Shown in pieces: positions 1 to 64,000 of a stretch of DNA of 64,000 nt. The notes under the pieces are model-generated. The model had not been told where the DNA came from. It saw only the letters and a list, made by a program, of their open reading frames with translations, and did not search any database. Positions within the stretch are counted from its first letter, which is position 1, and each line of letters begins with the position of its first letter. This DNA is from Mayamaea pseudoterrestris. Lineage: Eukaryota > Bacillariophyta > Bacillariophyceae > Sellaphorales > Sellaphoraceae. The DNA lies in contig BROI01000010.1 of NCBI GenBank assembly GCA_027923505.1, forward strand, positions 496,001 to 560,000, in the 5' to 3' direction. The translations under genes were made by a program, and so were the position numbers.

Positions 1-3000
1 TAGGGGCGTTTGAATGTCACGGCATCTGCAGGCTGAGACTGGTGACAAGTTGTCACCAATATCATTGCCGTCCCCTGAGACACTAGCCAGGCATACCATC
101 TTGTAGCGCAGCCTGAATAATGATGTTGGCACCATTCTGGTGTCATTTGGGTGTATACATGGCCTGCTGTAGGGGCGTTTGAATGTCACGGCATCTGCAG
201 GCTGAGACTGGTGACAAGTTGTCACCAATATCATTGCCGTCCCCTGAGACACTAGCCAGGCATACCATCTTGTAGCGCAGCCTGAATAATGATGTTGGCA
301 CCATTATGGTGTCGTTTTGGGTCGTACAGGGCCTGCTGTAGGGGCGTTTGAATGTCACGGCATCTGCAGGCTGAGACTGGTGACAAGTTGTCACCAATAT
401 CATTGCCGTCCCCTGAGACACTAGCCAGGCATACCATCTTGTAGCGCAGCCTGAATAATGATGTTGGCACCATTCTGGTGTCATTTGGGTGTATACATGG
501 CCTGCTGTAGGGGCGTTTGAATGTCACGGCATCTGCAGGCTGAGACTGGTGACAAGTTGTCACCAATATCATTGCCGTCCCCTGAGACACTAGCCAGGCA
601 TACCATCTTGTTGCGCAGCCTGAATAATGATGTTGGCACCATTCTGGTGTCATTTGGGTGTATACATGGCCTGCTGTAGGGGCGTTTGAATGTCACGGCA
701 TCTGCGGGCTGAGACTGGTGACAAGTTGTCACCAATATCATTGCCGTCCCCTGAGACACTAGCCAGGCATACCATCTTGTAGCGCAGCCTGAATAATGAT
801 GTTGGCACCATTCTGGTGTCATTTGGGTGTATACATGGCCTGCTGTAGGGGCGTTTGAATGTCACGGCATCTGCAGGCTGAGACTGGTGACAAGTTGTCA
901 CCAATATCATTACCGTCCCCTGAGACACTAGCCAGGCATACCATCTTGTAGCGCAGCCTGAATAATGATGTTGGCACCATTCTGGTGTATTTTGGGCACC
1001 TACAGGGCCTGCTGTAGGGGCGTTTGAATGTCACGGCATCTGCAGGCTGAGACTGGTGACAAGTTGTCACCAATATCATTGCCGTCCCCTGAGACACTAG
1101 CCAGGCATACCATCTTGTTGCGCAGCCTGAATAATGATGTTGGCACCATTCTGGTGTCATTTGGGTGTATACATGGCCTGCTGTAGGGGCGTTTGAATGT
1201 CACGGCATCTGCAGGCTGAGACTGGTGACAAGTTGTCACCAATATCATTGCCGTCCCCTGAGACACTAGCCAGGCATACCATCTTGTTGCGCAGCCTGAA
1301 TAATGATGTTGGCACCATTCTGGTGTCATTTGGGTGTATACATGGCCTGCTGTAGGGGCGTTTGAATGTCACGGCATCTGCAGGCTGAGACTGGTGACAA
1401 GTTGTCACCAATATCATTGCCGTCCCCTGAGACACTAGCCAGGCATACCATCTTGTAGCGCAGCCTGAATAATGATGTTGGCACCATTCTGGTGTCATTT
1501 GGGTGTCTACAGGGCCTGCTGTAGGGGCGTTTGAATGTCACGGCATCTGCAGGCTGAGACTGGTGACAAGTTGTCACCAATATCATTGCCGTCCCCTGAG
1601 ACACTAGCCAGGCATACCATCTTGTAGCGCAGCCTGAATAATGATGTTGGCACCATTCTGGTGTCATTTGGGCACCTACAGGGCCTGCTGTAGGGGCGTT
1701 TGAATGTCACGGCATCTGCGGGCTGAGACTGGTGACAAGTTGTCACCAATATCATTGCCGTCCCCTGAGACACTAGCCAGGCATACCATCTTGTAGCGCA
1801 GCCTGAATAATGATGTTGGCACCATTCTGGTGACATTTGGGTATATTCATGGCCTGCTGTAGGGGCGTTTGAATGTCACGGCATCTGCAGGCTGAGACTG
1901 GTGACAAGTTGTCACCAATATCATTGCCGTCCCCTGAGACACTAGCCAGGCATACCATCTTGTAGCGCAGCCTGAATAATGATGTTGGCACCATTCTGGT
2001 GTATTTTGGGCACCTACAGGGCCTGCTGTAGGGGCGTTTGAATGTCACGGCATCTGCGGGCTGAGACTGGTGACAAGTTGTCACCAATATCATTGCTGTC
2101 CCCTGAGACACTAGCCAGGCATACCATCTTGTAGCGCAGCTTGAATAATGATGTTGGCAATTTTCTGGTGACATTTGGGTATACACATGGCCTGCTGTAG
2201 GGGCGTTTGAATGTCACGGCATCTGCAGGCTGAGACTGGTGACAAGTTGTCACCAATATCATTGCCGTCCCCTGAGACACTAGCCAGGTATACCATCTTG
2301 TTGCGCAGCCTGGATAATGATGTTGGCACAATTCTGGTGTCATTTGGGTGTATACATGGCCTGCTGTAGGGGCGTTTGAATGTCACGGCATCTGCAGGCT
2401 GAGACTGGTGACAAGTTGTCACCAATATCATTGCCGTCCCCTTAGACACTAGCCACGCATACCAGCTTGTAGCGCAGCCTGAATAATGATGTTGGCACCA
2501 TTCTGGTGTCATTTGGGTATATTCATGGCCTGCTGTAAAGGCGTTTGAATGTCACGGCATCTGAAGGCTGAGACTGGTGACAAGTTGTCACCAATATCAT
2601 TGCTGTCCCCTGAGACACTAGCCAGGCATACCATCTTGTAGCGCAGCCTGAATAATGATGATGGCACCATTCTGGTGTATTTTGGGCACCTACAGGGCCT
2701 GCTGTAGGGGCGTTTGAATGTCACGGCATCTGCAGGCTGAGACTGGTGACAAGTTGTCACCAATATCATTGCCATCCCCTGAGACACTAGCCAGGCATAC
2801 CATCTTGTTGCGCAGCCTGAATAATGATGTTGGCACCATTCTGGTGTCATTTGGGTGTATACATGGCCTGCTGTAGGGGCGTTTGAATGTCACGGCATCT
2901 GCAGGCTGAGACTGGTGACAAGTTGTCACCAATATCATTGCCGTCCCCTGAGACACTAGCCAGGCATACCATCTTGTAGCGCAGCCTGAATAATGATGTT

Positions 3001-6000
3001 GGCACCATTCTGGTGTCATCTGGGTGTATACATGGCCTGCTGTAGGGGCATTTGAATGTCACGGCATCTGCAGGCTGAGACTGGTGACAAGTTGTCACCA
3101 ATATCATTGCCGTCCCCTGAGACACTAGCCAGGCATACCATCTTGTAGCGCAGCCTGAATAATGATGTTGGCAATATTCTGGTGTCTTTTGGGTATCTAC
3201 AGGGCCTGCTGTAGGGGCGTTTGAATGTCACGGCATCTGCAGGCTGAGACTGGTGACAAGTTGTCACCAATATCATTGCCGTCCCCTGAGACACTAGCCA
3301 GGCATACCATCTTTTAGCGCAGCCTGAATAATGATGTTGGCACCATTCTGGTGTCATTTGGGCGTATACATGGCCTGCTGTAGGGGCGTTTGAATGTCAC
3401 GGCATCTGCGGGCTGAGACTGGTGACAAGTTGTCACCAATATCATTGCCGTCCCCTGAGACACTAGCCAGGCATACCATCTTGTTGCGCAGCCTGAATAA
3501 TGATGTTGGCACCATTCTGGTGTCATTTGGGTGTATACATGGCCTGCTGTAGGGGCGTTTGAATGTCACGGCATCTGCAGGCTGAGACTGGTGACAAGTT
3601 GTCACCAATATCATTGCCGTCCCCTGAGACACTAGCCAGGCATACCATCTTGTAGCGCAGCCTGAATAATGATGTTGGCACCATTCTGGTGTATTTTGGG
3701 CACCTACAGGGCTTACTGTAGGGGCGTTTGAATGTCACGGCATCTGCGGGCTGAGACTGGTGACAAGTTGTCACCAATCTCAATGCTGTCCCCTGAGACA
3801 CTAGCCAGGCATACCATCTTGTAGCGCAGCTTGAATAATGATGTTGGCAATTTTCTGGTGACATTTGGGTATACACATGGCCTGCTGTAGGGGCGTTTGA
3901 ATGCCACGGCATCTGCAGGCTGAGACTGGTGACAAGTTGTCACCAATATCATTGCCATCCCCTGAGACACTAGCCAGGTATACCATCTTGTAGCGCAGCC
4001 TGAATAATGATGTTGGCACCATTCTGGTGTCATTTGGGTGTATACATGGCCTGCTGTAGGGGCGTTTGAATGTCACGGCATCTGCAGGCTGAGACTGGTG
4101 ACAAGTTGTCACCAATATCATTGCCGTCCCCTGAGACACTAGCCAGGCATACCATCTTGTAGCGCAGCCTGAATAATGATGTTGGCACCATTCTGGTGTC
4201 ATTTGGGTGTATACATGGCCTGCTGTAAAGGCGTTTGAATGTCACGGCATCTGAAGGCTGAGACTGGTGACAAGTTGTCACCAATGTCATTGCTGTCCCC
4301 TGAGACACTAGCCAGGCATACCATCTTGTAGCGCAGCCTGAATAATGATGATGGCACCAATCTGGTGTCATTTGGGTATATTCATGGCCTGCTGTAGGGG
4401 CGTTTGAATGTCACAGCATCCGCAGGCTGAGACTGGTGACAAGTTGTCACCAATATCATTGCTGTCCCCTGAGACAATAGCTAGGCATACCATCTTGTAG
4501 CGCAGCCTGAATAATGATGTTGCCACCATTCCAGTGTCAATTGGGTGTATACATGGCCTGCTGTAGGGGCATTTGAATGTCACGGCATCTGCAGGCTGAG
4601 ACTGGTGACAAGTTGTCACCAATATCATTACCGTCCCCTGAGACACTAGCCAGGCATACCATCTTGTAGCGCAGCCTGAATAATGATGTTGGCAATATTC
4701 TGGTGTATTTTGGGCACCTACAGGGCCTGCTGTAGGGGCGTTTGAATGTCACGGCATCTGCAGGCTGAGACTGGTGACAAGTTGTCACCAATATCATTGC
4801 CGTCCCCTGAGACACTAGCCAGGCATACCATCTTGTTGCTCAGCCTGAATAATGATGTTGGCACCATTCTGGTGTCATTTGGGTGTATACATGGCCTGCT
4901 GTAAGGGCGTTTGAATGTCACGGCATCTGCAGGCTGAGACTGGTGACAAGTTGTCACCAATATCATTGCCGTCCCCTGAGACACTAGCCAGGCATACCAT
5001 CTTGTTGCGCAGCCTGAATAATGATGTTGGCACCATTCTGGTGTCATTTGGGTGTATACATGGCCTGCTGTAGGGGCGTTTGAATGTCACGGCATCTGCA
5101 GGCTGAGACTGGTGACAAGTTGTCACCAATATCATTGCCGTCCCCTGAGACACTAGCCAGGCATACCATCTTGTTGCGCAGCCTGAATAATGATGTTGGC
5201 ACCATTCTGGTGTCATTTGGGTGTATACATGGCCTGCTGTAGGGGCGTTTGAATGTCACGGCATCTGCAGGCTGAGACTGGTGACAAGTTGTCACCAATA
5301 TCATTACCGTCCCCTGAGACACTAGCCAGGCATACCATCTTGTAGCGCAGCCTGAATAATGATGTTGGCAATATTCTGGTGTCATTTTGGTGCACTACAT
5401 GGCCTGCTGTAGGGGCGTTTGAATGTCACGGCATCTGCAGGCTGAGACTGGTGACAAGTTGTCACCAATATCATTGCCGTCCCCTGAGACACTAGCCAGG
5501 CATACCATCTTGTAGCGCAGCCTGAATAATGATGTTGGCACCATTCTGGTGTCATTTGGGTGTATACATGGCCTGCTGTAGGGGCGTTTGAATGTCACGG
5601 CATCTGCGGGCTGAGACTGGTGACAAGTTGTCACCAATATCATTGCCGTCCCCTGAGACACTAGCCAGGCATACCATCTTGTAGCGCAGCCTGAATAATG
5701 ATGTTGGCACCATTCTGGTGTCATTTGGGTGTATACATGGCCTGCTGTAGGGGCGTTTGAATGTCACGGCATCTGCAGGCTGAGACTGGTGACAAGTTGT
5801 CACCAATATCATTGCCGTCTCCTGAGACACCAGCCAAGCCTACCATCTTGTAGCGCAGCCTGAATAATGATGTTGGCACCATTCTGGTGTCATTTGGGTG
5901 TATACATGGCCTGCTGTAGGGGCGTTTGAATGTCACGACATCTGCAGGCTGAGACTGGTGACAAGTTGTCACCAAATACATTGCCATGCCCTGAGACACT

Positions 6001-6252
6001 AGCCAGGCATACCATCTTGTAGCGCAGCCACAATAATAATGTTGGCACCATTCTGGTGTCATTTGGGTGTATACATGGCCTGCTGTAGGGGCGTTTGAAT
6101 GTCACGGCATCTGCAGGCTGAGACTGGTGACAAGTTGTCACCAAATACATTGCCGTCCCCTGAGACACCAGCCAAGCCTACCATCTTGTAGCGCAGCCTG
6201 AATAATGATGTTAGCACCATTCTGGTGTCATTTGGGTATATACATGGCCTAG
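1..6252. repeat. Satellite A, subtype A1, block 1 (169-bp monomer)
   Basis: About 37 head-to-tail copies of a 169-bp unit, measured from the shared dyad at 40 and 209. Each unit runs from GGGCGTTTGAATGTCACGGC through a dyad, CCAATATCATTGCCGTCCCC, and GCACCATTCTGGTGT to one of two linkers: a GTATACATGG type and a CACCTACAGGG type. Most copies differ by only a few substitutions and almost no indels. The last two copies already show the ACCAAATACATTGCC wording of subtype A2. The array continues off the left edge. The unit length is close to a nucleosome repeat. No coding function is supported. Confidence 0.97.
40..58. repeat. 19-bp dyad present in every satellite A monomer (first copy)
   Basis: TGGTGACAAGTTGTCACCA has two perfect 9-bp arms around a single G. 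It recurs every 169 bp in A1 and A2 and stays intact in most copies, including many in the eroded zone where neighbouring bases have changed. The spaced half sites TGACA/TGTCA suggest a protein-binding dyad or a hairpin, but no binding protein is known from the sequence. Confidence 0.9.
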
Positions 6253-6268
6253 TTAGGGTTAGGGTTAG
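6253..6268 (+). repeat. Interstitial telomeric tract, (TTAGGG)2TTAG
   Basis: The sequence TTAGGGTTAGGGTTAG sits exactly where satellite A1 ends (after catggcctag) and satellite B begins (tgggttgttggg). TTAGGG is the usual telomere repeat of stramenopiles. The G-rich strand points right, as if the A1 block had once been followed by a chromosome end. At 16 bases the tract is short but exact, and no other telomere-like tract was seen. Confidence 0.85.
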
Positions 6269-7139
6269 TGGGTTGTTGGGTGATCAGGGGACGGGACATT
6301 GTAGTGGTATGATTCATAATTGGGGGTTGCACCGATTTGCAGATGGTGTAGGCCTTCCAGGCAGTCCGTTTTGCACCATTTCAGCCCATCCTCATGTCAA
6401 TGGCACACCCTGGACATGTTTTGCCTGACTCATTGGGTTGTTGGGTGGCCAGGGCATGGGGCATTGTAGTGGTATGATTCCATAATTTGGGGTGTTGGCC
6501 ACACCCATCTTGTAGACCATTCCATGCTGTAGGCCTCCAGGCAGTCCGTTTTGTACCATGTCAGACCATCCTCATGTCAATGGCACACCCTGGACATGTT
6601 TTGCATGACTCATTGGGTTGTTGGGTGATCAGGGGATGGGGCATTGTTGTGGTATGATTCCATAATTTGGGGTGTTGGCCACACCCATTTTGCAGATGGT
6701 GTAGGCCTCCAGGCAGTCCGTTTTGCACCATTTCAGCCCATCCTCATGTCAATGGCACACCCTGGACATGTTTTGCCTGACTCATTGGGTTGTTGGGTGG
6801 CCAGGGCATGGGGCATTGTAGTGGTATGATTCCATAATTTGGGGTGTTGGCCACACCCATCTTGTAGACCATTCCATGCTGTAGGCCTCCAGGCAGTCCG
6901 TTTTGTACCATGTCAGACCATCCTCATGTCAATGGCACACCCTGGACATGTTTTGCATGACTCATTGGGTTGTTGGGTGATCAGGGGACGGGGCATTGTA
7001 GTGGTATGATTCCATAATTTGGGGTGTTGGCCACACCCATTTTGCAGATGGTGTAGGCCTCCAGGCAGTCCGTTTTGCACCATTTCAGCCCATCCTCATG
7101 TCAATGGCACACCCTGGACATGTTTTGCCTGACTCATTG

Positions 7140-8673
7140 GGTTGTTGGGTGGCCAGGGCATGGGGCATTGTAGTGGTATGATTCCATAATTTGGGGTGTT
7201 GGCCACACCCATCTTGTAGACCATTCCATGCTGTAGGCCTCCAGGCAGTCCGTTTTGTACCATGTCAGACCATCCTCATGTCAATGGCACACCCTGGACA
7301 TGTTTTGCATGACTCATTGGGTTGTTGGGTGATCAGGGGACGGGGCATTGTAGTGGTATGATTCCATAATTTGGGGTGTTGGCCACACCCATTTTGCAGA
7401 TGGTGTAGGCCTCCAGGCAGTCCGTTTTGCACCATTTCAGCCCATCCTCATGTCAATGGCACACCCTGGACATGTTTTGCCTGACTCATTGGGTTGTTGG
7501 GTGGCCAGGGCATGGGGCATTGTAGTGGTATGATTCCATAATTTGGGGTGTTGGCCACACCCATCTTGTAGACCATTCCATGCTGTAGGCCTCCAGGCAG
7601 TCCGTTTTGTACCATGTCAGACCATCCTCATGTCAATGGCACACCCTGGACATGTTTTGCATGACTCATTGGGTTGTTGGGTGATCAGGGGACGGGGCAT
7701 TGTAGTGGTATGATTCCATAATTTGGGGTGTTGGCCACACCCATTTTGCAGATGGTGTAGGCCTCCAGGCAGTCCGTTTTGCACCATTTCAGCCCATCCT
7801 CATGTCAATGGCACACCCTGGACATGTTTTGCCTGACTCATTGGGTTGTTGGGTGGCCAGGGCATGGGGCATTGTAGTGGTATGATTCCATAATTTGGGG
7901 TGTTGGCCACACCCATCTTGTAGACCATTCCATGCTGTAGGCCTCCAGGCAGTCCGTTTTGTACCATGTCAGACCATCCTCATGTCAATGGCACACCCTG
8001 GACATGTTTTGCATGACTCATTGGGTTGTTGGGTGATCAGGGACGGGGCATTGTAGTGGTATGATTCCATAATTTGGGGTGTTGGCCACACCCATTTTGC
8101 AGATGGTGTAGGCCTCCAGGCAGTCCGTTTTGCACCATTTCAGCCCATCCTCATGTCAATGGCACACCCTGGACATGTTTTGCCTGACTCATTGGGTTGT
8201 TGGGTGGCCAGGGCATGGGGCATTGTAGTGGTATGATTCCATAATTTGGGGTGTTGGCCACACCCATCTTGTAGACCATTCCATGCTGTAGGCCTCCAGG
8301 CAGTCCGTTTTGTACCATGTCAGACCATCCTCATGTCAATGGCACACCCTGGACATGTTTTGCATGACTCATTGGGTTGTTGGGTGATCAAGGGACGGGG
8401 CATTGTAGTGGTATGATTCCATAATTTGGGGTGTTGGCCACAACCCATTTTGCAGATGGTGTAGGCCTCCAGGCAGTCCGTTTTGCACCATTTCAGCCCA
8501 TCCTCATGTCAATGGCACACCCTGGACATGTTTTGCCTGACTCATTGGGTTGTTGGGTGGCCAGGGCATGGGGCATTGTAGTGGTATGATTCCATAATTT
8601 GGGGTGTTGGCCACACCCATCTTGTAGACCATTCCATGCTGTAGGCCTCCAGGCAGTCCGTTTTGTACCATGT
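7140..8673. repeat. 1534-bp duplication inside satellite B, copy 1
   Basis: This copy shares private variants with the next one, each 1534 bp apart: GATCAGGGACGG at 8035 and 9569, GATCAAGGGACGG at 8386 and 9920, and CCACAACCC at 8438 and 9972. The unit is 4.36 dimers long, so the repeat phase breaks at 8673/8674. Confidence 0.85.
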
Positions 8674-10207
8674 GGTTGTTGGGTGGCCAGGGCATGGGGC
8701 ATTGTAGTGGTATGATTCCATAATTTGGGGTGTTGGCCACACCCATCTTGTAGACCATTCCATGCTGTAGGCCTCCAGGCAGTCCGTTTTGTACCATGTC
8801 AGACCATCCTCATGTCAATGGCACACCCTGGACATGTTTTGCATGACTCATTGGGTTGTTGGGTGATCAGGGGACGGGGCATTGTAGTGGTATGATTCCA
8901 TAATTTGGGGTGTTGGCCACACCCATTTTGCAGATGGTGTAGGCCTCCAGGCAGTCCGTTTTGCACCATTTCAGCCCATCCTCATGTCAATGGCACACCC
9001 TGGACATGTTTTGCCTGACTCATTGGGTTGTTGGGTGGCCAGGGCATGGGGCATTGTAGTGGTATGATTCCATAATTTGGGGTGTTGGCCACACCCATCT
9101 TGTAGACCATTCCATGCTGTAGGCCTCCAGGCAGTCCGTTTTGTACCATGTCAGACCATCCTCATGTCAATGGCACACCCTGGACATGTTTTGCATGACT
9201 CATTGGGTTGTTGGGTGATCAGGGGACGGGGCATTGTAGTGGTATGATTCCATAATTTGGGGTGTTGGCCACACCCATTTTGCAGATGGTGTAGGCCTCC
9301 AGGCAGTCCGTTTTGCACCATTTCAGCCCATCCTCATGTCAATGGCACACCCTGGACATGTTTTGCCTGACTCATTGGGTTGTTGGGTGGCCAGGGCATG
9401 GGGCATTGTAGTGGTATGATTCCATAATTTGGGGTGTTGGCCACACCCATCTTGTAGACCATTCCATGCTGTAGGCCTCCAGGCAGTCCGTTTTGTACCA
9501 TGTCAGACCATCCTCATGTCAATGGCACACCCTGGACATGTTTTGCATGACTCATTGGGTTGTTGGGTGATCAGGGACGGGGCATTGTAGTGGTATGATT
9601 CCATAATTTGGGGTGTTGGCCACACCCATTTTGCAGATGGTGTAGGCCTCCAGGCAGTCCGTTTTGCACCATTTCAGCCCATCCTCATGTCAATGGCACA
9701 CCCTGGACATGTTTTGCCTGACTCATTGGGTTGTTGGGTGGCCAGGGCATGGGGCATTGTAGTGGTATGATTCCATAATTTGGGGTGTTGGCCACACCCA
9801 TCTTGTAGACCATTCCATGCTGTAGGCCTCCAGGCAGTCCGTTTTGTACCATGTCAGACCATCCTCATGTCAATGGCACACCCTGGACATGTTTTGCATG
9901 ACTCATTGGGTTGTTGGGTGATCAAGGGACGGGGCATTGTAGTGGTATGATTCCATAATTTGGGGTGTTGGCCACAACCCATTTTGCAGATGGTGTAGGC
10001 CTCCAGGCAGTCCGTTTTGCACCATTTCAGCCCATCCTCATGTCAATGGCACACCCTGGACATGTTTTGCCTGACTCATTGGGTTGTTGGGTGGCCAGGG
10101 CATGGGGCATTGTAGTGGTATGATTCCATAATTTGGGGTGTTGGCCACACCCATCTTGTAGACCATTCCATGCTGTAGGCCTCCAGGCAGTCCGTTTTGT
10201 ACCATGT
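8674..10207. repeat. 1534-bp duplication inside satellite B, copy 2
   Basis: This is the second copy of the out-of-phase duplication. It begins with GGTTGTTGGGTGGCCAGG directly after a cut-short GTACCATGT, whereas the same GTACCATGT at the end of copy 2 (10207) continues normally into CAGACCATCC. That places the junction to within a few bases. Confidence 0.85.
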
Positions 10208-12919
10208 CAGACCATCCTCATGTCAATGGCACACCCTGGACATGTTTTGCATGACTCATTGGGTTGTTGGGTGATCAGGGGACGGGGCATTGTAGTGGTA
10301 TGATTCCATAATTTGGGGTGTTGGCCACACCCATTTTGCAGATGGTGTAGGCCTCCAGGCAGTCCGTTTTGCACCATTTCAGCCCATCCTCATGTCAATG
10401 GCACACCCTGGACATGTTTTGCCTGACTCATTGGGTTGTTGGGTGGCCAGGGCATGGGGCATTGTAGTGGTATGATTCCATAATTTGGGGTGTTGGCCAC
10501 ACCCATCTTGTAGACCATTCCATGCTGTAGGCCTCCAGGCAGTCCGTTTTGTACCATGTCAGACCATCCTCATGTCAATGGCACACCCTGGACATGTTTT
10601 GCATGACTCATTGGGTTGTTGGGTGATCAGGGAACGGGGCATTGTAGTGGTATGATTCCATAATTTGGGGTGTTGGCCACACCCATTTTGCAGATGGTGT
10701 AGGCCTCCAGGCAGTCCGTTTTGCACCATTTCAGCCCATCCTCATGTCAATGGCACACCCTGGACATGTTTTGCCTGACTCATTGGGTTGTTGGGTGGCC
10801 AGGGCATGGGGCATTGTAGTGGTATGATTCCATAATTTGGGGTGTTGGCCACACCCATCTTGTAGACCATTCCATGCTGTAGGCCTCCAGGCAGTCCGTT
10901 TTGTACCATGTCAGACCATCCTCATGTCAATGGCACACCCTGGACATGTTTTGCATGACTCATTGGGTTGTTGGGTGATCAGGGGACGGGGCATTGTAGT
11001 GGTATGATTCCATAATTTGGGGTGTTGGCCACACCCATTTTGCAGATGGTGTAGGCCTCCAGGCAGTCCGTTTTGCACCATTTCAGCCCATCCTCATGTC
11101 AATGGCACACCCTGGACATGTTTTGCCTGACTCATTGGGTTGTTGGGTGGCCAGGGCATGGGGCATTGTAGTGGTATGATTCCATAATTTGGGGTGTTGG
11201 CCACACCCATCTTGTAGACCATTCCATGCTGTAGGCCTCCAGGCAGTCCGTTTTGTACCATGTCAGACCATCCTCATGTCAATGGCACACCCTGGACATG
11301 TTTTGCATGACTCATTGGGTTGTTGGGTGATCAGGGGACGGGGCATTGTAGTGGTATGATTCCATAATTTGGGGTGTTGGCCACACCCATTTTGCAGATG
11401 GTGTAGGCCTCCAGGCAGTCCGTTTTGCACCATTTCAGCCCATCCTCATGTCAATGGCACACCCTGGACATGTTTTGCCTGACTCATTGGGTTGTTGGGT
11501 GGCCAGGGCATGGGGCATTGTAGTGGTATGATTCCATAATTTGGGGTGTTGGCCACACCCATCTTGTAGACCATTCCATGCTGTAGGCCTCCAGGCAGTC
11601 CGTTTTGTACCATGTCAGACCATCCTCATGTCAATGGCACACCCTGGACATGTTTTGCATGACTCATTGGGTTGTTGGGTGATCAGGGGACGGGGCATTG
11701 TAGTGGTATGATTCCATAATTTGGGGTGTTGGCCACACCCATTTTGCAGATGGTGTAGGCCTCCAGGCAGTCCGTTTTGCACCATTTCAGCCCATCCTCA
11801 TGTCAATGGCACACCCTGGACATGTTTTGCCTGACTCATTGGGTTGTTGGGTGGCCAGGGCATGGGGCATTGTAGTGGTATGATTCCATAATTTGGGGTG
11901 TTGGCCACACCCATCTTGTAGACCATTCCATGCTGTAGGCCTCCAGGCAGTCCGTTTTGTACCATGTCAGACCATCCTCATGTCAATGGCACACCCTGGA
12001 CATGTTTTGCATGACTCATTGGGTTGTTGGGTGATCAGGGGACGGGGCATTGTAGTGGTATGATTCCATAATTTGGGGTGTTGGCCACACCCATTTTGCA
12101 GATGGTGTAGGCCTCCAGGCAGTCCGTTTTGCACCATTTCAGCCCATCCTCATGTCAATGGCACACCCTGGACATGTTTTGCCTGACTCATTGGGTTGTT
12201 GGGTGGCCAGGGCATGGGGCATTGTAGTGGTATGATTCCATAATTTGGGGTGTTGGCCACACCCATCTTGTAGACCATTCCATGCTGTAGGCCTCCAGGC
12301 AGTCCGTTTTTTTACCATGTCAGACCATCCTCATGTCAATGGCACACCCTGGACATGTTTTGCATGACTCATTGGGTTGTTGGGTGATCAGGGGACGGGG
12401 CATTGTAGTGGTATGATTCCATAATTTGGGGTGTTGGCCACACCCATTTTGCAGATGGTGTAGGCCTCCAGGCAGTCCGTTTTGCACCATTTCAGCCCAT
12501 CCTCATGTCAATGGCACACCCTGGACATGTTTTGCCTGACTCATTGGGTTGTTGGGTGGCCAGGGCATGGGGCATTGTAGTGGTATGATTCCATAATTTG
12601 GGGTGTTGGCCACACCCATCTTGTAGACCATTCCATGCTGTAGGCCTCCAGGCAGTCCGTTTTGTACCATGTCAGACCATCCTCATGTCAATGGCACACC
12701 CTGGACATGTTTTGCATGACTCATTGGGTTGTTGGGTGATCAGGGGACGGGGCATTGTAGTGGTATGATTCCATAATTTGGGGTGTTGGCCACACCCATT
12801 TTGCAGATGGTGTAGGCCTCCAGGCAGTCCGTTTGCACCATTTCAGTCCATCCTCATGTCAATGGCACACCCTGGACATGTTTTGCCTGACTCATTGGGT
12901 TGTTGGGTGGCCAGGGCAT

Positions 12920-15505
12920 CACCAATATCATTGCCGTCCCCTGAGACACTAGCCAGGCATACCATCTTGTTGCGCAGCCTGAATAATGATGTTGGCACCA
13001 TTCTGGTGTCATTTGGGTGTATACATGGCCTGCTGTAGGGGCGTTTGAATGTCATGGCATCTGCAGGCTGAGACTGGTGACAAGTCGTCACCAATATCAT
13101 TGCCATCCCCTGAGACACTAGCCAGGCATACCATCTTGTAGCGCAGCCTGAATAATGATGTTGGCACCATTCTGGTGTCATTTGGGTGTATACATGGCCT
13201 GCTGTAGGGGCGTTTGAATGTCACGGCATCTGCAGGCTGAGACTGGTGACAAGTTGTCACCAATATCATTACCATCCTCTGAGACACTAGCCAGGCATAC
13301 CATCTTGTAGCGCAGCCTGACTAATGATGTTGGCACCATTCTGGTGTATTTTGGGCACATACATGGCTTGCTGTAGGGGCGTTTGAATGTCACAGCATCT
13401 GCGGGCTGAGACTGGTGACAAGTTGTCACCAATATCATTGCCATCCCCTGAGACACTAGCCAGGTTTACCATCTTGTTGCGCAGCCTGAATAATGATGTT
13501 GGCACCATTCTGGTGTATTTTGGGCACCTACAGGGCTTGCTGTAGGGGCGTTTGAATGTCACGGCATCTGCAGGCTGAGACTGGTGACAAGTTGTCACCA
13601 ATATCATTGCCATCCCCTGAGACACTAGCCAGGCATACCATCTTGTAGCGCGTTTGTATCATGATGTTGGCCCCATTTTGGTGTCATTTGGGTGGTATAC
13701 ATGGCCTGCTGTAGGGGCGTTTGAATGTCACGGCATCTGCGGGCTGAGACTGGTGACAAGTTGTCACCAATATCATTGCCGTCCCCTGAGACACTAGCCA
13801 GGCATATCATCTTGTAGCGCAGCCTGAATAATGATGTTGGCACCATTCTGGTGTATTTTGGGTGTACCTACAGGGCCTGCTGTGGGCGTTGGAATGTCAC
13901 GGCATCTGCAGGCTGAGACTGGTGACAAGTTGTCACCAATATCATTGCCATCCCCTGAGACACTGCCAGGCATACCATCTTGTTGCGCAGCCTGAATAAT
14001 GATGTTGGCACCATTCTGGTGTCATTTGGGTGTATACATGGCCTGCTGTAGGGGCGTTTGAATGTCACGGCATCTGCAGGCTGAGACTGGTGACAAGTTG
14101 TCACCAATATCATTGCCGTCCCCTGAGACACTAGCCAGGCATACCATCTTGTAGCGCAGCCTGAATAATGATGTTGGCACCATTCTGGTGTCATTTGGGT
14201 GTATACATGGCCTGCTGAAGGGCGTTTGAATGTCACGGCATCTGCGGGCTGAGACTGGTGACAAGTTGTCACCAATATCATTGCCATCCCCTGAGACACT
14301 AGCCAGGCATACCATCTTGTAGCGCAGCCTGAATAATGATGTTGGCACCATTCTGGTGTATTTTGGGCACCTACATGGCCTGCTGTAGGGGCGTTTGAAT
14401 GTCCAGCATCTGCAGGCTGAGACTGGTGACAAGTTGTCACCAATATCATTGCCATCCCCTGAGACACTAGCCAGGCATACCATCTTGTAGCGCAGCCTGA
14501 ATAATGATGTTGGCACCATTCTGGTGTCATTTGGGTGTATACATGGCCTGCTGTAGGGGCGTTTGAATGTCACGGCATCTGCAGGCTGAGACTGGTGACA
14601 AGTTGTCACCAATATCATTGCCGTCCCCTGAGACACTAGCCAGGCATACCATCTTGTAGCGCAGCCTGAATAATGATGTTGGCACCATTCTGGTGTCATT
14701 TGGGGGTATACATGGCCTGCTGTAGGGGCGTTTTGAATGTCACGGCATCTGCGGGCTGAGACTGGTGACAAGTTGTCACCAAAATCATTACCATCTCCTC
14801 AGGCACTAACCAAGCATACCATCTTGTATCGCAGTCTGACTAATGATGTTGGCACCATTCTGGTGTCATTTGGGTGTATACATGGCCTGCTGTACAGGGG
14901 CGTTTGAATATCCCCACGGCATCTGCAGGCTGAGACTGGTGACAAGTTGTCACCAATATCTTGCCGTCCCTGAGACACTAGCCAGGCATACCGTCTTGTA
15001 GCGCAGCCTGTATAATGATGTTGGCACCATTCTGGTGTCATTTGGGCGTATACATGGCCTGCTGTAGGGGCGTTTGAATGTCACGGCATCTGCAGGCTGA
15101 GACTGGTGACAAGTTGTCACCAATATCATTGCCGTCCCCTGAGACACTAGCAAGGCATACCATCTTGTAGTACAGCCTGAATAATGATGTTGGCACCATT
15201 CTGGTGTCATTAGGTGTATACATGGCCTGCTGTAGGGGCGTTTGAATGTCACGGCATCTGCAGGCTGAGACTGGTGACAAGTTGTCACCAATATCATTGC
15301 CATCCCCTGAGACACTAGCCAGGCATACCATCTTGTTGCTCAGCCTGAAATATGATGTTGGCACCATTCTGGTGTCATTTGGGTGTATACATGGCCTGCT
15401 GTAGGGGCGTTTGAATGTCACGGCATCTGCGGGCTGAGACTGGTGACAAGTTGTCACCAACATCATTGCCATCCCCTGAGACACTACCGGCTCCATCTTG
15501 CGCGC
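12920..15505. repeat. Satellite A1, block 2
   Basis: The 169-bp family resumes in the middle of a monomer (CACCAATATCATTGCC), in the same orientation as block 1. About 15 copies follow, with more indels toward the right. The last recognisable monomer breaks off after CCCTGAGACACTACC near 15,487, followed by a divergent GTTCACCATTCTGGTGTTTT. Confidence 0.93.
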
Positions 15506-15845
15506 CGCATGGTTCACCATTCTGGTGTTTTTCGGCACATCAGACGAACCTTTATTCCCGACTACAATGGACTGGGAGGCGATCAACCTCTTAGTCAGCG
15601 TAAAGCAAACAAACAAACTCAATTGCTAGAATAGTGCATGTTACTCGCTACTCTACTCGTGCGCTTCCTTCTCATTCTCACTGGGTTCACGGTCAGGGTT
15701 CACGCCTCGATCGTCAACGATTTCACTCATGTATGTGAGGTCGGTTAAGTGTGACTCAACCCTGCACAGGATTAAATGCATACAAAACACAGGTAGCTAA
15801 CCGTCTTTCTGGTCTAACTCATTGTCTCCCCGCTTTCTCTTGTCA
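15506..15845. other. Non-satellite insert, about 340 bp
   Basis: This is unique-looking sequence between two satellite A stretches. It has no convincing open frame, no terminal repeats and no target duplication that I can see. It could be a transposon remnant or ordinary DNA that separated two arrays. Confidence 0.5.
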
Positions 15846-18800
15846 TGTGGCTGTGGTATACTGGCCTGCTGTGGGGGCGTTTGATTCACGCATCTCGGGC
15901 TGAGACTGGTGACAAGTTGTCCCAATATCATTGCCGTCCCCTGAGACACTAGCCGGGCGTGCCATCTTGTAGCGCCTGAATAATGATGTCCCATTCTGGT
16001 GTTTTGCCCGGCCTGGGCGTTTGGTTGTCACGGCATCTGCAGGCTGAGACTGGTGACAAGTTGTCACCTTCTTCCGCCCCCTGAGACACTGCCGGGCATA
16101 CCATCTTGTTGCGCAGCCTGAATAATGATGTTGGCACCATTCTGGTGTCTTTTGGGGCGGCCTGCTGTAGGGGCGTTTGAATGTAACGGCATCTGCAGGC
16201 TGAGACTGGTGACAAGTTGTCACCAAATCTTGCCGTCCCCTGAGACACTAGCCAGGCATACCATCTTGTGGCGCAGCCGAATAATGATGTTGGCACCATT
16301 CTGGTGTCATTTGGGTGTATACATGGCCTGCTGTAGGGGCGTTTGAATGTCACGGCATCTGCGGGCTGAGACTGGTGACAAGTTGTCACCAATATCATTG
16401 CCATCCCCTGAGACACTAGCCAGGCTTCCATCTTGTAGCGCAGCCTGAATATTGATGTTGGCACCATTCTGGTGTAATTGGGGCACCTACAGGGCCTGCT
16501 GTAGGGGCGTTTGAATGTCACCGGCATCTGCGGGGCTGAGACTGGTGACAAGTTGTCACCAATATCATTGCCATCCCCTGAGACACCAGCCAGGCTTACC
16601 ATCTTGTAGCGCAGCCTGAATTGATGTTGGCACCATTCTGTGTCATTTGGGCATCATGGCTTGCTGTAGGGGCGTTTGAATGTCACGGCATCTGCGGGCT
16701 GATACTGGTGACAAGTTGTCACCAATTCATTGCCGTCCCCTGAGACACAAGCCAGGCATACCATCTTGTTGCGCAGCCTGAAAACTGATGTTGGCACCAT
16801 TCTGGTGTCATTTGGTGTACTACATGGCCTGCTGTAGGGCGTTTGATTGTCACGGCATCCGCGAGCTGAGACTGGTGACAAGTTGTCACCAATGTCATTG
16901 CCATCCCCTGAGACACTAGCCAGGCATACCAACTTGTAGCGCAGCCTGAATAATGATGTTGGCACCATTCTGGTGTCATTTGGTGTACTACAGGCCTGCT
17001 GTAGGGCGTTTGAATGCCACGGCATCTCCGCAGGCTGAGACTGGTGACAAGTTGTCATCCTGCCCCCCGAGACACCAGGCCATACCATCTTGTTGCGGCC
17101 ATATAGTGATGTTGGCACCATTCTGGCGTCATTTGGGCCTGCGTAGGTGTTTGAATGTCTGCACTGATGGTGACCAGTTTATCCGCCTCCCCTGAGACAC
17201 TAGCCAGGCATATCATCTTGTAGCGCAGCCTGAATAATGATGTTGGCACCATTCTGGTGTATTTTTGGGCACCTACATTGGCCTGCTGCGAGGGCGCTTT
17301 GAATGTCGCGGCATCTGCTGAAGGCTGAGACTGGTGCAAGTTGTCAATATATTGCCTCCCCCTGAGACACCGTAGCCATGCCTACCATCTTGTTGCGCAG
17401 CCTGAATAATGATGTTGGCACCATTCTGGTGTCCTTTGGGGTGTATACATGGCCTGCTGTAGGGGCGTGTCGGCATCTGCAGGCTGAGACTGTGACAGTT
17501 GTCACATATATCGTCCGTCCCCCTGAGACACTAGCCAGGCATACCATCTTGTAGCGCAGTTTGAATAATGATGTTGCACCATTCTGGTGTTTTGGGTGCT
17601 CCGCTTTGGAGGCGTTTTGATGTCGGCATCTGCAGGTTGGGGGCTGGTGACAAGTTGTCACCAATATCATTGCCATCCCCCTTGAGCATATCTTGTAGCG
17701 CAGCCTGACCTTCTGGTTTGGTCCTTAGGGCTCGTTTGTGGGCGGCCGCATCGGGCGGGGTGGTGACAAGTTGTCGCCATTATCATTGTCGTCCCCTGAG
17801 ACACTCCAGGCATACATCTTGTGGCGCAGCTTGTATAATGATCTTGGCACCATTCTGGTGTTGGTACTCAGGGCCTGCTGTACGGTAGGGGCGTTTGAAT
17901 GTCACGGCATCTGCAGGCTGAGACTGGTGACAAGTTGTCACCAATATCATAGCCGTCCCCTGAGACAAGCCAAGCATACCATTTTGTTGTGCAGCCTGAA
18001 TAATGATGTTGGCACCATTCTGGTGTCATTTGGGTGTATACATGGCCTGCTGTAGGGGGCGTTTGAATGTCACGGCATCTGCAGGCTGAGACTGGTGACA
18101 AGTTGTCACCAAATTGCGCTCCCCCTGAGACACTAGCCAGGCATACCATCTTGTAGCGCAAATTGAATAATGAGTGTTGGCACCATTCTGGTGTCATTTG
18201 GGTGTATACATGGCCTGCTGTAGGGGGCGTTTGAATGTCACGGCATCTGCAGGCGTGAGACTGGTGACAAGTTGTCACCAATTCATTGCCATCCCCTGAG
18301 ACACTAGCCAGGGCATACCATTCTTGTAGCGCAACTTGAATACTTGGTGTTGGCACCATTCTGGTGTCATTTTGGGCACCTACGGGCTTGTCTGTGACGG
18401 TAGGGCGTTTGATGTCACGGCATCTGCGGGCTGAGACTGGTGACAAGTTGTCACTAATATCATTGCTTCCCCTGAGACACATTTCGCATACCATTTTTGT
18501 TGCGCAGCCTGAATAATGATGTTGGCCATTCTGGGTGTTGGTTGTCCCTTGGCCTGCTGTGGGGCGTTTGAATGTCACAGCATCTGCAGGCTGAGACTGG
18601 TGACAAGTTGTCACCAATATGTGCTGCCCCCTGAGACACTAGCCAGGCTATACCATCTTGTTGCGCAGTCTGGTAATGTTGGCACCCTGGTGTCATTTGG
18701 GGTGTATACATGGCCTGCTGTGAGGGGCGTTTGATTGTCACGGCATCTGCCCGGGCTGTGGGACTGGTGACAAGTTGTCCTGTATCATTGCCATCCCCTG

Positions 18801-20000
18801 AGACACTAGCCAGGGCATACCATCTTGGGGCAGCCTGAATAATGATGTTGGCACTATTCTGGTGTCATTTGGGTGTTTACATGGCCTGCTGTAGGGGCTT
18901 TGTCCCTCTGTGCAACCCCTGAGCCCGCCCTGAATAATGATGTTGGCACCATTCTGGTGTCATTTGGGGTGCACCTACAGGGCCTGCTGTAGGGTGTTTG
19001 GATGTCACGGCATCATGCGGGCTGAGACTGGTGACAAGTTGTCCTCGTCTCATCCCGAGACCACTAGCCGGCAGCCACCATCTTGTAGCGCAGCCTGAAT
19101 AGCATGTTGGCACCATTCTGGTGTCATTTGGGGTACCTGCAGGGAGAGGCCCGCTGTAGGGCATTTGAATGTCACGGCATCTGCAGGCTGAGACTGAGTG
19201 ACAAGTTGTCACCAATATCGTACCATCCCTGAGACACTAGCCGTGGTCTGCTGCCTGAAAATGATGTTGGCACCATTCTGGTGTATTTTGGGCACCTACA
19301 GGGCTTACAGTAGGGCGTTTGAATGTCACACACGGCATCTGCGGGCTGAGACTGGTGACAAGTTGTCACCAATATCATTGCTGGCCCCTGAGACACTATG
19401 TTTGAATGTCACGGCATCCGCGGGCTGGACTGAGTGACAAGTTGTCACCAATATCATTGCCATCCCCTGATCACTAGCCAGGCATACAATCTTGCTGCCT
19501 GATTAATAGATGTAGCACCATTTTACTGTCATTTGCGTGTATACATAGCCTGCTGGAAGGGCGTTTGAATGTCCGGCATCTGCAGGCTGAGACTGGTGAA
19601 AAGTTGTCACCATATCATTGCCGCAGAGACACTAGCCAGGCATACCATCTTGTAGCGCAGCCTGATTAATGATGTTGGCACCATTCTGGTGTCATTTGAG
19701 TGTCATACATGGTCTGCTGTAGGGCGTTTGAATGTAGCACTGCAGGCTGGGCTTGACAAGTTGTCACCAATATTTACCCCCCTGAGACACTAGCCAGGCG
19801 TACCGTCTTGTAACGCAGCTGGAATAATGATGTTGTCACCATTCTGGTGTAATTTAGGCACCTACAGGGCCTGCTGTAGAGTGTCTTGAATGTACACATT
19901 TGCGGGCTGAGACTGGTGACAAGTTGTCACCAAATACACATTTACCCCAGTCTACTGAGACATCCCCAGGCATACCATCTTGTAGCGCAGCCTGAATATT
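15846..20000. repeat. Eroded satellite A zone, rich in indels
   Basis: About 24 monomers are recognisable by the dyad and by GCACCATTCTGGTGT, but nearly every unit has several small insertions or deletions, so unit length varies widely. Damage is mostly indels rather than substitutions. Near 19.9 kb the wording shifts from the A1 type (CCAATATCATT) to the A2 type (CCAAATACA). The cause may be decay at an array edge or poor consensus quality. Confidence 0.85.
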
Positions 20001-20215
20001 GATGTTAACAGCATAACATCTGCTACTATTGACTACTTTTGCTTCTTACGTAATAGGGGACAGCTTCCGGCAAATTTGGGTTCGAGTCCCCATAAATTAT
20101 TTTTTAATTTACGATGCCGTCCTTTTCCCTCACTAATGTATAGCTTTGTGACTTATTAAGACCATAAAGTCATTTAAAGTGTGAACTGCAGTGTAATTCT
20201 CTTCCCTAATTTTAG
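20001..20215. other. Non-satellite insert, about 215 bp
   Basis: AT-rich unique sequence inside the eroded satellite. It holds GGGTTCGAGTCCC (20078-20090), which looks like a tRNA B box, followed by a T run at 20100-20105. No matching A box or cloverleaf is visible, so no RNA gene is called. Confidence 0.45.
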
Positions 20216-21125
20216 GCACCTACAGGGCTTCTGTTGGGGGTTTGAATGTGCGTCTGCGGACTGGGATTAGTGACAAGTTGTCACCAAATACTGCCAGCCC
20301 TTGAGACACCAGCCAAGCTTACCATCTTGTGGCTCAGCCTGCCAAATCATGTTGGCACCATTCTGGTGTTTTTGGGGCACCTACAGGGCTTGCTGTGGGG
20401 GGTTTAAATGTCACCATCTGCGGGCTGGGGTGGTGACAAGTTGTCACCCGAATGCATTACCATCCCCTGAGACACCAGCCGGCCTACCATCTTGTAGCGC
20501 AGCCAGAATAATGATGTTGTCACCATTCTGGTCTAATTTAGGCACCTACAGGGCTGCTGTAGGGGCGTTTGAATGTCATGGTATCCTGCGGGCTGAGACT
20601 GGTGACAAGTTGTCACCAAATAATTGCCATCAGGAACCTGTAAGCCCTACTTATCTTGTAGCGCAGCCTGAATAATGATGTTGGCACCATTCTGATCTTT
20701 GGGCACACAGCTTCTCCGTTTAGATATCCGGCATCTGCTCACCAAATACTTACCTGAGACACAGTAAGCATACCATCTTGTAGCGCAGCCAGAAAAACGA
20801 TGTTGGCACATTTCTGGTGTATTTTGGGCAAATACAGGGCTTGCTGTAGGGGCGTTTGAATGTCACGGCATTATGAGTGAGACTGGTGACAAGTTTGTTA
20901 CCAAATACATTGCCAACTTAGGAGACCACCAGCCAAGCTTACCATCTTGTAGCGCAGCCTCCAAAAACGATGTTGGAACCATGCTGGTGTATTTTGAGCA
21001 CCTACAGGGTTGCTGTAGGGGCAACTGAATGTCATGGCATCTGCAGGCGGGACTGGTGACAAGTTGTCACCAAAATATTATCCCCTGAGACACCAGCCAA
21101 GCCTACCATCTTAGCGCAGCCAGAT
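20216..21125. repeat. Eroded satellite A2 copies
   Basis: About five diverged monomers of the A2 type, with ACCAAATAC, CACCAGCCAAGC and TTTTGGGCACCTACAGGG. Several have deletions. They end at about 21,125, where the first gene-bearing stretch starts. Confidence 0.85.
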
Positions 21126-22161
21126 AGCAGGTATGCAACAGAGAAGTAGCCATCACTATGCCGTTAAAAGAAGTAGCGCACCCAGGAATCGAACCAAGGA
21201 TAACTTGGCTATATCACCTCTAAACACGCTGCTACTTTTCCGTCTGCTGGTGTACTATATGCTGCATACAAGGCACCATGCACTATGACAAGTAAAGGTA
21301 TCGGCTCTGGTTGCTTGTTTTCGTGGTGCAGCCTGCCTCCCCTAGCTTTGCGCGTCATAGTGCTAACTCGTCTTCCGTTTCAGCTGGCATTTTCGTCTCG
21401 CGGAGATGTCTTTTCAGTTTTTTCCTGCGACGTTTTGGACTCGGCGCATCTTTGTGCACTCCCAGGGTCCGCGACTCCCCATCGTTCGTTCGTGACAAAC
21501 CCGTCCGGCCAGTGAATTTGCTTTTTCTTGGCTTGATTAATTCGCAACTCGAACCAAACCAAAGGAATGGGAGGCAACCCGATCAACATTGGCATGTGGT
21601 CTGCCCGTTGTCGGTAGCTGTTCCCATTCTTCTCTCCCCGCACCACTGATGACGTGACTATCGATCACAGTGTACTCATAAGGGTATCTTATGAGTGTTC
21701 CCAAGGCAGTCTCCTCGAAGCATCCGCCCTGAGCCGGACGAGGCAGCTGAAAAGACCGACCATTGATAGGCACGCTTATGACTTCTTGGAGTACATTATT
21801 CGCCTCTCAACGGTCGGAATATCATATGATTGGCTTTAATAAAGTGTCACTTCAATCATCATGACTCATTTCGTAACCAACGAGAAGCGCAAGGAGCCAA
21901 CGAGATCAATCGAATCGACGGCCGCGTTGGAATGCACCTCTCCATGCTCCGGCAGCGTGAAGCAAGTCGTTCACCTCGTATAAATGCACTTATACTTGCC
22001 GGCACGATTTACGTTCCTTGACGCACTCGTCGTGTAGGTTGCAGCGAGCGTGCTTCCAAATCCAAACGCTGTCTCTGCCGCCATCACTTGCATACGCACC
22101 TTGACACTCGCAACGTCTCAATCCTATCTACAGTATCTACTACAATCACAATCAGCGAGAC
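21126..22161. other. Intergenic DNA left of the poly-His gene
   Basis: There is no supportable gene. Short open frames exist on both strands but lack any domain, compositional bias or conserved start. A tRNA-like patch on the minus strand (about 21,174-21,237) does not fold into a correct cloverleaf. A TATA-like site occurs near the right end. Confidence 0.55.
21979..21985 (+). promoter_or_regulatory. TATA-like box upstream of the poly-His gene
   Basis: TATAAAT lies 177 bp before the ATG at 22162. The position would suit a core promoter with a long 5' leader. The motif is short and could be chance. Confidence 0.3.
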
Positions 22162-22690
22162 ATGATCACTCTCCTAGATCCTCCGGAGAACGACGACGTC
22201 CTTTACAACGTACTATACGCACCTCCTCCTCCGAATCCGCTTCATACCATGGTAGCTGCATCCGCCGAACACGCTTCGCCGATCGATCCGTCATCCGAGG
22301 TCTTGCAAAGCACGCGACTGCCGAGCAGCAGCAATCTTCATCTTCACCACTTTCAGTCCGAGGAGGTGAGTCTCACTGACGATGAAACGACTGCGACGGA
22401 CGATGAGGACTTTGACATGCAGTTCAGCAGCCACTACTACGACGACGATGCCGCTACCATTGACAGTCTCCGCAAGGAATTGGCAGCGATTGAGGATTCC
22501 TGGGGCAAGCATGGTTTGGAACACTTGGTGCACTTGCAGCATCAGCAGCCAGACGATTATCGCGTGGACGGAATTCCGACGTTTACCATGCCGGTCAATT
22601 TGGACATGTCGTGGGACGAGTCGGACTTTTTGGAGGAAATGGCGGATGATGCAAAGTTGCTGGATGCAGTGGCTGGCAAGGTTTTACACG

Positions 22691-22722
<32 letters not shown>

Positions 22723-22991
22723 ACTGTTAGTGACAGCGACGAATTCTCTGGACACTGCAAGGATATTGTGGAAGACGAGGTGGGTAAGCTTGCTGGTTTT
22801 ATTTTGGGCAGTGTGAGGGCGAACGGAAGGATAGTCGAATGTGAACATCAATGTTCTAACGTATGCTTTTGCTTCATTTTCAATGAATCACAGATAATGA
22901 TGGTGACGGAGTAGAGTTCTACATGCATTATTTGGAACGAATTGAACCGAGCCTCATCAAACACAAACTCATGTCGATTAAATTCGTTTGA
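22162..22991 (+). CDS. Acidic poly-His protein of unknown function, one intron
   Basis: I do not recognise a family. The unspliced frame runs to 22914, but a canonical intron (22784-22893) gives a better model: exons 22162-22783 and 22894-22991, 239 residues. Exon 2 reads on with DNDGDGVEFYMHYLERIEP to a stop at 22989-22991. Features seen are an N-terminal proline patch (PPPPNP, residues 21-26), an acidic stretch (about 73-86, TDDETTATDDEDFD), a short charged helix-like part (101-112) and ten consecutive histidines (178-187) encoded by CAT repeats. There is no signal peptide or membrane segment, so a soluble, possibly nuclear protein is likely. A His tract can bind metal, but that is inference. 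It lies 1 kb upstream of petC on the same strand. Confidence 0.6.
22784..22893 (+). other. Predicted spliceosomal intron in the poly-His gene
   Basis: The donor is GTAAGC at 22784, the branch-like site TTCTAAC at 22854-22860 and the acceptor AATCACAG ending at 22893. The length is 110 nt. Removing it keeps the frame and adds 31 residues. Without splicing, the frame reads through it to a stop at 22912-22914. Confidence 0.6.
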
Positions 22992-24030
22992 ACGAGGCAT
23001 CGTGGTCGATGTCATGTCACCGCGTCCGCTTGAAATACGGAATCGCAAGGCTGCTACGCTGTCCAAGAGGCAAGAGGATGGCAAATTTGGCGTGGGACTT
23101 GTTTTGAAATAGAAAGTATACAGAGACGACGACTCGACGATGCGTCTAGCTGCGGCGACGAGACGGTCGGTGCACTCGAGTCTCGAGTTGGAATGTGCCG
23201 CGACTTTCCCATTGATTACTTTTCTCAAGCGATTTTTAGAGCTCACCGAACCCATTATCATAATTTACTGTTAAGCACCGCTCAACAAGCGGCAAGGGGT
23301 GAGAATTGACCCTCTCCAGCGGGACTCTGCACAGCGTCGCAAAACGCACAGCCGCCGACGCTGACATGTCATACGTCGGCGCTATGACTAGCTACACTTG
23401 ATCACTAGCTTCCCTTGGCGGATCGGCAGCTGGTGGCTGCGAGACAATTTTTGGTGTCATGATTGCAACGTGTTCGCTTGTTGCAAATCGATCATTTCAT
23501 GGTTGTCAAGCCGGCTGGATTGCACTCGGTGTCGGCTGGGAGCGTTTGCATTCGGACAGTTGCTTGTGCCGCAACGGTCCATTGAGAGATTTGCCGAATC
23601 CGTGAGACTATATTATCGTATGCCGTCGACTCCTGATAAGAAGCGTTGCAGGTGCAGTTGCAGTGCATGCATTTTAGCCAATGTGCTGAGACAATATGAA
23701 AACTACGTATTACATTATAATTAAAGTTGTTTAGTATAATACAGTAATATTTTGAAGTATTGTAATGCGTTTGTAGCAAGTGCAGGAGTATTATCTGTAA
23801 CTGCGTCAGCGCCTCACTCGTCAAAGTATTTCTTGAGCTTGGTACGGTAGCTAGAATAAACCGTTACGACACAGTATTCATGATGGTTGAAGAACGTACG
23901 TCAGTGCTGCCGAATCGTCGACGTTTGGTGGTGGTCATGAACGATCTTCGCTTCAATCCCAGCCATCGCTGTCGCTGCTCTGCTTGGTCTTCTACAACAT
24001 ATCACAGTTCTTTTACCTTATATCATTACA
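22992..24030. other. Intergenic DNA between the poly-His gene and petC
   Basis: About 1 kb with no gene that I can support. Open frames of about 110-140 codons on both strands look random in composition. The right end should contain the petC promoter; no clear TATA box was picked out. Confidence 0.5.
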
Positions 24031-24669
24031 ATGAAGTACTTGTCTGCGATACTCGCACTTGCATCCGCTGGAACGGCGGCGGCTTTTGCCCCGCAAATGC
24101 CGCCAGCGTCGCGCCAATTGACAGTCACGAAGGCAGCTGCTGCCGAAGAGCTGTACATTGACGAGGAACGTCGCTTCCTTATGAACCTCATCATGGTCGG
24201 ATCTGGACTAGTGACTGTCGGTGCTTTCGGTATTCCATATGTTGCCTTCTTTTTTCCACCAGGCAGTGGCGGCGGCTCTGCTGGAAGCGCTGCGAAGGAT
24301 GCCCTTGGTAACGACTTGTTTGCCAAAGAATACCTCGCCACCAAGCCAGCAGGTGACCGTTCGCTCGCGCAAGGATTAAAGGGAGACGCCACTTACCTCA
24401 TCGTCAAGGAAGACAAGACATTGGAGTCGTACGGATTGAACGCTGTCTGCACCCACTTGGGATGCGTAGTTCCATGGTCAGCCGCTGCCAACAAGTTTCA
24501 ATGCCCTTGCCACGGATCCCAGTACGCCCCGGACGGACATGTTGTACGTGGACCGGCGCCGCTTCCACTGGCATTGGCTCATTGCGATACCGACGATACC
24601 GGCAAAATTATCTTCTCGCCGTGGACGGAACCCGATTTCCGTACCGGAGAAAAGGGATGGTGGAACTAA
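24031..24669 (+). CDS. petC: Cytochrome b6-f complex Rieske iron-sulfur subunit, plastid precursor
   Basis: The Rieske protein carries electrons from plastoquinol to cytochrome f (or c6) in the thylakoid b6-f complex. The 212-residue precursor starts with a signal peptide ([17 protein letters not shown]) ending in an AFAP motif at 19-22, the diatom-type signal for import through the ER into a secondary plastid. A single membrane anchor follows (about 49-76), then a Gly-rich hinge (79-85) and the Rieske domain. Both cluster-binding loops are intact: CTHLGC (C140, H142, C145) and CPCHGS (C158, C160, H161). Length and the C-terminal sequence fit nuclear-encoded PetC of algae with red-derived plastids. 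No intron is needed. The gene is unusual in its setting, with satellite DNA on both sides. Confidence 0.97.
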
Positions 24670-25255
24670 ATGAAGAAGCTGATCAAGTTTGATTACTCGA
24701 ATCAGTTGTCTCTGGCTAGATTTTATTTTAGTCAAATACTGTAGTTTGCCTTTTGCTATTGTTTTCAATTGTCCGGTTGCTTGATTTTGGAAAGTAACGT
24801 CAACTATGTTAGCAAGCATAGCGTCATAAAATATCTGCGCCTCAATCGACTCAACAAATATTTGCCTACTCACATAATGTTCATCCTTGCCCTCATGGTA
24901 CCGTTTGTTGAAAGAGTATCTTTGTCCAAGCACCTGCAACTCGCGCGGGATTGTCTCATCTGCCAACAGTATATACAATGACTGGACATAAGGATACAAT
25001 CTCCAGCTGCTATAGTCAATCATGTGACCTGAAATATGACACTATCATATTGCTGCTGTTGCTTAATGTTGCTAGGGAAACATTTAAAAACCCTACTAAG
25101 GGCGACTGCTAGTCCTTGCACTCGCGACTGTATGCAACTCTCGCCTTGTCCATCATATGACTCTTCCTTGGAGACAGAATCCTTGATCATCTTCTTCAGA
25201 AGAAGTTTACATGCATTTGCCACTTCAATAGAATCCATTTGGTTGCTTGCCAGAA
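24670..25255. other. Intergenic DNA downstream of petC
   Basis: The 3' flank of petC, AT-rich at first. Minus-strand open frames here, including one overlapping petC, show no domain and look like chance. Satellite D begins at about 25,256. Confidence 0.5.
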
Positions 25256-25510
25256 GCCAGTGTGTTTGAGTAGTCGAAAACCATGCTGCCTGCCAGCCAA
25301 CACCAGAACTCCACCCAACCCCAGTCATCTTTCTGGAGGGTTGAAGGTATACCATTGAAGGGATTGCCCATCCTACATTCTTAATACATGCCTAGCAACC
25401 ACAGAGACTCATATTGAAGATGGCTGGCTCATGGCTATGGCTATTGACTGTGAGTGTGTTTGAGTAGCTGAAACCCATGTTGCCTGCCAGCCACCAAACT
25501 CCACCCAACC
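25256..25510 (-). repeat. Satellite D, left flank copies (inverted)
   Basis: Two partial units with GTGTGTTTGAGTAG, CTGCCAGCCA and CTCCACCCAACC. They are the reverse complement of the units at 57451-57906, for example GGTTGGGTGGGG and CAGCTACTCAAACACACTC there. They mark the left border of the large repeat block. Confidence 0.85.
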
Positions 25511-26264
25511 TCAGCTATGGATGATTTGTTTGCACCAATCTCACTGCAAGCATGTCCCCAAGCATAGCCGATCAGGATGGATGGAGCAAGACTTCATTTG
25601 AGGGTAGATTAAAAAGGCCATGCACTGTAGTACCATGGAGCTGGTACCTGTGTTGATGTCTGGATTGCCCTCCCATACCGTAGCTGCTTGGAATCAGCTA
25701 TGAATGATTTTTTTTGCCCCAATCTCACTGCAAGCATGTCTCCAAGCATAGCCAAACAGGATGGATGGAGCAAGACTTCAATTGGGGGTAGATTAAAAAG
25801 GCCATGCACTGTAGCACCACGGAGCTGGTTCCTGTGTGGATGCCTGAACTGCCTTCCCATACCGTAGCTGCTTGGAATCAGCTATGGATGATTTTTTTGC
25901 CTTAATCTCACCGCAAGCATGTCCCCAAGCATAGCCAAACAGGATGGATGGAGCAAGACTTCATTTGGGGATAGATTAAAAAGGCCATGCACTGTAGTAC
26001 CATGGAGCTGGTACCTTTGTTGATGTCTGGATTGCCCTCCCATACCATAGCTAGGAAGCAGCTATGGATGATTTTTTTCACTGATGTCACTGCAAGCATG
26101 TCCTTTAACATAGCCAAACAGGATGGATGGAGCAAGACTACAATTGGGGGAAGATTTGGAAAGCCATGCACTGTAGCACCATGGAGCTGGTTCCTGTGTG
26201 GATGTCTAGATTGCCCTCCCATGCTATGGATGTTTTTTTGCACCAATCTCACCACAAGCATGTC
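25511..26264. repeat. Satellite C, left flank (about 182-bp monomer)
   Basis: About four units. The motif CCATGCACTGTAG recurs at 25618, 25802, 25985 and 26164, giving spacings of 184, 183 and 179 bp. Units contain AGCTATGGATGATTTTTTTG, GCAAGCATGTCCCC and a GTACCA...TGGTAC inverted pair. The orientation is the same as the C copies at 57.1-57.45 kb. Confidence 0.92.
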
Positions 26265-28284
26265 TGTTGGACCATTCTGGTGTAGTTTGGGCACCTACCG
26301 GGCTTGCTGTAGGGGCATTTGCATGTCATGGCATCTGCGGGCTGAGACTGGTGACAAGTTGTCACCAAATACATTGCCATCCCCCGGGACACCAGCCAAG
26401 CCTACCATCATGTAGCGCAGCCTTAATAATGTTGTTGGCATCAGTCTGGTGTATTTTGGGCACCTACAGGGCTTGCTGTAGGGGCATTTGAATGTCCCGG
26501 CATCTGCGGGCTGAGACTGGTGACAAGTTGTCACCAAATACATTGCCATCCCCTGAGACACCAGCCAAGCCTACCATCTTGTAGCGCAGCTTGAAAAATG
26601 ATGTTGGCACCATTCTGGTGTATTTTGGGCACCTACAGGGCTTGCTGTAGGGGCGTTTGAATGTCATGGCATCTGCGGGCTGAGACTGGTGACAAGCTGT
26701 CACCAAATACATTGCCATCCCCTGAGACAACAGCCAAGCCAACCATCTTGTAGCACATCATATATAATGATGTTGGCACCAGTCTGGTGATATTTGGGCA
26801 CCTACAGGGCTTGCTGTAGGGGCGTTTGAATGTCAAGGCATCTGCGGGCTGAGATTGGTGACAAGTTGTCACCAAATACATTGCCATCCCCTGAGACACC
26901 AACCAAGCCTACCATCTTGTAGCGCAGCCTTAAAAAGGATGTTGGCACCATTCTGGTGTAATTTGGGCACCTACAGGGCTGGCTGTAGGGGCGTTTGAAT
27001 GTCATGGCATCTGCGGCTGAGACTGGTGACAAGTTGTCACCAAATACATTGCCATCCCCTGAGACAACAGCCAAGCCTACCATCTTGTAGCGCATCCTAT
27101 ATAATGATGTTGGCACCATTCTGGTGTAATTTGGGCGCCTACAGGGCTTGCTGTAGGGGTGTTTGAATGTCAAGGCACCTGCAGGCTGAGATTGGTGACA
27201 AGTTGTCACCAAATACATTGCCATCCCCTGAGACACCAACCAAGCCTACCTTCTTGTAGCGCCGCCTGAAAAAGGATGGTGGCACCATTCTGGTGTAATT
27301 TGGGCACCTACAGGGCTTGCTGTAGGGGCGTTTGAATGTCATGGCATCTGCGGGCTGAGACTGGTGACAAGTTGTCACCAAATACATTTCCATCCTTTGA
27401 GACACCCACCAAGCCTACCATCTTGTAGCGCAGCCTAAAAAAAAGGATGTTGGCACCATTCTGGTGTAATTTGGGCACATACAGGGCTTGCTGTAGGGGC
27501 ATTTGAATGTCATGGCATCTGCGGGCTGAGATTGGTGACAAGTTGTCACCAAATACATTGTTATCCCCTGAGACACCAACCAAGCCTACGATCTTGTAGC
27601 GCAGCCTGAAAAAGGATGTTGGCACCATTCTGGTGTAATTTGGGCACCTACAGGGCTTGCTGTAGGGGCGTTTGAATGTCAAGGCACCTGCAGGCTGAGA
27701 CTGGTGACAAGTTGTCACCAAATACATTGCCATCCCCTGAGACACCAACCAAGCCTACAATCTTGTAGCGCAGCCTGAAAAAGGATGCTGGCACCATTCT
27801 GGTGTAATTTGGGCACCTACAGGGCTTGCTGTAGGGGCGTTTGAATGTCATGGCATCTGCGGGCTGAGACTGGTGACAAGTTGTCACCAAATACATTGCC
27901 ATCCCCTGAGACACCAACCAAGCCTACCTTCTTGTAGCGCCGCCTGAAAAAGGATGCTGTCACCATTCTGGTGTAATTTGGGTACCTACCGGGCTTGCTG
28001 TAGGGGTGTTTGAATGTCAAGGCATCTGCGGGCTGAGACTGGTGACAAGTTGTCACCAAATACATTGCCATCCCCTGAGACACCAACCAAGCCTACCTTC
28101 TTGTAGCGCCGCCTGAAAATGGATGTTGGCACCATTCTGGTGTAATTTGGGCACCTACCGGGCTTGCTGTAGGGGTGTTTGAATGTCAAGGCATCTGCGG
28201 GCTGAGACTGGTGACAAGTTGTCACCAAATACATTGCCATCCCCTGAGACACCAGCCAAGCCTACCATCTTGTAGCGCAGCCTG
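26265..28284. repeat. Satellite A2 block left of the 6.9-kb duplication
   Basis: About 12 monomers of 169 bp in the A2 wording (CACCTACAGGGCTTGCTGTAGG, ACCAAATACATTGCCATCCC). The dyad is intact in most copies. It follows satellite C at about 26,265 with a short imperfect join. Confidence 0.95.
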
Positions 28285-31200
28285 AAAAAGGATGTTGGCA
28301 CCATTCTGGTGTAATTTGGGCACCTACAGGGCTTGCTGTAGGGGCGTTTGAATGTCATGGGATCTGCGGGCTGAGACTGGTGACAAGTTGTCACCAAATA
28401 CATTGCCATCCCCTGAGACACCAACCAAGCCTACCTTCTTGTAGCGCAGCCTGAAAAAGGATGCTGTCACCATTCTGGTGTAATTTGGGTACCTACCGGG
28501 CTTGCTGTAGGGGCATTTGAATGTCATGGCATCTGCGGGCTGAGACTGGTGACAAGTTGTCACCAAATACATTGCCATCCCCTGAGACACCAACCAAGCC
28601 TACAATCTTGTAGCGCAGCCTGAAAAAGGATGTTGGCACCATTCTGGTGTAATTTGGGCACCTACCGGGCTTGCTGTAGGGGCGTTTGAATGTCATGGCA
28701 TCTGCGGGCTGAGACTGGTGACAAGTTGTCACCAAATACATTGCCATCCCCTGAGACACCAACCAAGCCTACCTTCGTGTAGCGCAGCCTGAAAAAGGAT
28801 GTTGGCACCATTCTGGTGTAATTTGGGCACCTACCGGGCTTGCTGTAGGGGCGTTTGAATGTCATGGGATCTGCGGGCTGAGACTGGTGACAAGTTGTCA
28901 CCAAATACATTGCCATCCCCTGAGACACCAGCCAAGCCTACCTTCTTGTAGCGCAGCCTAAAAAATGATGTTGTCACCATTCTGGTGTAATTTGGGCACC
29001 TACAGGGCTTGCTGTAGGGGCGTTTGAATGTCATGGCATCTGCGGGCTGAGACTGGTGACAAGTTGTCACCAAATACATTGCCATCCCCTGAGACGCCAA
29101 CTATGCATATTTTCTTGTAGCGCAGCCTAAAAAACTGATGTTGGCACCATTCTGGTGTAATTTGGGCACCTACCGGGCTTGCTGTAGGGGCGTTTGAATG
29201 TCAAGGCACCTGCGGGCTGAGACTGGTGACAAGTTGTCACCAAAGACATTTCCATCCCTTGAGACACCAACCAAGCCTACAATCTTGTAGCGCAGCCTGA
29301 AAAAGGATGTTGGCACCATTCTGGTGTAATTTGGGCACCTACAGGGCTTGCTGTAGGGGCGTTTGAATGTCAAGGCACCTGCGGGCTGAGACTGGTGACA
29401 AGTTGTCACCAAAGACATTTCCATCCCTTGAGACACCAACCAAGCCTACCTTCTTGTAGCGCAGCCTGAAAAAGGATGTTGGCACCATTCTGGTGTAATT
29501 TGGGCACCTACCGGGCTTGCTGTAGGGGCGTTTGAATGTCATGGGATCTGCGGGCTGAGACTGGTGACAAGTTGTCACCAAATACATTGCCATCCCCTGA
29601 GACACCAACCAAGCCTACCATCTTGTAGCGCAGCCTGAAAAAGGATGTTGGCACCATTCTGGTGTAATTTGGGCACCTACCGGGCTTGCTGTAGGGGTGT
29701 TTGAATGTCAAGGCACCTGCAGGCTGAGATTGGTGACAAGTTGTCACCAAATACATTGCCATCCCCTGAGACACCAACCAAGCCTACCTTCGTGTAGCGC
29801 AGCCTGAAAAAGGATGTTGGCACCATTCTGGTGTAATTTGGGCACCTACCGGGCTTGCTGTAGGGGCGTTTGAATGTCATGGGATCTGCGGGCTGAGACT
29901 GGTGACAAGTTGTCACCAAATACATTGCCATCCCCTGAGACACCAACCAAGCCTACCTTCTTGTAGCGCCGCCTGAAAAAGGATGCTGTCACCATTCTGG
30001 TGTAATTTGGGTACCTACCGGGCTTGCTGTAGGGGTGTTTGAATGTCAAGGCACCTGCAGGCTGAGATTGGTGACAAGTTGTCACCAAATACATTGCCAT
30101 CCCCTGAGACACCAACCAAGCCTACCTTCGTGTAGCGCAGCCTGAAAAAGGATGTTGGCACCATTCTGGTGTAATTTGGGCACCTACCGGGCTTGCTGTA
30201 GGGGCGTTTGAATGTCATGGGATCTGCGGGCTGAGACTGGTGACAAGTTGTCACCAAATACATTGCCATCCCCTGAGACACCAGCCAAGCCTACCATCTT
30301 GTAGCGCAGCCTAAAAAAGGATGTTGGCACCATTCTGGTGTAATTTGGGCACCTACAGGGCTTGCTGTAGGGGCGTTTGAATGTCATGGCATCTGCGGGC
30401 TGAGACTGGTGACAAGTTGTCACCAAATACATTGCCATCCCCTGAGACACCAACCAAGCCTACGATCTTGTAGCGCAGCCTAAAAAAATGGATGTTGGCA
30501 CCATTCTGGTGTAATTTGGGCACCTACCGGGCTTGCTGTAGGGGCGTTTGAATGTCAAGGCACCTGCAGGCTGAGATTGGTGACAAGTTGTCACCAAATA
30601 CATTGCCATCCCCTGAGACACCAACCAAGCCTACCATCTTGTAGCGCAGCCTAAAAAAGGATGTTGGCACCATTCTGGTGTAATTTGGGCACCTACAGGG
30701 CTTGCTGTAGGGGCGTTTGAATGTCAAGGCACCTGCGGGCTGAGACTGGTGACAAGTTGTCACCAAAGACATTTCCATCCCTTGAGACACCAACCAAGCC
30801 TACAATCTTGTAGCGCAGCCTGAAAAAGTATGTTGGCACCATTTTGGTGTAATTTGGGCACCTACCGGGCTTGCTGTAGGGGCGTTTGAATGTCATGGGA
30901 TCTGCGGGCTGAGACTGGTGACAAGTTGTCACCAAATACATTGCCATCCCCTGAGACACCAACCAAGCCTACCTTCTTGTAGCGCCGCCTGAAAAAGGAT
31001 GTTGTCACCATTCTGGTGTAATTTGGGTACCTACCGGGCTTGCTGTAGGGGTGTTTGAATGTCAAGGCACCTGCAGGCTGAGATTGGTGACAAGTTGTCA
31101 CCAAATACATTGCCATCCCCTGAGACACCAACCAAGCCTACCTTCGTGTAGCGCAGCCTGAAAAAGGATGTTGGCACCATTCTGGTGTAATTTGGGCACC

Positions 31201-34200
31201 TACCGGGCTTGCTGTAGGGGCGTTTGAATGTCATGGGATCTGCGGGCTGAGACTGGTGACAAGTTGTCACCAAATACATTGCCATCCCCTGAGACACCAG
31301 CCAAGCCTACCATCTTGTAGCGCAGCCTAAAAAAGGATGTTGGCACCATTCTGGTGTAATTTGGGCACATACAGGGCTTGCTGTAGGGGCATTTGAATGT
31401 CATGGCATCTGCGGGCTGAGATTGGTGACAAGTTGTCACCAAATACATTGTTATCCCCTGAGACACCAACCAAGCCTACGATCTTGTAGCGCAGCCTAAA
31501 AAAATGGATGTTGGCACCATTCTGGTGTAATTTGGGCACCTACCGGGCTTGCTGTAGGGGTGTTGGAATGTCAAGGCACCTGCAGGCTGAGATTGGTGAC
31601 AAGTTGTCACCAAATACATTGCCATCCCCTGAGACACCAACCAAGCCTACCTTCTTGTAGCGCCGCCTGAAAAAGGATGTTGGCACCATTCTGGTGTAAT
31701 TTGGGCACCTACAGGGCTTGCTGTAGGGGCGTTTGAATGTCATGGCATCTGCGGGCTGAGACTGGTGACAAGTTGTCACCAAAGACATTTCCATCCCTTG
31801 AGACACCAACCAAGCCTACAATCTTGTAGCACAGCCTGAAAAAGTATGTTGGCACCATTCTGGTGTAATTTGGGCACCTACCGGGCTTGCTGTAGGGGCG
31901 TTTGAATGTCATGGGATCTGCGGGCTGAGACTGGTGACAAGTTGTCACCAAATACATTGCCATCCCCTGAGACACCAACCAAGCCTACCTTCTTGTAGCG
32001 CCGCCTGAAAAAGGATGTTGTCACCATTCTGGTGTACTTTGGGCAACTACCGGGCTTGCTGTAGGGGCGTTTGAATGTCAAGGCACCTGCAGGCTGAGAT
32101 TGGTGACAAGTTGTCATCAAATACATTGCCATCCCCTGAGACACCAACCAAGCCTACCTTCGTGTAGCGCAGCCTGAAAAAGGATGTTGGCACCATTCTG
32201 GTGTAATTTGGGCACCTACCGGGCTTGCTGTAGGGGCGTTTGAATGTCATGGGATCTGCGGGCTGAGACTGGTGACAAGTTGTCACCAAATACATTGCCA
32301 TCCCCTGAGACACCAGACAAGCCTACCCCCTTGTAGCACAGCCGAAATAATGATGTTGGCACCATTCTGGTGTAATTTGGGCACCTACACGGCTTGCTGT
32401 AGGGGCGTTTGAATGTCATGGCATCTGCGGGCTGAGACTGGTGACAAGTTGTCACCAAATACATTGCCATCCCCTGAGACACCAACCAAGCCTACCTTCT
32501 TGTAGCGCCGCCTGAAAAAGGATGTTGGCACCATTCTGGTGTAATTTGGGCACCTACCGGGCTTGCTGTAGGGGTGTTTGAATGTCAAGGCACCTGCAGG
32601 CTGAGATTGGTGACAAGTTGTCACCAAATACATTGCCATCCCCTGAGACACCAACCAAGCCTACCTTCGTGTAGCGCAGCCTGAAAAAGGATTTTGGCAC
32701 CATTCTGGTGTAATTTGGGCACCTACCGGGCTTGCTGTAGGGGCGTTTGAATGTCATGGGATCTGCGGGCTGAGACTGGTGACAAGTTGTCACCAAATAC
32801 ATTGCCATCCCCTGAGACACCAGACAAGCCTACCCCCTTGTAGCACAGCCGAAATAATGATGTTGGCACCATTCTGGTGTAATTTGGGCACCTACCGGGC
32901 TTGCTGTAGGGGCGTTTGAATGTCATGGGATCTGCGGGCTGAGACTGGTGACAAGTTGTCACCAAATACATTGCCATCCCCTGAGACAACCGCCAAGCCA
33001 ACCATCTTGTAGCGCATCCTGAATAATGATGTTGGCACCATTTTGGTGTAATTTTGGCACCTATTGGGCTCGCTGTAGGGGCGTTTGAATGTCAAGGCAC
33101 CTGCGGGCTGAGACTGGTGACAAGTTGTCACCAAATATATTGCCATCCCCTGAGACAACAGCCAATCCTACCATCTCGTAGCGCAACCTGAATAATGATG
33201 TTGGCACCATTCTGGTTTATTTTGGGCACCTACAGGGCCTGATGTAGGGGCGTTTGAATGTCATGGGATCTGCGGGCTGAGACTGGTGACAAGTTGTCAC
33301 CAAATACATTGCCATCCCCTGAGACACCAACCAAGCCTACCATCTTGTAGCGCAGCCTGAAAAAGGATGGTGGCACCATTCTGGTGTAATTTGGGAACTT
33401 AGAGGGCTTGCTGTAGGGGCGTTTGAATGTCATGGCATCTGCGGGCTGAGACTAGTGACAAGTTGTCACCAAATATATTGCCATCCCCTGAGACACCAGT
33501 CAAGCCTATCATCTTGTAGAGCAGCTTAAAAAAGGATGTTGGCACCATTCTAGTGTAATTTGGGCACCTACCAGGCTTGCTGTAGGGGCGTTTGAATTTC
33601 AAGGCACCTGCAGGCTGAGATTGGTGACAAGTTGTCACCAAATACATTGCCATCCCCTGAGACACCAACCAAGCTTACCATCATGTAGCGCAGCCTGAAA
33701 AAGGATGTTGGCACCATTCTGGTGTAATTTGGGCACCTACAGGGCTTGCTGTAGGGGCGTTTGAATGTCATGGCATCTGCGGGCTGAGACTGGTGACAAG
33801 TTGTCACCAAATACATTGCCATCCCCTGAGACACCAACTAAGCCTACCATCTTGTAGCGCAGCCTGTATAATGATGTTGGCACCATTTTGGTGTAATTTG
33901 GGCACCTACAGGGCTTGCTGTAGGGGCATCTGAATGTCATGGCATCTGCGGGCTGAGACTGGTGACAAGTTGTCACCAAATACATTGCCATCCCCTGAGA
34001 CACCAACCAAGCCCACCTTCGTGTAGCGCAGCCTGAAAAAGGATGTTGGCACCATTCTGGTGTAATTTGGGCACCTACAGGGCTTGCTGTAGGGGCATTT
34101 GAACGTCATGGCATCTGGTGACAAGTTGTCACCAAATACATTGCCATCCCCTGAGATACTAACCAAGCTTACCATCTTGTAGCGCAGCCTGAAAAAGGAT

Positions 34201-35152
34201 GCTGGCACCATTCTGGTGTAATTTGGACACCTACCGGGCTTGCTGTAGGGGCGTTTGAATGTCATGTCATCTGCGGGCTGAGACTGGTGACAAGTTGTCA
34301 CCAAATACATTGCCATCCCCTGAGATACTAACCAAGCTTACCATCTTGTAGCGCAGCCTGAAAAAGGATGCTGGCACCATTCTGGTGTAATTTGGACACC
34401 TACCGGGCTTGCTGTAGGGGCGTTTGAATGTCATGTCATCTGCGGGCTGAGACTGGTGACAAGTTGTCACCAAATACATTGCCATCCCCTGAGACAACAG
34501 CCAAGCTAACCATCTTGTAGCGTATCCTGAATAATGATGTTGGCACCAGTCTGGTGTAATTTGGGCACCTACAGGGCTTGCTGTAGGGGCATTTAAATGT
34601 CATGGCATCTGCGGGCTGAGACTGGTGACAAGTTGTCACCAAATACATTGCCATCCCCTGAGACACCAACCAAGCCTACCATCTTGTAGCTCAGCCTACA
34701 TAATGATGTTGGCACCATTCTGGTGTAATTTGGGCACCCACAGGGCTTGCTGTAGGGGCGTTTGAATGTCATGGCACCTGCGGGCTGGGACTGGTGACAA
34801 GTTGTCACCAAATACATTGCCATCCCCTGAGACACCAACCAAGCCTACCATCTTGTAGCGCAGCCTGCATAATGATGTTGGCACCATTTGGGTGTATTTT
34901 GGGCACCTACAGGGCCTGATGTAGGGGACTTTGAATGTCAAGGCACCTGCGGGCTGAGATTGGTGACAAGTTGTCACCAAATACATTGCCATACCCTGAG
35001 ACACCAACCAAGCCAACCATCTTGTAGCGTATCCTGAATAATGATGTTGGCACCAGTCTGGTGTAAATTGGGCACCTACAGGGCTTGCTGTAGGGGCATT
35101 TGATTATCATGGCATCTGCCGGCTGAGACTGGTGACAAGTTGTCACCACAAT
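28285..35152. repeat. 6868-bp tandem duplication of satellite A2, copy 1
   Basis: About 40 A2 monomers that match copy 2 base for base over long stretches. By eye I find three substitutions, two near 28,980 and one near 29,173. The copy ends GTTGTCACCACAAT, where CAAT equals the first bases of the CoDi element's LTR rather than satellite sequence, and then joins the AAAAAGG that starts copy 2. Internal sub-repeats of about six monomers (about 1016 bp) are also visible. Confidence 0.93.
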
Positions 35153-38100
35153 AAAAAGGATGTTGGCACCATTCTGGTGTAATTTGGGCACCTACAGGGC
35201 TTGCTGTAGGGGCGTTTGAATGTCATGGGATCTGCGGGCTGAGACTGGTGACAAGTTGTCACCAAATACATTGCCATCCCCTGAGACACCAACCAAGCCT
35301 ACCTTCTTGTAGCGCAGCCTGAAAAAGGATGCTGTCACCATTCTGGTGTAATTTGGGTACCTACCGGGCTTGCTGTAGGGGCATTTGAATGTCATGGCAT
35401 CTGCGGGCTGAGACTGGTGACAAGTTGTCACCAAATACATTGCCATCCCCTGAGACACCAACCAAGCCTACAATCTTGTAGCGCAGCCTGAAAAAGGATG
35501 TTGGCACCATTCTGGTGTAATTTGGGCACCTACCGGGCTTGCTGTAGGGGCGTTTGAATGTCATGGCATCTGCGGGCTGAGACTGGTGACAAGTTGTCAC
35601 CAAATACATTGCCATCCCCTGAGACACCAACCAAGCCTACCTTCGTGTAGCGCAGCCTGAAAAAGGATGTTGGCACCATTCTGGTGTAATTTGGGCACCT
35701 ACCGGGCTTGCTGTAGGGGCGTTTGAATGTCATGGGATCTGCGGGCTGAGACTGGTGACAAGTTGTCACCAAATACATTGCCATCCCCTGAGACACCAGC
35801 CAAGCCTACCTTCTTGTAGCGCAGCCCAAAAAAGGATGTTGTCACCATTCTGGTGTAATTTGGGCACCTACAGGGCTTGCTGTAGGGGCGTTTGAATGTC
35901 ATGGCATCTGCGGGCTGAGACTGGTGACAAGTTGTCACCAAATACATTGCCATCCCCTGAGACGCCAACTATGCATATTTTCTTGTAGCGCAGCCTAAAA
36001 AACTGATGTTGGCACCATTCTGGTGTAATTTGGGCACCTACAGGGCTTGCTGTAGGGGCGTTTGAATGTCAAGGCACCTGCGGGCTGAGACTGGTGACAA
36101 GTTGTCACCAAAGACATTTCCATCCCTTGAGACACCAACCAAGCCTACAATCTTGTAGCGCAGCCTGAAAAAGGATGTTGGCACCATTCTGGTGTAATTT
36201 GGGCACCTACAGGGCTTGCTGTAGGGGCGTTTGAATGTCAAGGCACCTGCGGGCTGAGACTGGTGACAAGTTGTCACCAAAGACATTTCCATCCCTTGAG
36301 ACACCAACCAAGCCTACCTTCTTGTAGCGCAGCCTGAAAAAGGATGTTGGCACCATTCTGGTGTAATTTGGGCACCTACCGGGCTTGCTGTAGGGGCGTT
36401 TGAATGTCATGGGATCTGCGGGCTGAGACTGGTGACAAGTTGTCACCAAATACATTGCCATCCCCTGAGACACCAACCAAGCCTACCATCTTGTAGCGCA
36501 GCCTGAAAAAGGATGTTGGCACCATTCTGGTGTAATTTGGGCACCTACCGGGCTTGCTGTAGGGGTGTTTGAATGTCAAGGCACCTGCAGGCTGAGATTG
36601 GTGACAAGTTGTCACCAAATACATTGCCATCCCCTGAGACACCAACCAAGCCTACCTTCGTGTAGCGCAGCCTGAAAAAGGATGTTGGCACCATTCTGGT
36701 GTAATTTGGGCACCTACCGGGCTTGCTGTAGGGGCGTTTGAATGTCATGGGATCTGCGGGCTGAGACTGGTGACAAGTTGTCACCAAATACATTGCCATC
36801 CCCTGAGACACCAACCAAGCCTACCTTCTTGTAGCGCCGCCTGAAAAAGGATGCTGTCACCATTCTGGTGTAATTTGGGTACCTACCGGGCTTGCTGTAG
36901 GGGTGTTTGAATGTCAAGGCACCTGCAGGCTGAGATTGGTGACAAGTTGTCACCAAATACATTGCCATCCCCTGAGACACCAACCAAGCCTACCTTCGTG
37001 TAGCGCAGCCTGAAAAAGGATGTTGGCACCATTCTGGTGTAATTTGGGCACCTACCGGGCTTGCTGTAGGGGCGTTTGAATGTCATGGGATCTGCGGGCT
37101 GAGACTGGTGACAAGTTGTCACCAAATACATTGCCATCCCCTGAGACACCAGCCAAGCCTACCATCTTGTAGCGCAGCCTAAAAAAGGATGTTGGCACCA
37201 TTCTGGTGTAATTTGGGCACCTACAGGGCTTGCTGTAGGGGCGTTTGAATGTCATGGCATCTGCGGGCTGAGACTGGTGACAAGTTGTCACCAAATACAT
37301 TGCCATCCCCTGAGACACCAACCAAGCCTACGATCTTGTAGCGCAGCCTAAAAAAATGGATGTTGGCACCATTCTGGTGTAATTTGGGCACCTACCGGGC
37401 TTGCTGTAGGGGCGTTTGAATGTCAAGGCACCTGCAGGCTGAGATTGGTGACAAGTTGTCACCAAATACATTGCCATCCCCTGAGACACCAACCAAGCCT
37501 ACCATCTTGTAGCGCAGCCTAAAAAAGGATGTTGGCACCATTCTGGTGTAATTTGGGCACCTACAGGGCTTGCTGTAGGGGCGTTTGAATGTCAAGGCAC
37601 CTGCGGGCTGAGACTGGTGACAAGTTGTCACCAAAGACATTTCCATCCCTTGAGACACCAACCAAGCCTACAATCTTGTAGCGCAGCCTGAAAAAGTATG
37701 TTGGCACCATTTTGGTGTAATTTGGGCACCTACCGGGCTTGCTGTAGGGGCGTTTGAATGTCATGGGATCTGCGGGCTGAGACTGGTGACAAGTTGTCAC
37801 CAAATACATTGCCATCCCCTGAGACACCAACCAAGCCTACCTTCTTGTAGCGCCGCCTGAAAAAGGATGTTGTCACCATTCTGGTGTAATTTGGGTACCT
37901 ACCGGGCTTGCTGTAGGGGTGTTTGAATGTCAAGGCACCTGCAGGCTGAGATTGGTGACAAGTTGTCACCAAATACATTGCCATCCCCTGAGACACCAAC
38001 CAAGCCTACCTTCGTGTAGCGCAGCCTGAAAAAGGATGTTGGCACCATTCTGGTGTAATTTGGGCACCTACCGGGCTTGCTGTAGGGGCGTTTGAATGTC

Positions 38101-41100
38101 ATGGGATCTGCGGGCTGAGACTGGTGACAAGTTGTCACCAAATACATTGCCATCCCCTGAGACACCAGCCAAGCCTACCATCTTGTAGCGCAGCCTAAAA
38201 AAGGATGTTGGCACCATTCTGGTGTAATTTGGGCACATACAGGGCTTGCTGTAGGGGCATTTGAATGTCATGGCATCTGCGGGCTGAGATTGGTGACAAG
38301 TTGTCACCAAATACATTGTTATCCCCTGAGACACCAACCAAGCCTACGATCTTGTAGCGCAGCCTAAAAAAATGGATGTTGGCACCATTCTGGTGTAATT
38401 TGGGCACCTACCGGGCTTGCTGTAGGGGTGTTGGAATGTCAAGGCACCTGCAGGCTGAGATTGGTGACAAGTTGTCACCAAATACATTGCCATCCCCTGA
38501 GACACCAACCAAGCCTACCTTCTTGTAGCGCCGCCTGAAAAAGGATGTTGGCACCATTCTGGTGTAATTTGGGCACCTACAGGGCTTGCTGTAGGGGCGT
38601 TTGAATGTCATGGCATCTGCGGGCTGAGACTGGTGACAAGTTGTCACCAAAGACATTTCCATCCCTTGAGACACCAACCAAGCCTACAATCTTGTAGCAC
38701 AGCCTGAAAAAGTATGTTGGCACCATTCTGGTGTAATTTGGGCACCTACCGGGCTTGCTGTAGGGGCGTTTGAATGTCATGGGATCTGCGGGCTGAGACT
38801 GGTGACAAGTTGTCACCAAATACATTGCCATCCCCTGAGACACCAACCAAGCCTACCTTCTTGTAGCGCCGCCTGAAAAAGGATGTTGTCACCATTCTGG
38901 TGTACTTTGGGCAACTACCGGGCTTGCTGTAGGGGCGTTTGAATGTCAAGGCACCTGCAGGCTGAGATTGGTGACAAGTTGTCATCAAATACATTGCCAT
39001 CCCCTGAGACACCAACCAAGCCTACCTTCGTGTAGCGCAGCCTGAAAAAGGATGTTGGCACCATTCTGGTGTAATTTGGGCACCTACCGGGCTTGCTGTA
39101 GGGGCGTTTGAATGTCATGGGATCTGCGGGCTGAGACTGGTGACAAGTTGTCACCAAATACATTGCCATCCCCTGAGACACCAGACAAGCCTACCCCCTT
39201 GTAGCACAGCCGAAATAATGATGTTGGCACCATTCTGGTGTAATTTGGGCACCTACACGGCTTGCTGTAGGGGCGTTTGAATGTCATGGCATCTGCGGGC
39301 TGAGACTGGTGACAAGTTGTCACCAAATACATTGCCATCCCCTGAGACACCAACCAAGCCTACCTTCTTGTAGCGCCGCCTGAAAAAGGATGTTGGCACC
39401 ATTCTGGTGTAATTTGGGCACCTACCGGGCTTGCTGTAGGGGTGTTTGAATGTCAAGGCACCTGCAGGCTGAGATTGGTGACAAGTTGTCACCAAATACA
39501 TTGCCATCCCCTGAGACACCAACCAAGCCTACCTTCGTGTAGCGCAGCCTGAAAAAGGATTTTGGCACCATTCTGGTGTAATTTGGGCACCTACCGGGCT
39601 TGCTGTAGGGGCGTTTGAATGTCATGGGATCTGCGGGCTGAGACTGGTGACAAGTTGTCACCAAATACATTGCCATCCCCTGAGACACCAGACAAGCCTA
39701 CCCCCTTGTAGCACAGCCGAAATAATGATGTTGGCACCATTCTGGTGTAATTTGGGCACCTACCGGGCTTGCTGTAGGGGCGTTTGAATGTCATGGGATC
39801 TGCGGGCTGAGACTGGTGACAAGTTGTCACCAAATACATTGCCATCCCCTGAGACAACCGCCAAGCCAACCATCTTGTAGCGCATCCTGAATAATGATGT
39901 TGGCACCATTTTGGTGTAATTTTGGCACCTATTGGGCTCGCTGTAGGGGCGTTTGAATGTCAAGGCACCTGCGGGCTGAGACTGGTGACAAGTTGTCACC
40001 AAATATATTGCCATCCCCTGAGACAACAGCCAATCCTACCATCTCGTAGCGCAACCTGAATAATGATGTTGGCACCATTCTGGTTTATTTTGGGCACCTA
40101 CAGGGCCTGATGTAGGGGCGTTTGAATGTCATGGGATCTGCGGGCTGAGACTGGTGACAAGTTGTCACCAAATACATTGCCATCCCCTGAGACACCAACC
40201 AAGCCTACCATCTTGTAGCGCAGCCTGAAAAAGGATGGTGGCACCATTCTGGTGTAATTTGGGAACTTAGAGGGCTTGCTGTAGGGGCGTTTGAATGTCA
40301 TGGCATCTGCGGGCTGAGACTAGTGACAAGTTGTCACCAAATATATTGCCATCCCCTGAGACACCAGTCAAGCCTATCATCTTGTAGAGCAGCTTAAAAA
40401 AGGATGTTGGCACCATTCTAGTGTAATTTGGGCACCTACCAGGCTTGCTGTAGGGGCGTTTGAATTTCAAGGCACCTGCAGGCTGAGATTGGTGACAAGT
40501 TGTCACCAAATACATTGCCATCCCCTGAGACACCAACCAAGCTTACCATCATGTAGCGCAGCCTGAAAAAGGATGTTGGCACCATTCTGGTGTAATTTGG
40601 GCACCTACAGGGCTTGCTGTAGGGGCGTTTGAATGTCATGGCATCTGCGGGCTGAGACTGGTGACAAGTTGTCACCAAATACATTGCCATCCCCTGAGAC
40701 ACCAACTAAGCCTACCATCTTGTAGCGCAGCCTGTATAATGATGTTGGCACCATTTTGGTGTAATTTGGGCACCTACAGGGCTTGCTGTAGGGGCATCTG
40801 AATGTCATGGCATCTGCGGGCTGAGACTGGTGACAAGTTGTCACCAAATACATTGCCATCCCCTGAGACACCAACCAAGCCCACCTTCGTGTAGCGCAGC
40901 CTGAAAAAGGATGTTGGCACCATTCTGGTGTAATTTGGGCACCTACAGGGCTTGCTGTAGGGGCATTTGAACGTCATGGCATCTGGTGACAAGTTGTCAC
41001 CAAATACATTGCCATCCCCTGAGATACTAACCAAGCTTACCATCTTGTAGCGCAGCCTGAAAAAGGATGCTGGCACCATTCTGGTGTAATTTGGACACCT

Positions 41101-42020
41101 ACCGGGCTTGCTGTAGGGGCGTTTGAATGTCATGTCATCTGCGGGCTGAGACTGGTGACAAGTTGTCACCAAATACATTGCCATCCCCTGAGATACTAAC
41201 CAAGCTTACCATCTTGTAGCGCAGCCTGAAAAAGGATGCTGGCACCATTCTGGTGTAATTTGGACACCTACCGGGCTTGCTGTAGGGGCGTTTGAATGTC
41301 ATGTCATCTGCGGGCTGAGACTGGTGACAAGTTGTCACCAAATACATTGCCATCCCCTGAGACAACAGCCAAGCTAACCATCTTGTAGCGTATCCTGAAT
41401 AATGATGTTGGCACCAGTCTGGTGTAATTTGGGCACCTACAGGGCTTGCTGTAGGGGCATTTAAATGTCATGGCATCTGCGGGCTGAGACTGGTGACAAG
41501 TTGTCACCAAATACATTGCCATCCCCTGAGACACCAACCAAGCCTACCATCTTGTAGCTCAGCCTACATAATGATGTTGGCACCATTCTGGTGTAATTTG
41601 GGCACCCACAGGGCTTGCTGTAGGGGCGTTTGAATGTCATGGCACCTGCGGGCTGGGACTGGTGACAAGTTGTCACCAAATACATTGCCATCCCCTGAGA
41701 CACCAACCAAGCCTACCATCTTGTAGCGCAGCCTGCATAATGATGTTGGCACCATTTGGGTGTATTTTGGGCACCTACAGGGCCTGATGTAGGGGACTTT
41801 GAATGTCAAGGCACCTGCGGGCTGAGATTGGTGACAAGTTGTCACCAAATACATTGCCATACCCTGAGACACCAACCAAGCCAACCATCTTGTAGCGTAT
41901 CCTGAATAATGATGTTGGCACCAGTCTGGTGTAAATTGGGCACCTACAGGGCTTGCTGTAGGGGCATTTGATTATCATGGCATCTGCCGGCTGAGACTGG
42001 TGACAAGTTGTCACCACAAT
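35153..42020. repeat. 6868-bp tandem duplication of satellite A2, copy 2
   Basis: The second copy, at a constant offset of 6868 bp. Its last four bases (42017-42020) are the first four of the 5' LTR. The following AA is shared by both junctions, so the breakpoint is placed within about 2 bp. Confidence 0.93.
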
Positions 42021-42234
42021 AAGATTCCATGGGAGTCGCCCAAAACTAGACTAAAGATCCAATCCTATTAGGCGACGAGAGTCTTGTCGTGGACAAGACT
42101 AGCGGCGGCAATCTTGTTGGGAACAAGACTGCTTTAGGTTCGAACGTAACTATTTAGCTCACTTCTTTAACAAGTCGCATACATGAACCCGTACTAGTAA
42201 ACGAGATCTATTACGGTCACACGTATCTTTATTG
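42017..42234 (+). repeat. 5' LTR of the CoDi-like element
   Basis: 218 bp, starting CAATAAGATTCC and ending ATCTTTATTG, so the ends form the short inverted repeat CAATAA/TTATTG rather than the common TG/CA. Directly inside lies GTTTATCAG, which weakly resembles a Met-tRNA-type primer binding site. Confidence 0.95.
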
Positions 42235-42736
42235 GTTTATCAGATTCCCATATGCTTTGCTATGAGCAACTAGCAACTTGTTCGGGGTGCATTGGCCGGG
42301 GACGGCTTCATTATCGAATAATATCTGATGCTCTGAGCATCGCTCGACGGGAAGCGATTCCACCGTGGCTTGCACTAATGTGTGTCGACAAGTACACATT
42401 TCCACGCGTCGTCAGTACCCGACCAAAGGTATTTACAAGACCGAGCAACACTCCTGTCGTTTGGACGCTTGCGACAAACCCCACTCCTTGCCACTGGGAA
42501 ATTCCACATTGCATTTCGCTACTCGCTTTGTATGACAAGTCGGAGGTGTGGTGATCAGGGTCGCATGCCAGTACCGACAATGCTGATCGGCAATTCTTGC
42601 CAGTAAATGATTCGTCGGCGAGCTCAACCAACTTGCTGAATCAATCCGACGCGCACTACGAACGAACAAGATGGTGTACAAACATGAATGATCCAAAATA
42701 ACCATGTTTCTTTATTTGACTTACGCTATGAGCAAG

Positions 42737-43384
42737 TTAAATGTCACAACTTTGGATGCAACCCACATATGCTTCAGGAAAATACTGCGCATGAAGCCCA
42801 CTATGACGGACCCAGAAAGGCATCGCATCGATGGAGCTATAGACCAGATCTGGACGAATGGATTCCTGCCAATTGGACTCCTGCTCGCGCTTCCTGCTGG
42901 CCTTTCGATAAGCTCGCATCCTCGCCATGTTCCTGGCCCGAGTATCCTTGTGGCGCAACTTGCAATTCGTTTCCAACCATGGTGCTTGCAGGAGTTGATG
43001 AATCGTCAGTCTTGTCCAATCAAACTCTCCAGACTGACGCCGCACTTGTTTGACAATGTGTTGAAGCACGTCGTCGTGCAGGAAGTGCTTTGTTCCGCGA
43101 GGCAACTCGTAGAGGTGGAAGCGTGCTGGACTCACGTCATAGCCATGCTCAATTGGTTCGCCCATTTCCATCAGAACAATGTCTTCGCGTCGCGAAGTGA
43201 AGCATTTCAACTTGTAGAGTTCAGCCTCTATGCCTCTCAGCTTGGAAGGATCCAAAGGATTCAATGTTGGGTGGAGCTTTCCGCTGCGACGCAAGTCGTC
43301 GATGCGTGTGGACCTTTTGACGAGTTGCATTGACATCACAGTTTTGCTGACAGAGGAAATTGTGACGATTTGCTGGCCAAACAC
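42737..43384 (-). CDS. Antisense open frame in the element's leader, unknown
   Basis: A 215-codon frame on the strand opposite to pol, within the unusually long stretch between the 5' LTR and gag. The product would be basic and charged and shows no domain I recognise. The opposite strand is also open over much of the same stretch, so part of the openness may be compositional. It could be an extra gene carried by the element, captured host sequence, or chance. Confidence 0.25.
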   Translation of the reverse strand: MFGQQIVTISSVSKTVMSMQLVKRSTRIDDLRRSGKLHPTLNPLDPSKLRGIEAELYKLKCFTSRREDIVLMEMGEPIEHGYDVSPARFHLYELPRGTKHFLHDDVLQHIVKQVRRQSGEFDWTRLTIHQLLQAPWLETNCKLRHKDTRARNMARMRAYRKASRKREQESNWQESIRPDLVYSSIDAMPFWVRHSGLHAQYFPEAYVGCIQSCDI

Positions 43385-43792
43385 TCGCAGGTTGCGTCAG
43401 TTGACTTGCTCTTTTCGTTGTCCAACGCGCGTTGATCGCGCGTTACATGAGTTAAGTACAGCTGAAACGGAAGCGTTGTGTCGAAATTTCGTGCGTTGCG
43501 TGCAAACATTTCAACAGTGACGCACTTTAAACACATTATGGTGTGTGTGCTTTGTGAATCTTGCGAAATATTTGTGACAACGGTCGTTCGTGCGCAATGT
43601 TCCTGGCGAAATATCAAACTTTGCTACAGTTGGATATGCCGAATCTTTACAAGAGTGCGCACCATTTCTTCATTTTGAACAAATATTTGCTCTCACAATA
43701 TCGTCTTTCCTACAAGGTCAAACGCTGTTGTATCAAGCTACTAAGTCCTCTACCCTTTCGTCCCTAGTCTACCTACCTACCTCTCTGCCAAC

Positions 43793-45036
43793 ATGGATGC
43801 CAACTTCGCCAACTACCTCACGAACGAGCTCACTATCCCTGCTCCCATGCAGGATGCGCTTCTTGCCCAAGGACTTGAGACATTTGATGATCTCAAGATG
43901 TTGGAGGATACGCAAGTTGAGTCTCTCATTCAGGCCATGCGCCGTCCTGGCGGAGTCAACCCAGCCAAGCTGGCGAATCTTGCAGCCCGACTGCTTCGCA
44001 CCATTCTGGTGTATTTTGGGCACGCAGGTGGCTTTTGACCCGGCGATTCACCAAGGCTTGCGTGCCGCGCGTCCAAGTTGTCGCCAGAGATGTCCACCCT
44101 GACACCGCCAAGCAGCTCCATTGGCGCGAAGCCTGAGTTGTCTTCGTGCTGTTGCACGGCTTGCTGGGGGTTGACCAACGCTCTGCGGCTGGACTGAAGT
44201 GCATGCTCGCCGCCTTTCGGACGCATCTGCAACCCTTGCGATCATCAAATGTGTTGGCACCGCCAGGCCCTACATGCTCCCGGCGCGGCGAGTTGACGCT
44301 GTCATTATCTGTGCGATCCAGCCGCCGCCGGATTAAGGTCGAGGCAGAAGCCAAGCTCAAGTTCAATATGTGAGCCAGACCAAGACTCTATGGGAGAAAT
44401 TCCTTGTAATTTTGAAAGGCTGCTTTAATGATCTATTGCAAGAAGGCAAAGTGCTTACTGACGAAGAGAGATCACTTTGCTCAACGCTTCCATTCAAAAC
44501 GACGCTTTGCAAGCTGAGCGAGCCTAATTTGAAGACTGACGACATCGGCTCGACACCTCTATGACAAGGTTGTACCTACTACACCCTTGGACCATGAATA
44601 TTAAATCCAAGCAGCGCAACGTCGCGTCGCGCTGAGACATCTTGGCAGCCCTTCACAAGGGCATCCATCTCGCTGAAGTCAGGCAACTGGTTTCCAAAGG
44701 CGTTTGGGACTGAAGAAGGATGGTCCCGTGGACAAAGGGAGGCATACAAGAAGAAGAACGGAGAGAACGCAGTGGAGGTGGTGGTGGCGCTACTCAGGGT
44801 ACAGATGCTCACCCAAGTCAAGCCTAATACACCTCACCTGAAACACACTGATCGCCTGCCATCAAACGCGCTGATAGATGTAGGGCCAGGGGAGGGGGAC
44901 AGGCTCGCAGAGGGAAAATGCCAGCATGCAGTGGACAGGCGAGCAAGAGTTGAAATAAATCTCCAAGCTTTCACCCAGCGGCCTCAAAAGGTTCAACCCT
45001 TTTCACGGATTACCTATCAAGGCTCGGTAGCAAGTT
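43793..45036 (+). pseudogene. gag-side region of the CoDi-like element
   Basis: It starts with a frame resembling the N-terminus of diatom Copia gag proteins: a small helical segment of about 45 residues ending in the motif RRPGG. The rest of the region is not a clean gag and is treated as fossil sequence. It includes a stretch (about 43,961-44,135) that resembles a satellite A monomer. Confidence 0.6.
43998..44023 (+). repeat. 26-bp exact satellite A match inside the element
   Basis: The 26 bases from GCACCATTCTGGTG to TTTTGGGCAC equal the same part of satellite A monomers, for example those with the TATTTTGGGCACC linker near 975-1000. Weaker similarity continues in the same order on both sides: AGCCAAGC and ATCTTG.AGC to the left, AAGTTGTC.CC and a GACACC.GCCAAGC-like stretch to the right. 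Confidence 0.8.
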
Positions 45037-48000
45037 TTGATGTATCCGGACGGCGCAAGCGCCGAGCTCGTGACTAGGCACGCGGACACTTGCTGCTTCT
45101 CAAGTAGATACTGCAGTGTGGTTGCTACGCAAGATCAGACAGTATCTGTTACGCCCTTCATGGAAGGAATGGGTTGCGTCGAGAATGTCCAAGTTGCTGA
45201 TGTGCTTGTGGCATACGACCATCCATTGGAGCTGAAGACTTATATGCTTCGGTTCAACCAAGTCTTGCTGTTTGACAATCTCAATTGTCATCTGCTCAAT
45301 CCAAATCAAATGCGTTTGAATGACTTGGAGGTACACGACTGTCCACGATTCCTCTCTAAGGCAAAAGGAAAGAAGGTGCACAGCATTCTTGCACCAGAAG
45401 CTGGCTTGCACATTCCGCTACTCTGTGATGGAGTCATTTCCTTATTTCATGCGAGAAAGCCTACAGAGGAGGACAAGGATACCTATGAGTGGATCGATAT
45501 GACCTACTCAAGCCCACAATACAATCCACAAGACGACAGCTTTACAAGAAGGGAAGAAGCCCTCATGGAGGAAACTTATCCTGGCATTGACTTTGACATG
45601 TTTGATCGGAGCATCTCCAAGGTGGGAGTGTCAATTTGGCAATCACCAAGAGATGTCTTGTCAACGATCAAGGAAGACAAGTGCTTCTCGCATGCTGATA
45701 TGATCAGAATTCAAAGTGCTGTCCGAACGCGGAAACGAAAGGGAGCTGTGACTGCCGAACAGTTGCAGCGCCGATGGAACATTGGATTGGAGACGGCAAG
45801 AAAGACTCTTCAGGTTGTAACTCAGCTTGGAGTTCGACACTTTGCTGGGGAGCGGCCCATGCGAAGAATGTGGTCGAGAGCAGAAGCCTTGCGCTTTCGC
45901 AATCTGAACACGTTCATGTTCACCGACACTATGCAAGGACCTTGCAAGTCGCGCAGAGGCAACCAATATCTCCAAGTATACTGCACAGATGCGAGTTTCA
46001 CATCTGTGTATCCAATGAAGGCAAGAAAGCAAGCACCAGAGACCCTGGAGCTACTATTTCGCGATGTTGGAGTACCCAAGATCTTGACGCCGGACAATGC
46101 ACCTGAGCTTGTCGCAGGCGACTTTCTCAAGAAGGCAAGAGCTGCAGGCTCTCATATCCACTCCACCGAGCCATGGACTCCAAATCATCAACGCTGTGAA
46201 TCTACCAATCATGTCCTGAAACGCATGTACAAGCGCGCAATGCGTAAGTCTAATGCTCCAACACGGTTTTGGGATGATTGCTACGAGTTGCAGGCTGCGA
46301 TTAACAGTCATATGGCGCACGACAAGATCGTTCTCGATGGACACACTCCAAGGTCATACTTGCTAGGGGACACAGCTGATATCTCGCATATTGCTGAGTT
46401 TGCTTGGTATGACTGGGTGTGGTATTGGAACCCGCCAAAGCTGGACGAAGATAACTATCTTCTTGGACGCTATCTGGGGCCTTCTGCTGACGTTGGACAA
46501 GCTATGACTTCAAAGATACTGACTGACACAGGGGCAGTGGTCCACCGGTCATCAGTCTTCCCAATGTCAGATGAGGATCTAAGGGATGACGCTCTCAATG
46601 CCAAGAAAGAAGCTTTCAACAGAGTGATACAAGATCGGTATGGCATTGGCTACAACCAAGATCCTGTAATCGTTGCCAATCCAGAAGTACCCGAATATGA
46701 ACCACCGGAGTATCAGCCTTACGAGGATGAGACTACCAAAGAAGAGCAAGCTCCTGACGCGGATGATGTTGACTGGGAAGCCTACGACAGATTCCTACTT
46801 GCAGAAGTTCTTCTACCGGATGGAGGCGGACTTGTGCTGGGCACAGTCAAAGCCAGGAAACGAGATGCCAGTGGGAACCCTCTTGGTGTTGCGCACTCGA
46901 ATCCAATCATTGACACGGCAGTCTACGAAGTTGAACTTCCGGATGGACGAGTCAAAGAATACGCTGCCAACATTATTGCTGAGCATATCTTCAGTCGAAT
47001 CGACGATGAGGGACGAAGGATCATAGTCCTCAAAGAGATTTTGGACCACAAGACAGATGGCACAGCTGTTGCGCAAGCTGACAAATATGTCACAAACAAA
47101 GACGGTACTACCTTCCAGGGGAGACAACAACTGCGCAAGACCACGAAGGGTTGGTGGTTGCTTGTGTCTTGGATGGATGGCACCGAGTCATGGGAACGCT
47201 TAGCAGACTTAAAGGAGTCACATCCGATCGAAGTTGCCGAGTACGCCGTTTCAAACCAGCTCTCCAAGGAACCTGCTTTTGAATGGTGGGTAGGATTATT
47301 CCTCAAGAATCGGGATCGCATCATCAAGAAGGTGAAAGCCCGAATCGCCAAGAACACGCACAAGTTTGGCATTCAAGTTCCAACGTCGGTTAAGCATGCT
47401 CTAGAAATTGACCGAGACACCGGTACAGATTTCTGGAAGAAGGCTTTGGCCAAGGAAATGACAAATGTCATGCCAGCGTTTCGCTTCTTGGATGCGGAAG
47501 AACCTGATCCTGTGGGACACCAGCTTATCAGATGCCATATGATCTTTGATGTTAAAATGGATCTGACTCGCAAAGCTCGGTTTGTCGCCGGAGGCCACGT
47601 CACTGAGACACCGTCATCCATGACTTATCAAAGCGTTGTTTCACGAGAAAGCGTTCGCATTGCGTTTCTCTTGGCTGCTTTGAACGATTACGAAATCTGC
47701 TGCGCAGATATTCAAAATGCATACATCTCTGCTCCATGTCGGGAGAAGATTTGGACCAAGTGTGGGCCAGAGTTTGACTCCAGTCACCAAGGTCAACGCG
47801 CTGTCATTGTTCGCGCTCTCTATGGACTCAAGTCTGCCGCTCGTGCCTTTGGATCATACCTGGCCGAAACGCTCCGAGACTTGGGATGGGAGCCGTGTCG
47901 CGGGGAGCCAGACGTTCGAATGCGGTCTCGCACCAAGGCAAACGGGGAGAAGATTTGGGAATACCTGCTTGTCTGGACAGATGACTTGCTCATGCTGGGG

Positions 48001-49053
48001 CTTGATCCAAAGCAAGGACTCGAGGAAATCAACAAATTCTTCACTCTCAAGGAAGGATCCATTGGGGAACCTACACAATACCTTGGTTCTACTATCTCCA
48101 GGTACACCTTTGACGGTGACCCAAAAGCGTATTGGGCCATGGGTTCATCCAAATACGTGAAGGAAGCTATCAAGAATGTCGAAACGCATCTTGCAGCATC
48201 CAACAAGTTCCTAAAGACGAAGATTGCGGGTCCTTTGCCCAGTGGTTATGAACCAGATCTTGATACGTCACCGGAGTGCAATGAAGAAGAACATTCCTAC
48301 TACATGTCGCAAGTACAAGTCCTGCGCTGGGCTGTTGAGCTTGGAAGGATTGATGTTGCTACTGAAGTTTCAATGTTGGCTTCGCACATGGCGTCTCCAA
48401 GAAAGGGTCATCTGGATGCGTTATTTCATATTTGGGCATATCTCAAGCATCACAGTCGGTCAAGGATGGTGTTTGATTCAGCTTACAAGTCGCTGCAGTC
48501 CAAGGATCCACCGCCAGAATGGAAGGAATTCTATCACGACGCGGAGGAACGTATTCCTGTGGATATGCCGGAAGCCAGGGGCAAGCCGGTACAGATCATT
48601 TGCTTTGTGGATGCTTCACACGGAAGTGAGAAGAAGACGCGAAGATCAAGGACAGGTATACTCATATACTTGAATTCAGCTCCTATATCATGGCTCTCCA
48701 AGAGGCAGAACACGATAGAGACAAGTAGCTTTGGCGCGGAGTTCACAGCTCTTCGCATAGCATCTGAAATGATTGTGGCCTTGAGGTTCAAGCTTCGAAT
48801 GATGGGAATTCCTATTGATGGTCCTGCACATGTAAGATGCGACAACGAGGCTGTCGTGAAGAACACGTCAGCACCAGAGTCCATGTTGAACAAGAAGCAC
48901 AATGCCGTCGCCTATCACTACGTGCGCGAACGCGTGGCGGAAGGCACATTGAGCGTTCACAAAGAGGATGGTAAGACGAACTTAGCTGATATGCTGACGA
49001 AGTCTCAACCAGGACCTATGAGGACTGAGATGGCGAGAAAGCTGCTCTATTGA
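45037..49053 (+). CDS. Copia-type pol of the CoDi-like element
   Basis: An open frame of 1338 codons. Regions in order are a protease-like start, an integrase core (about 45,900-46,440, with an FTDT...DNAPE...E pattern), a chromodomain-like segment (about 47,130-47,260, WWLLVSWMDGTESWE), reverse transcriptase (about 47,440-48,200, with ADIQNAYISAP, ALYGLKSAARAF and VWTDDLLML) and RNase H (about 48,595-49,030, with FVDASHGSEKK, SSFGAEFTAL and ADMLTKSQPG). The integrase-before-RT order and the RNase H wording are diagnostic of Ty1/Copia. A chromodomain-like part could bias insertion toward heterochromatin, which would fit the satellite target. This is known for other element groups and is inference here. 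Confidence 0.95.
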   Translation: MMYPDGASAELVTRHADTCCFSSRYCSVVATQDQTVSVTPFMEGMGCVENVQVADVLVAYDHPLELKTYMLRFNQVLLFDNLNCHLLNPNQMRLNDLEVHDCPRFLSKAKGKKVHSILAPEAGLHIPLLCDGVISLFHARKPTEEDKDTYEWIDMTYSSPQYNPQDDSFTRREEALMEETYPGIDFDMFDRSISKVGVSIWQSPRDVLSTIKEDKCFSHADMIRIQSAVRTRKRKGAVTAEQLQRRWNIGLETARKTLQVVTQLGVRHFAGERPMRRMWSRAEALRFRNLNTFMFTDTMQGPCKSRRGNQYLQVYCTDASFTSVYPMKARKQAPETLELLFRDVGVPKILTPDNAPELVAGDFLKKARAAGSHIHSTEPWTPNHQRCESTNHVLKRMYKRAMRKSNAPTRFWDDCYELQAAINSHMAHDKIVLDGHTPRSYLLGDTADISHIAEFAWYDWVWYWNPPKLDEDNYLLGRYLGPSADVGQAMTSKILTDTGAVVHRSSVFPMSDEDLRDDALNAKKEAFNRVIQDRYGIGYNQDPVIVANPEVPEYEPPEYQPYEDETTKEEQAPDADDVDWEAYDRFLLAEVLLPDGGGLVLGTVKARKRDASGNPLGVAHSNPIIDTAVYEVELPDGRVKEYAANIIAEHIFSRIDDEGRRIIVLKEILDHKTDGTAVAQADKYVTNKDGTTFQGRQQLRKTTKGWWLLVSWMDGTESWERLADLKESHPIEVAEYAVSNQLSKEPAFEWWVGLFLKNRDRIIKKVKARIAKNTHKFGIQVPTSVKHALEIDRDTGTDFWKKALAKEMTNVMPAFRFLDAEEPDPVGHQLIRCHMIFDVKMDLTRKARFVAGGHVTETPSSMTYQSVVSRESVRIAFLLAALNDYEICCADIQNAYISAPCREKIWTKCGPEFDSSHQGQRAVIVRALYGLKSAARAFGSYLAETLRDLGWEPCRGEPDVRMRSRTKANGEKIWEYLLVWTDDLLMLGLDPKQGLEEINKFFTLKEGSIGEPTQYLGSTISRYTFDGDPKAYWAMGSSKYVKEAIKNVETHLAASNKFLKTKIAGPLPSGYEPDLDTSPECNEEEHSYYMSQVQVLRWAVELGRIDVATEVSMLASHMASPRKGHLDALFHIWAYLKHHSRSRMVFDSAYKSLQSKDPPPEWKEFYHDAEERIPVDMPEARGKPVQIICFVDASHGSEKKTRRSRTGILIYLNSAPISWLSKRQNTIETSSFGAEFTALRIASEMIVALRFKLRMMGIPIDGPAHVRCDNEAVVKNTSAPESMLNKKHNAVAYHYVRERVAEGTLSVHKEDGKTNLADMLTKSQPGPMRTEMARKLLY

Positions 49054-49328
49054 GAGTAGAATTGCTGGCTATGAGCAAGCGACAACAGGCTTGGAGGTTT
49101 GCCTTGGAACTCGACACTGTCGATGACCTAAAGTCATGGAGCTTCGGCCGACACCTTCAACCAAGTATGACTTGGACCACAGAACATACAGTAAAGGGAA
49201 ACTGAGGCACATATCGAGCAGGATAGTTTACGCACTTGACTGATGGATGGAATGAGTTGGTGTTGCACTGAACAGCTAAGGCGACTACTTGAGGCGGTAG
49301 AGACCAATGCAGTTCAATGCAAGGGGAG

Positions 49329-49546
49329 CAATAAGATTCCATGGGAGTCGCCCAAAACTAGACTAAAGATCCAATCCTATTAGGCGACGAGAGTCTTGTC
49401 GTGGACAAGACTAGCGGCGGCAATCTTGTTGGGAACAAGACTGCTTTAGGTTCGAACGTAACTATTTAGCTCACTTCTTTAACAAGTCGCATACATGAAC
49501 CCGTACTAGTAAACGAGATCTATTACGGTCACACGTATCTTTATTG
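49329..49546 (+). repeat. 3' LTR of the CoDi-like element
   Basis: 218 bp, identical by eye to the 5' LTR. It is preceded by the purine tract AAGGGGAG (49321-49328) and followed by ACCAAATACATTGCC, which resumes the satellite monomer exactly where the left flank stopped. Confidence 0.95.
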
Positions 49547-52500
49547 ACCAAATACATTGCCATTCCCTGAGACACCTGCCAAGCCTACCATCTTGTAGCG
49601 CGGCCTGAAAAAGGATGTTGGCACCATTCTGGTGTAATTTGGGCACCTACAGGGCTTGCTGTAGGGGCGTTTGAATGTCATGGCATCTGCGGGCTGAGAC
49701 TGGTGACAAGTTGTCACCAAATACATTGCCATCCCCTGAGACACCAACCAAGCCTACGATCTTGTAGCGCAGCCTGAAAAAGGATGTTGGCACCATTCGG
49801 GTCTAATTTGGGCACCTACAGGGCTTGCTGTAGGGGCGTTTAAATGTCATGGCATCTGCGGGCTGAGACTGGTGACAAGTTGTCACCAAATACATTGCCA
49901 TCCCCTGAAACACCAACCAAGCCTACCATCTTGTAGCGCAGCCTGAAAAAGGATGTTGGCACCATTCTGGTGTAATTTGGGCACCTACAGGGCTTGCTAT
50001 AGGGGCGTTCCAACGTCATGGCATCTGAGGGCTGAGACTGGTGACAAGTTGTCACCAAATACATTGCCATCCCCTGTGACAACAGCCAAGCCTACCATCT
50101 TGTAGCGCACCCTAAATAATGATGTTGGCGCCATTCTGGTGTAATTTGGGCACCTACAGGGCTTGCTGTAGGGGCGTTTGAATGTCATGGCATCTGCAGG
50201 CTGAGACTGGTGACAATTTGTCACCAAATACATTGCCATCCCCTGAGACACCAATCAAGCCTACCCTCTTGTAGCCTGGCCTGAAAAAGGATGTTGGCAC
50301 CATTCTGGTGTAATTTGGGCACGTACAGGGCTTTCTGTAGGGGCGTTTGAATGTCATGGCATCTGCGGGCTGAGACTGGTGACAAGTTGTCACCAAATAC
50401 ATTGCCATCCCCTGAGACACCAGCCAAGCCTACCATCTTGTAGCGCAGCCTGAAAAAGGATGTTGGCACCATTCTGGTGTAATTTGGGCACCTACAGGGC
50501 TTGCTGTAGGGGCGATTGAATGTCATGGCATCTGCGGGCTGAGACTGGTGACAAGTTGTCACCAAATACATTGCCATCCCCTGAGACACCAACCAAGCCT
50601 ACCATCTTGTAGCGCATCGTAACAAATGATGTTGGCACCAGTCTGGTGTAATTTGGGCACCTACAGGGCTTGCTGTAGGGGCGTTTGAATGTCACGGCAT
50701 CTGTGGCCTGAGACTGGTGACAAGTTGTCACCAAAATACATTGCCAACCCCTGAGACACCACCCAAGCCAACCATCTTGTAGCGCAGCCTAAAAAAGGAT
50801 GTTGGCACCATTCTGGTGTAATTTGGGCACCTACAGGGCTTGCTGTAGGGGTGTTTGAATGTCAAGGCACCTGCGGGCTGAGATTGGTGACAAGTTGTCA
50901 CCACATACATTGCCATCCCCTGAGACACCAACCAAGCCTACCATCTTGAAGCGCAGCCTGCAAAAAGGATGTTGGCACCATTATGATGTAATTTGGGCAC
51001 CTACCGGGCTTGCTGTAGGGGCGTTTGAATGTCACGGGATCTGCGGGCTGAGACTGGTGACAAGTTGTCTCCAAATACATTGCCATCCCCTGAGACACCA
51101 GCCAAGCTTACCATCTTGTATTGCTGCCTGAATAAGGATGCTGGCACCATTCTGGTGAAATTTGGGCACCTACAGGACCTGATGTAGGGGTGTTTGAATG
51201 TCAAGGCACCTGCAGGCTGAGATTGGTGACAAGTTGTCACCAAATACATTGCCATCCCCTGAGACACCAACCAAGTCTACCTTCGTGTAGCGCAGCCTGA
51301 AAAAGGATGTTGGCACCATTCTGGTGTAATTTGGGCACCTACAGGGCTTGCTGTAGGGGCGTTTGAATGTCATGGCATCTGCGGGCTGAGACTGGTGACA
51401 AGTTGTCACCAAATACATTGCCATCCCCTGAAACACCAACCAAGCCTACCATCTTGTAGCGCATCCTGAATAATGATGTTGACACCATTTTGGTGTAATT
51501 TGGGCACCTACAGGGCTTGCTGTAGATGCGTTTGAATGTCATGGCATCTGCGGCGAGACTGGTGACAAGTTGTCACCAAATACATTGCCATCCCCTGAGA
51601 CACCAACTAAGCCTACCATCTTGTAGCGCATCCTGAACAATGATGTTGGCACCAGTCTGGTGTAATTTGGGCACCTACAGGGCTTGCTGTATGGGCGTTT
51701 GAATGTCATGGGATCTGCGGGCTGAGACTGGTGACAAGTTGTCATCAAATGCATTGCCATACCCTGAGACACCAACCAAGCCTATCATCTTGTAGCGCAG
51801 CCTGAAAAAGGATGTTGGCACCATTCTGGTGTAATTTGGGCACCTACCGGGCTTGCTGTAGGGGCGTTTGAATGTCAAGGCACCTGCAGGCTGAGATTGG
51901 TGACAAGTTGTCACCAAATACATTGCCATCCCCTGAGACACCAACCAAGCCTACCTTCGTGTAGCGCAGCCTAAAAAAGGATGCTGGCACCATTCTGGTG
52001 TAATTTGGGCGCCTACAGGGCTTGCTGTAGGGGGGTTTGAATGGCATGGCATCTGCGGCTGAGACTGGTGACAAGTTGTCACCAAATACATTTCCATCCC
52101 CTGAGACACCAGCCAAGCCTACCATCTTGTAGCGCAGCCTAAAAAAAGATGTTGGCACCATTCTGGTGTAATTTGGGCACCTACAGGGCTTGCTGTAGGG
52201 GCATTTGAATGTCATGGCATGTGCAGGCTGAGACTACTGACAAGTTGTCACCAAATACATTGTCATCCCCTGAGACACCAACCAAGCCTACCACATTGTA
52301 GCGCAGCCTGAAAAAGGATGTTGGCACCATTTGGGTGTAATTTGGGCACCTACCGGGCTTGCTGTAGGGGCGTTTGAATGTCAAGGCACCTGCAGGCTGA
52401 GATTGGTGACAAGTTGTCACCAAATACATTGCCATCCGCTGAGACACCAACCAAGCCTACCTTCGTGTAGCGCAGCCTGAAAAGGATGTTGGCACCATTC

Positions 52501-55500
52501 TGGTGTAATTTGGGCACCTACAGGGCTTGCTGTAGGGGCGTTTGAATGCCATGGCATCTGCGGGCTGAGACTGGTGACAAGTTGTCACCAAATACATTGC
52601 CATCCCCTGAGACACCAACCAAGCCTACCATCTTGTAACGCAGCCTAAAAAAGGATGTTGGCACCATTCTGGTGCAATTTGGGCACCTACAGGGCTTGCT
52701 GTAGGGGCGTTTGAATGTCATGGCATCTGCGGGCTGAGACTGGTGACAAGTTGTCACCAAATACATTGCCATTGCGTGAGACACCAGCCAAGCCTACCAT
52801 CTTGTAGCGCAGCCTGAATAATGATGTTGTCACCATTCTGGTGTATTTTGGGCACCTACAGGGCTTGCTGTTTAGGGGCGTTTGAATGTCATGGCATCTG
52901 CCGAGTGAGACTGGTGACAAGTTATCACCAAATACATTGCCATCCCCTGAGACACCTGCCAAGCCTACCATCTTGTAGCGCAGCCTGAATAAGGATGTTG
53001 GTACCATTCGGGTGTATTTTGGGCACCTACAGGGCTTGCTGTTTAGGGGCGTTTGAATGTCACGGCATCTGCGGGCTGAAACTGGTGACAAGTTGTCACC
53101 AAAATCATTTCCATTGCGTGAGACACCAGCCAAGCCTACCATCTTGTAGCGCAGCCTGAATAATGATGTTGTCACCATTCTGGTGTATTTTGGGCACCTA
53201 CAGGGCTTGCTGTTTAGGGGTGTTTGAATGTCACGGCATCTGCCGTGTGAGACTGGTGACAAGTTATCACCAGATACATTGCCATCCCCTGAGACACCAA
53301 CCAAGCCTACCATCTTGTAGCGCAGCCTAAAAAAGGATGTTGGCACCATTCTGGTGTAATTTGGGCACCAACAGGGCTTGCTGTCGGGGCGTTTGAATGT
53401 CATGGCATCTGCGGCCTGAGACTGGTGACAAGTTGTCACCAGATACATTGCCATCCCCTGAGACACCAACCAAGCCTACCATCTTGTAGCTCATCCTAAA
53501 CAATGATGTTGGCACCAGTCTGGTGTAATTTTGGGCACCTACAGGGCTTGCTGTATGGGCGTTTGAATGTCATGGGATCTGCAGGCTGAGACTGGTGACA
53601 AGTTGTCACCAAATACATTGCCATACCCTGAGACACCAACCAAGCCTATCATCTTGTAGCGCAGCCTGAAAAAGAATGTTGGCACCATTCTGGTGTAATT
53701 TGGGCACCTACCGGGCTTGTTGTAGGGGCGTTTGAATGTCAAGGCACCTGCAGGCTGAGATTGGTGACAAGTTGTCACCAAATACATTGCCATCCCCTGA
53801 GACACCAACCAAGCCTACCTTCGTGTAGCGCAGCCTGAAAAAGGATGTTGGCACCATTCTGGTGTAATTTGGGCACCTACCGGGCTTGCTGTAGGGGCGT
53901 TTGAATGTCAAGGCACCTGCAGGCTGAGATTGGTGACAAGTTGTCACCAAATACATTGCCATCCCCTGAGACACCAACCAAGCCTACCTTCGTGTAGCGC
54001 AGCCTGAAAAAGGATGTTGGCACCATTCTGGTGTAATTTGGGCACCTACAGGGCTTGCTGTAGGGGGGTTTGAATGTCATGGCATCTGCGGGCTGAGACT
54101 GGTGACAAGTTGTCACCAAATACATTTCCATCCCCTGAGACACCAGCCAAGCCTACCATCTTGTAGCGCAGCCTAAAAAAAGATGTTGGCACCATTCTGG
54201 TGTAATTTGGGCACCTACAGGGCTTGCTGTAGGGGCATTTGAATGTCATGGCATGTGCAGGCTGAGACTAGTGACAAGTTGTCACCAAATACATTGTCAT
54301 CCCCTGAGACACCAACCAAGCCTACCACATTGTAGCGCAGCCTGAAAAAGGATGTTGGCACCATTCTGGTGTAATTTGGGCACCTACCGGGCTTGCTGTA
54401 GGGGCGTTTGAATGTCAAGGCACCTGCAGGCTGAGATTGGTGACAAGTTGTCACCAAATACATTGCCATCCCCTGAGACACCAACCAAGCCTACCATCGT
54501 GTAGCGCAGCCTAAAAAAGGATGTTGGCACCATTCTCGTGTAATTTGGGCACCTACAGGGCTTGCTGTAGGGGCGTTTGAATGTCATGGCATCTGCGGGC
54601 TGAGACTGGTGACAAGTTGTCACCAAATACATTGCCATTGCGTGAGACACCAGCCAAGTCTACCATCTTGTAGCGCAGCCTGAATAATGATGTGGTCACC
54701 ATTCTGGTGTATTTTGGGCACCTACAGGGCTTGCTGTTTAGGGGCGTTTGAATGTCATGGCATCTGCCAAGTGAGACTGGTGACAAGTTATCACCAAATA
54801 CATTGCCATCCCCTGAGACACCTGCCAAGCCTACCATCTTGTAGCGCAGCCTGAATAAGGATGTTGGTACCATTCTGGTGTAATTTGGGCACCTACAGGG
54901 CTTGCTGTTTAGGGGCGTTTGAATGTCACGGCATCTGCGGGCTGAAACTGGTGACAAGTTGTCACCAAATACATTGCCATCCCCTGAGACACCAACCAAG
55001 CCTACCATCGTGTAGCGCAGCCTAAAAAAGGATGTTGGCACCATTCTCGTGTAATTTGGGCACCTACAGGGCTTGCTGTAGGGGCGTTTGAATGTCATGG
55101 CATCTGCGGGCTGAGACTGGTGACAAGTTGTCACCAAATACATTGCCATTGCGTGAGACACCAGCCAAGCCTACCATCTTGTAGCGCAGCCTGAATAATG
55201 ATGTGGTCACCATTCTGGTGTATTTTGGGCACCTACAGGGCTTGCTGTTTAGGGGCGTTTGAATGTCATGGCATCTGCCAAGTGAGACTGGTGACAAGTT
55301 ATCACCAAATACATTGCCATCCCCTGAGACACCTGCCAAGCCTACCATCTTGTAGCGCAGCCTGAATAAGGATGTTGGTACCATTCTGGTGTAATTTGGG
55401 CACCTACAGGGCTTGCTGTTTAGGGGCGTTTGAATGTCACGGCATCTGCGGGCTGAAACTGGTGACAAGTTGTCACCAAATACATTTCCATCCCCTGAGA

Positions 55501-57128
55501 CACCAGCCAAGCCTACCATCTTGTAGCGCAGCCTAAAAAAAGATGTTGGCACCATTCTGGTGTAATTTGGGCACCTACAGGGCTTGCTGTAGGGGCATTT
55601 GAATGTCATGGCATGTGCAGGCTGAGACTAGTGACAAGTTGTCACCAAATACATTGTCATCCCCTGAGACACCAACCAAGCCTACCACATTGTAGCGCAG
55701 CCTGAAAAAGGATGTTGGCACCATTCTGGTGTAATTTGGGCACCTACCGGGCTTGCTGTAGGTGCGTTTGAATGTCAAGGCACCTGCAGGCTGAGATTGG
55801 TGACAAGTTGTCACCAAATACATTGCCATCCCCTGAGACACCAACCAAGCCTACCATCTTGTAGCGCAGCCTTAAAAAGGATGTTGGCACCATTCTGGTG
55901 TAATTTGGGCACCTACAGGGCTTGCTGTAGGGGCGTTTGAATGTCATGGCATCTGCGGGCTGAGACTGGTGACAAGTTGTCACCAAATACATTGCCATTG
56001 CGTGAGACACCAGCCAAGCCTACCATCTTGTAGCGCAGCCTGAATAATGATGTGGTCACCATTCTGGTGTATTTTGGGCACCTACAGGGCTTGCTGTTTA
56101 GGGGCGTTTGAATGTCATGGCATCTGCCGAGTGAGACTGGTGACAAGTTATCACCAAATACATTGCCATCCCCTGAGACACCTGCCAAGCCTACCATCTT
56201 GTAGCGCAGCCTGAATAAGGATGTTGGTACCATTCTGGTGTAATTTGGGCACCTACAGGGCTTGCTGTTTAGGGGCGTTTGAATGTCACAGCATCTGCGG
56301 GCTGAAACTGGTGACAAGTTGTCACCAAAATCATTTCCATTGCGTGAGACACCAGCCAAGCCTACCATCTTGTAGCGCAGCCTGAATAATGATGTTGTCA
56401 CCATTCTGGTGTATTTTGGGCACCTACAGGGCTTGCTGTTTAGGGGCGTTTGAATGTCATGGCATCTGCCGAGTGAGACTGGTGACAAGTTTGCCATTGC
56501 GTGAGACACCAGCCAAGCCTACCATCTTGTAGCGCAGCCTGAATAATGATGTGGTCACCATTCTGGTGTATTTTGGGCACCTACAGGGCTTGCTGTTTAG
56601 GGGCGTTTGAATGTCATGGCACCTGCAGGCTGAGATTGGTGACAAGTTGTCACCAAATACACTGCCATCCCCTAAGATACCAGCCAAGCCTACCATCTTG
56701 TAGCGCAGCCTGAAAAAGGATGTTGGCACCCATTCTGGTGTATTTTGGGCACCTACAGGGCTTGCTGTAGGGGCGTTTGAATGTCACGGCACCTGCGGGC
56801 TGAGACTGGTGACAAGTTGTCACCCAATACATTGCCATCCCCTGAGATACCAGCCGAGCTTACCAACTTGTAGAGCAGCCTGAATAATGATGTTGGCTAT
56901 TCTGGTGTATTTTGGGCACCTACAGGGCTTGCTGAAGGGGCGTTTGAATGTCACGGCATCTGCAGGCTGAGACTGGTGACAAGTTGTCACCAGATACATT
57001 GCCATCCCCTGAGACACCGGCAAAGCTTACCATCTTGTAGCGCAGCCTGAATAATGATGCTGGCACCATTCTGGTGTAATTCGGGCACCTACAGGACCTG
57101 TTGTTGGGGCGTTTGAATGTCACGGCAT
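49547..57128. repeat. Satellite A2, right block
   Basis: About 45 monomers in the same orientation as the left blocks. Several higher-order patterns occur, for example multi-monomer segments repeated between about 53.5 and 56 kb. The block ends inside a monomer at about 57,128, where satellite C starts. Confidence 0.95.
52860..56620. repeat. 171-bp variant monomers of satellite A2
   Basis: Many monomers here have GCTGTTTAGGGG in place of GCTGTAGGGG, two bases longer, near 52,868, 53,040, 53,212, 54,735, 54,907, 55,245, 55,418, 56,097, 56,268, 56,440 and 56,595. At 171 bp the unit is a multiple of three, so the minus-strand frame stays open over several units, up to 260 codons at 52,687-53,469. 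Some partners carry GTTATCACC, which breaks the dyad. Confidence 0.85.
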
Positions 57129-57450
57129 CCACTGTAGCACCATGGAGCAGGTTCCTGTGTGGATGTCTGGATTGCCCTCCCATACCATAGCTGCTAGGAA
57201 GCAGCTATGGATGATTTTTTTGCACAAATCTCACCGCAAGCATGTCCCCAAGCATGGCCACACAGAATGGATGGAGACTTCAATTGGGGGTAGATTTGGA
57301 AGGCCATGCACTGTGGCACCATGGAGCTGGTACCTGTGTGGATGTCTAGATTGCCCTCCCACACCGTAGCTGCTAAGAAGCAGCTATGGATGATTTTTTT
57401 GCACCAATCTCACCGCAAGCATAGCCAAAAGGATTAATGTAGCAAGTCTT
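57129..57450. repeat. Satellite C, right flank
   Basis: Nearly two units in the same orientation as the left C block, with CACTGTAGCACCATGGAGC at 57,130 and a related copy at about 57,308. One unit carries the perfect 11-bp hairpin at 57185-57210. Confidence 0.9.
57185..57210. repeat. Perfect hairpin in satellite C
   Basis: CCATAGCTGCT and AGCAGCTATGG are 11-bp perfect inverted arms around AGGA. Other C units keep shorter versions, for example CCATAGCT-AGGA-AGCAGCTATGG near 26,045. Confidence 0.85.
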
Positions 57451-57906
57451 CCCTTTAAACCCTCCAGTAAAATGACCAGGGTTGGGTGGGGTTTGGTGGT
57501 GGCTGGCAGTCAGGATGGCGTTCAGCTACTCAAACACACTCAATAGCCATAGCCATGGGCCATCCAGCTGTAATATGAGTCTCTGCGGCTGCTAGGCATG
57601 CATAAAGGATGTAGGATGTGCAATCCATTCAATGGTATACCCTTTAAACCCTCAAGTAAAATGACCAGGGTTGGATTTAGCATGGGTTTCAGCTACTCAA
57701 ACACACTCAATAGCCATAGCCATGGTCCAGCCAGATCCAATATGAGTCTTTGCGGTTGCTAGGCATGGGTTAAGGAAGTAGGATGTGCTGTCCCTTCTAC
57801 CAGTGTGGTATACCTTCAAATCCTCCAGTAAAATGACTGGTGTTAGGTGGGGTTTGGTGGTGGCTGGCAGGCAGCATGGGTTTCAGCTACTCAAACAAAC
57901 TCAATG
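57451..57906 (+). repeat. Satellite D, right flank copies
   Basis: Three units starting near 57,451, 57,643 and 57,813 (CCTCCAGTAAAATGACCAGG and variants), about 172-192 bp each. Each includes CAGCTACTCAAACACACTC. They are inverted relative to the left D copies at 25256-25510. Confidence 0.88.
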
Positions 57907-58808
57907 GTACACCTACAAACACAGTGACTGTGCAAAAGTAGTGTTTGATCCTCAAACTCAGGCTGGCCTATGAGTAGACAATATCTTCAGGGGGAAGCCA
58001 CTTGTTACCCCCGACCTGGTCGCCAATGGTTTATGTGGTCCAAACTTCCACAATACTGGATCGGCGGTGCCACAAGAACCAATGACTCCCAGTAAAGAAT
58101 GGTTCCAAGGCTTGGAAGTCCAAAAAAAGCGCGCGGGGTTCTCCTTGTGCGGCAATTGCTCAAAGGGAATCAAACTCTTCCAGCGGTGGCCTGTCATGTC
58201 ATTGTTTCTGTCAAGGTTAGAGCCTGAGACTACTGTGTGCATTGGTTTAAGAAAATAGATGATGGGCAATGGTGTAAGAAAATATCAGATTTAATAATTT
58301 TAGTAATTTTAGAGTAAGTGACAATGGACATACCTTTGTGCAGTGCAGCTTGTGAAGATGAATCCTTGGAGTTTTTATGATTCCATGAACCTCTTACTCG
58401 TACAATTCTTGTATGACATACCGGTATTTCGACACCTTGTTTCATCCGTGATAGCTAGATTGTTCGCGGTAGGAAAAAATGGAATATACATCGCTCCGCG
58501 ACTCACGTTGACATCCTAAAGCCACACGACGACGACGACGACCCCGACCCCTTCATCACACAACTCACAGTCAGTCTCTGATAGAGAGCAGAAAGACGCT
58601 ACAACGTTTTGGTCCAGTAGATACACCATTGGCTGGTTGCTGCAGCGATACAAGGTATTGAATTGAGCAAGCAAATATATTCCATTGGCCAAACGCATCG
58701 CATTTTTCATTGCAATTCCAAGGCTGCAAGAATATCATCTTAGAACAATTACAAATCACATCTCGAGGGCCCGCGCCTTTTTTTTTGCTTCAACGAAAAG
58801 GTATAACG
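57907..58808. other. Intergenic DNA between satellite D and the GST-like gene
   Basis: There is no gene that I can support. Overlapping frames on both strands at 57,958-58,269 look non-random (the plus strand reads KKRAGFSLCGNCSKGIKLFQ) and might be a transposase remnant, but I recognise no family. The right end holds a CGACGACGACGACGAC tract (about 58,529) and the 5' leader of the next gene. Confidence 0.45.
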
Positions 58809-59477
58809 ATGACGGTATCAACCGTATATTACAAGCTCTTGGGTCCAGCGTATACACGGACGTTTCGTTGCCTCTGGATGCTGGAGGAAGTTGGTTGCAA
58901 ATACGAGATTGATCAAGCTTTTCGACCGTCATCACGCAAGGTGACGGCTTATAACTCTGCAGGAAAGGTTCCAGTATTGTTGGAATACAGCAGTCAAACG
59001 GACAAGGAGCCGTCGTTTTGTTTAACCGAGTCGACTGCGATTAACACGTACCTCGGTCAAGGAACAAATCTTGTACCAACTGAAAAGCATGAGCGAGCGA
59101 CATACGACGCTACCATTGCATATTTACTGTCCGAAGTCGATGCTCCGATTTGGTTCATGGCAAAGCATACGCTAGAGCCGCTGAAACAATTCTTTGGAGC
59201 GCTTCCGGATTGTGTCGAGCCATGCACCAAGGAATTAACGCGAGCGCACGCGCGACTTGTACCAACCCTCTCTCCATATTTGCTTGGTTCAACTTTCACA
59301 GCAGCGGACATTTTGTACTGTCACTGTCTAGAGTGGCAACGAAGTACGAACAAGGAGCTGATTCTGGACGATGCTTTGAAGAACTACATGCGCCAGTGTC
59401 GCGAGCGACCAGCCTATCAACGAGCTCATGCGATTCGCAAGTCTTCACAACAAATAACTCCCGCAGCGAATTTATAA
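58809..59477 (+). CDS. Glutathione S-transferase-like protein
   Basis: GSTs add glutathione to electrophiles or act as glutathione-dependent reductases, usually in the cytosol. I chose the ATG at 58809 (222 residues) because it places the thioredoxin-fold strand YYKLLG right at the start; the frame extends upstream to 58710 but adds 33 residues unlike the family. The N-terminal domain has SAGKVPVL with the cis-proline P55 and the glutathione-binding ESTAI at 74-78. The helical C-terminal domain has FTAADIL at 163-169, the N-capping box with D167. Length fits soluble GSTs. The class is unclear; no obvious catalytic Ser or Cys was fixed, though Y7/Y8 or T16 could serve. It converges with the membrane protein gene at 59517, with 39 bp between the stops. 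Confidence 0.88.
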   Translation: MTVSTVYYKLLGPAYTRTFRCLWMLEEVGCKYEIDQAFRPSSRKVTAYNSAGKVPVLLEYSSQTDKEPSFCLTESTAINTYLGQGTNLVPTEKHERATYDATIAYLLSEVDAPIWFMAKHTLEPLKQFFGALPDCVEPCTKELTRAHARLVPTLSPYLLGSTFTAADILYCHCLEWQRSTNKELILDDALKNYMRQCRERPAYQRAHAIRKSSQQITPAANL

Positions 59478-59516
59478 ATGGTGCGATCATTATGTGTATT
59501 TCGTTTTGTTTGACGT

Positions 59517-60299
59517 TTATTCACTATTCTTTTGCTGTGACTCGAGTAGCCTGACGCTAATAACAGCCAAAGCAATGATTAGAGCAACAAGGCAAACCGA
59601 GCCAGCGAGGACAACGATAAGCATGGCGAGCGGTGCAGCCCTGCGCTTGTCAGTATCGTTTAAAATAGCGTCGTCATCAGTAGTCACATCGCTTACACTG
59701 TTTCCTCTCTGGTCTTCCGTCTGCGGCAATTCGGTGGAAGGATCTGCTGCAGTAGATTCGAGAGGCGATCCAGTAGTGTCACCGTTATTACTGCCTTTTT
59801 CACTCACTTCCTCGTTGCTCCGTATAGGCATGTGATAGTCCATTGTCACTGCTTTGTTGGATTGTCGTGGAAACGGCTTGTCATCCTCATCGCTGTCGTC
59901 ATGGCCTTCGCCTGCAGCATCATACTCGAAAGTACCTGCGGCCAAAGTGAGCGATGGTCGGCGCCCGTTGTCGACTTTCGACTCGAAACTAGCCCTAGAC
60001 CTCGTTTGTTGTGGTCGCATCGATATATTTTCGTTCTTTGCTCTTGACTGAATTGAGGCGCGGTTGTCAATTCGTTTTGACGGCGGTTGGAGAGCTTCCG
60101 CTGTGACAATTGCGGGTGTGTCTTCGGTGACAGATTTATTGTCAGTCGATATTCGAGCATAGCCGCGTGCGAGATTCATCATTGTCGAAGTGATACAAGC
60201 CAAGCCAGGTGGACAGTCTTCAAGCTCGTGAGGTGATCGCGCGCTTAATTTTGCGAATCGTCGCGTCATCGCCTTCGTAGAGTTTCCATTGCCATCCAT
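59517..60299 (-). CDS. Single-pass membrane protein of unknown function
   Basis: A 260-residue frame. An in-frame stop lies upstream with no other ATG in between, so the start at 60299 is favoured. Residues 1-220 are polar and likely disordered, with an acidic patch (133-141, HDDSDEDDK) and many Ser/Thr. After DKRR (217-220) comes one long hydrophobic segment (about 222-249), followed by only about ten residues. There is no signal peptide, so a tail-anchored or type II layout is possible. In diatoms a disordered N-terminus, basic pair and membrane segment can precede a leucine-rich repeat domain; no such domain follows here, so this could be a shortened relative. That comparison is from memory and tentative. 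It is divergent from the multicopper oxidase gene, with 744 bp between starts. Confidence 0.6.
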   Translation of the reverse strand: MDGNGNSTKAMTRRFAKLSARSPHELEDCPPGLACITSTMMNLARGYARISTDNKSVTEDTPAIVTAEALQPPSKRIDNRASIQSRAKNENISMRPQQTRSRASFESKVDNGRRPSLTLAAGTFEYDAAGEGHDDSDEDDKPFPRQSNKAVTMDYHMPIRSNEEVSEKGSNNGDTTGSPLESTAADPSTELPQTEDQRGNSVSDVTTDDDAILNDTDKRRAAPLAMLIVVLAGSVCLVALIIALAVISVRLLESQQKNSE

Positions 60300-61043
60300 G
60301 CATCGGATTTTCCTGTTGTAGGCAAGGTATCTTCTGATCCCTCATTTGTAATATCAGAACGCATGAATTTTGCAAGCCAGCTCGATGGTCTGTAAATCTC
60401 TTTACCATTAGTCAAGCAGCAAGCTCATCGCTGCCTCCGACAAGTAAACGTGTCTCCGTTCGTGGCGAGCCAACTGAAGTCGAGTTTCGCACGACCGATT
60501 ACCTCCAGAAACAATACTGAAAAGACAAATATCAAACTTTTTGATGACTCAATTTTGACGCTCGAAGCAAACGATTGGCTATTTTGTTTGGGCATGTTTG
60601 CTTTTATGAATCATGGACCTCATCGAAGGCAATATCAACCATGAAAACTGATGACGCCATTTCTTCCTGTCAGGTCCGCCGCGTCAATTTACTATAAGAT
60701 GACACGGGTCTGAGGGTCTTGACAGTTGATGGGTTATATCTGACAATGTCGTGGAACGCGATTATTATGACCAGAAAATGACCCGGGCAATGTTCGACCA
60801 CGCCATTGGTCGCGTTGCGGGACGTTACGCACGACTCGAAAACCCAATCGATCATTGAAGACGCCGTCCAAAATGACCATAGACTGCCGCCAGCAGTCTG
60901 CTGCCTCATTTTTGTTGCTGAAGCCACGAAAGGACCTCCGCAAGGCTCTTTACCATTCTAGCTCAGTTGATTCAAACCAATCAGTACTGTTACAGAGCGA
61001 TTGATCAAATCGAGCAGTTGTAAACCAATAATTGACCGGTAAC
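60300..61043. other. Divergent intergenic region
   Basis: 744 bp between the starts of the minus-strand membrane protein gene and the plus-strand multicopper oxidase gene, so it should hold both promoters. Short frames on both strands look accidental. No clear regulatory motif was identified. Confidence 0.55.
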
Positions 61044-63346
61044 ATGAAGGGCTTTGCCACCTCCGCTTTGCCGTCCATCCTCTCGAGCTTGCTTCTCGTT
61101 GGTTCGACGCTTGCGGATTCGAGCACTTTTGGACCCTTTCCTAATGGCGTTCCAGGCTCCGGATATGGCTGCGAGAATAAATGCAATTCTGGTGACAAGA
61201 ACTACGTCATTTATGCTAAAATTCGTACCTATAATATGGTTAACAGTGGTCAAGTCGACACTCCCCAACCGCTCTCGCCGGACGGTAACGATATTGCCTA
61301 CATGACTCGCACCTTTATCGGCAAACCATCGGATAGTAGTCCATTCTGCCAGAATGGATATGACGGAACCACTGGTCCGCTCGGTCCCTGTCTCTCGGTG
61401 AATCCTGGCGAAACAATGAATGTGAAAATCATCAACAAAATGGACGATGGCGTTGACACATTCAGTCAAGTCCCTGCCGATGCCAGTCAATTCTTTTCCT
61501 TTATTGATTCCATTCCGGAAGGCGCGCTTCCTGGGCTGCGGGCCAGTTCGGCGGCCGATCTAAACGTTCTGAACGAGGAGGACATGCCAGGCGTGCATGT
61601 AAGCTTTGACGACACGAACCTTCACGTCCATGGGCTGCACGTTGTTCCGCACATGTTTTATCCCATGGGCACAAACAATCCCGATGCAGATTGGATTACC
61701 ATTACGGTGAGTAGCGAGAGCGCAACTTGGTATGCAGTGACTAAAGAGTTTCGCGCGTTTGCATTTCTCAAACTAGCCTCCTATAATCGCTTTTACAGCC
61801 CAAGTCGGAGAATAAAAATACGCAGTGTTTTTGCTACGTCTTTAAAGTGCCCGAGGATCATCCGCAGGGAACGTTCTTTTGGCACATTCATCGTCACGGA
61901 TCGGCGGCCATGCAGGGATGGCAGGGAATGTTTGGGTATCTGTTTGTTGGCGACGAAAACAACGCTGGATCACCGTTCAAACAACTCGCCAATCAAGGAG
62001 TCACGCACTGGGAGCCTTTAATGTTTTGGGAATTCCAAGCCAATGTTACAAACATCTTTCCGAGCAACAAGAACGTACATACCTTGGCTGAAGGACAGTA
62101 TATGGAAATTTTTACCCACGAGAATGAACCCGACAAGCAGCAATTCTTTTACCCTGTGAACAACCAGTTCTTTCCCACATTCAACCAGGAGGTGAATGAA
62201 ATTGTCTACTACCCTATGCTTAACGGTCAAACATCGGCCGGCATTGGCTTGTATATTTTGGATGAAAATGACAATTTGGTGCCCTTTTACAAATTCTCAA
62301 GCGATGGTTACATGTATGGGCCGGATGGGCAAGGCAACTCCGTTTATCAGCAGGACATGCTCATTGTCGGACCATCGCAGCGGGAGGGCTTGCTGCTGCA
62401 ATTCACCACGCCGGGCAACTACCGCATTATGAACCACCGCATCATTCCGACGCAGCGAAATGGCGCCTTTCCGAACGGCTACTCGGATCAAGTGACGCAT
62501 CTCGGAGCCACCATTATTGTCACGGCTGGCGCAACGACCTACGTTAATCCACTGACACTAGATTTTACCAAGGGAGTTTCGACAGTGATTGACACGGAAA
62601 ACATTGTGCGACATACGACGGTTACCTTTGACATTGACATTCAGCAAGACAATGCACCGTTTGCGCAGTTTGAAGTAAACAACAAACTGTATGATACATC
62701 CGACGTGGACGACATTTTCGAAGTGACCGTGGCCAAGGCGGAGCGATGGACGGTCAATTCGGCCAATTTGGACGTTTCGCATCCGTTCCACATTCACGTG
62801 AATCCATTCCAGGTGGATGGCATTGAAACCGACTCTGTCGTTGGGGAGCTACAAGGTGTCTCGATCGCCGATACATGGGAAAGCAGCAACTACAGTCCGA
62901 TTGGAATGTGGCGCGACACGGTGTTTGTTCCACCAAAGGGGTCGGTGGACTTGGTTCAACAATATGGGGACGGCGTCGTTGCCTTCGCTGGGAAGACAGT
63001 TTTTCACTGCCATTACTTGGAGCATGAGGATCAAGGTATGATCAAGAATCTACTGATTGACTCGTCACCTCCAGTTTGCGTCGCAAGTCAACAAAAATGT
63101 TTTACCAGCTCGGATTGCTGCGGTTACGCCGATGTGAATCCACTAGCTCGATGCAGCGAAAAGGGGAAGTGCTGCAAAAACATGGGAGCTCCGTGTTCCA
63201 AGGACGCCGACTGCTGCAACGGTGGAAAAAGTGCATTGTGTTCCAGTAGGAAATGCGTGAAATGCAAGCAACGGGGTAAATCGTGCAAAGCCAATGCGGA
63301 TTGCTGCTCGAAGAGTTGCAATACCAGCACAAAGCGGTGCAAATGA
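61044..63346 (+). CDS. Secreted laccase-like multicopper oxidase with cystine-knot-like tail
   Basis: Multicopper oxidases oxidise phenols or metal ions (Fe, Mn, Cu) and reduce O2 to water. The spliced gene (61044-61706, 61799-63346) encodes 736 residues. A signal peptide (about 1-24, ending STLA) predicts secretion. All four copper motifs are present: LHVHG (H194, H196), WHIHRHG (H250, H252), HPFHIH (549-554) and HCHYLEHEDQGM (624-635), with type 1 copper ligands C625 and M635. After the oxidase domain the last 89 residues hold 18 cysteines in three modules of six (C648-C679, C680-C707, C710-C735), each with C-x6-C-x5-CC spacing typical of inhibitor cystine knots. Such modules often bind surfaces or carbohydrate, which is inference. 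The substrate is unknown. No C-terminal membrane anchor is seen, unlike Fet3-type ferroxidases. Confidence 0.93.
61707..61798 (+). other. Spliceosomal intron in the multicopper oxidase gene
   Basis: A 92-nt phase-0 intron with donor GTGAGT and acceptor TTTTACAG. It separates the first and second copper motifs. Both motifs lie in one continuous protein only if it is removed, because the upstream frame otherwise leaves the oxidase sequence. Confidence 0.92.
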
Positions 63347-63588
63347 TAGCGCATCTCGCTCCGCTGTACTATTAAAATATTGTGGGGTCTTTCTTAGTAG
63401 CATTGCTGCATTACCTTTGATGGACATAGTGAGCATGACGCGCATAGACAGGAGCTGTGGTAGTATTGGTAGCCGCGAGAAGTTTCCCGCGTCGGAAAGG
63501 TCGTAGCAGTGACTATGCGACATTCGCAGTGTTTCCGCATCGCGACGATTGGAGGTGCCAATGGATTCGTCGGTACGTAACTGCAAAG

Positions 63589-64000
63589 ATGAAGGCGCTG
63601 GCAGTAGCAAGCTTATCGGCTCTTCTAGCTGCTAAAGATTGCAATGGATGGGTAAATACGATCCATAAGAAATCAGCGATTGCAGCCTCATTCCGCAGCG
63701 TAACAACGAACCAATGTGACGACGAACGAATTTCACGCGTTTTATCGTTTACCAGCGACAATGCATACTGTCAATGGCAGCATAATAAAGACAACGGGAA
63801 TGACAAGATTAAAGCTGCTTGCTATAGTATATCTCGATTTTCCGCGGTAGCAAGCCTTGCAGGTCCTCTTGCTTTGTTCATGACCCTGCCATCACCAGCG
63901 TCGGCTTTTTCGCTGCAGCATATGCCGCCATTACAGCCGCAAACCGAATCATTATCAAATACTCACCTCCAACATAAAGAACCAAGACCAAGCAATCTTC
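63589..64000 (+). CDS. 5' part of a gene running off the edge; targeted protein, unknown
   Basis: The frame is open from an ATG at 63589 to the last base, 137 complete codons. Upstream it is open back to 63448 but has no other ATG. The N-terminus (MKALAVASLSALLAA) looks like a signal peptide, followed by a basic stretch with HKK (26-28). A second hydrophobic segment (about 84-106) ends in SPASAF. A tandem of signal peptide, transit region and second hydrophobic segment with an ASA-type cleavage site is the pattern of diatom plastid thylakoid-lumen proteins. No functional domain is visible yet. The gene is tandem to the multicopper oxidase gene, 242 bp after its stop. Confidence 0.6.
   Translation, partial: MKALAVASLSALLAAKDCNGWVNTIHKKSAIAASFRSVTTNQCDDERISRVLSFTSDNAYCQWQHNKDNGNDKIKAACYSISRFSAVASLAGPLALFMTLPSPASAFSLQHMPPLQPQTESLSNTHLQHKEPRPSNL

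Follow-up and report, generated by a model that had tools for sequence, protein, structure and literature searches.

The closest described counterpart of the locus examined here lies in maize centromere 10, where a 22.7-kb adjacent segmental duplication starts in retrotransposon coding sequence and ends within an LTR (PMC4806543). As described in that report, the joint carries 5 shared nucleotides, the duplication was assigned to alternative end joining and is confirmed by independent read sets, and the CentC higher-order repeats of the same centromere were also traced to adjacent duplication (PMC4806543). In yeast, recombination between flanking Ty1 LTRs is described as yielding tandem duplications (PMC11790251). 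Duplications can also be false, and such cases have been reported together with haplotype handling in popular vertebrate assemblies (PMC9516828). At the level of listings and abstracts, we recognised no instance of the same pattern in the literature on satellites with retrotransposons and duplication or in that on integration intermediates.

The DNA analysed here, referred to below as the window, is a 64-kb stretch (C10:496001–560000) from an assembly with 41 contigs and a total length of 30,627,229 bases, and it contains two adjacent, almost identical 6868-bp blocks of satellite next to a copia-type retrotransposon. The locus resembles the maize duplication as described in that it presents an adjacent, apparently young copy in satellite and retrotransposon sequence, one of whose edges falls within an LTR, and in that the two sides of the joint have a few bases in common. 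It differs in that 2 bp rather than 5 are shared and in that the start lies in satellite rather than in retrotransposon coding sequence; moreover, the maize duplication is confirmed by independent reads. As in the CentC higher-order repeats, a satellite segment is copied beside itself, and a young element interrupts one CentC copy; there, however, the element is reported to have entered after the duplication, whereas here the insertion came first, with LTR bases included in copy 1. The yeast Ty1 duplications also have an LTR at the duplication edge, but they depend on homology between two LTRs, whereas here a single LTR edge is joined to unrelated satellite. With the false duplications of PMC9516828 the locus would share a spurious extra copy of very high identity, in this case a repeat segment used twice. 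We consider it somewhat probable, at roughly 60%, that one of the two 6868-bp copies is false and was made by the assembly.

The retrotransposon and the satellite on its two sides are organised as follows.

26265–42016, + strand: 169-bp satellite array left of the element, containing both block copies
42013–42016, + strand: left target-site duplication, ACCA
42017–49546, + strand: copia-type LTR retrotransposon, 7530 bp, with the ends CAATAA...TTATTG
42017–42234, + strand: 5′ LTR, 218 bp, starting CAATAAGA at 42017
49329–49546, + strand: 3′ LTR, 218 bp, the same as the 5′ LTR over 218 of 218 bases
49547–49550, + strand: right target-site duplication, ACCA
49547–57129, + strand: 169-bp satellite array resuming right of the element

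The element is defined by its paired direct LTRs (218 bp, no differences) and by the 4-bp ACCA target-site duplication, and the identity of both LTRs suggests that the insertion is young. Its 1338-aa open reading frame matched the reverse transcriptase family RVT_2 in Pfam (PF07727, E=1.2e-11), and no other Pfam family, integrase included, was found in this frame at E≤0.001. A further copy of the element is present on contig C23 (LTR 97%), and an 81-bp LTR fragment is present on contig C32 (88%). The CoDi copia-like elements of diatoms are reported to be 5182–8062 bp long with LTRs of 153–844 bp, and a 4-bp target site is given for Blackbeard (PMC2806351). Compared by these published sizes and ends, our element agrees with CoDi in size range, LTR range and the 4-bp target site. 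It differs from most CoDi families, 23 of 26 of which have TG/CA ends (PMC2806351), in that its LTR ends are CAATAA...TTATTG instead of TG...CA.

The duplicated block and its joint occupy the following positions.

28285–35152, + strand: copy 1 of the 6868-bp satellite block, whose final 4 bases, CAAT (35149–35152), are LTR sequence
35153–42020, + strand: copy 2 of the block, next to the intact LTR, with the match extending through AA to 42022
35140–35255, + strand: junction monomer, out of register and of clean sequence, 116 bp against the normal 169 bp

An earlier note on this DNA had described the duplication from the letters and had proposed a pairwise alignment at an offset of 6868 bp. That comparison reproduced the duplication exact to the base. 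The identity starts at 28285 and breaks off past 35154/42022, and the two direct copies are the same at 6865 of 6868 bases, with no indels and three substitutions (sites 28959, 28966 and 29174), where the note had spoken of about three. Because the monomers of the array diverge by approximately 2–7% from their own consensus, a chance likeness of the two blocks is excluded.

The joint is fully explained by two parent sequences. Copy 1 ends in CACCA followed by CAAT and then continues AAAAAGG, while copy 2 ends in the same CACCA and CAAT and continues AAGATT; the left parent of the junction is CCTG followed by AAAAAGG, and the right parent is the LTR. The dinucleotide AA is common to both sides of the junction, so that 2 bp can be assigned to either parent. 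The LTR bases within copy 1 are thus CAAT with certainty (4) and CAATAA at most (6), which places the edge 4–6 bp into the LTR and bears out the earlier reading of the end of copy 1 as the start of the LTR. Satellite wording as the origin of CAAT, which the note had considered a possible refutation if the same wording was found in other monomers, is ruled out by these two parents. In the 64-kb window, CACAATAA occurs at three places on the + strand and at none on the other strand; two of these places are the ends of the block copies, and the third (6029) is satellite in a different monomer phase, CAGCCACAATAATAATG. Four places in the assembly carry GTTGTCACCACAAT, namely the two 6868-bp copies, one non-satellite sequence on contig C1, and one diverged monomer on contig C30 that continues differently (TGCTGG). 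The junction word GTTGTCACCACAATAAAAAGGATG occurs at one place in the whole assembly.

Anchor positions in the array fall on a 169-bp lattice, and this allowed the order of events to be examined. When the element and one ACCA are removed, the spacing over the insertion is exactly 169 bp, and when copy 1 is removed, the spacing over the joint is likewise exactly 169 bp. Since the removal of either restores the regular spacing, the insertion and the copying are both derived changes to a regular array. Because copy 1 contains LTR bases, the copying came after the insertion, as the earlier note had argued; duplication before insertion would need the element to strike the exact end of the copied block, and we rejected it. 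That the insertion came first and the copying second follows from the sequence, and this order would apply to a molecular event and to an assembly event alike. Unequal exchange of aligned monomers would preserve the register. The block length of 6868 bp corresponds to 40.64 × 169 bp, rather than to the whole number of monomers that unequal crossing-over requires, and in-register unequal crossing-over is ruled out by this length and by the 116-bp junction monomer.

The main alternative is a real tandem duplication that followed the insertion of the element and was produced by end joining or by template switching during replication, although we place it on the unlikely side. On the end-joining route, to which we give the same tentative weight, a broken or stalled end 4–6 bp into the LTR would have been joined, on the sister chromatid, to an AAAAAGG site that lies 6868 bp upstream and shares no more than 2 bp (AA) with it. 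The clean junction, accounted for by two parents plus AA, speaks for this route, as does the out-of-register copy, which is expected of illegitimate joining. A published precedent comes from maize centromere 10, where a 22.7-kb adjacent duplication ends in an LTR (PMC4806543). However, an overlap of at least 2 bp is expected in 16% of random joins, and the 2-bp overlap is therefore no evidence of the use of microhomology. The sequence shared at the joint does not exceed what chance would give, and the joining may possibly have been blunt.

We scanned 23 stretches comprising 276,000 bases for further copies, at offsets between 400 bp and an upper limit of 9000 bp or half the length of the stretch, and recorded the best place per offset with an identity of at least 95%. 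The stretches were picked mostly for holding this 169-bp satellite and represent a non-random sample (approximately 144 kb of the first 268 kb scanned is 169-bp satellite), and rows at separate offsets within one array are not independent. This full offset scan superseded a motif-lattice scan for register shifts, which had found five shifts and missed the cases on C23 and C33. The exact adjacent copies besides the 6868-bp block are as follows.

C23:3789–6176 and 6176–8563: exact adjacent copy, out of register, offset 2387, overlap 1 bp
C33:257041–257686 and 257687–258332 (7041–8332 of L035): exact double copy, 646 bp each, overlap 0
Window 7140–8673 and 8674–10207: exact 1534-bp adjacent copy in a 352-bp (180+172) higher-order array, 126 bp off register

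Three rows of the scan fall in the 352-bp array. Outside this array, the 23 stretches yielded six out-of-register rows, with identities of 1.0, 1.0, 0.9996, 0.9779, 0.9558 and 0.9531; three are thus at 99.96–100% and three at 95.3–97.8%, with none between. The in-register rows (n=122) occupied every identity bin, and one of them reached at least 99.9%. Measured against the 169-bp period, the near-perfect out-of-register copies have their right edge 0–6 bp from a satellite border in all three cases, while the left edge coincides with a border in one of the three, on C33 only. To check the satellite borders in the three cases, we aligned the sequences with the monomer. For the 6868-bp block in the window, the last satellite base is 42016 and the copy extends to 42020–42022. 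The C23 array ends at 8562 (strict scoring) or 8568 and its copy at 8563, with the left edge inside the array. The C33 satellite island (257041–258332, or to 258325 under strict scoring) sits in another repeat and has the same outer borders as the double copy. The junction overlaps in the window, C23 and C33 (2, 1 and 0 bp) are not above those of random joins. No exact adjacent copy was found in the 8-kb stretch from contig C18 (L047).

The results of the scan favour an artefact in three respects: the near-perfect sister copies recur with edges at repeat borders, out-of-register copies of intermediate identity are absent while the in-register rows span all bins, and the junction overlaps show no excess over random joins. 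The assembly probably placed one satellite segment twice, head to tail. The reused segment would be genuine array ending at the satellite/LTR border, and the reads used may have left the copy number in the near-uniform satellite unfixed, so that the segment was doubled. The reuse of a segment that ends at a border predicts both the border edges and the age gap, neither of which is predicted by end joining at random breaks.

A burst of real copying at borders, combined with fast turnover, would fit the border edges and the age gap too. More generally, satellite arrays might grow by out-of-register copying from their borders, whether these are native ends or the edges of newly inserted retrotransposons, a proposal that we consider doubtful. 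A replication fork or repair tract would stall at the edge between satellite and foreign DNA and jump back into the array, and an insertion would thereby seed array expansion. The absence of middle-aged copies would then reflect either a very fast turnover or events during the life of the culture. If the copy is real, such border-driven array growth becomes testable.

The position of the edge, just 4–6 bp inside the LTR, and the identical LTRs, by which the insertion is young as well, speak for the idea that the insertion and the duplication are one event or closely tied. Gap repair or replication would in this case have run a few bases into the LTR, switched back and recopied the upstream satellite. 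Both the coupling and this copying route appear very improbable to us, because the sister cases end at borders with no LTR nearby, which makes the element unnecessary for the pattern, and because no second insertion with such a copy was seen, the other LTR-bearing places being the two on C23 and C32.

All three substitutions are located 675–890 bp from the left end of the block, a clustering with a chance of 0.4% (for either end), which favours a false copy. At the first two differing sites, each copy is one step off a variant that the window and fetched stretches contain 12 times, whereas each copy's own context occurs in them once. These two of the three substitutions resemble private changes that arose from a common variant, as end joining would have it, and the pattern would fit either two genuine copies or two alleles. 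Gene conversion at these sites was rejected, as no donor was seen in the window and the fetched stretches and the common variant is one step from both copies. At the third site each of the two letters is frequent, with 65 and 453 places, and gene conversion may have acted there. At a point mutation rate of 4.77e-10 per site per generation, three differences would correspond to approximately 0.46 million generations, a date that we set aside, given that the copy may not be genuine. If two haplotypes had been placed end to end, with copy 1 as one allele and copy 2 as the other, the result would be a false allele duplication, which is described as a known assembly problem (PMC9516828). However, if the strain is heterozygous, 3 differences over 6868 bp are few for a pair of alleles, and one would expect the join between alleles to keep the register, so that we regard this arrangement as scarcely probable.

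The quality of the assembly was found to vary locally, both within the element and within the satellite. One patch stands out in the element.

43995–45080 (outer end approximate), + strand: deletion-rich, raw-read-like patch in the gag region of the element

Compared with the element copy on C23, positions 44301–45010 show 68 deletion events, 26 mismatches and 7 insertion events in 644 aligned bases, and positions 42017–43897 show 30 mismatches and 3 indel events in 1879 bases. Farther along the element, none of the twelve 100-bp tiles in 45101–46300 contains any event, the tile at 46301 contains 11 indel events, and the next three contain none. Inside the gag region, positions 43995–44136, with which the patch begins, align to one noisy satellite monomer (score 69; best of 60 shuffles 25). 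Because the LTRs of the element are identical, the patch is hardly due to age, and its appearance is that of long-read sequence left unpolished or of a chimeric join. The satellite at 15921–19420 shows 128 deletion events, 64 insertion events and 146 mismatches in 3364 aligned bases, compared with 12 deletion events, 9 insertion events and 105 mismatches in 4980 bases of clean array. Over approximately 15421–21100, 14–37 gaps per 500-bp tile were counted in 10 of 12 tiles (15421–21420, aligned well or partly), with 3–11% mismatches, and the dominance of indels suggests raw-read error rather than decay. In the other fetched stretches, six satellite tiles of 500 bp have at least 12 gaps. Both block copies and their joint are clean, with no noise at the join. 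The noisy gag patch with its satellite monomer and the error-rich satellite indicate a locally poor assembly, which favours the artefact.

From the near-exact copy, the register shift, the border edge, the noisy patches and the sister cases, we infer that an assembly step, rather than the cell, made the copy. Several observations argue against this. The junction and the copies are clean, and an overlap error in satellite would be expected in register, which the 6868-bp copy is not. The left edges (28285 and that of the C23 case) lie inside arrays, away from borders, and the fourth exact copy (window 7140–8673, in the 352-bp array) is wholly interior, with no edge at the array border. At two of the three differing sites, the copies are each one step from a common variant, as real copies would be, and a real duplication of the same shape has been reported in maize (PMC4806543). 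The earlier note had left the choice between a very recent duplication and an assembly artefact; the sister cases and the noisy patches favour the artefact half without settling the matter. Neither these two lines of evidence nor the register shift figured in that note.

If the copy is false, the array is inflated by 6.9 kb, which calls for caution with satellite copy-number or age estimates from this assembly, and any adjacent copy that is near-perfect, out of register and bounded on one side by a repeat border becomes suspect. If it is real, the locus would belong with the adjacent duplications reported from maize centromere 10 (PMC4806543), and it would provide an ordered case, in which a 4-base tag shows insertion and then duplication and the edge of a retrotransposon serves as a breakpoint of satellite expansion.

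The window also contains genes. A complete PetC (Rieske) open reading frame lies at 24031–24669, between two satellite arrays. A multicopper oxidase frame (61032–63346) spans two overlapping open reading frames, with Cu-oxidase_2 in the second, suggesting either an intron or an assembly frameshift. The light-harvesting family PF00504 gave 53 matches, counted exon by exon, and two open reading frames of light-harvesting type matched, at the cut-offs applied, chains of entry 9vfj only. The source, presumably a diatom, appears from the PF00504 matches and the PetC/Rieske gene to be a photosynthetic alga.
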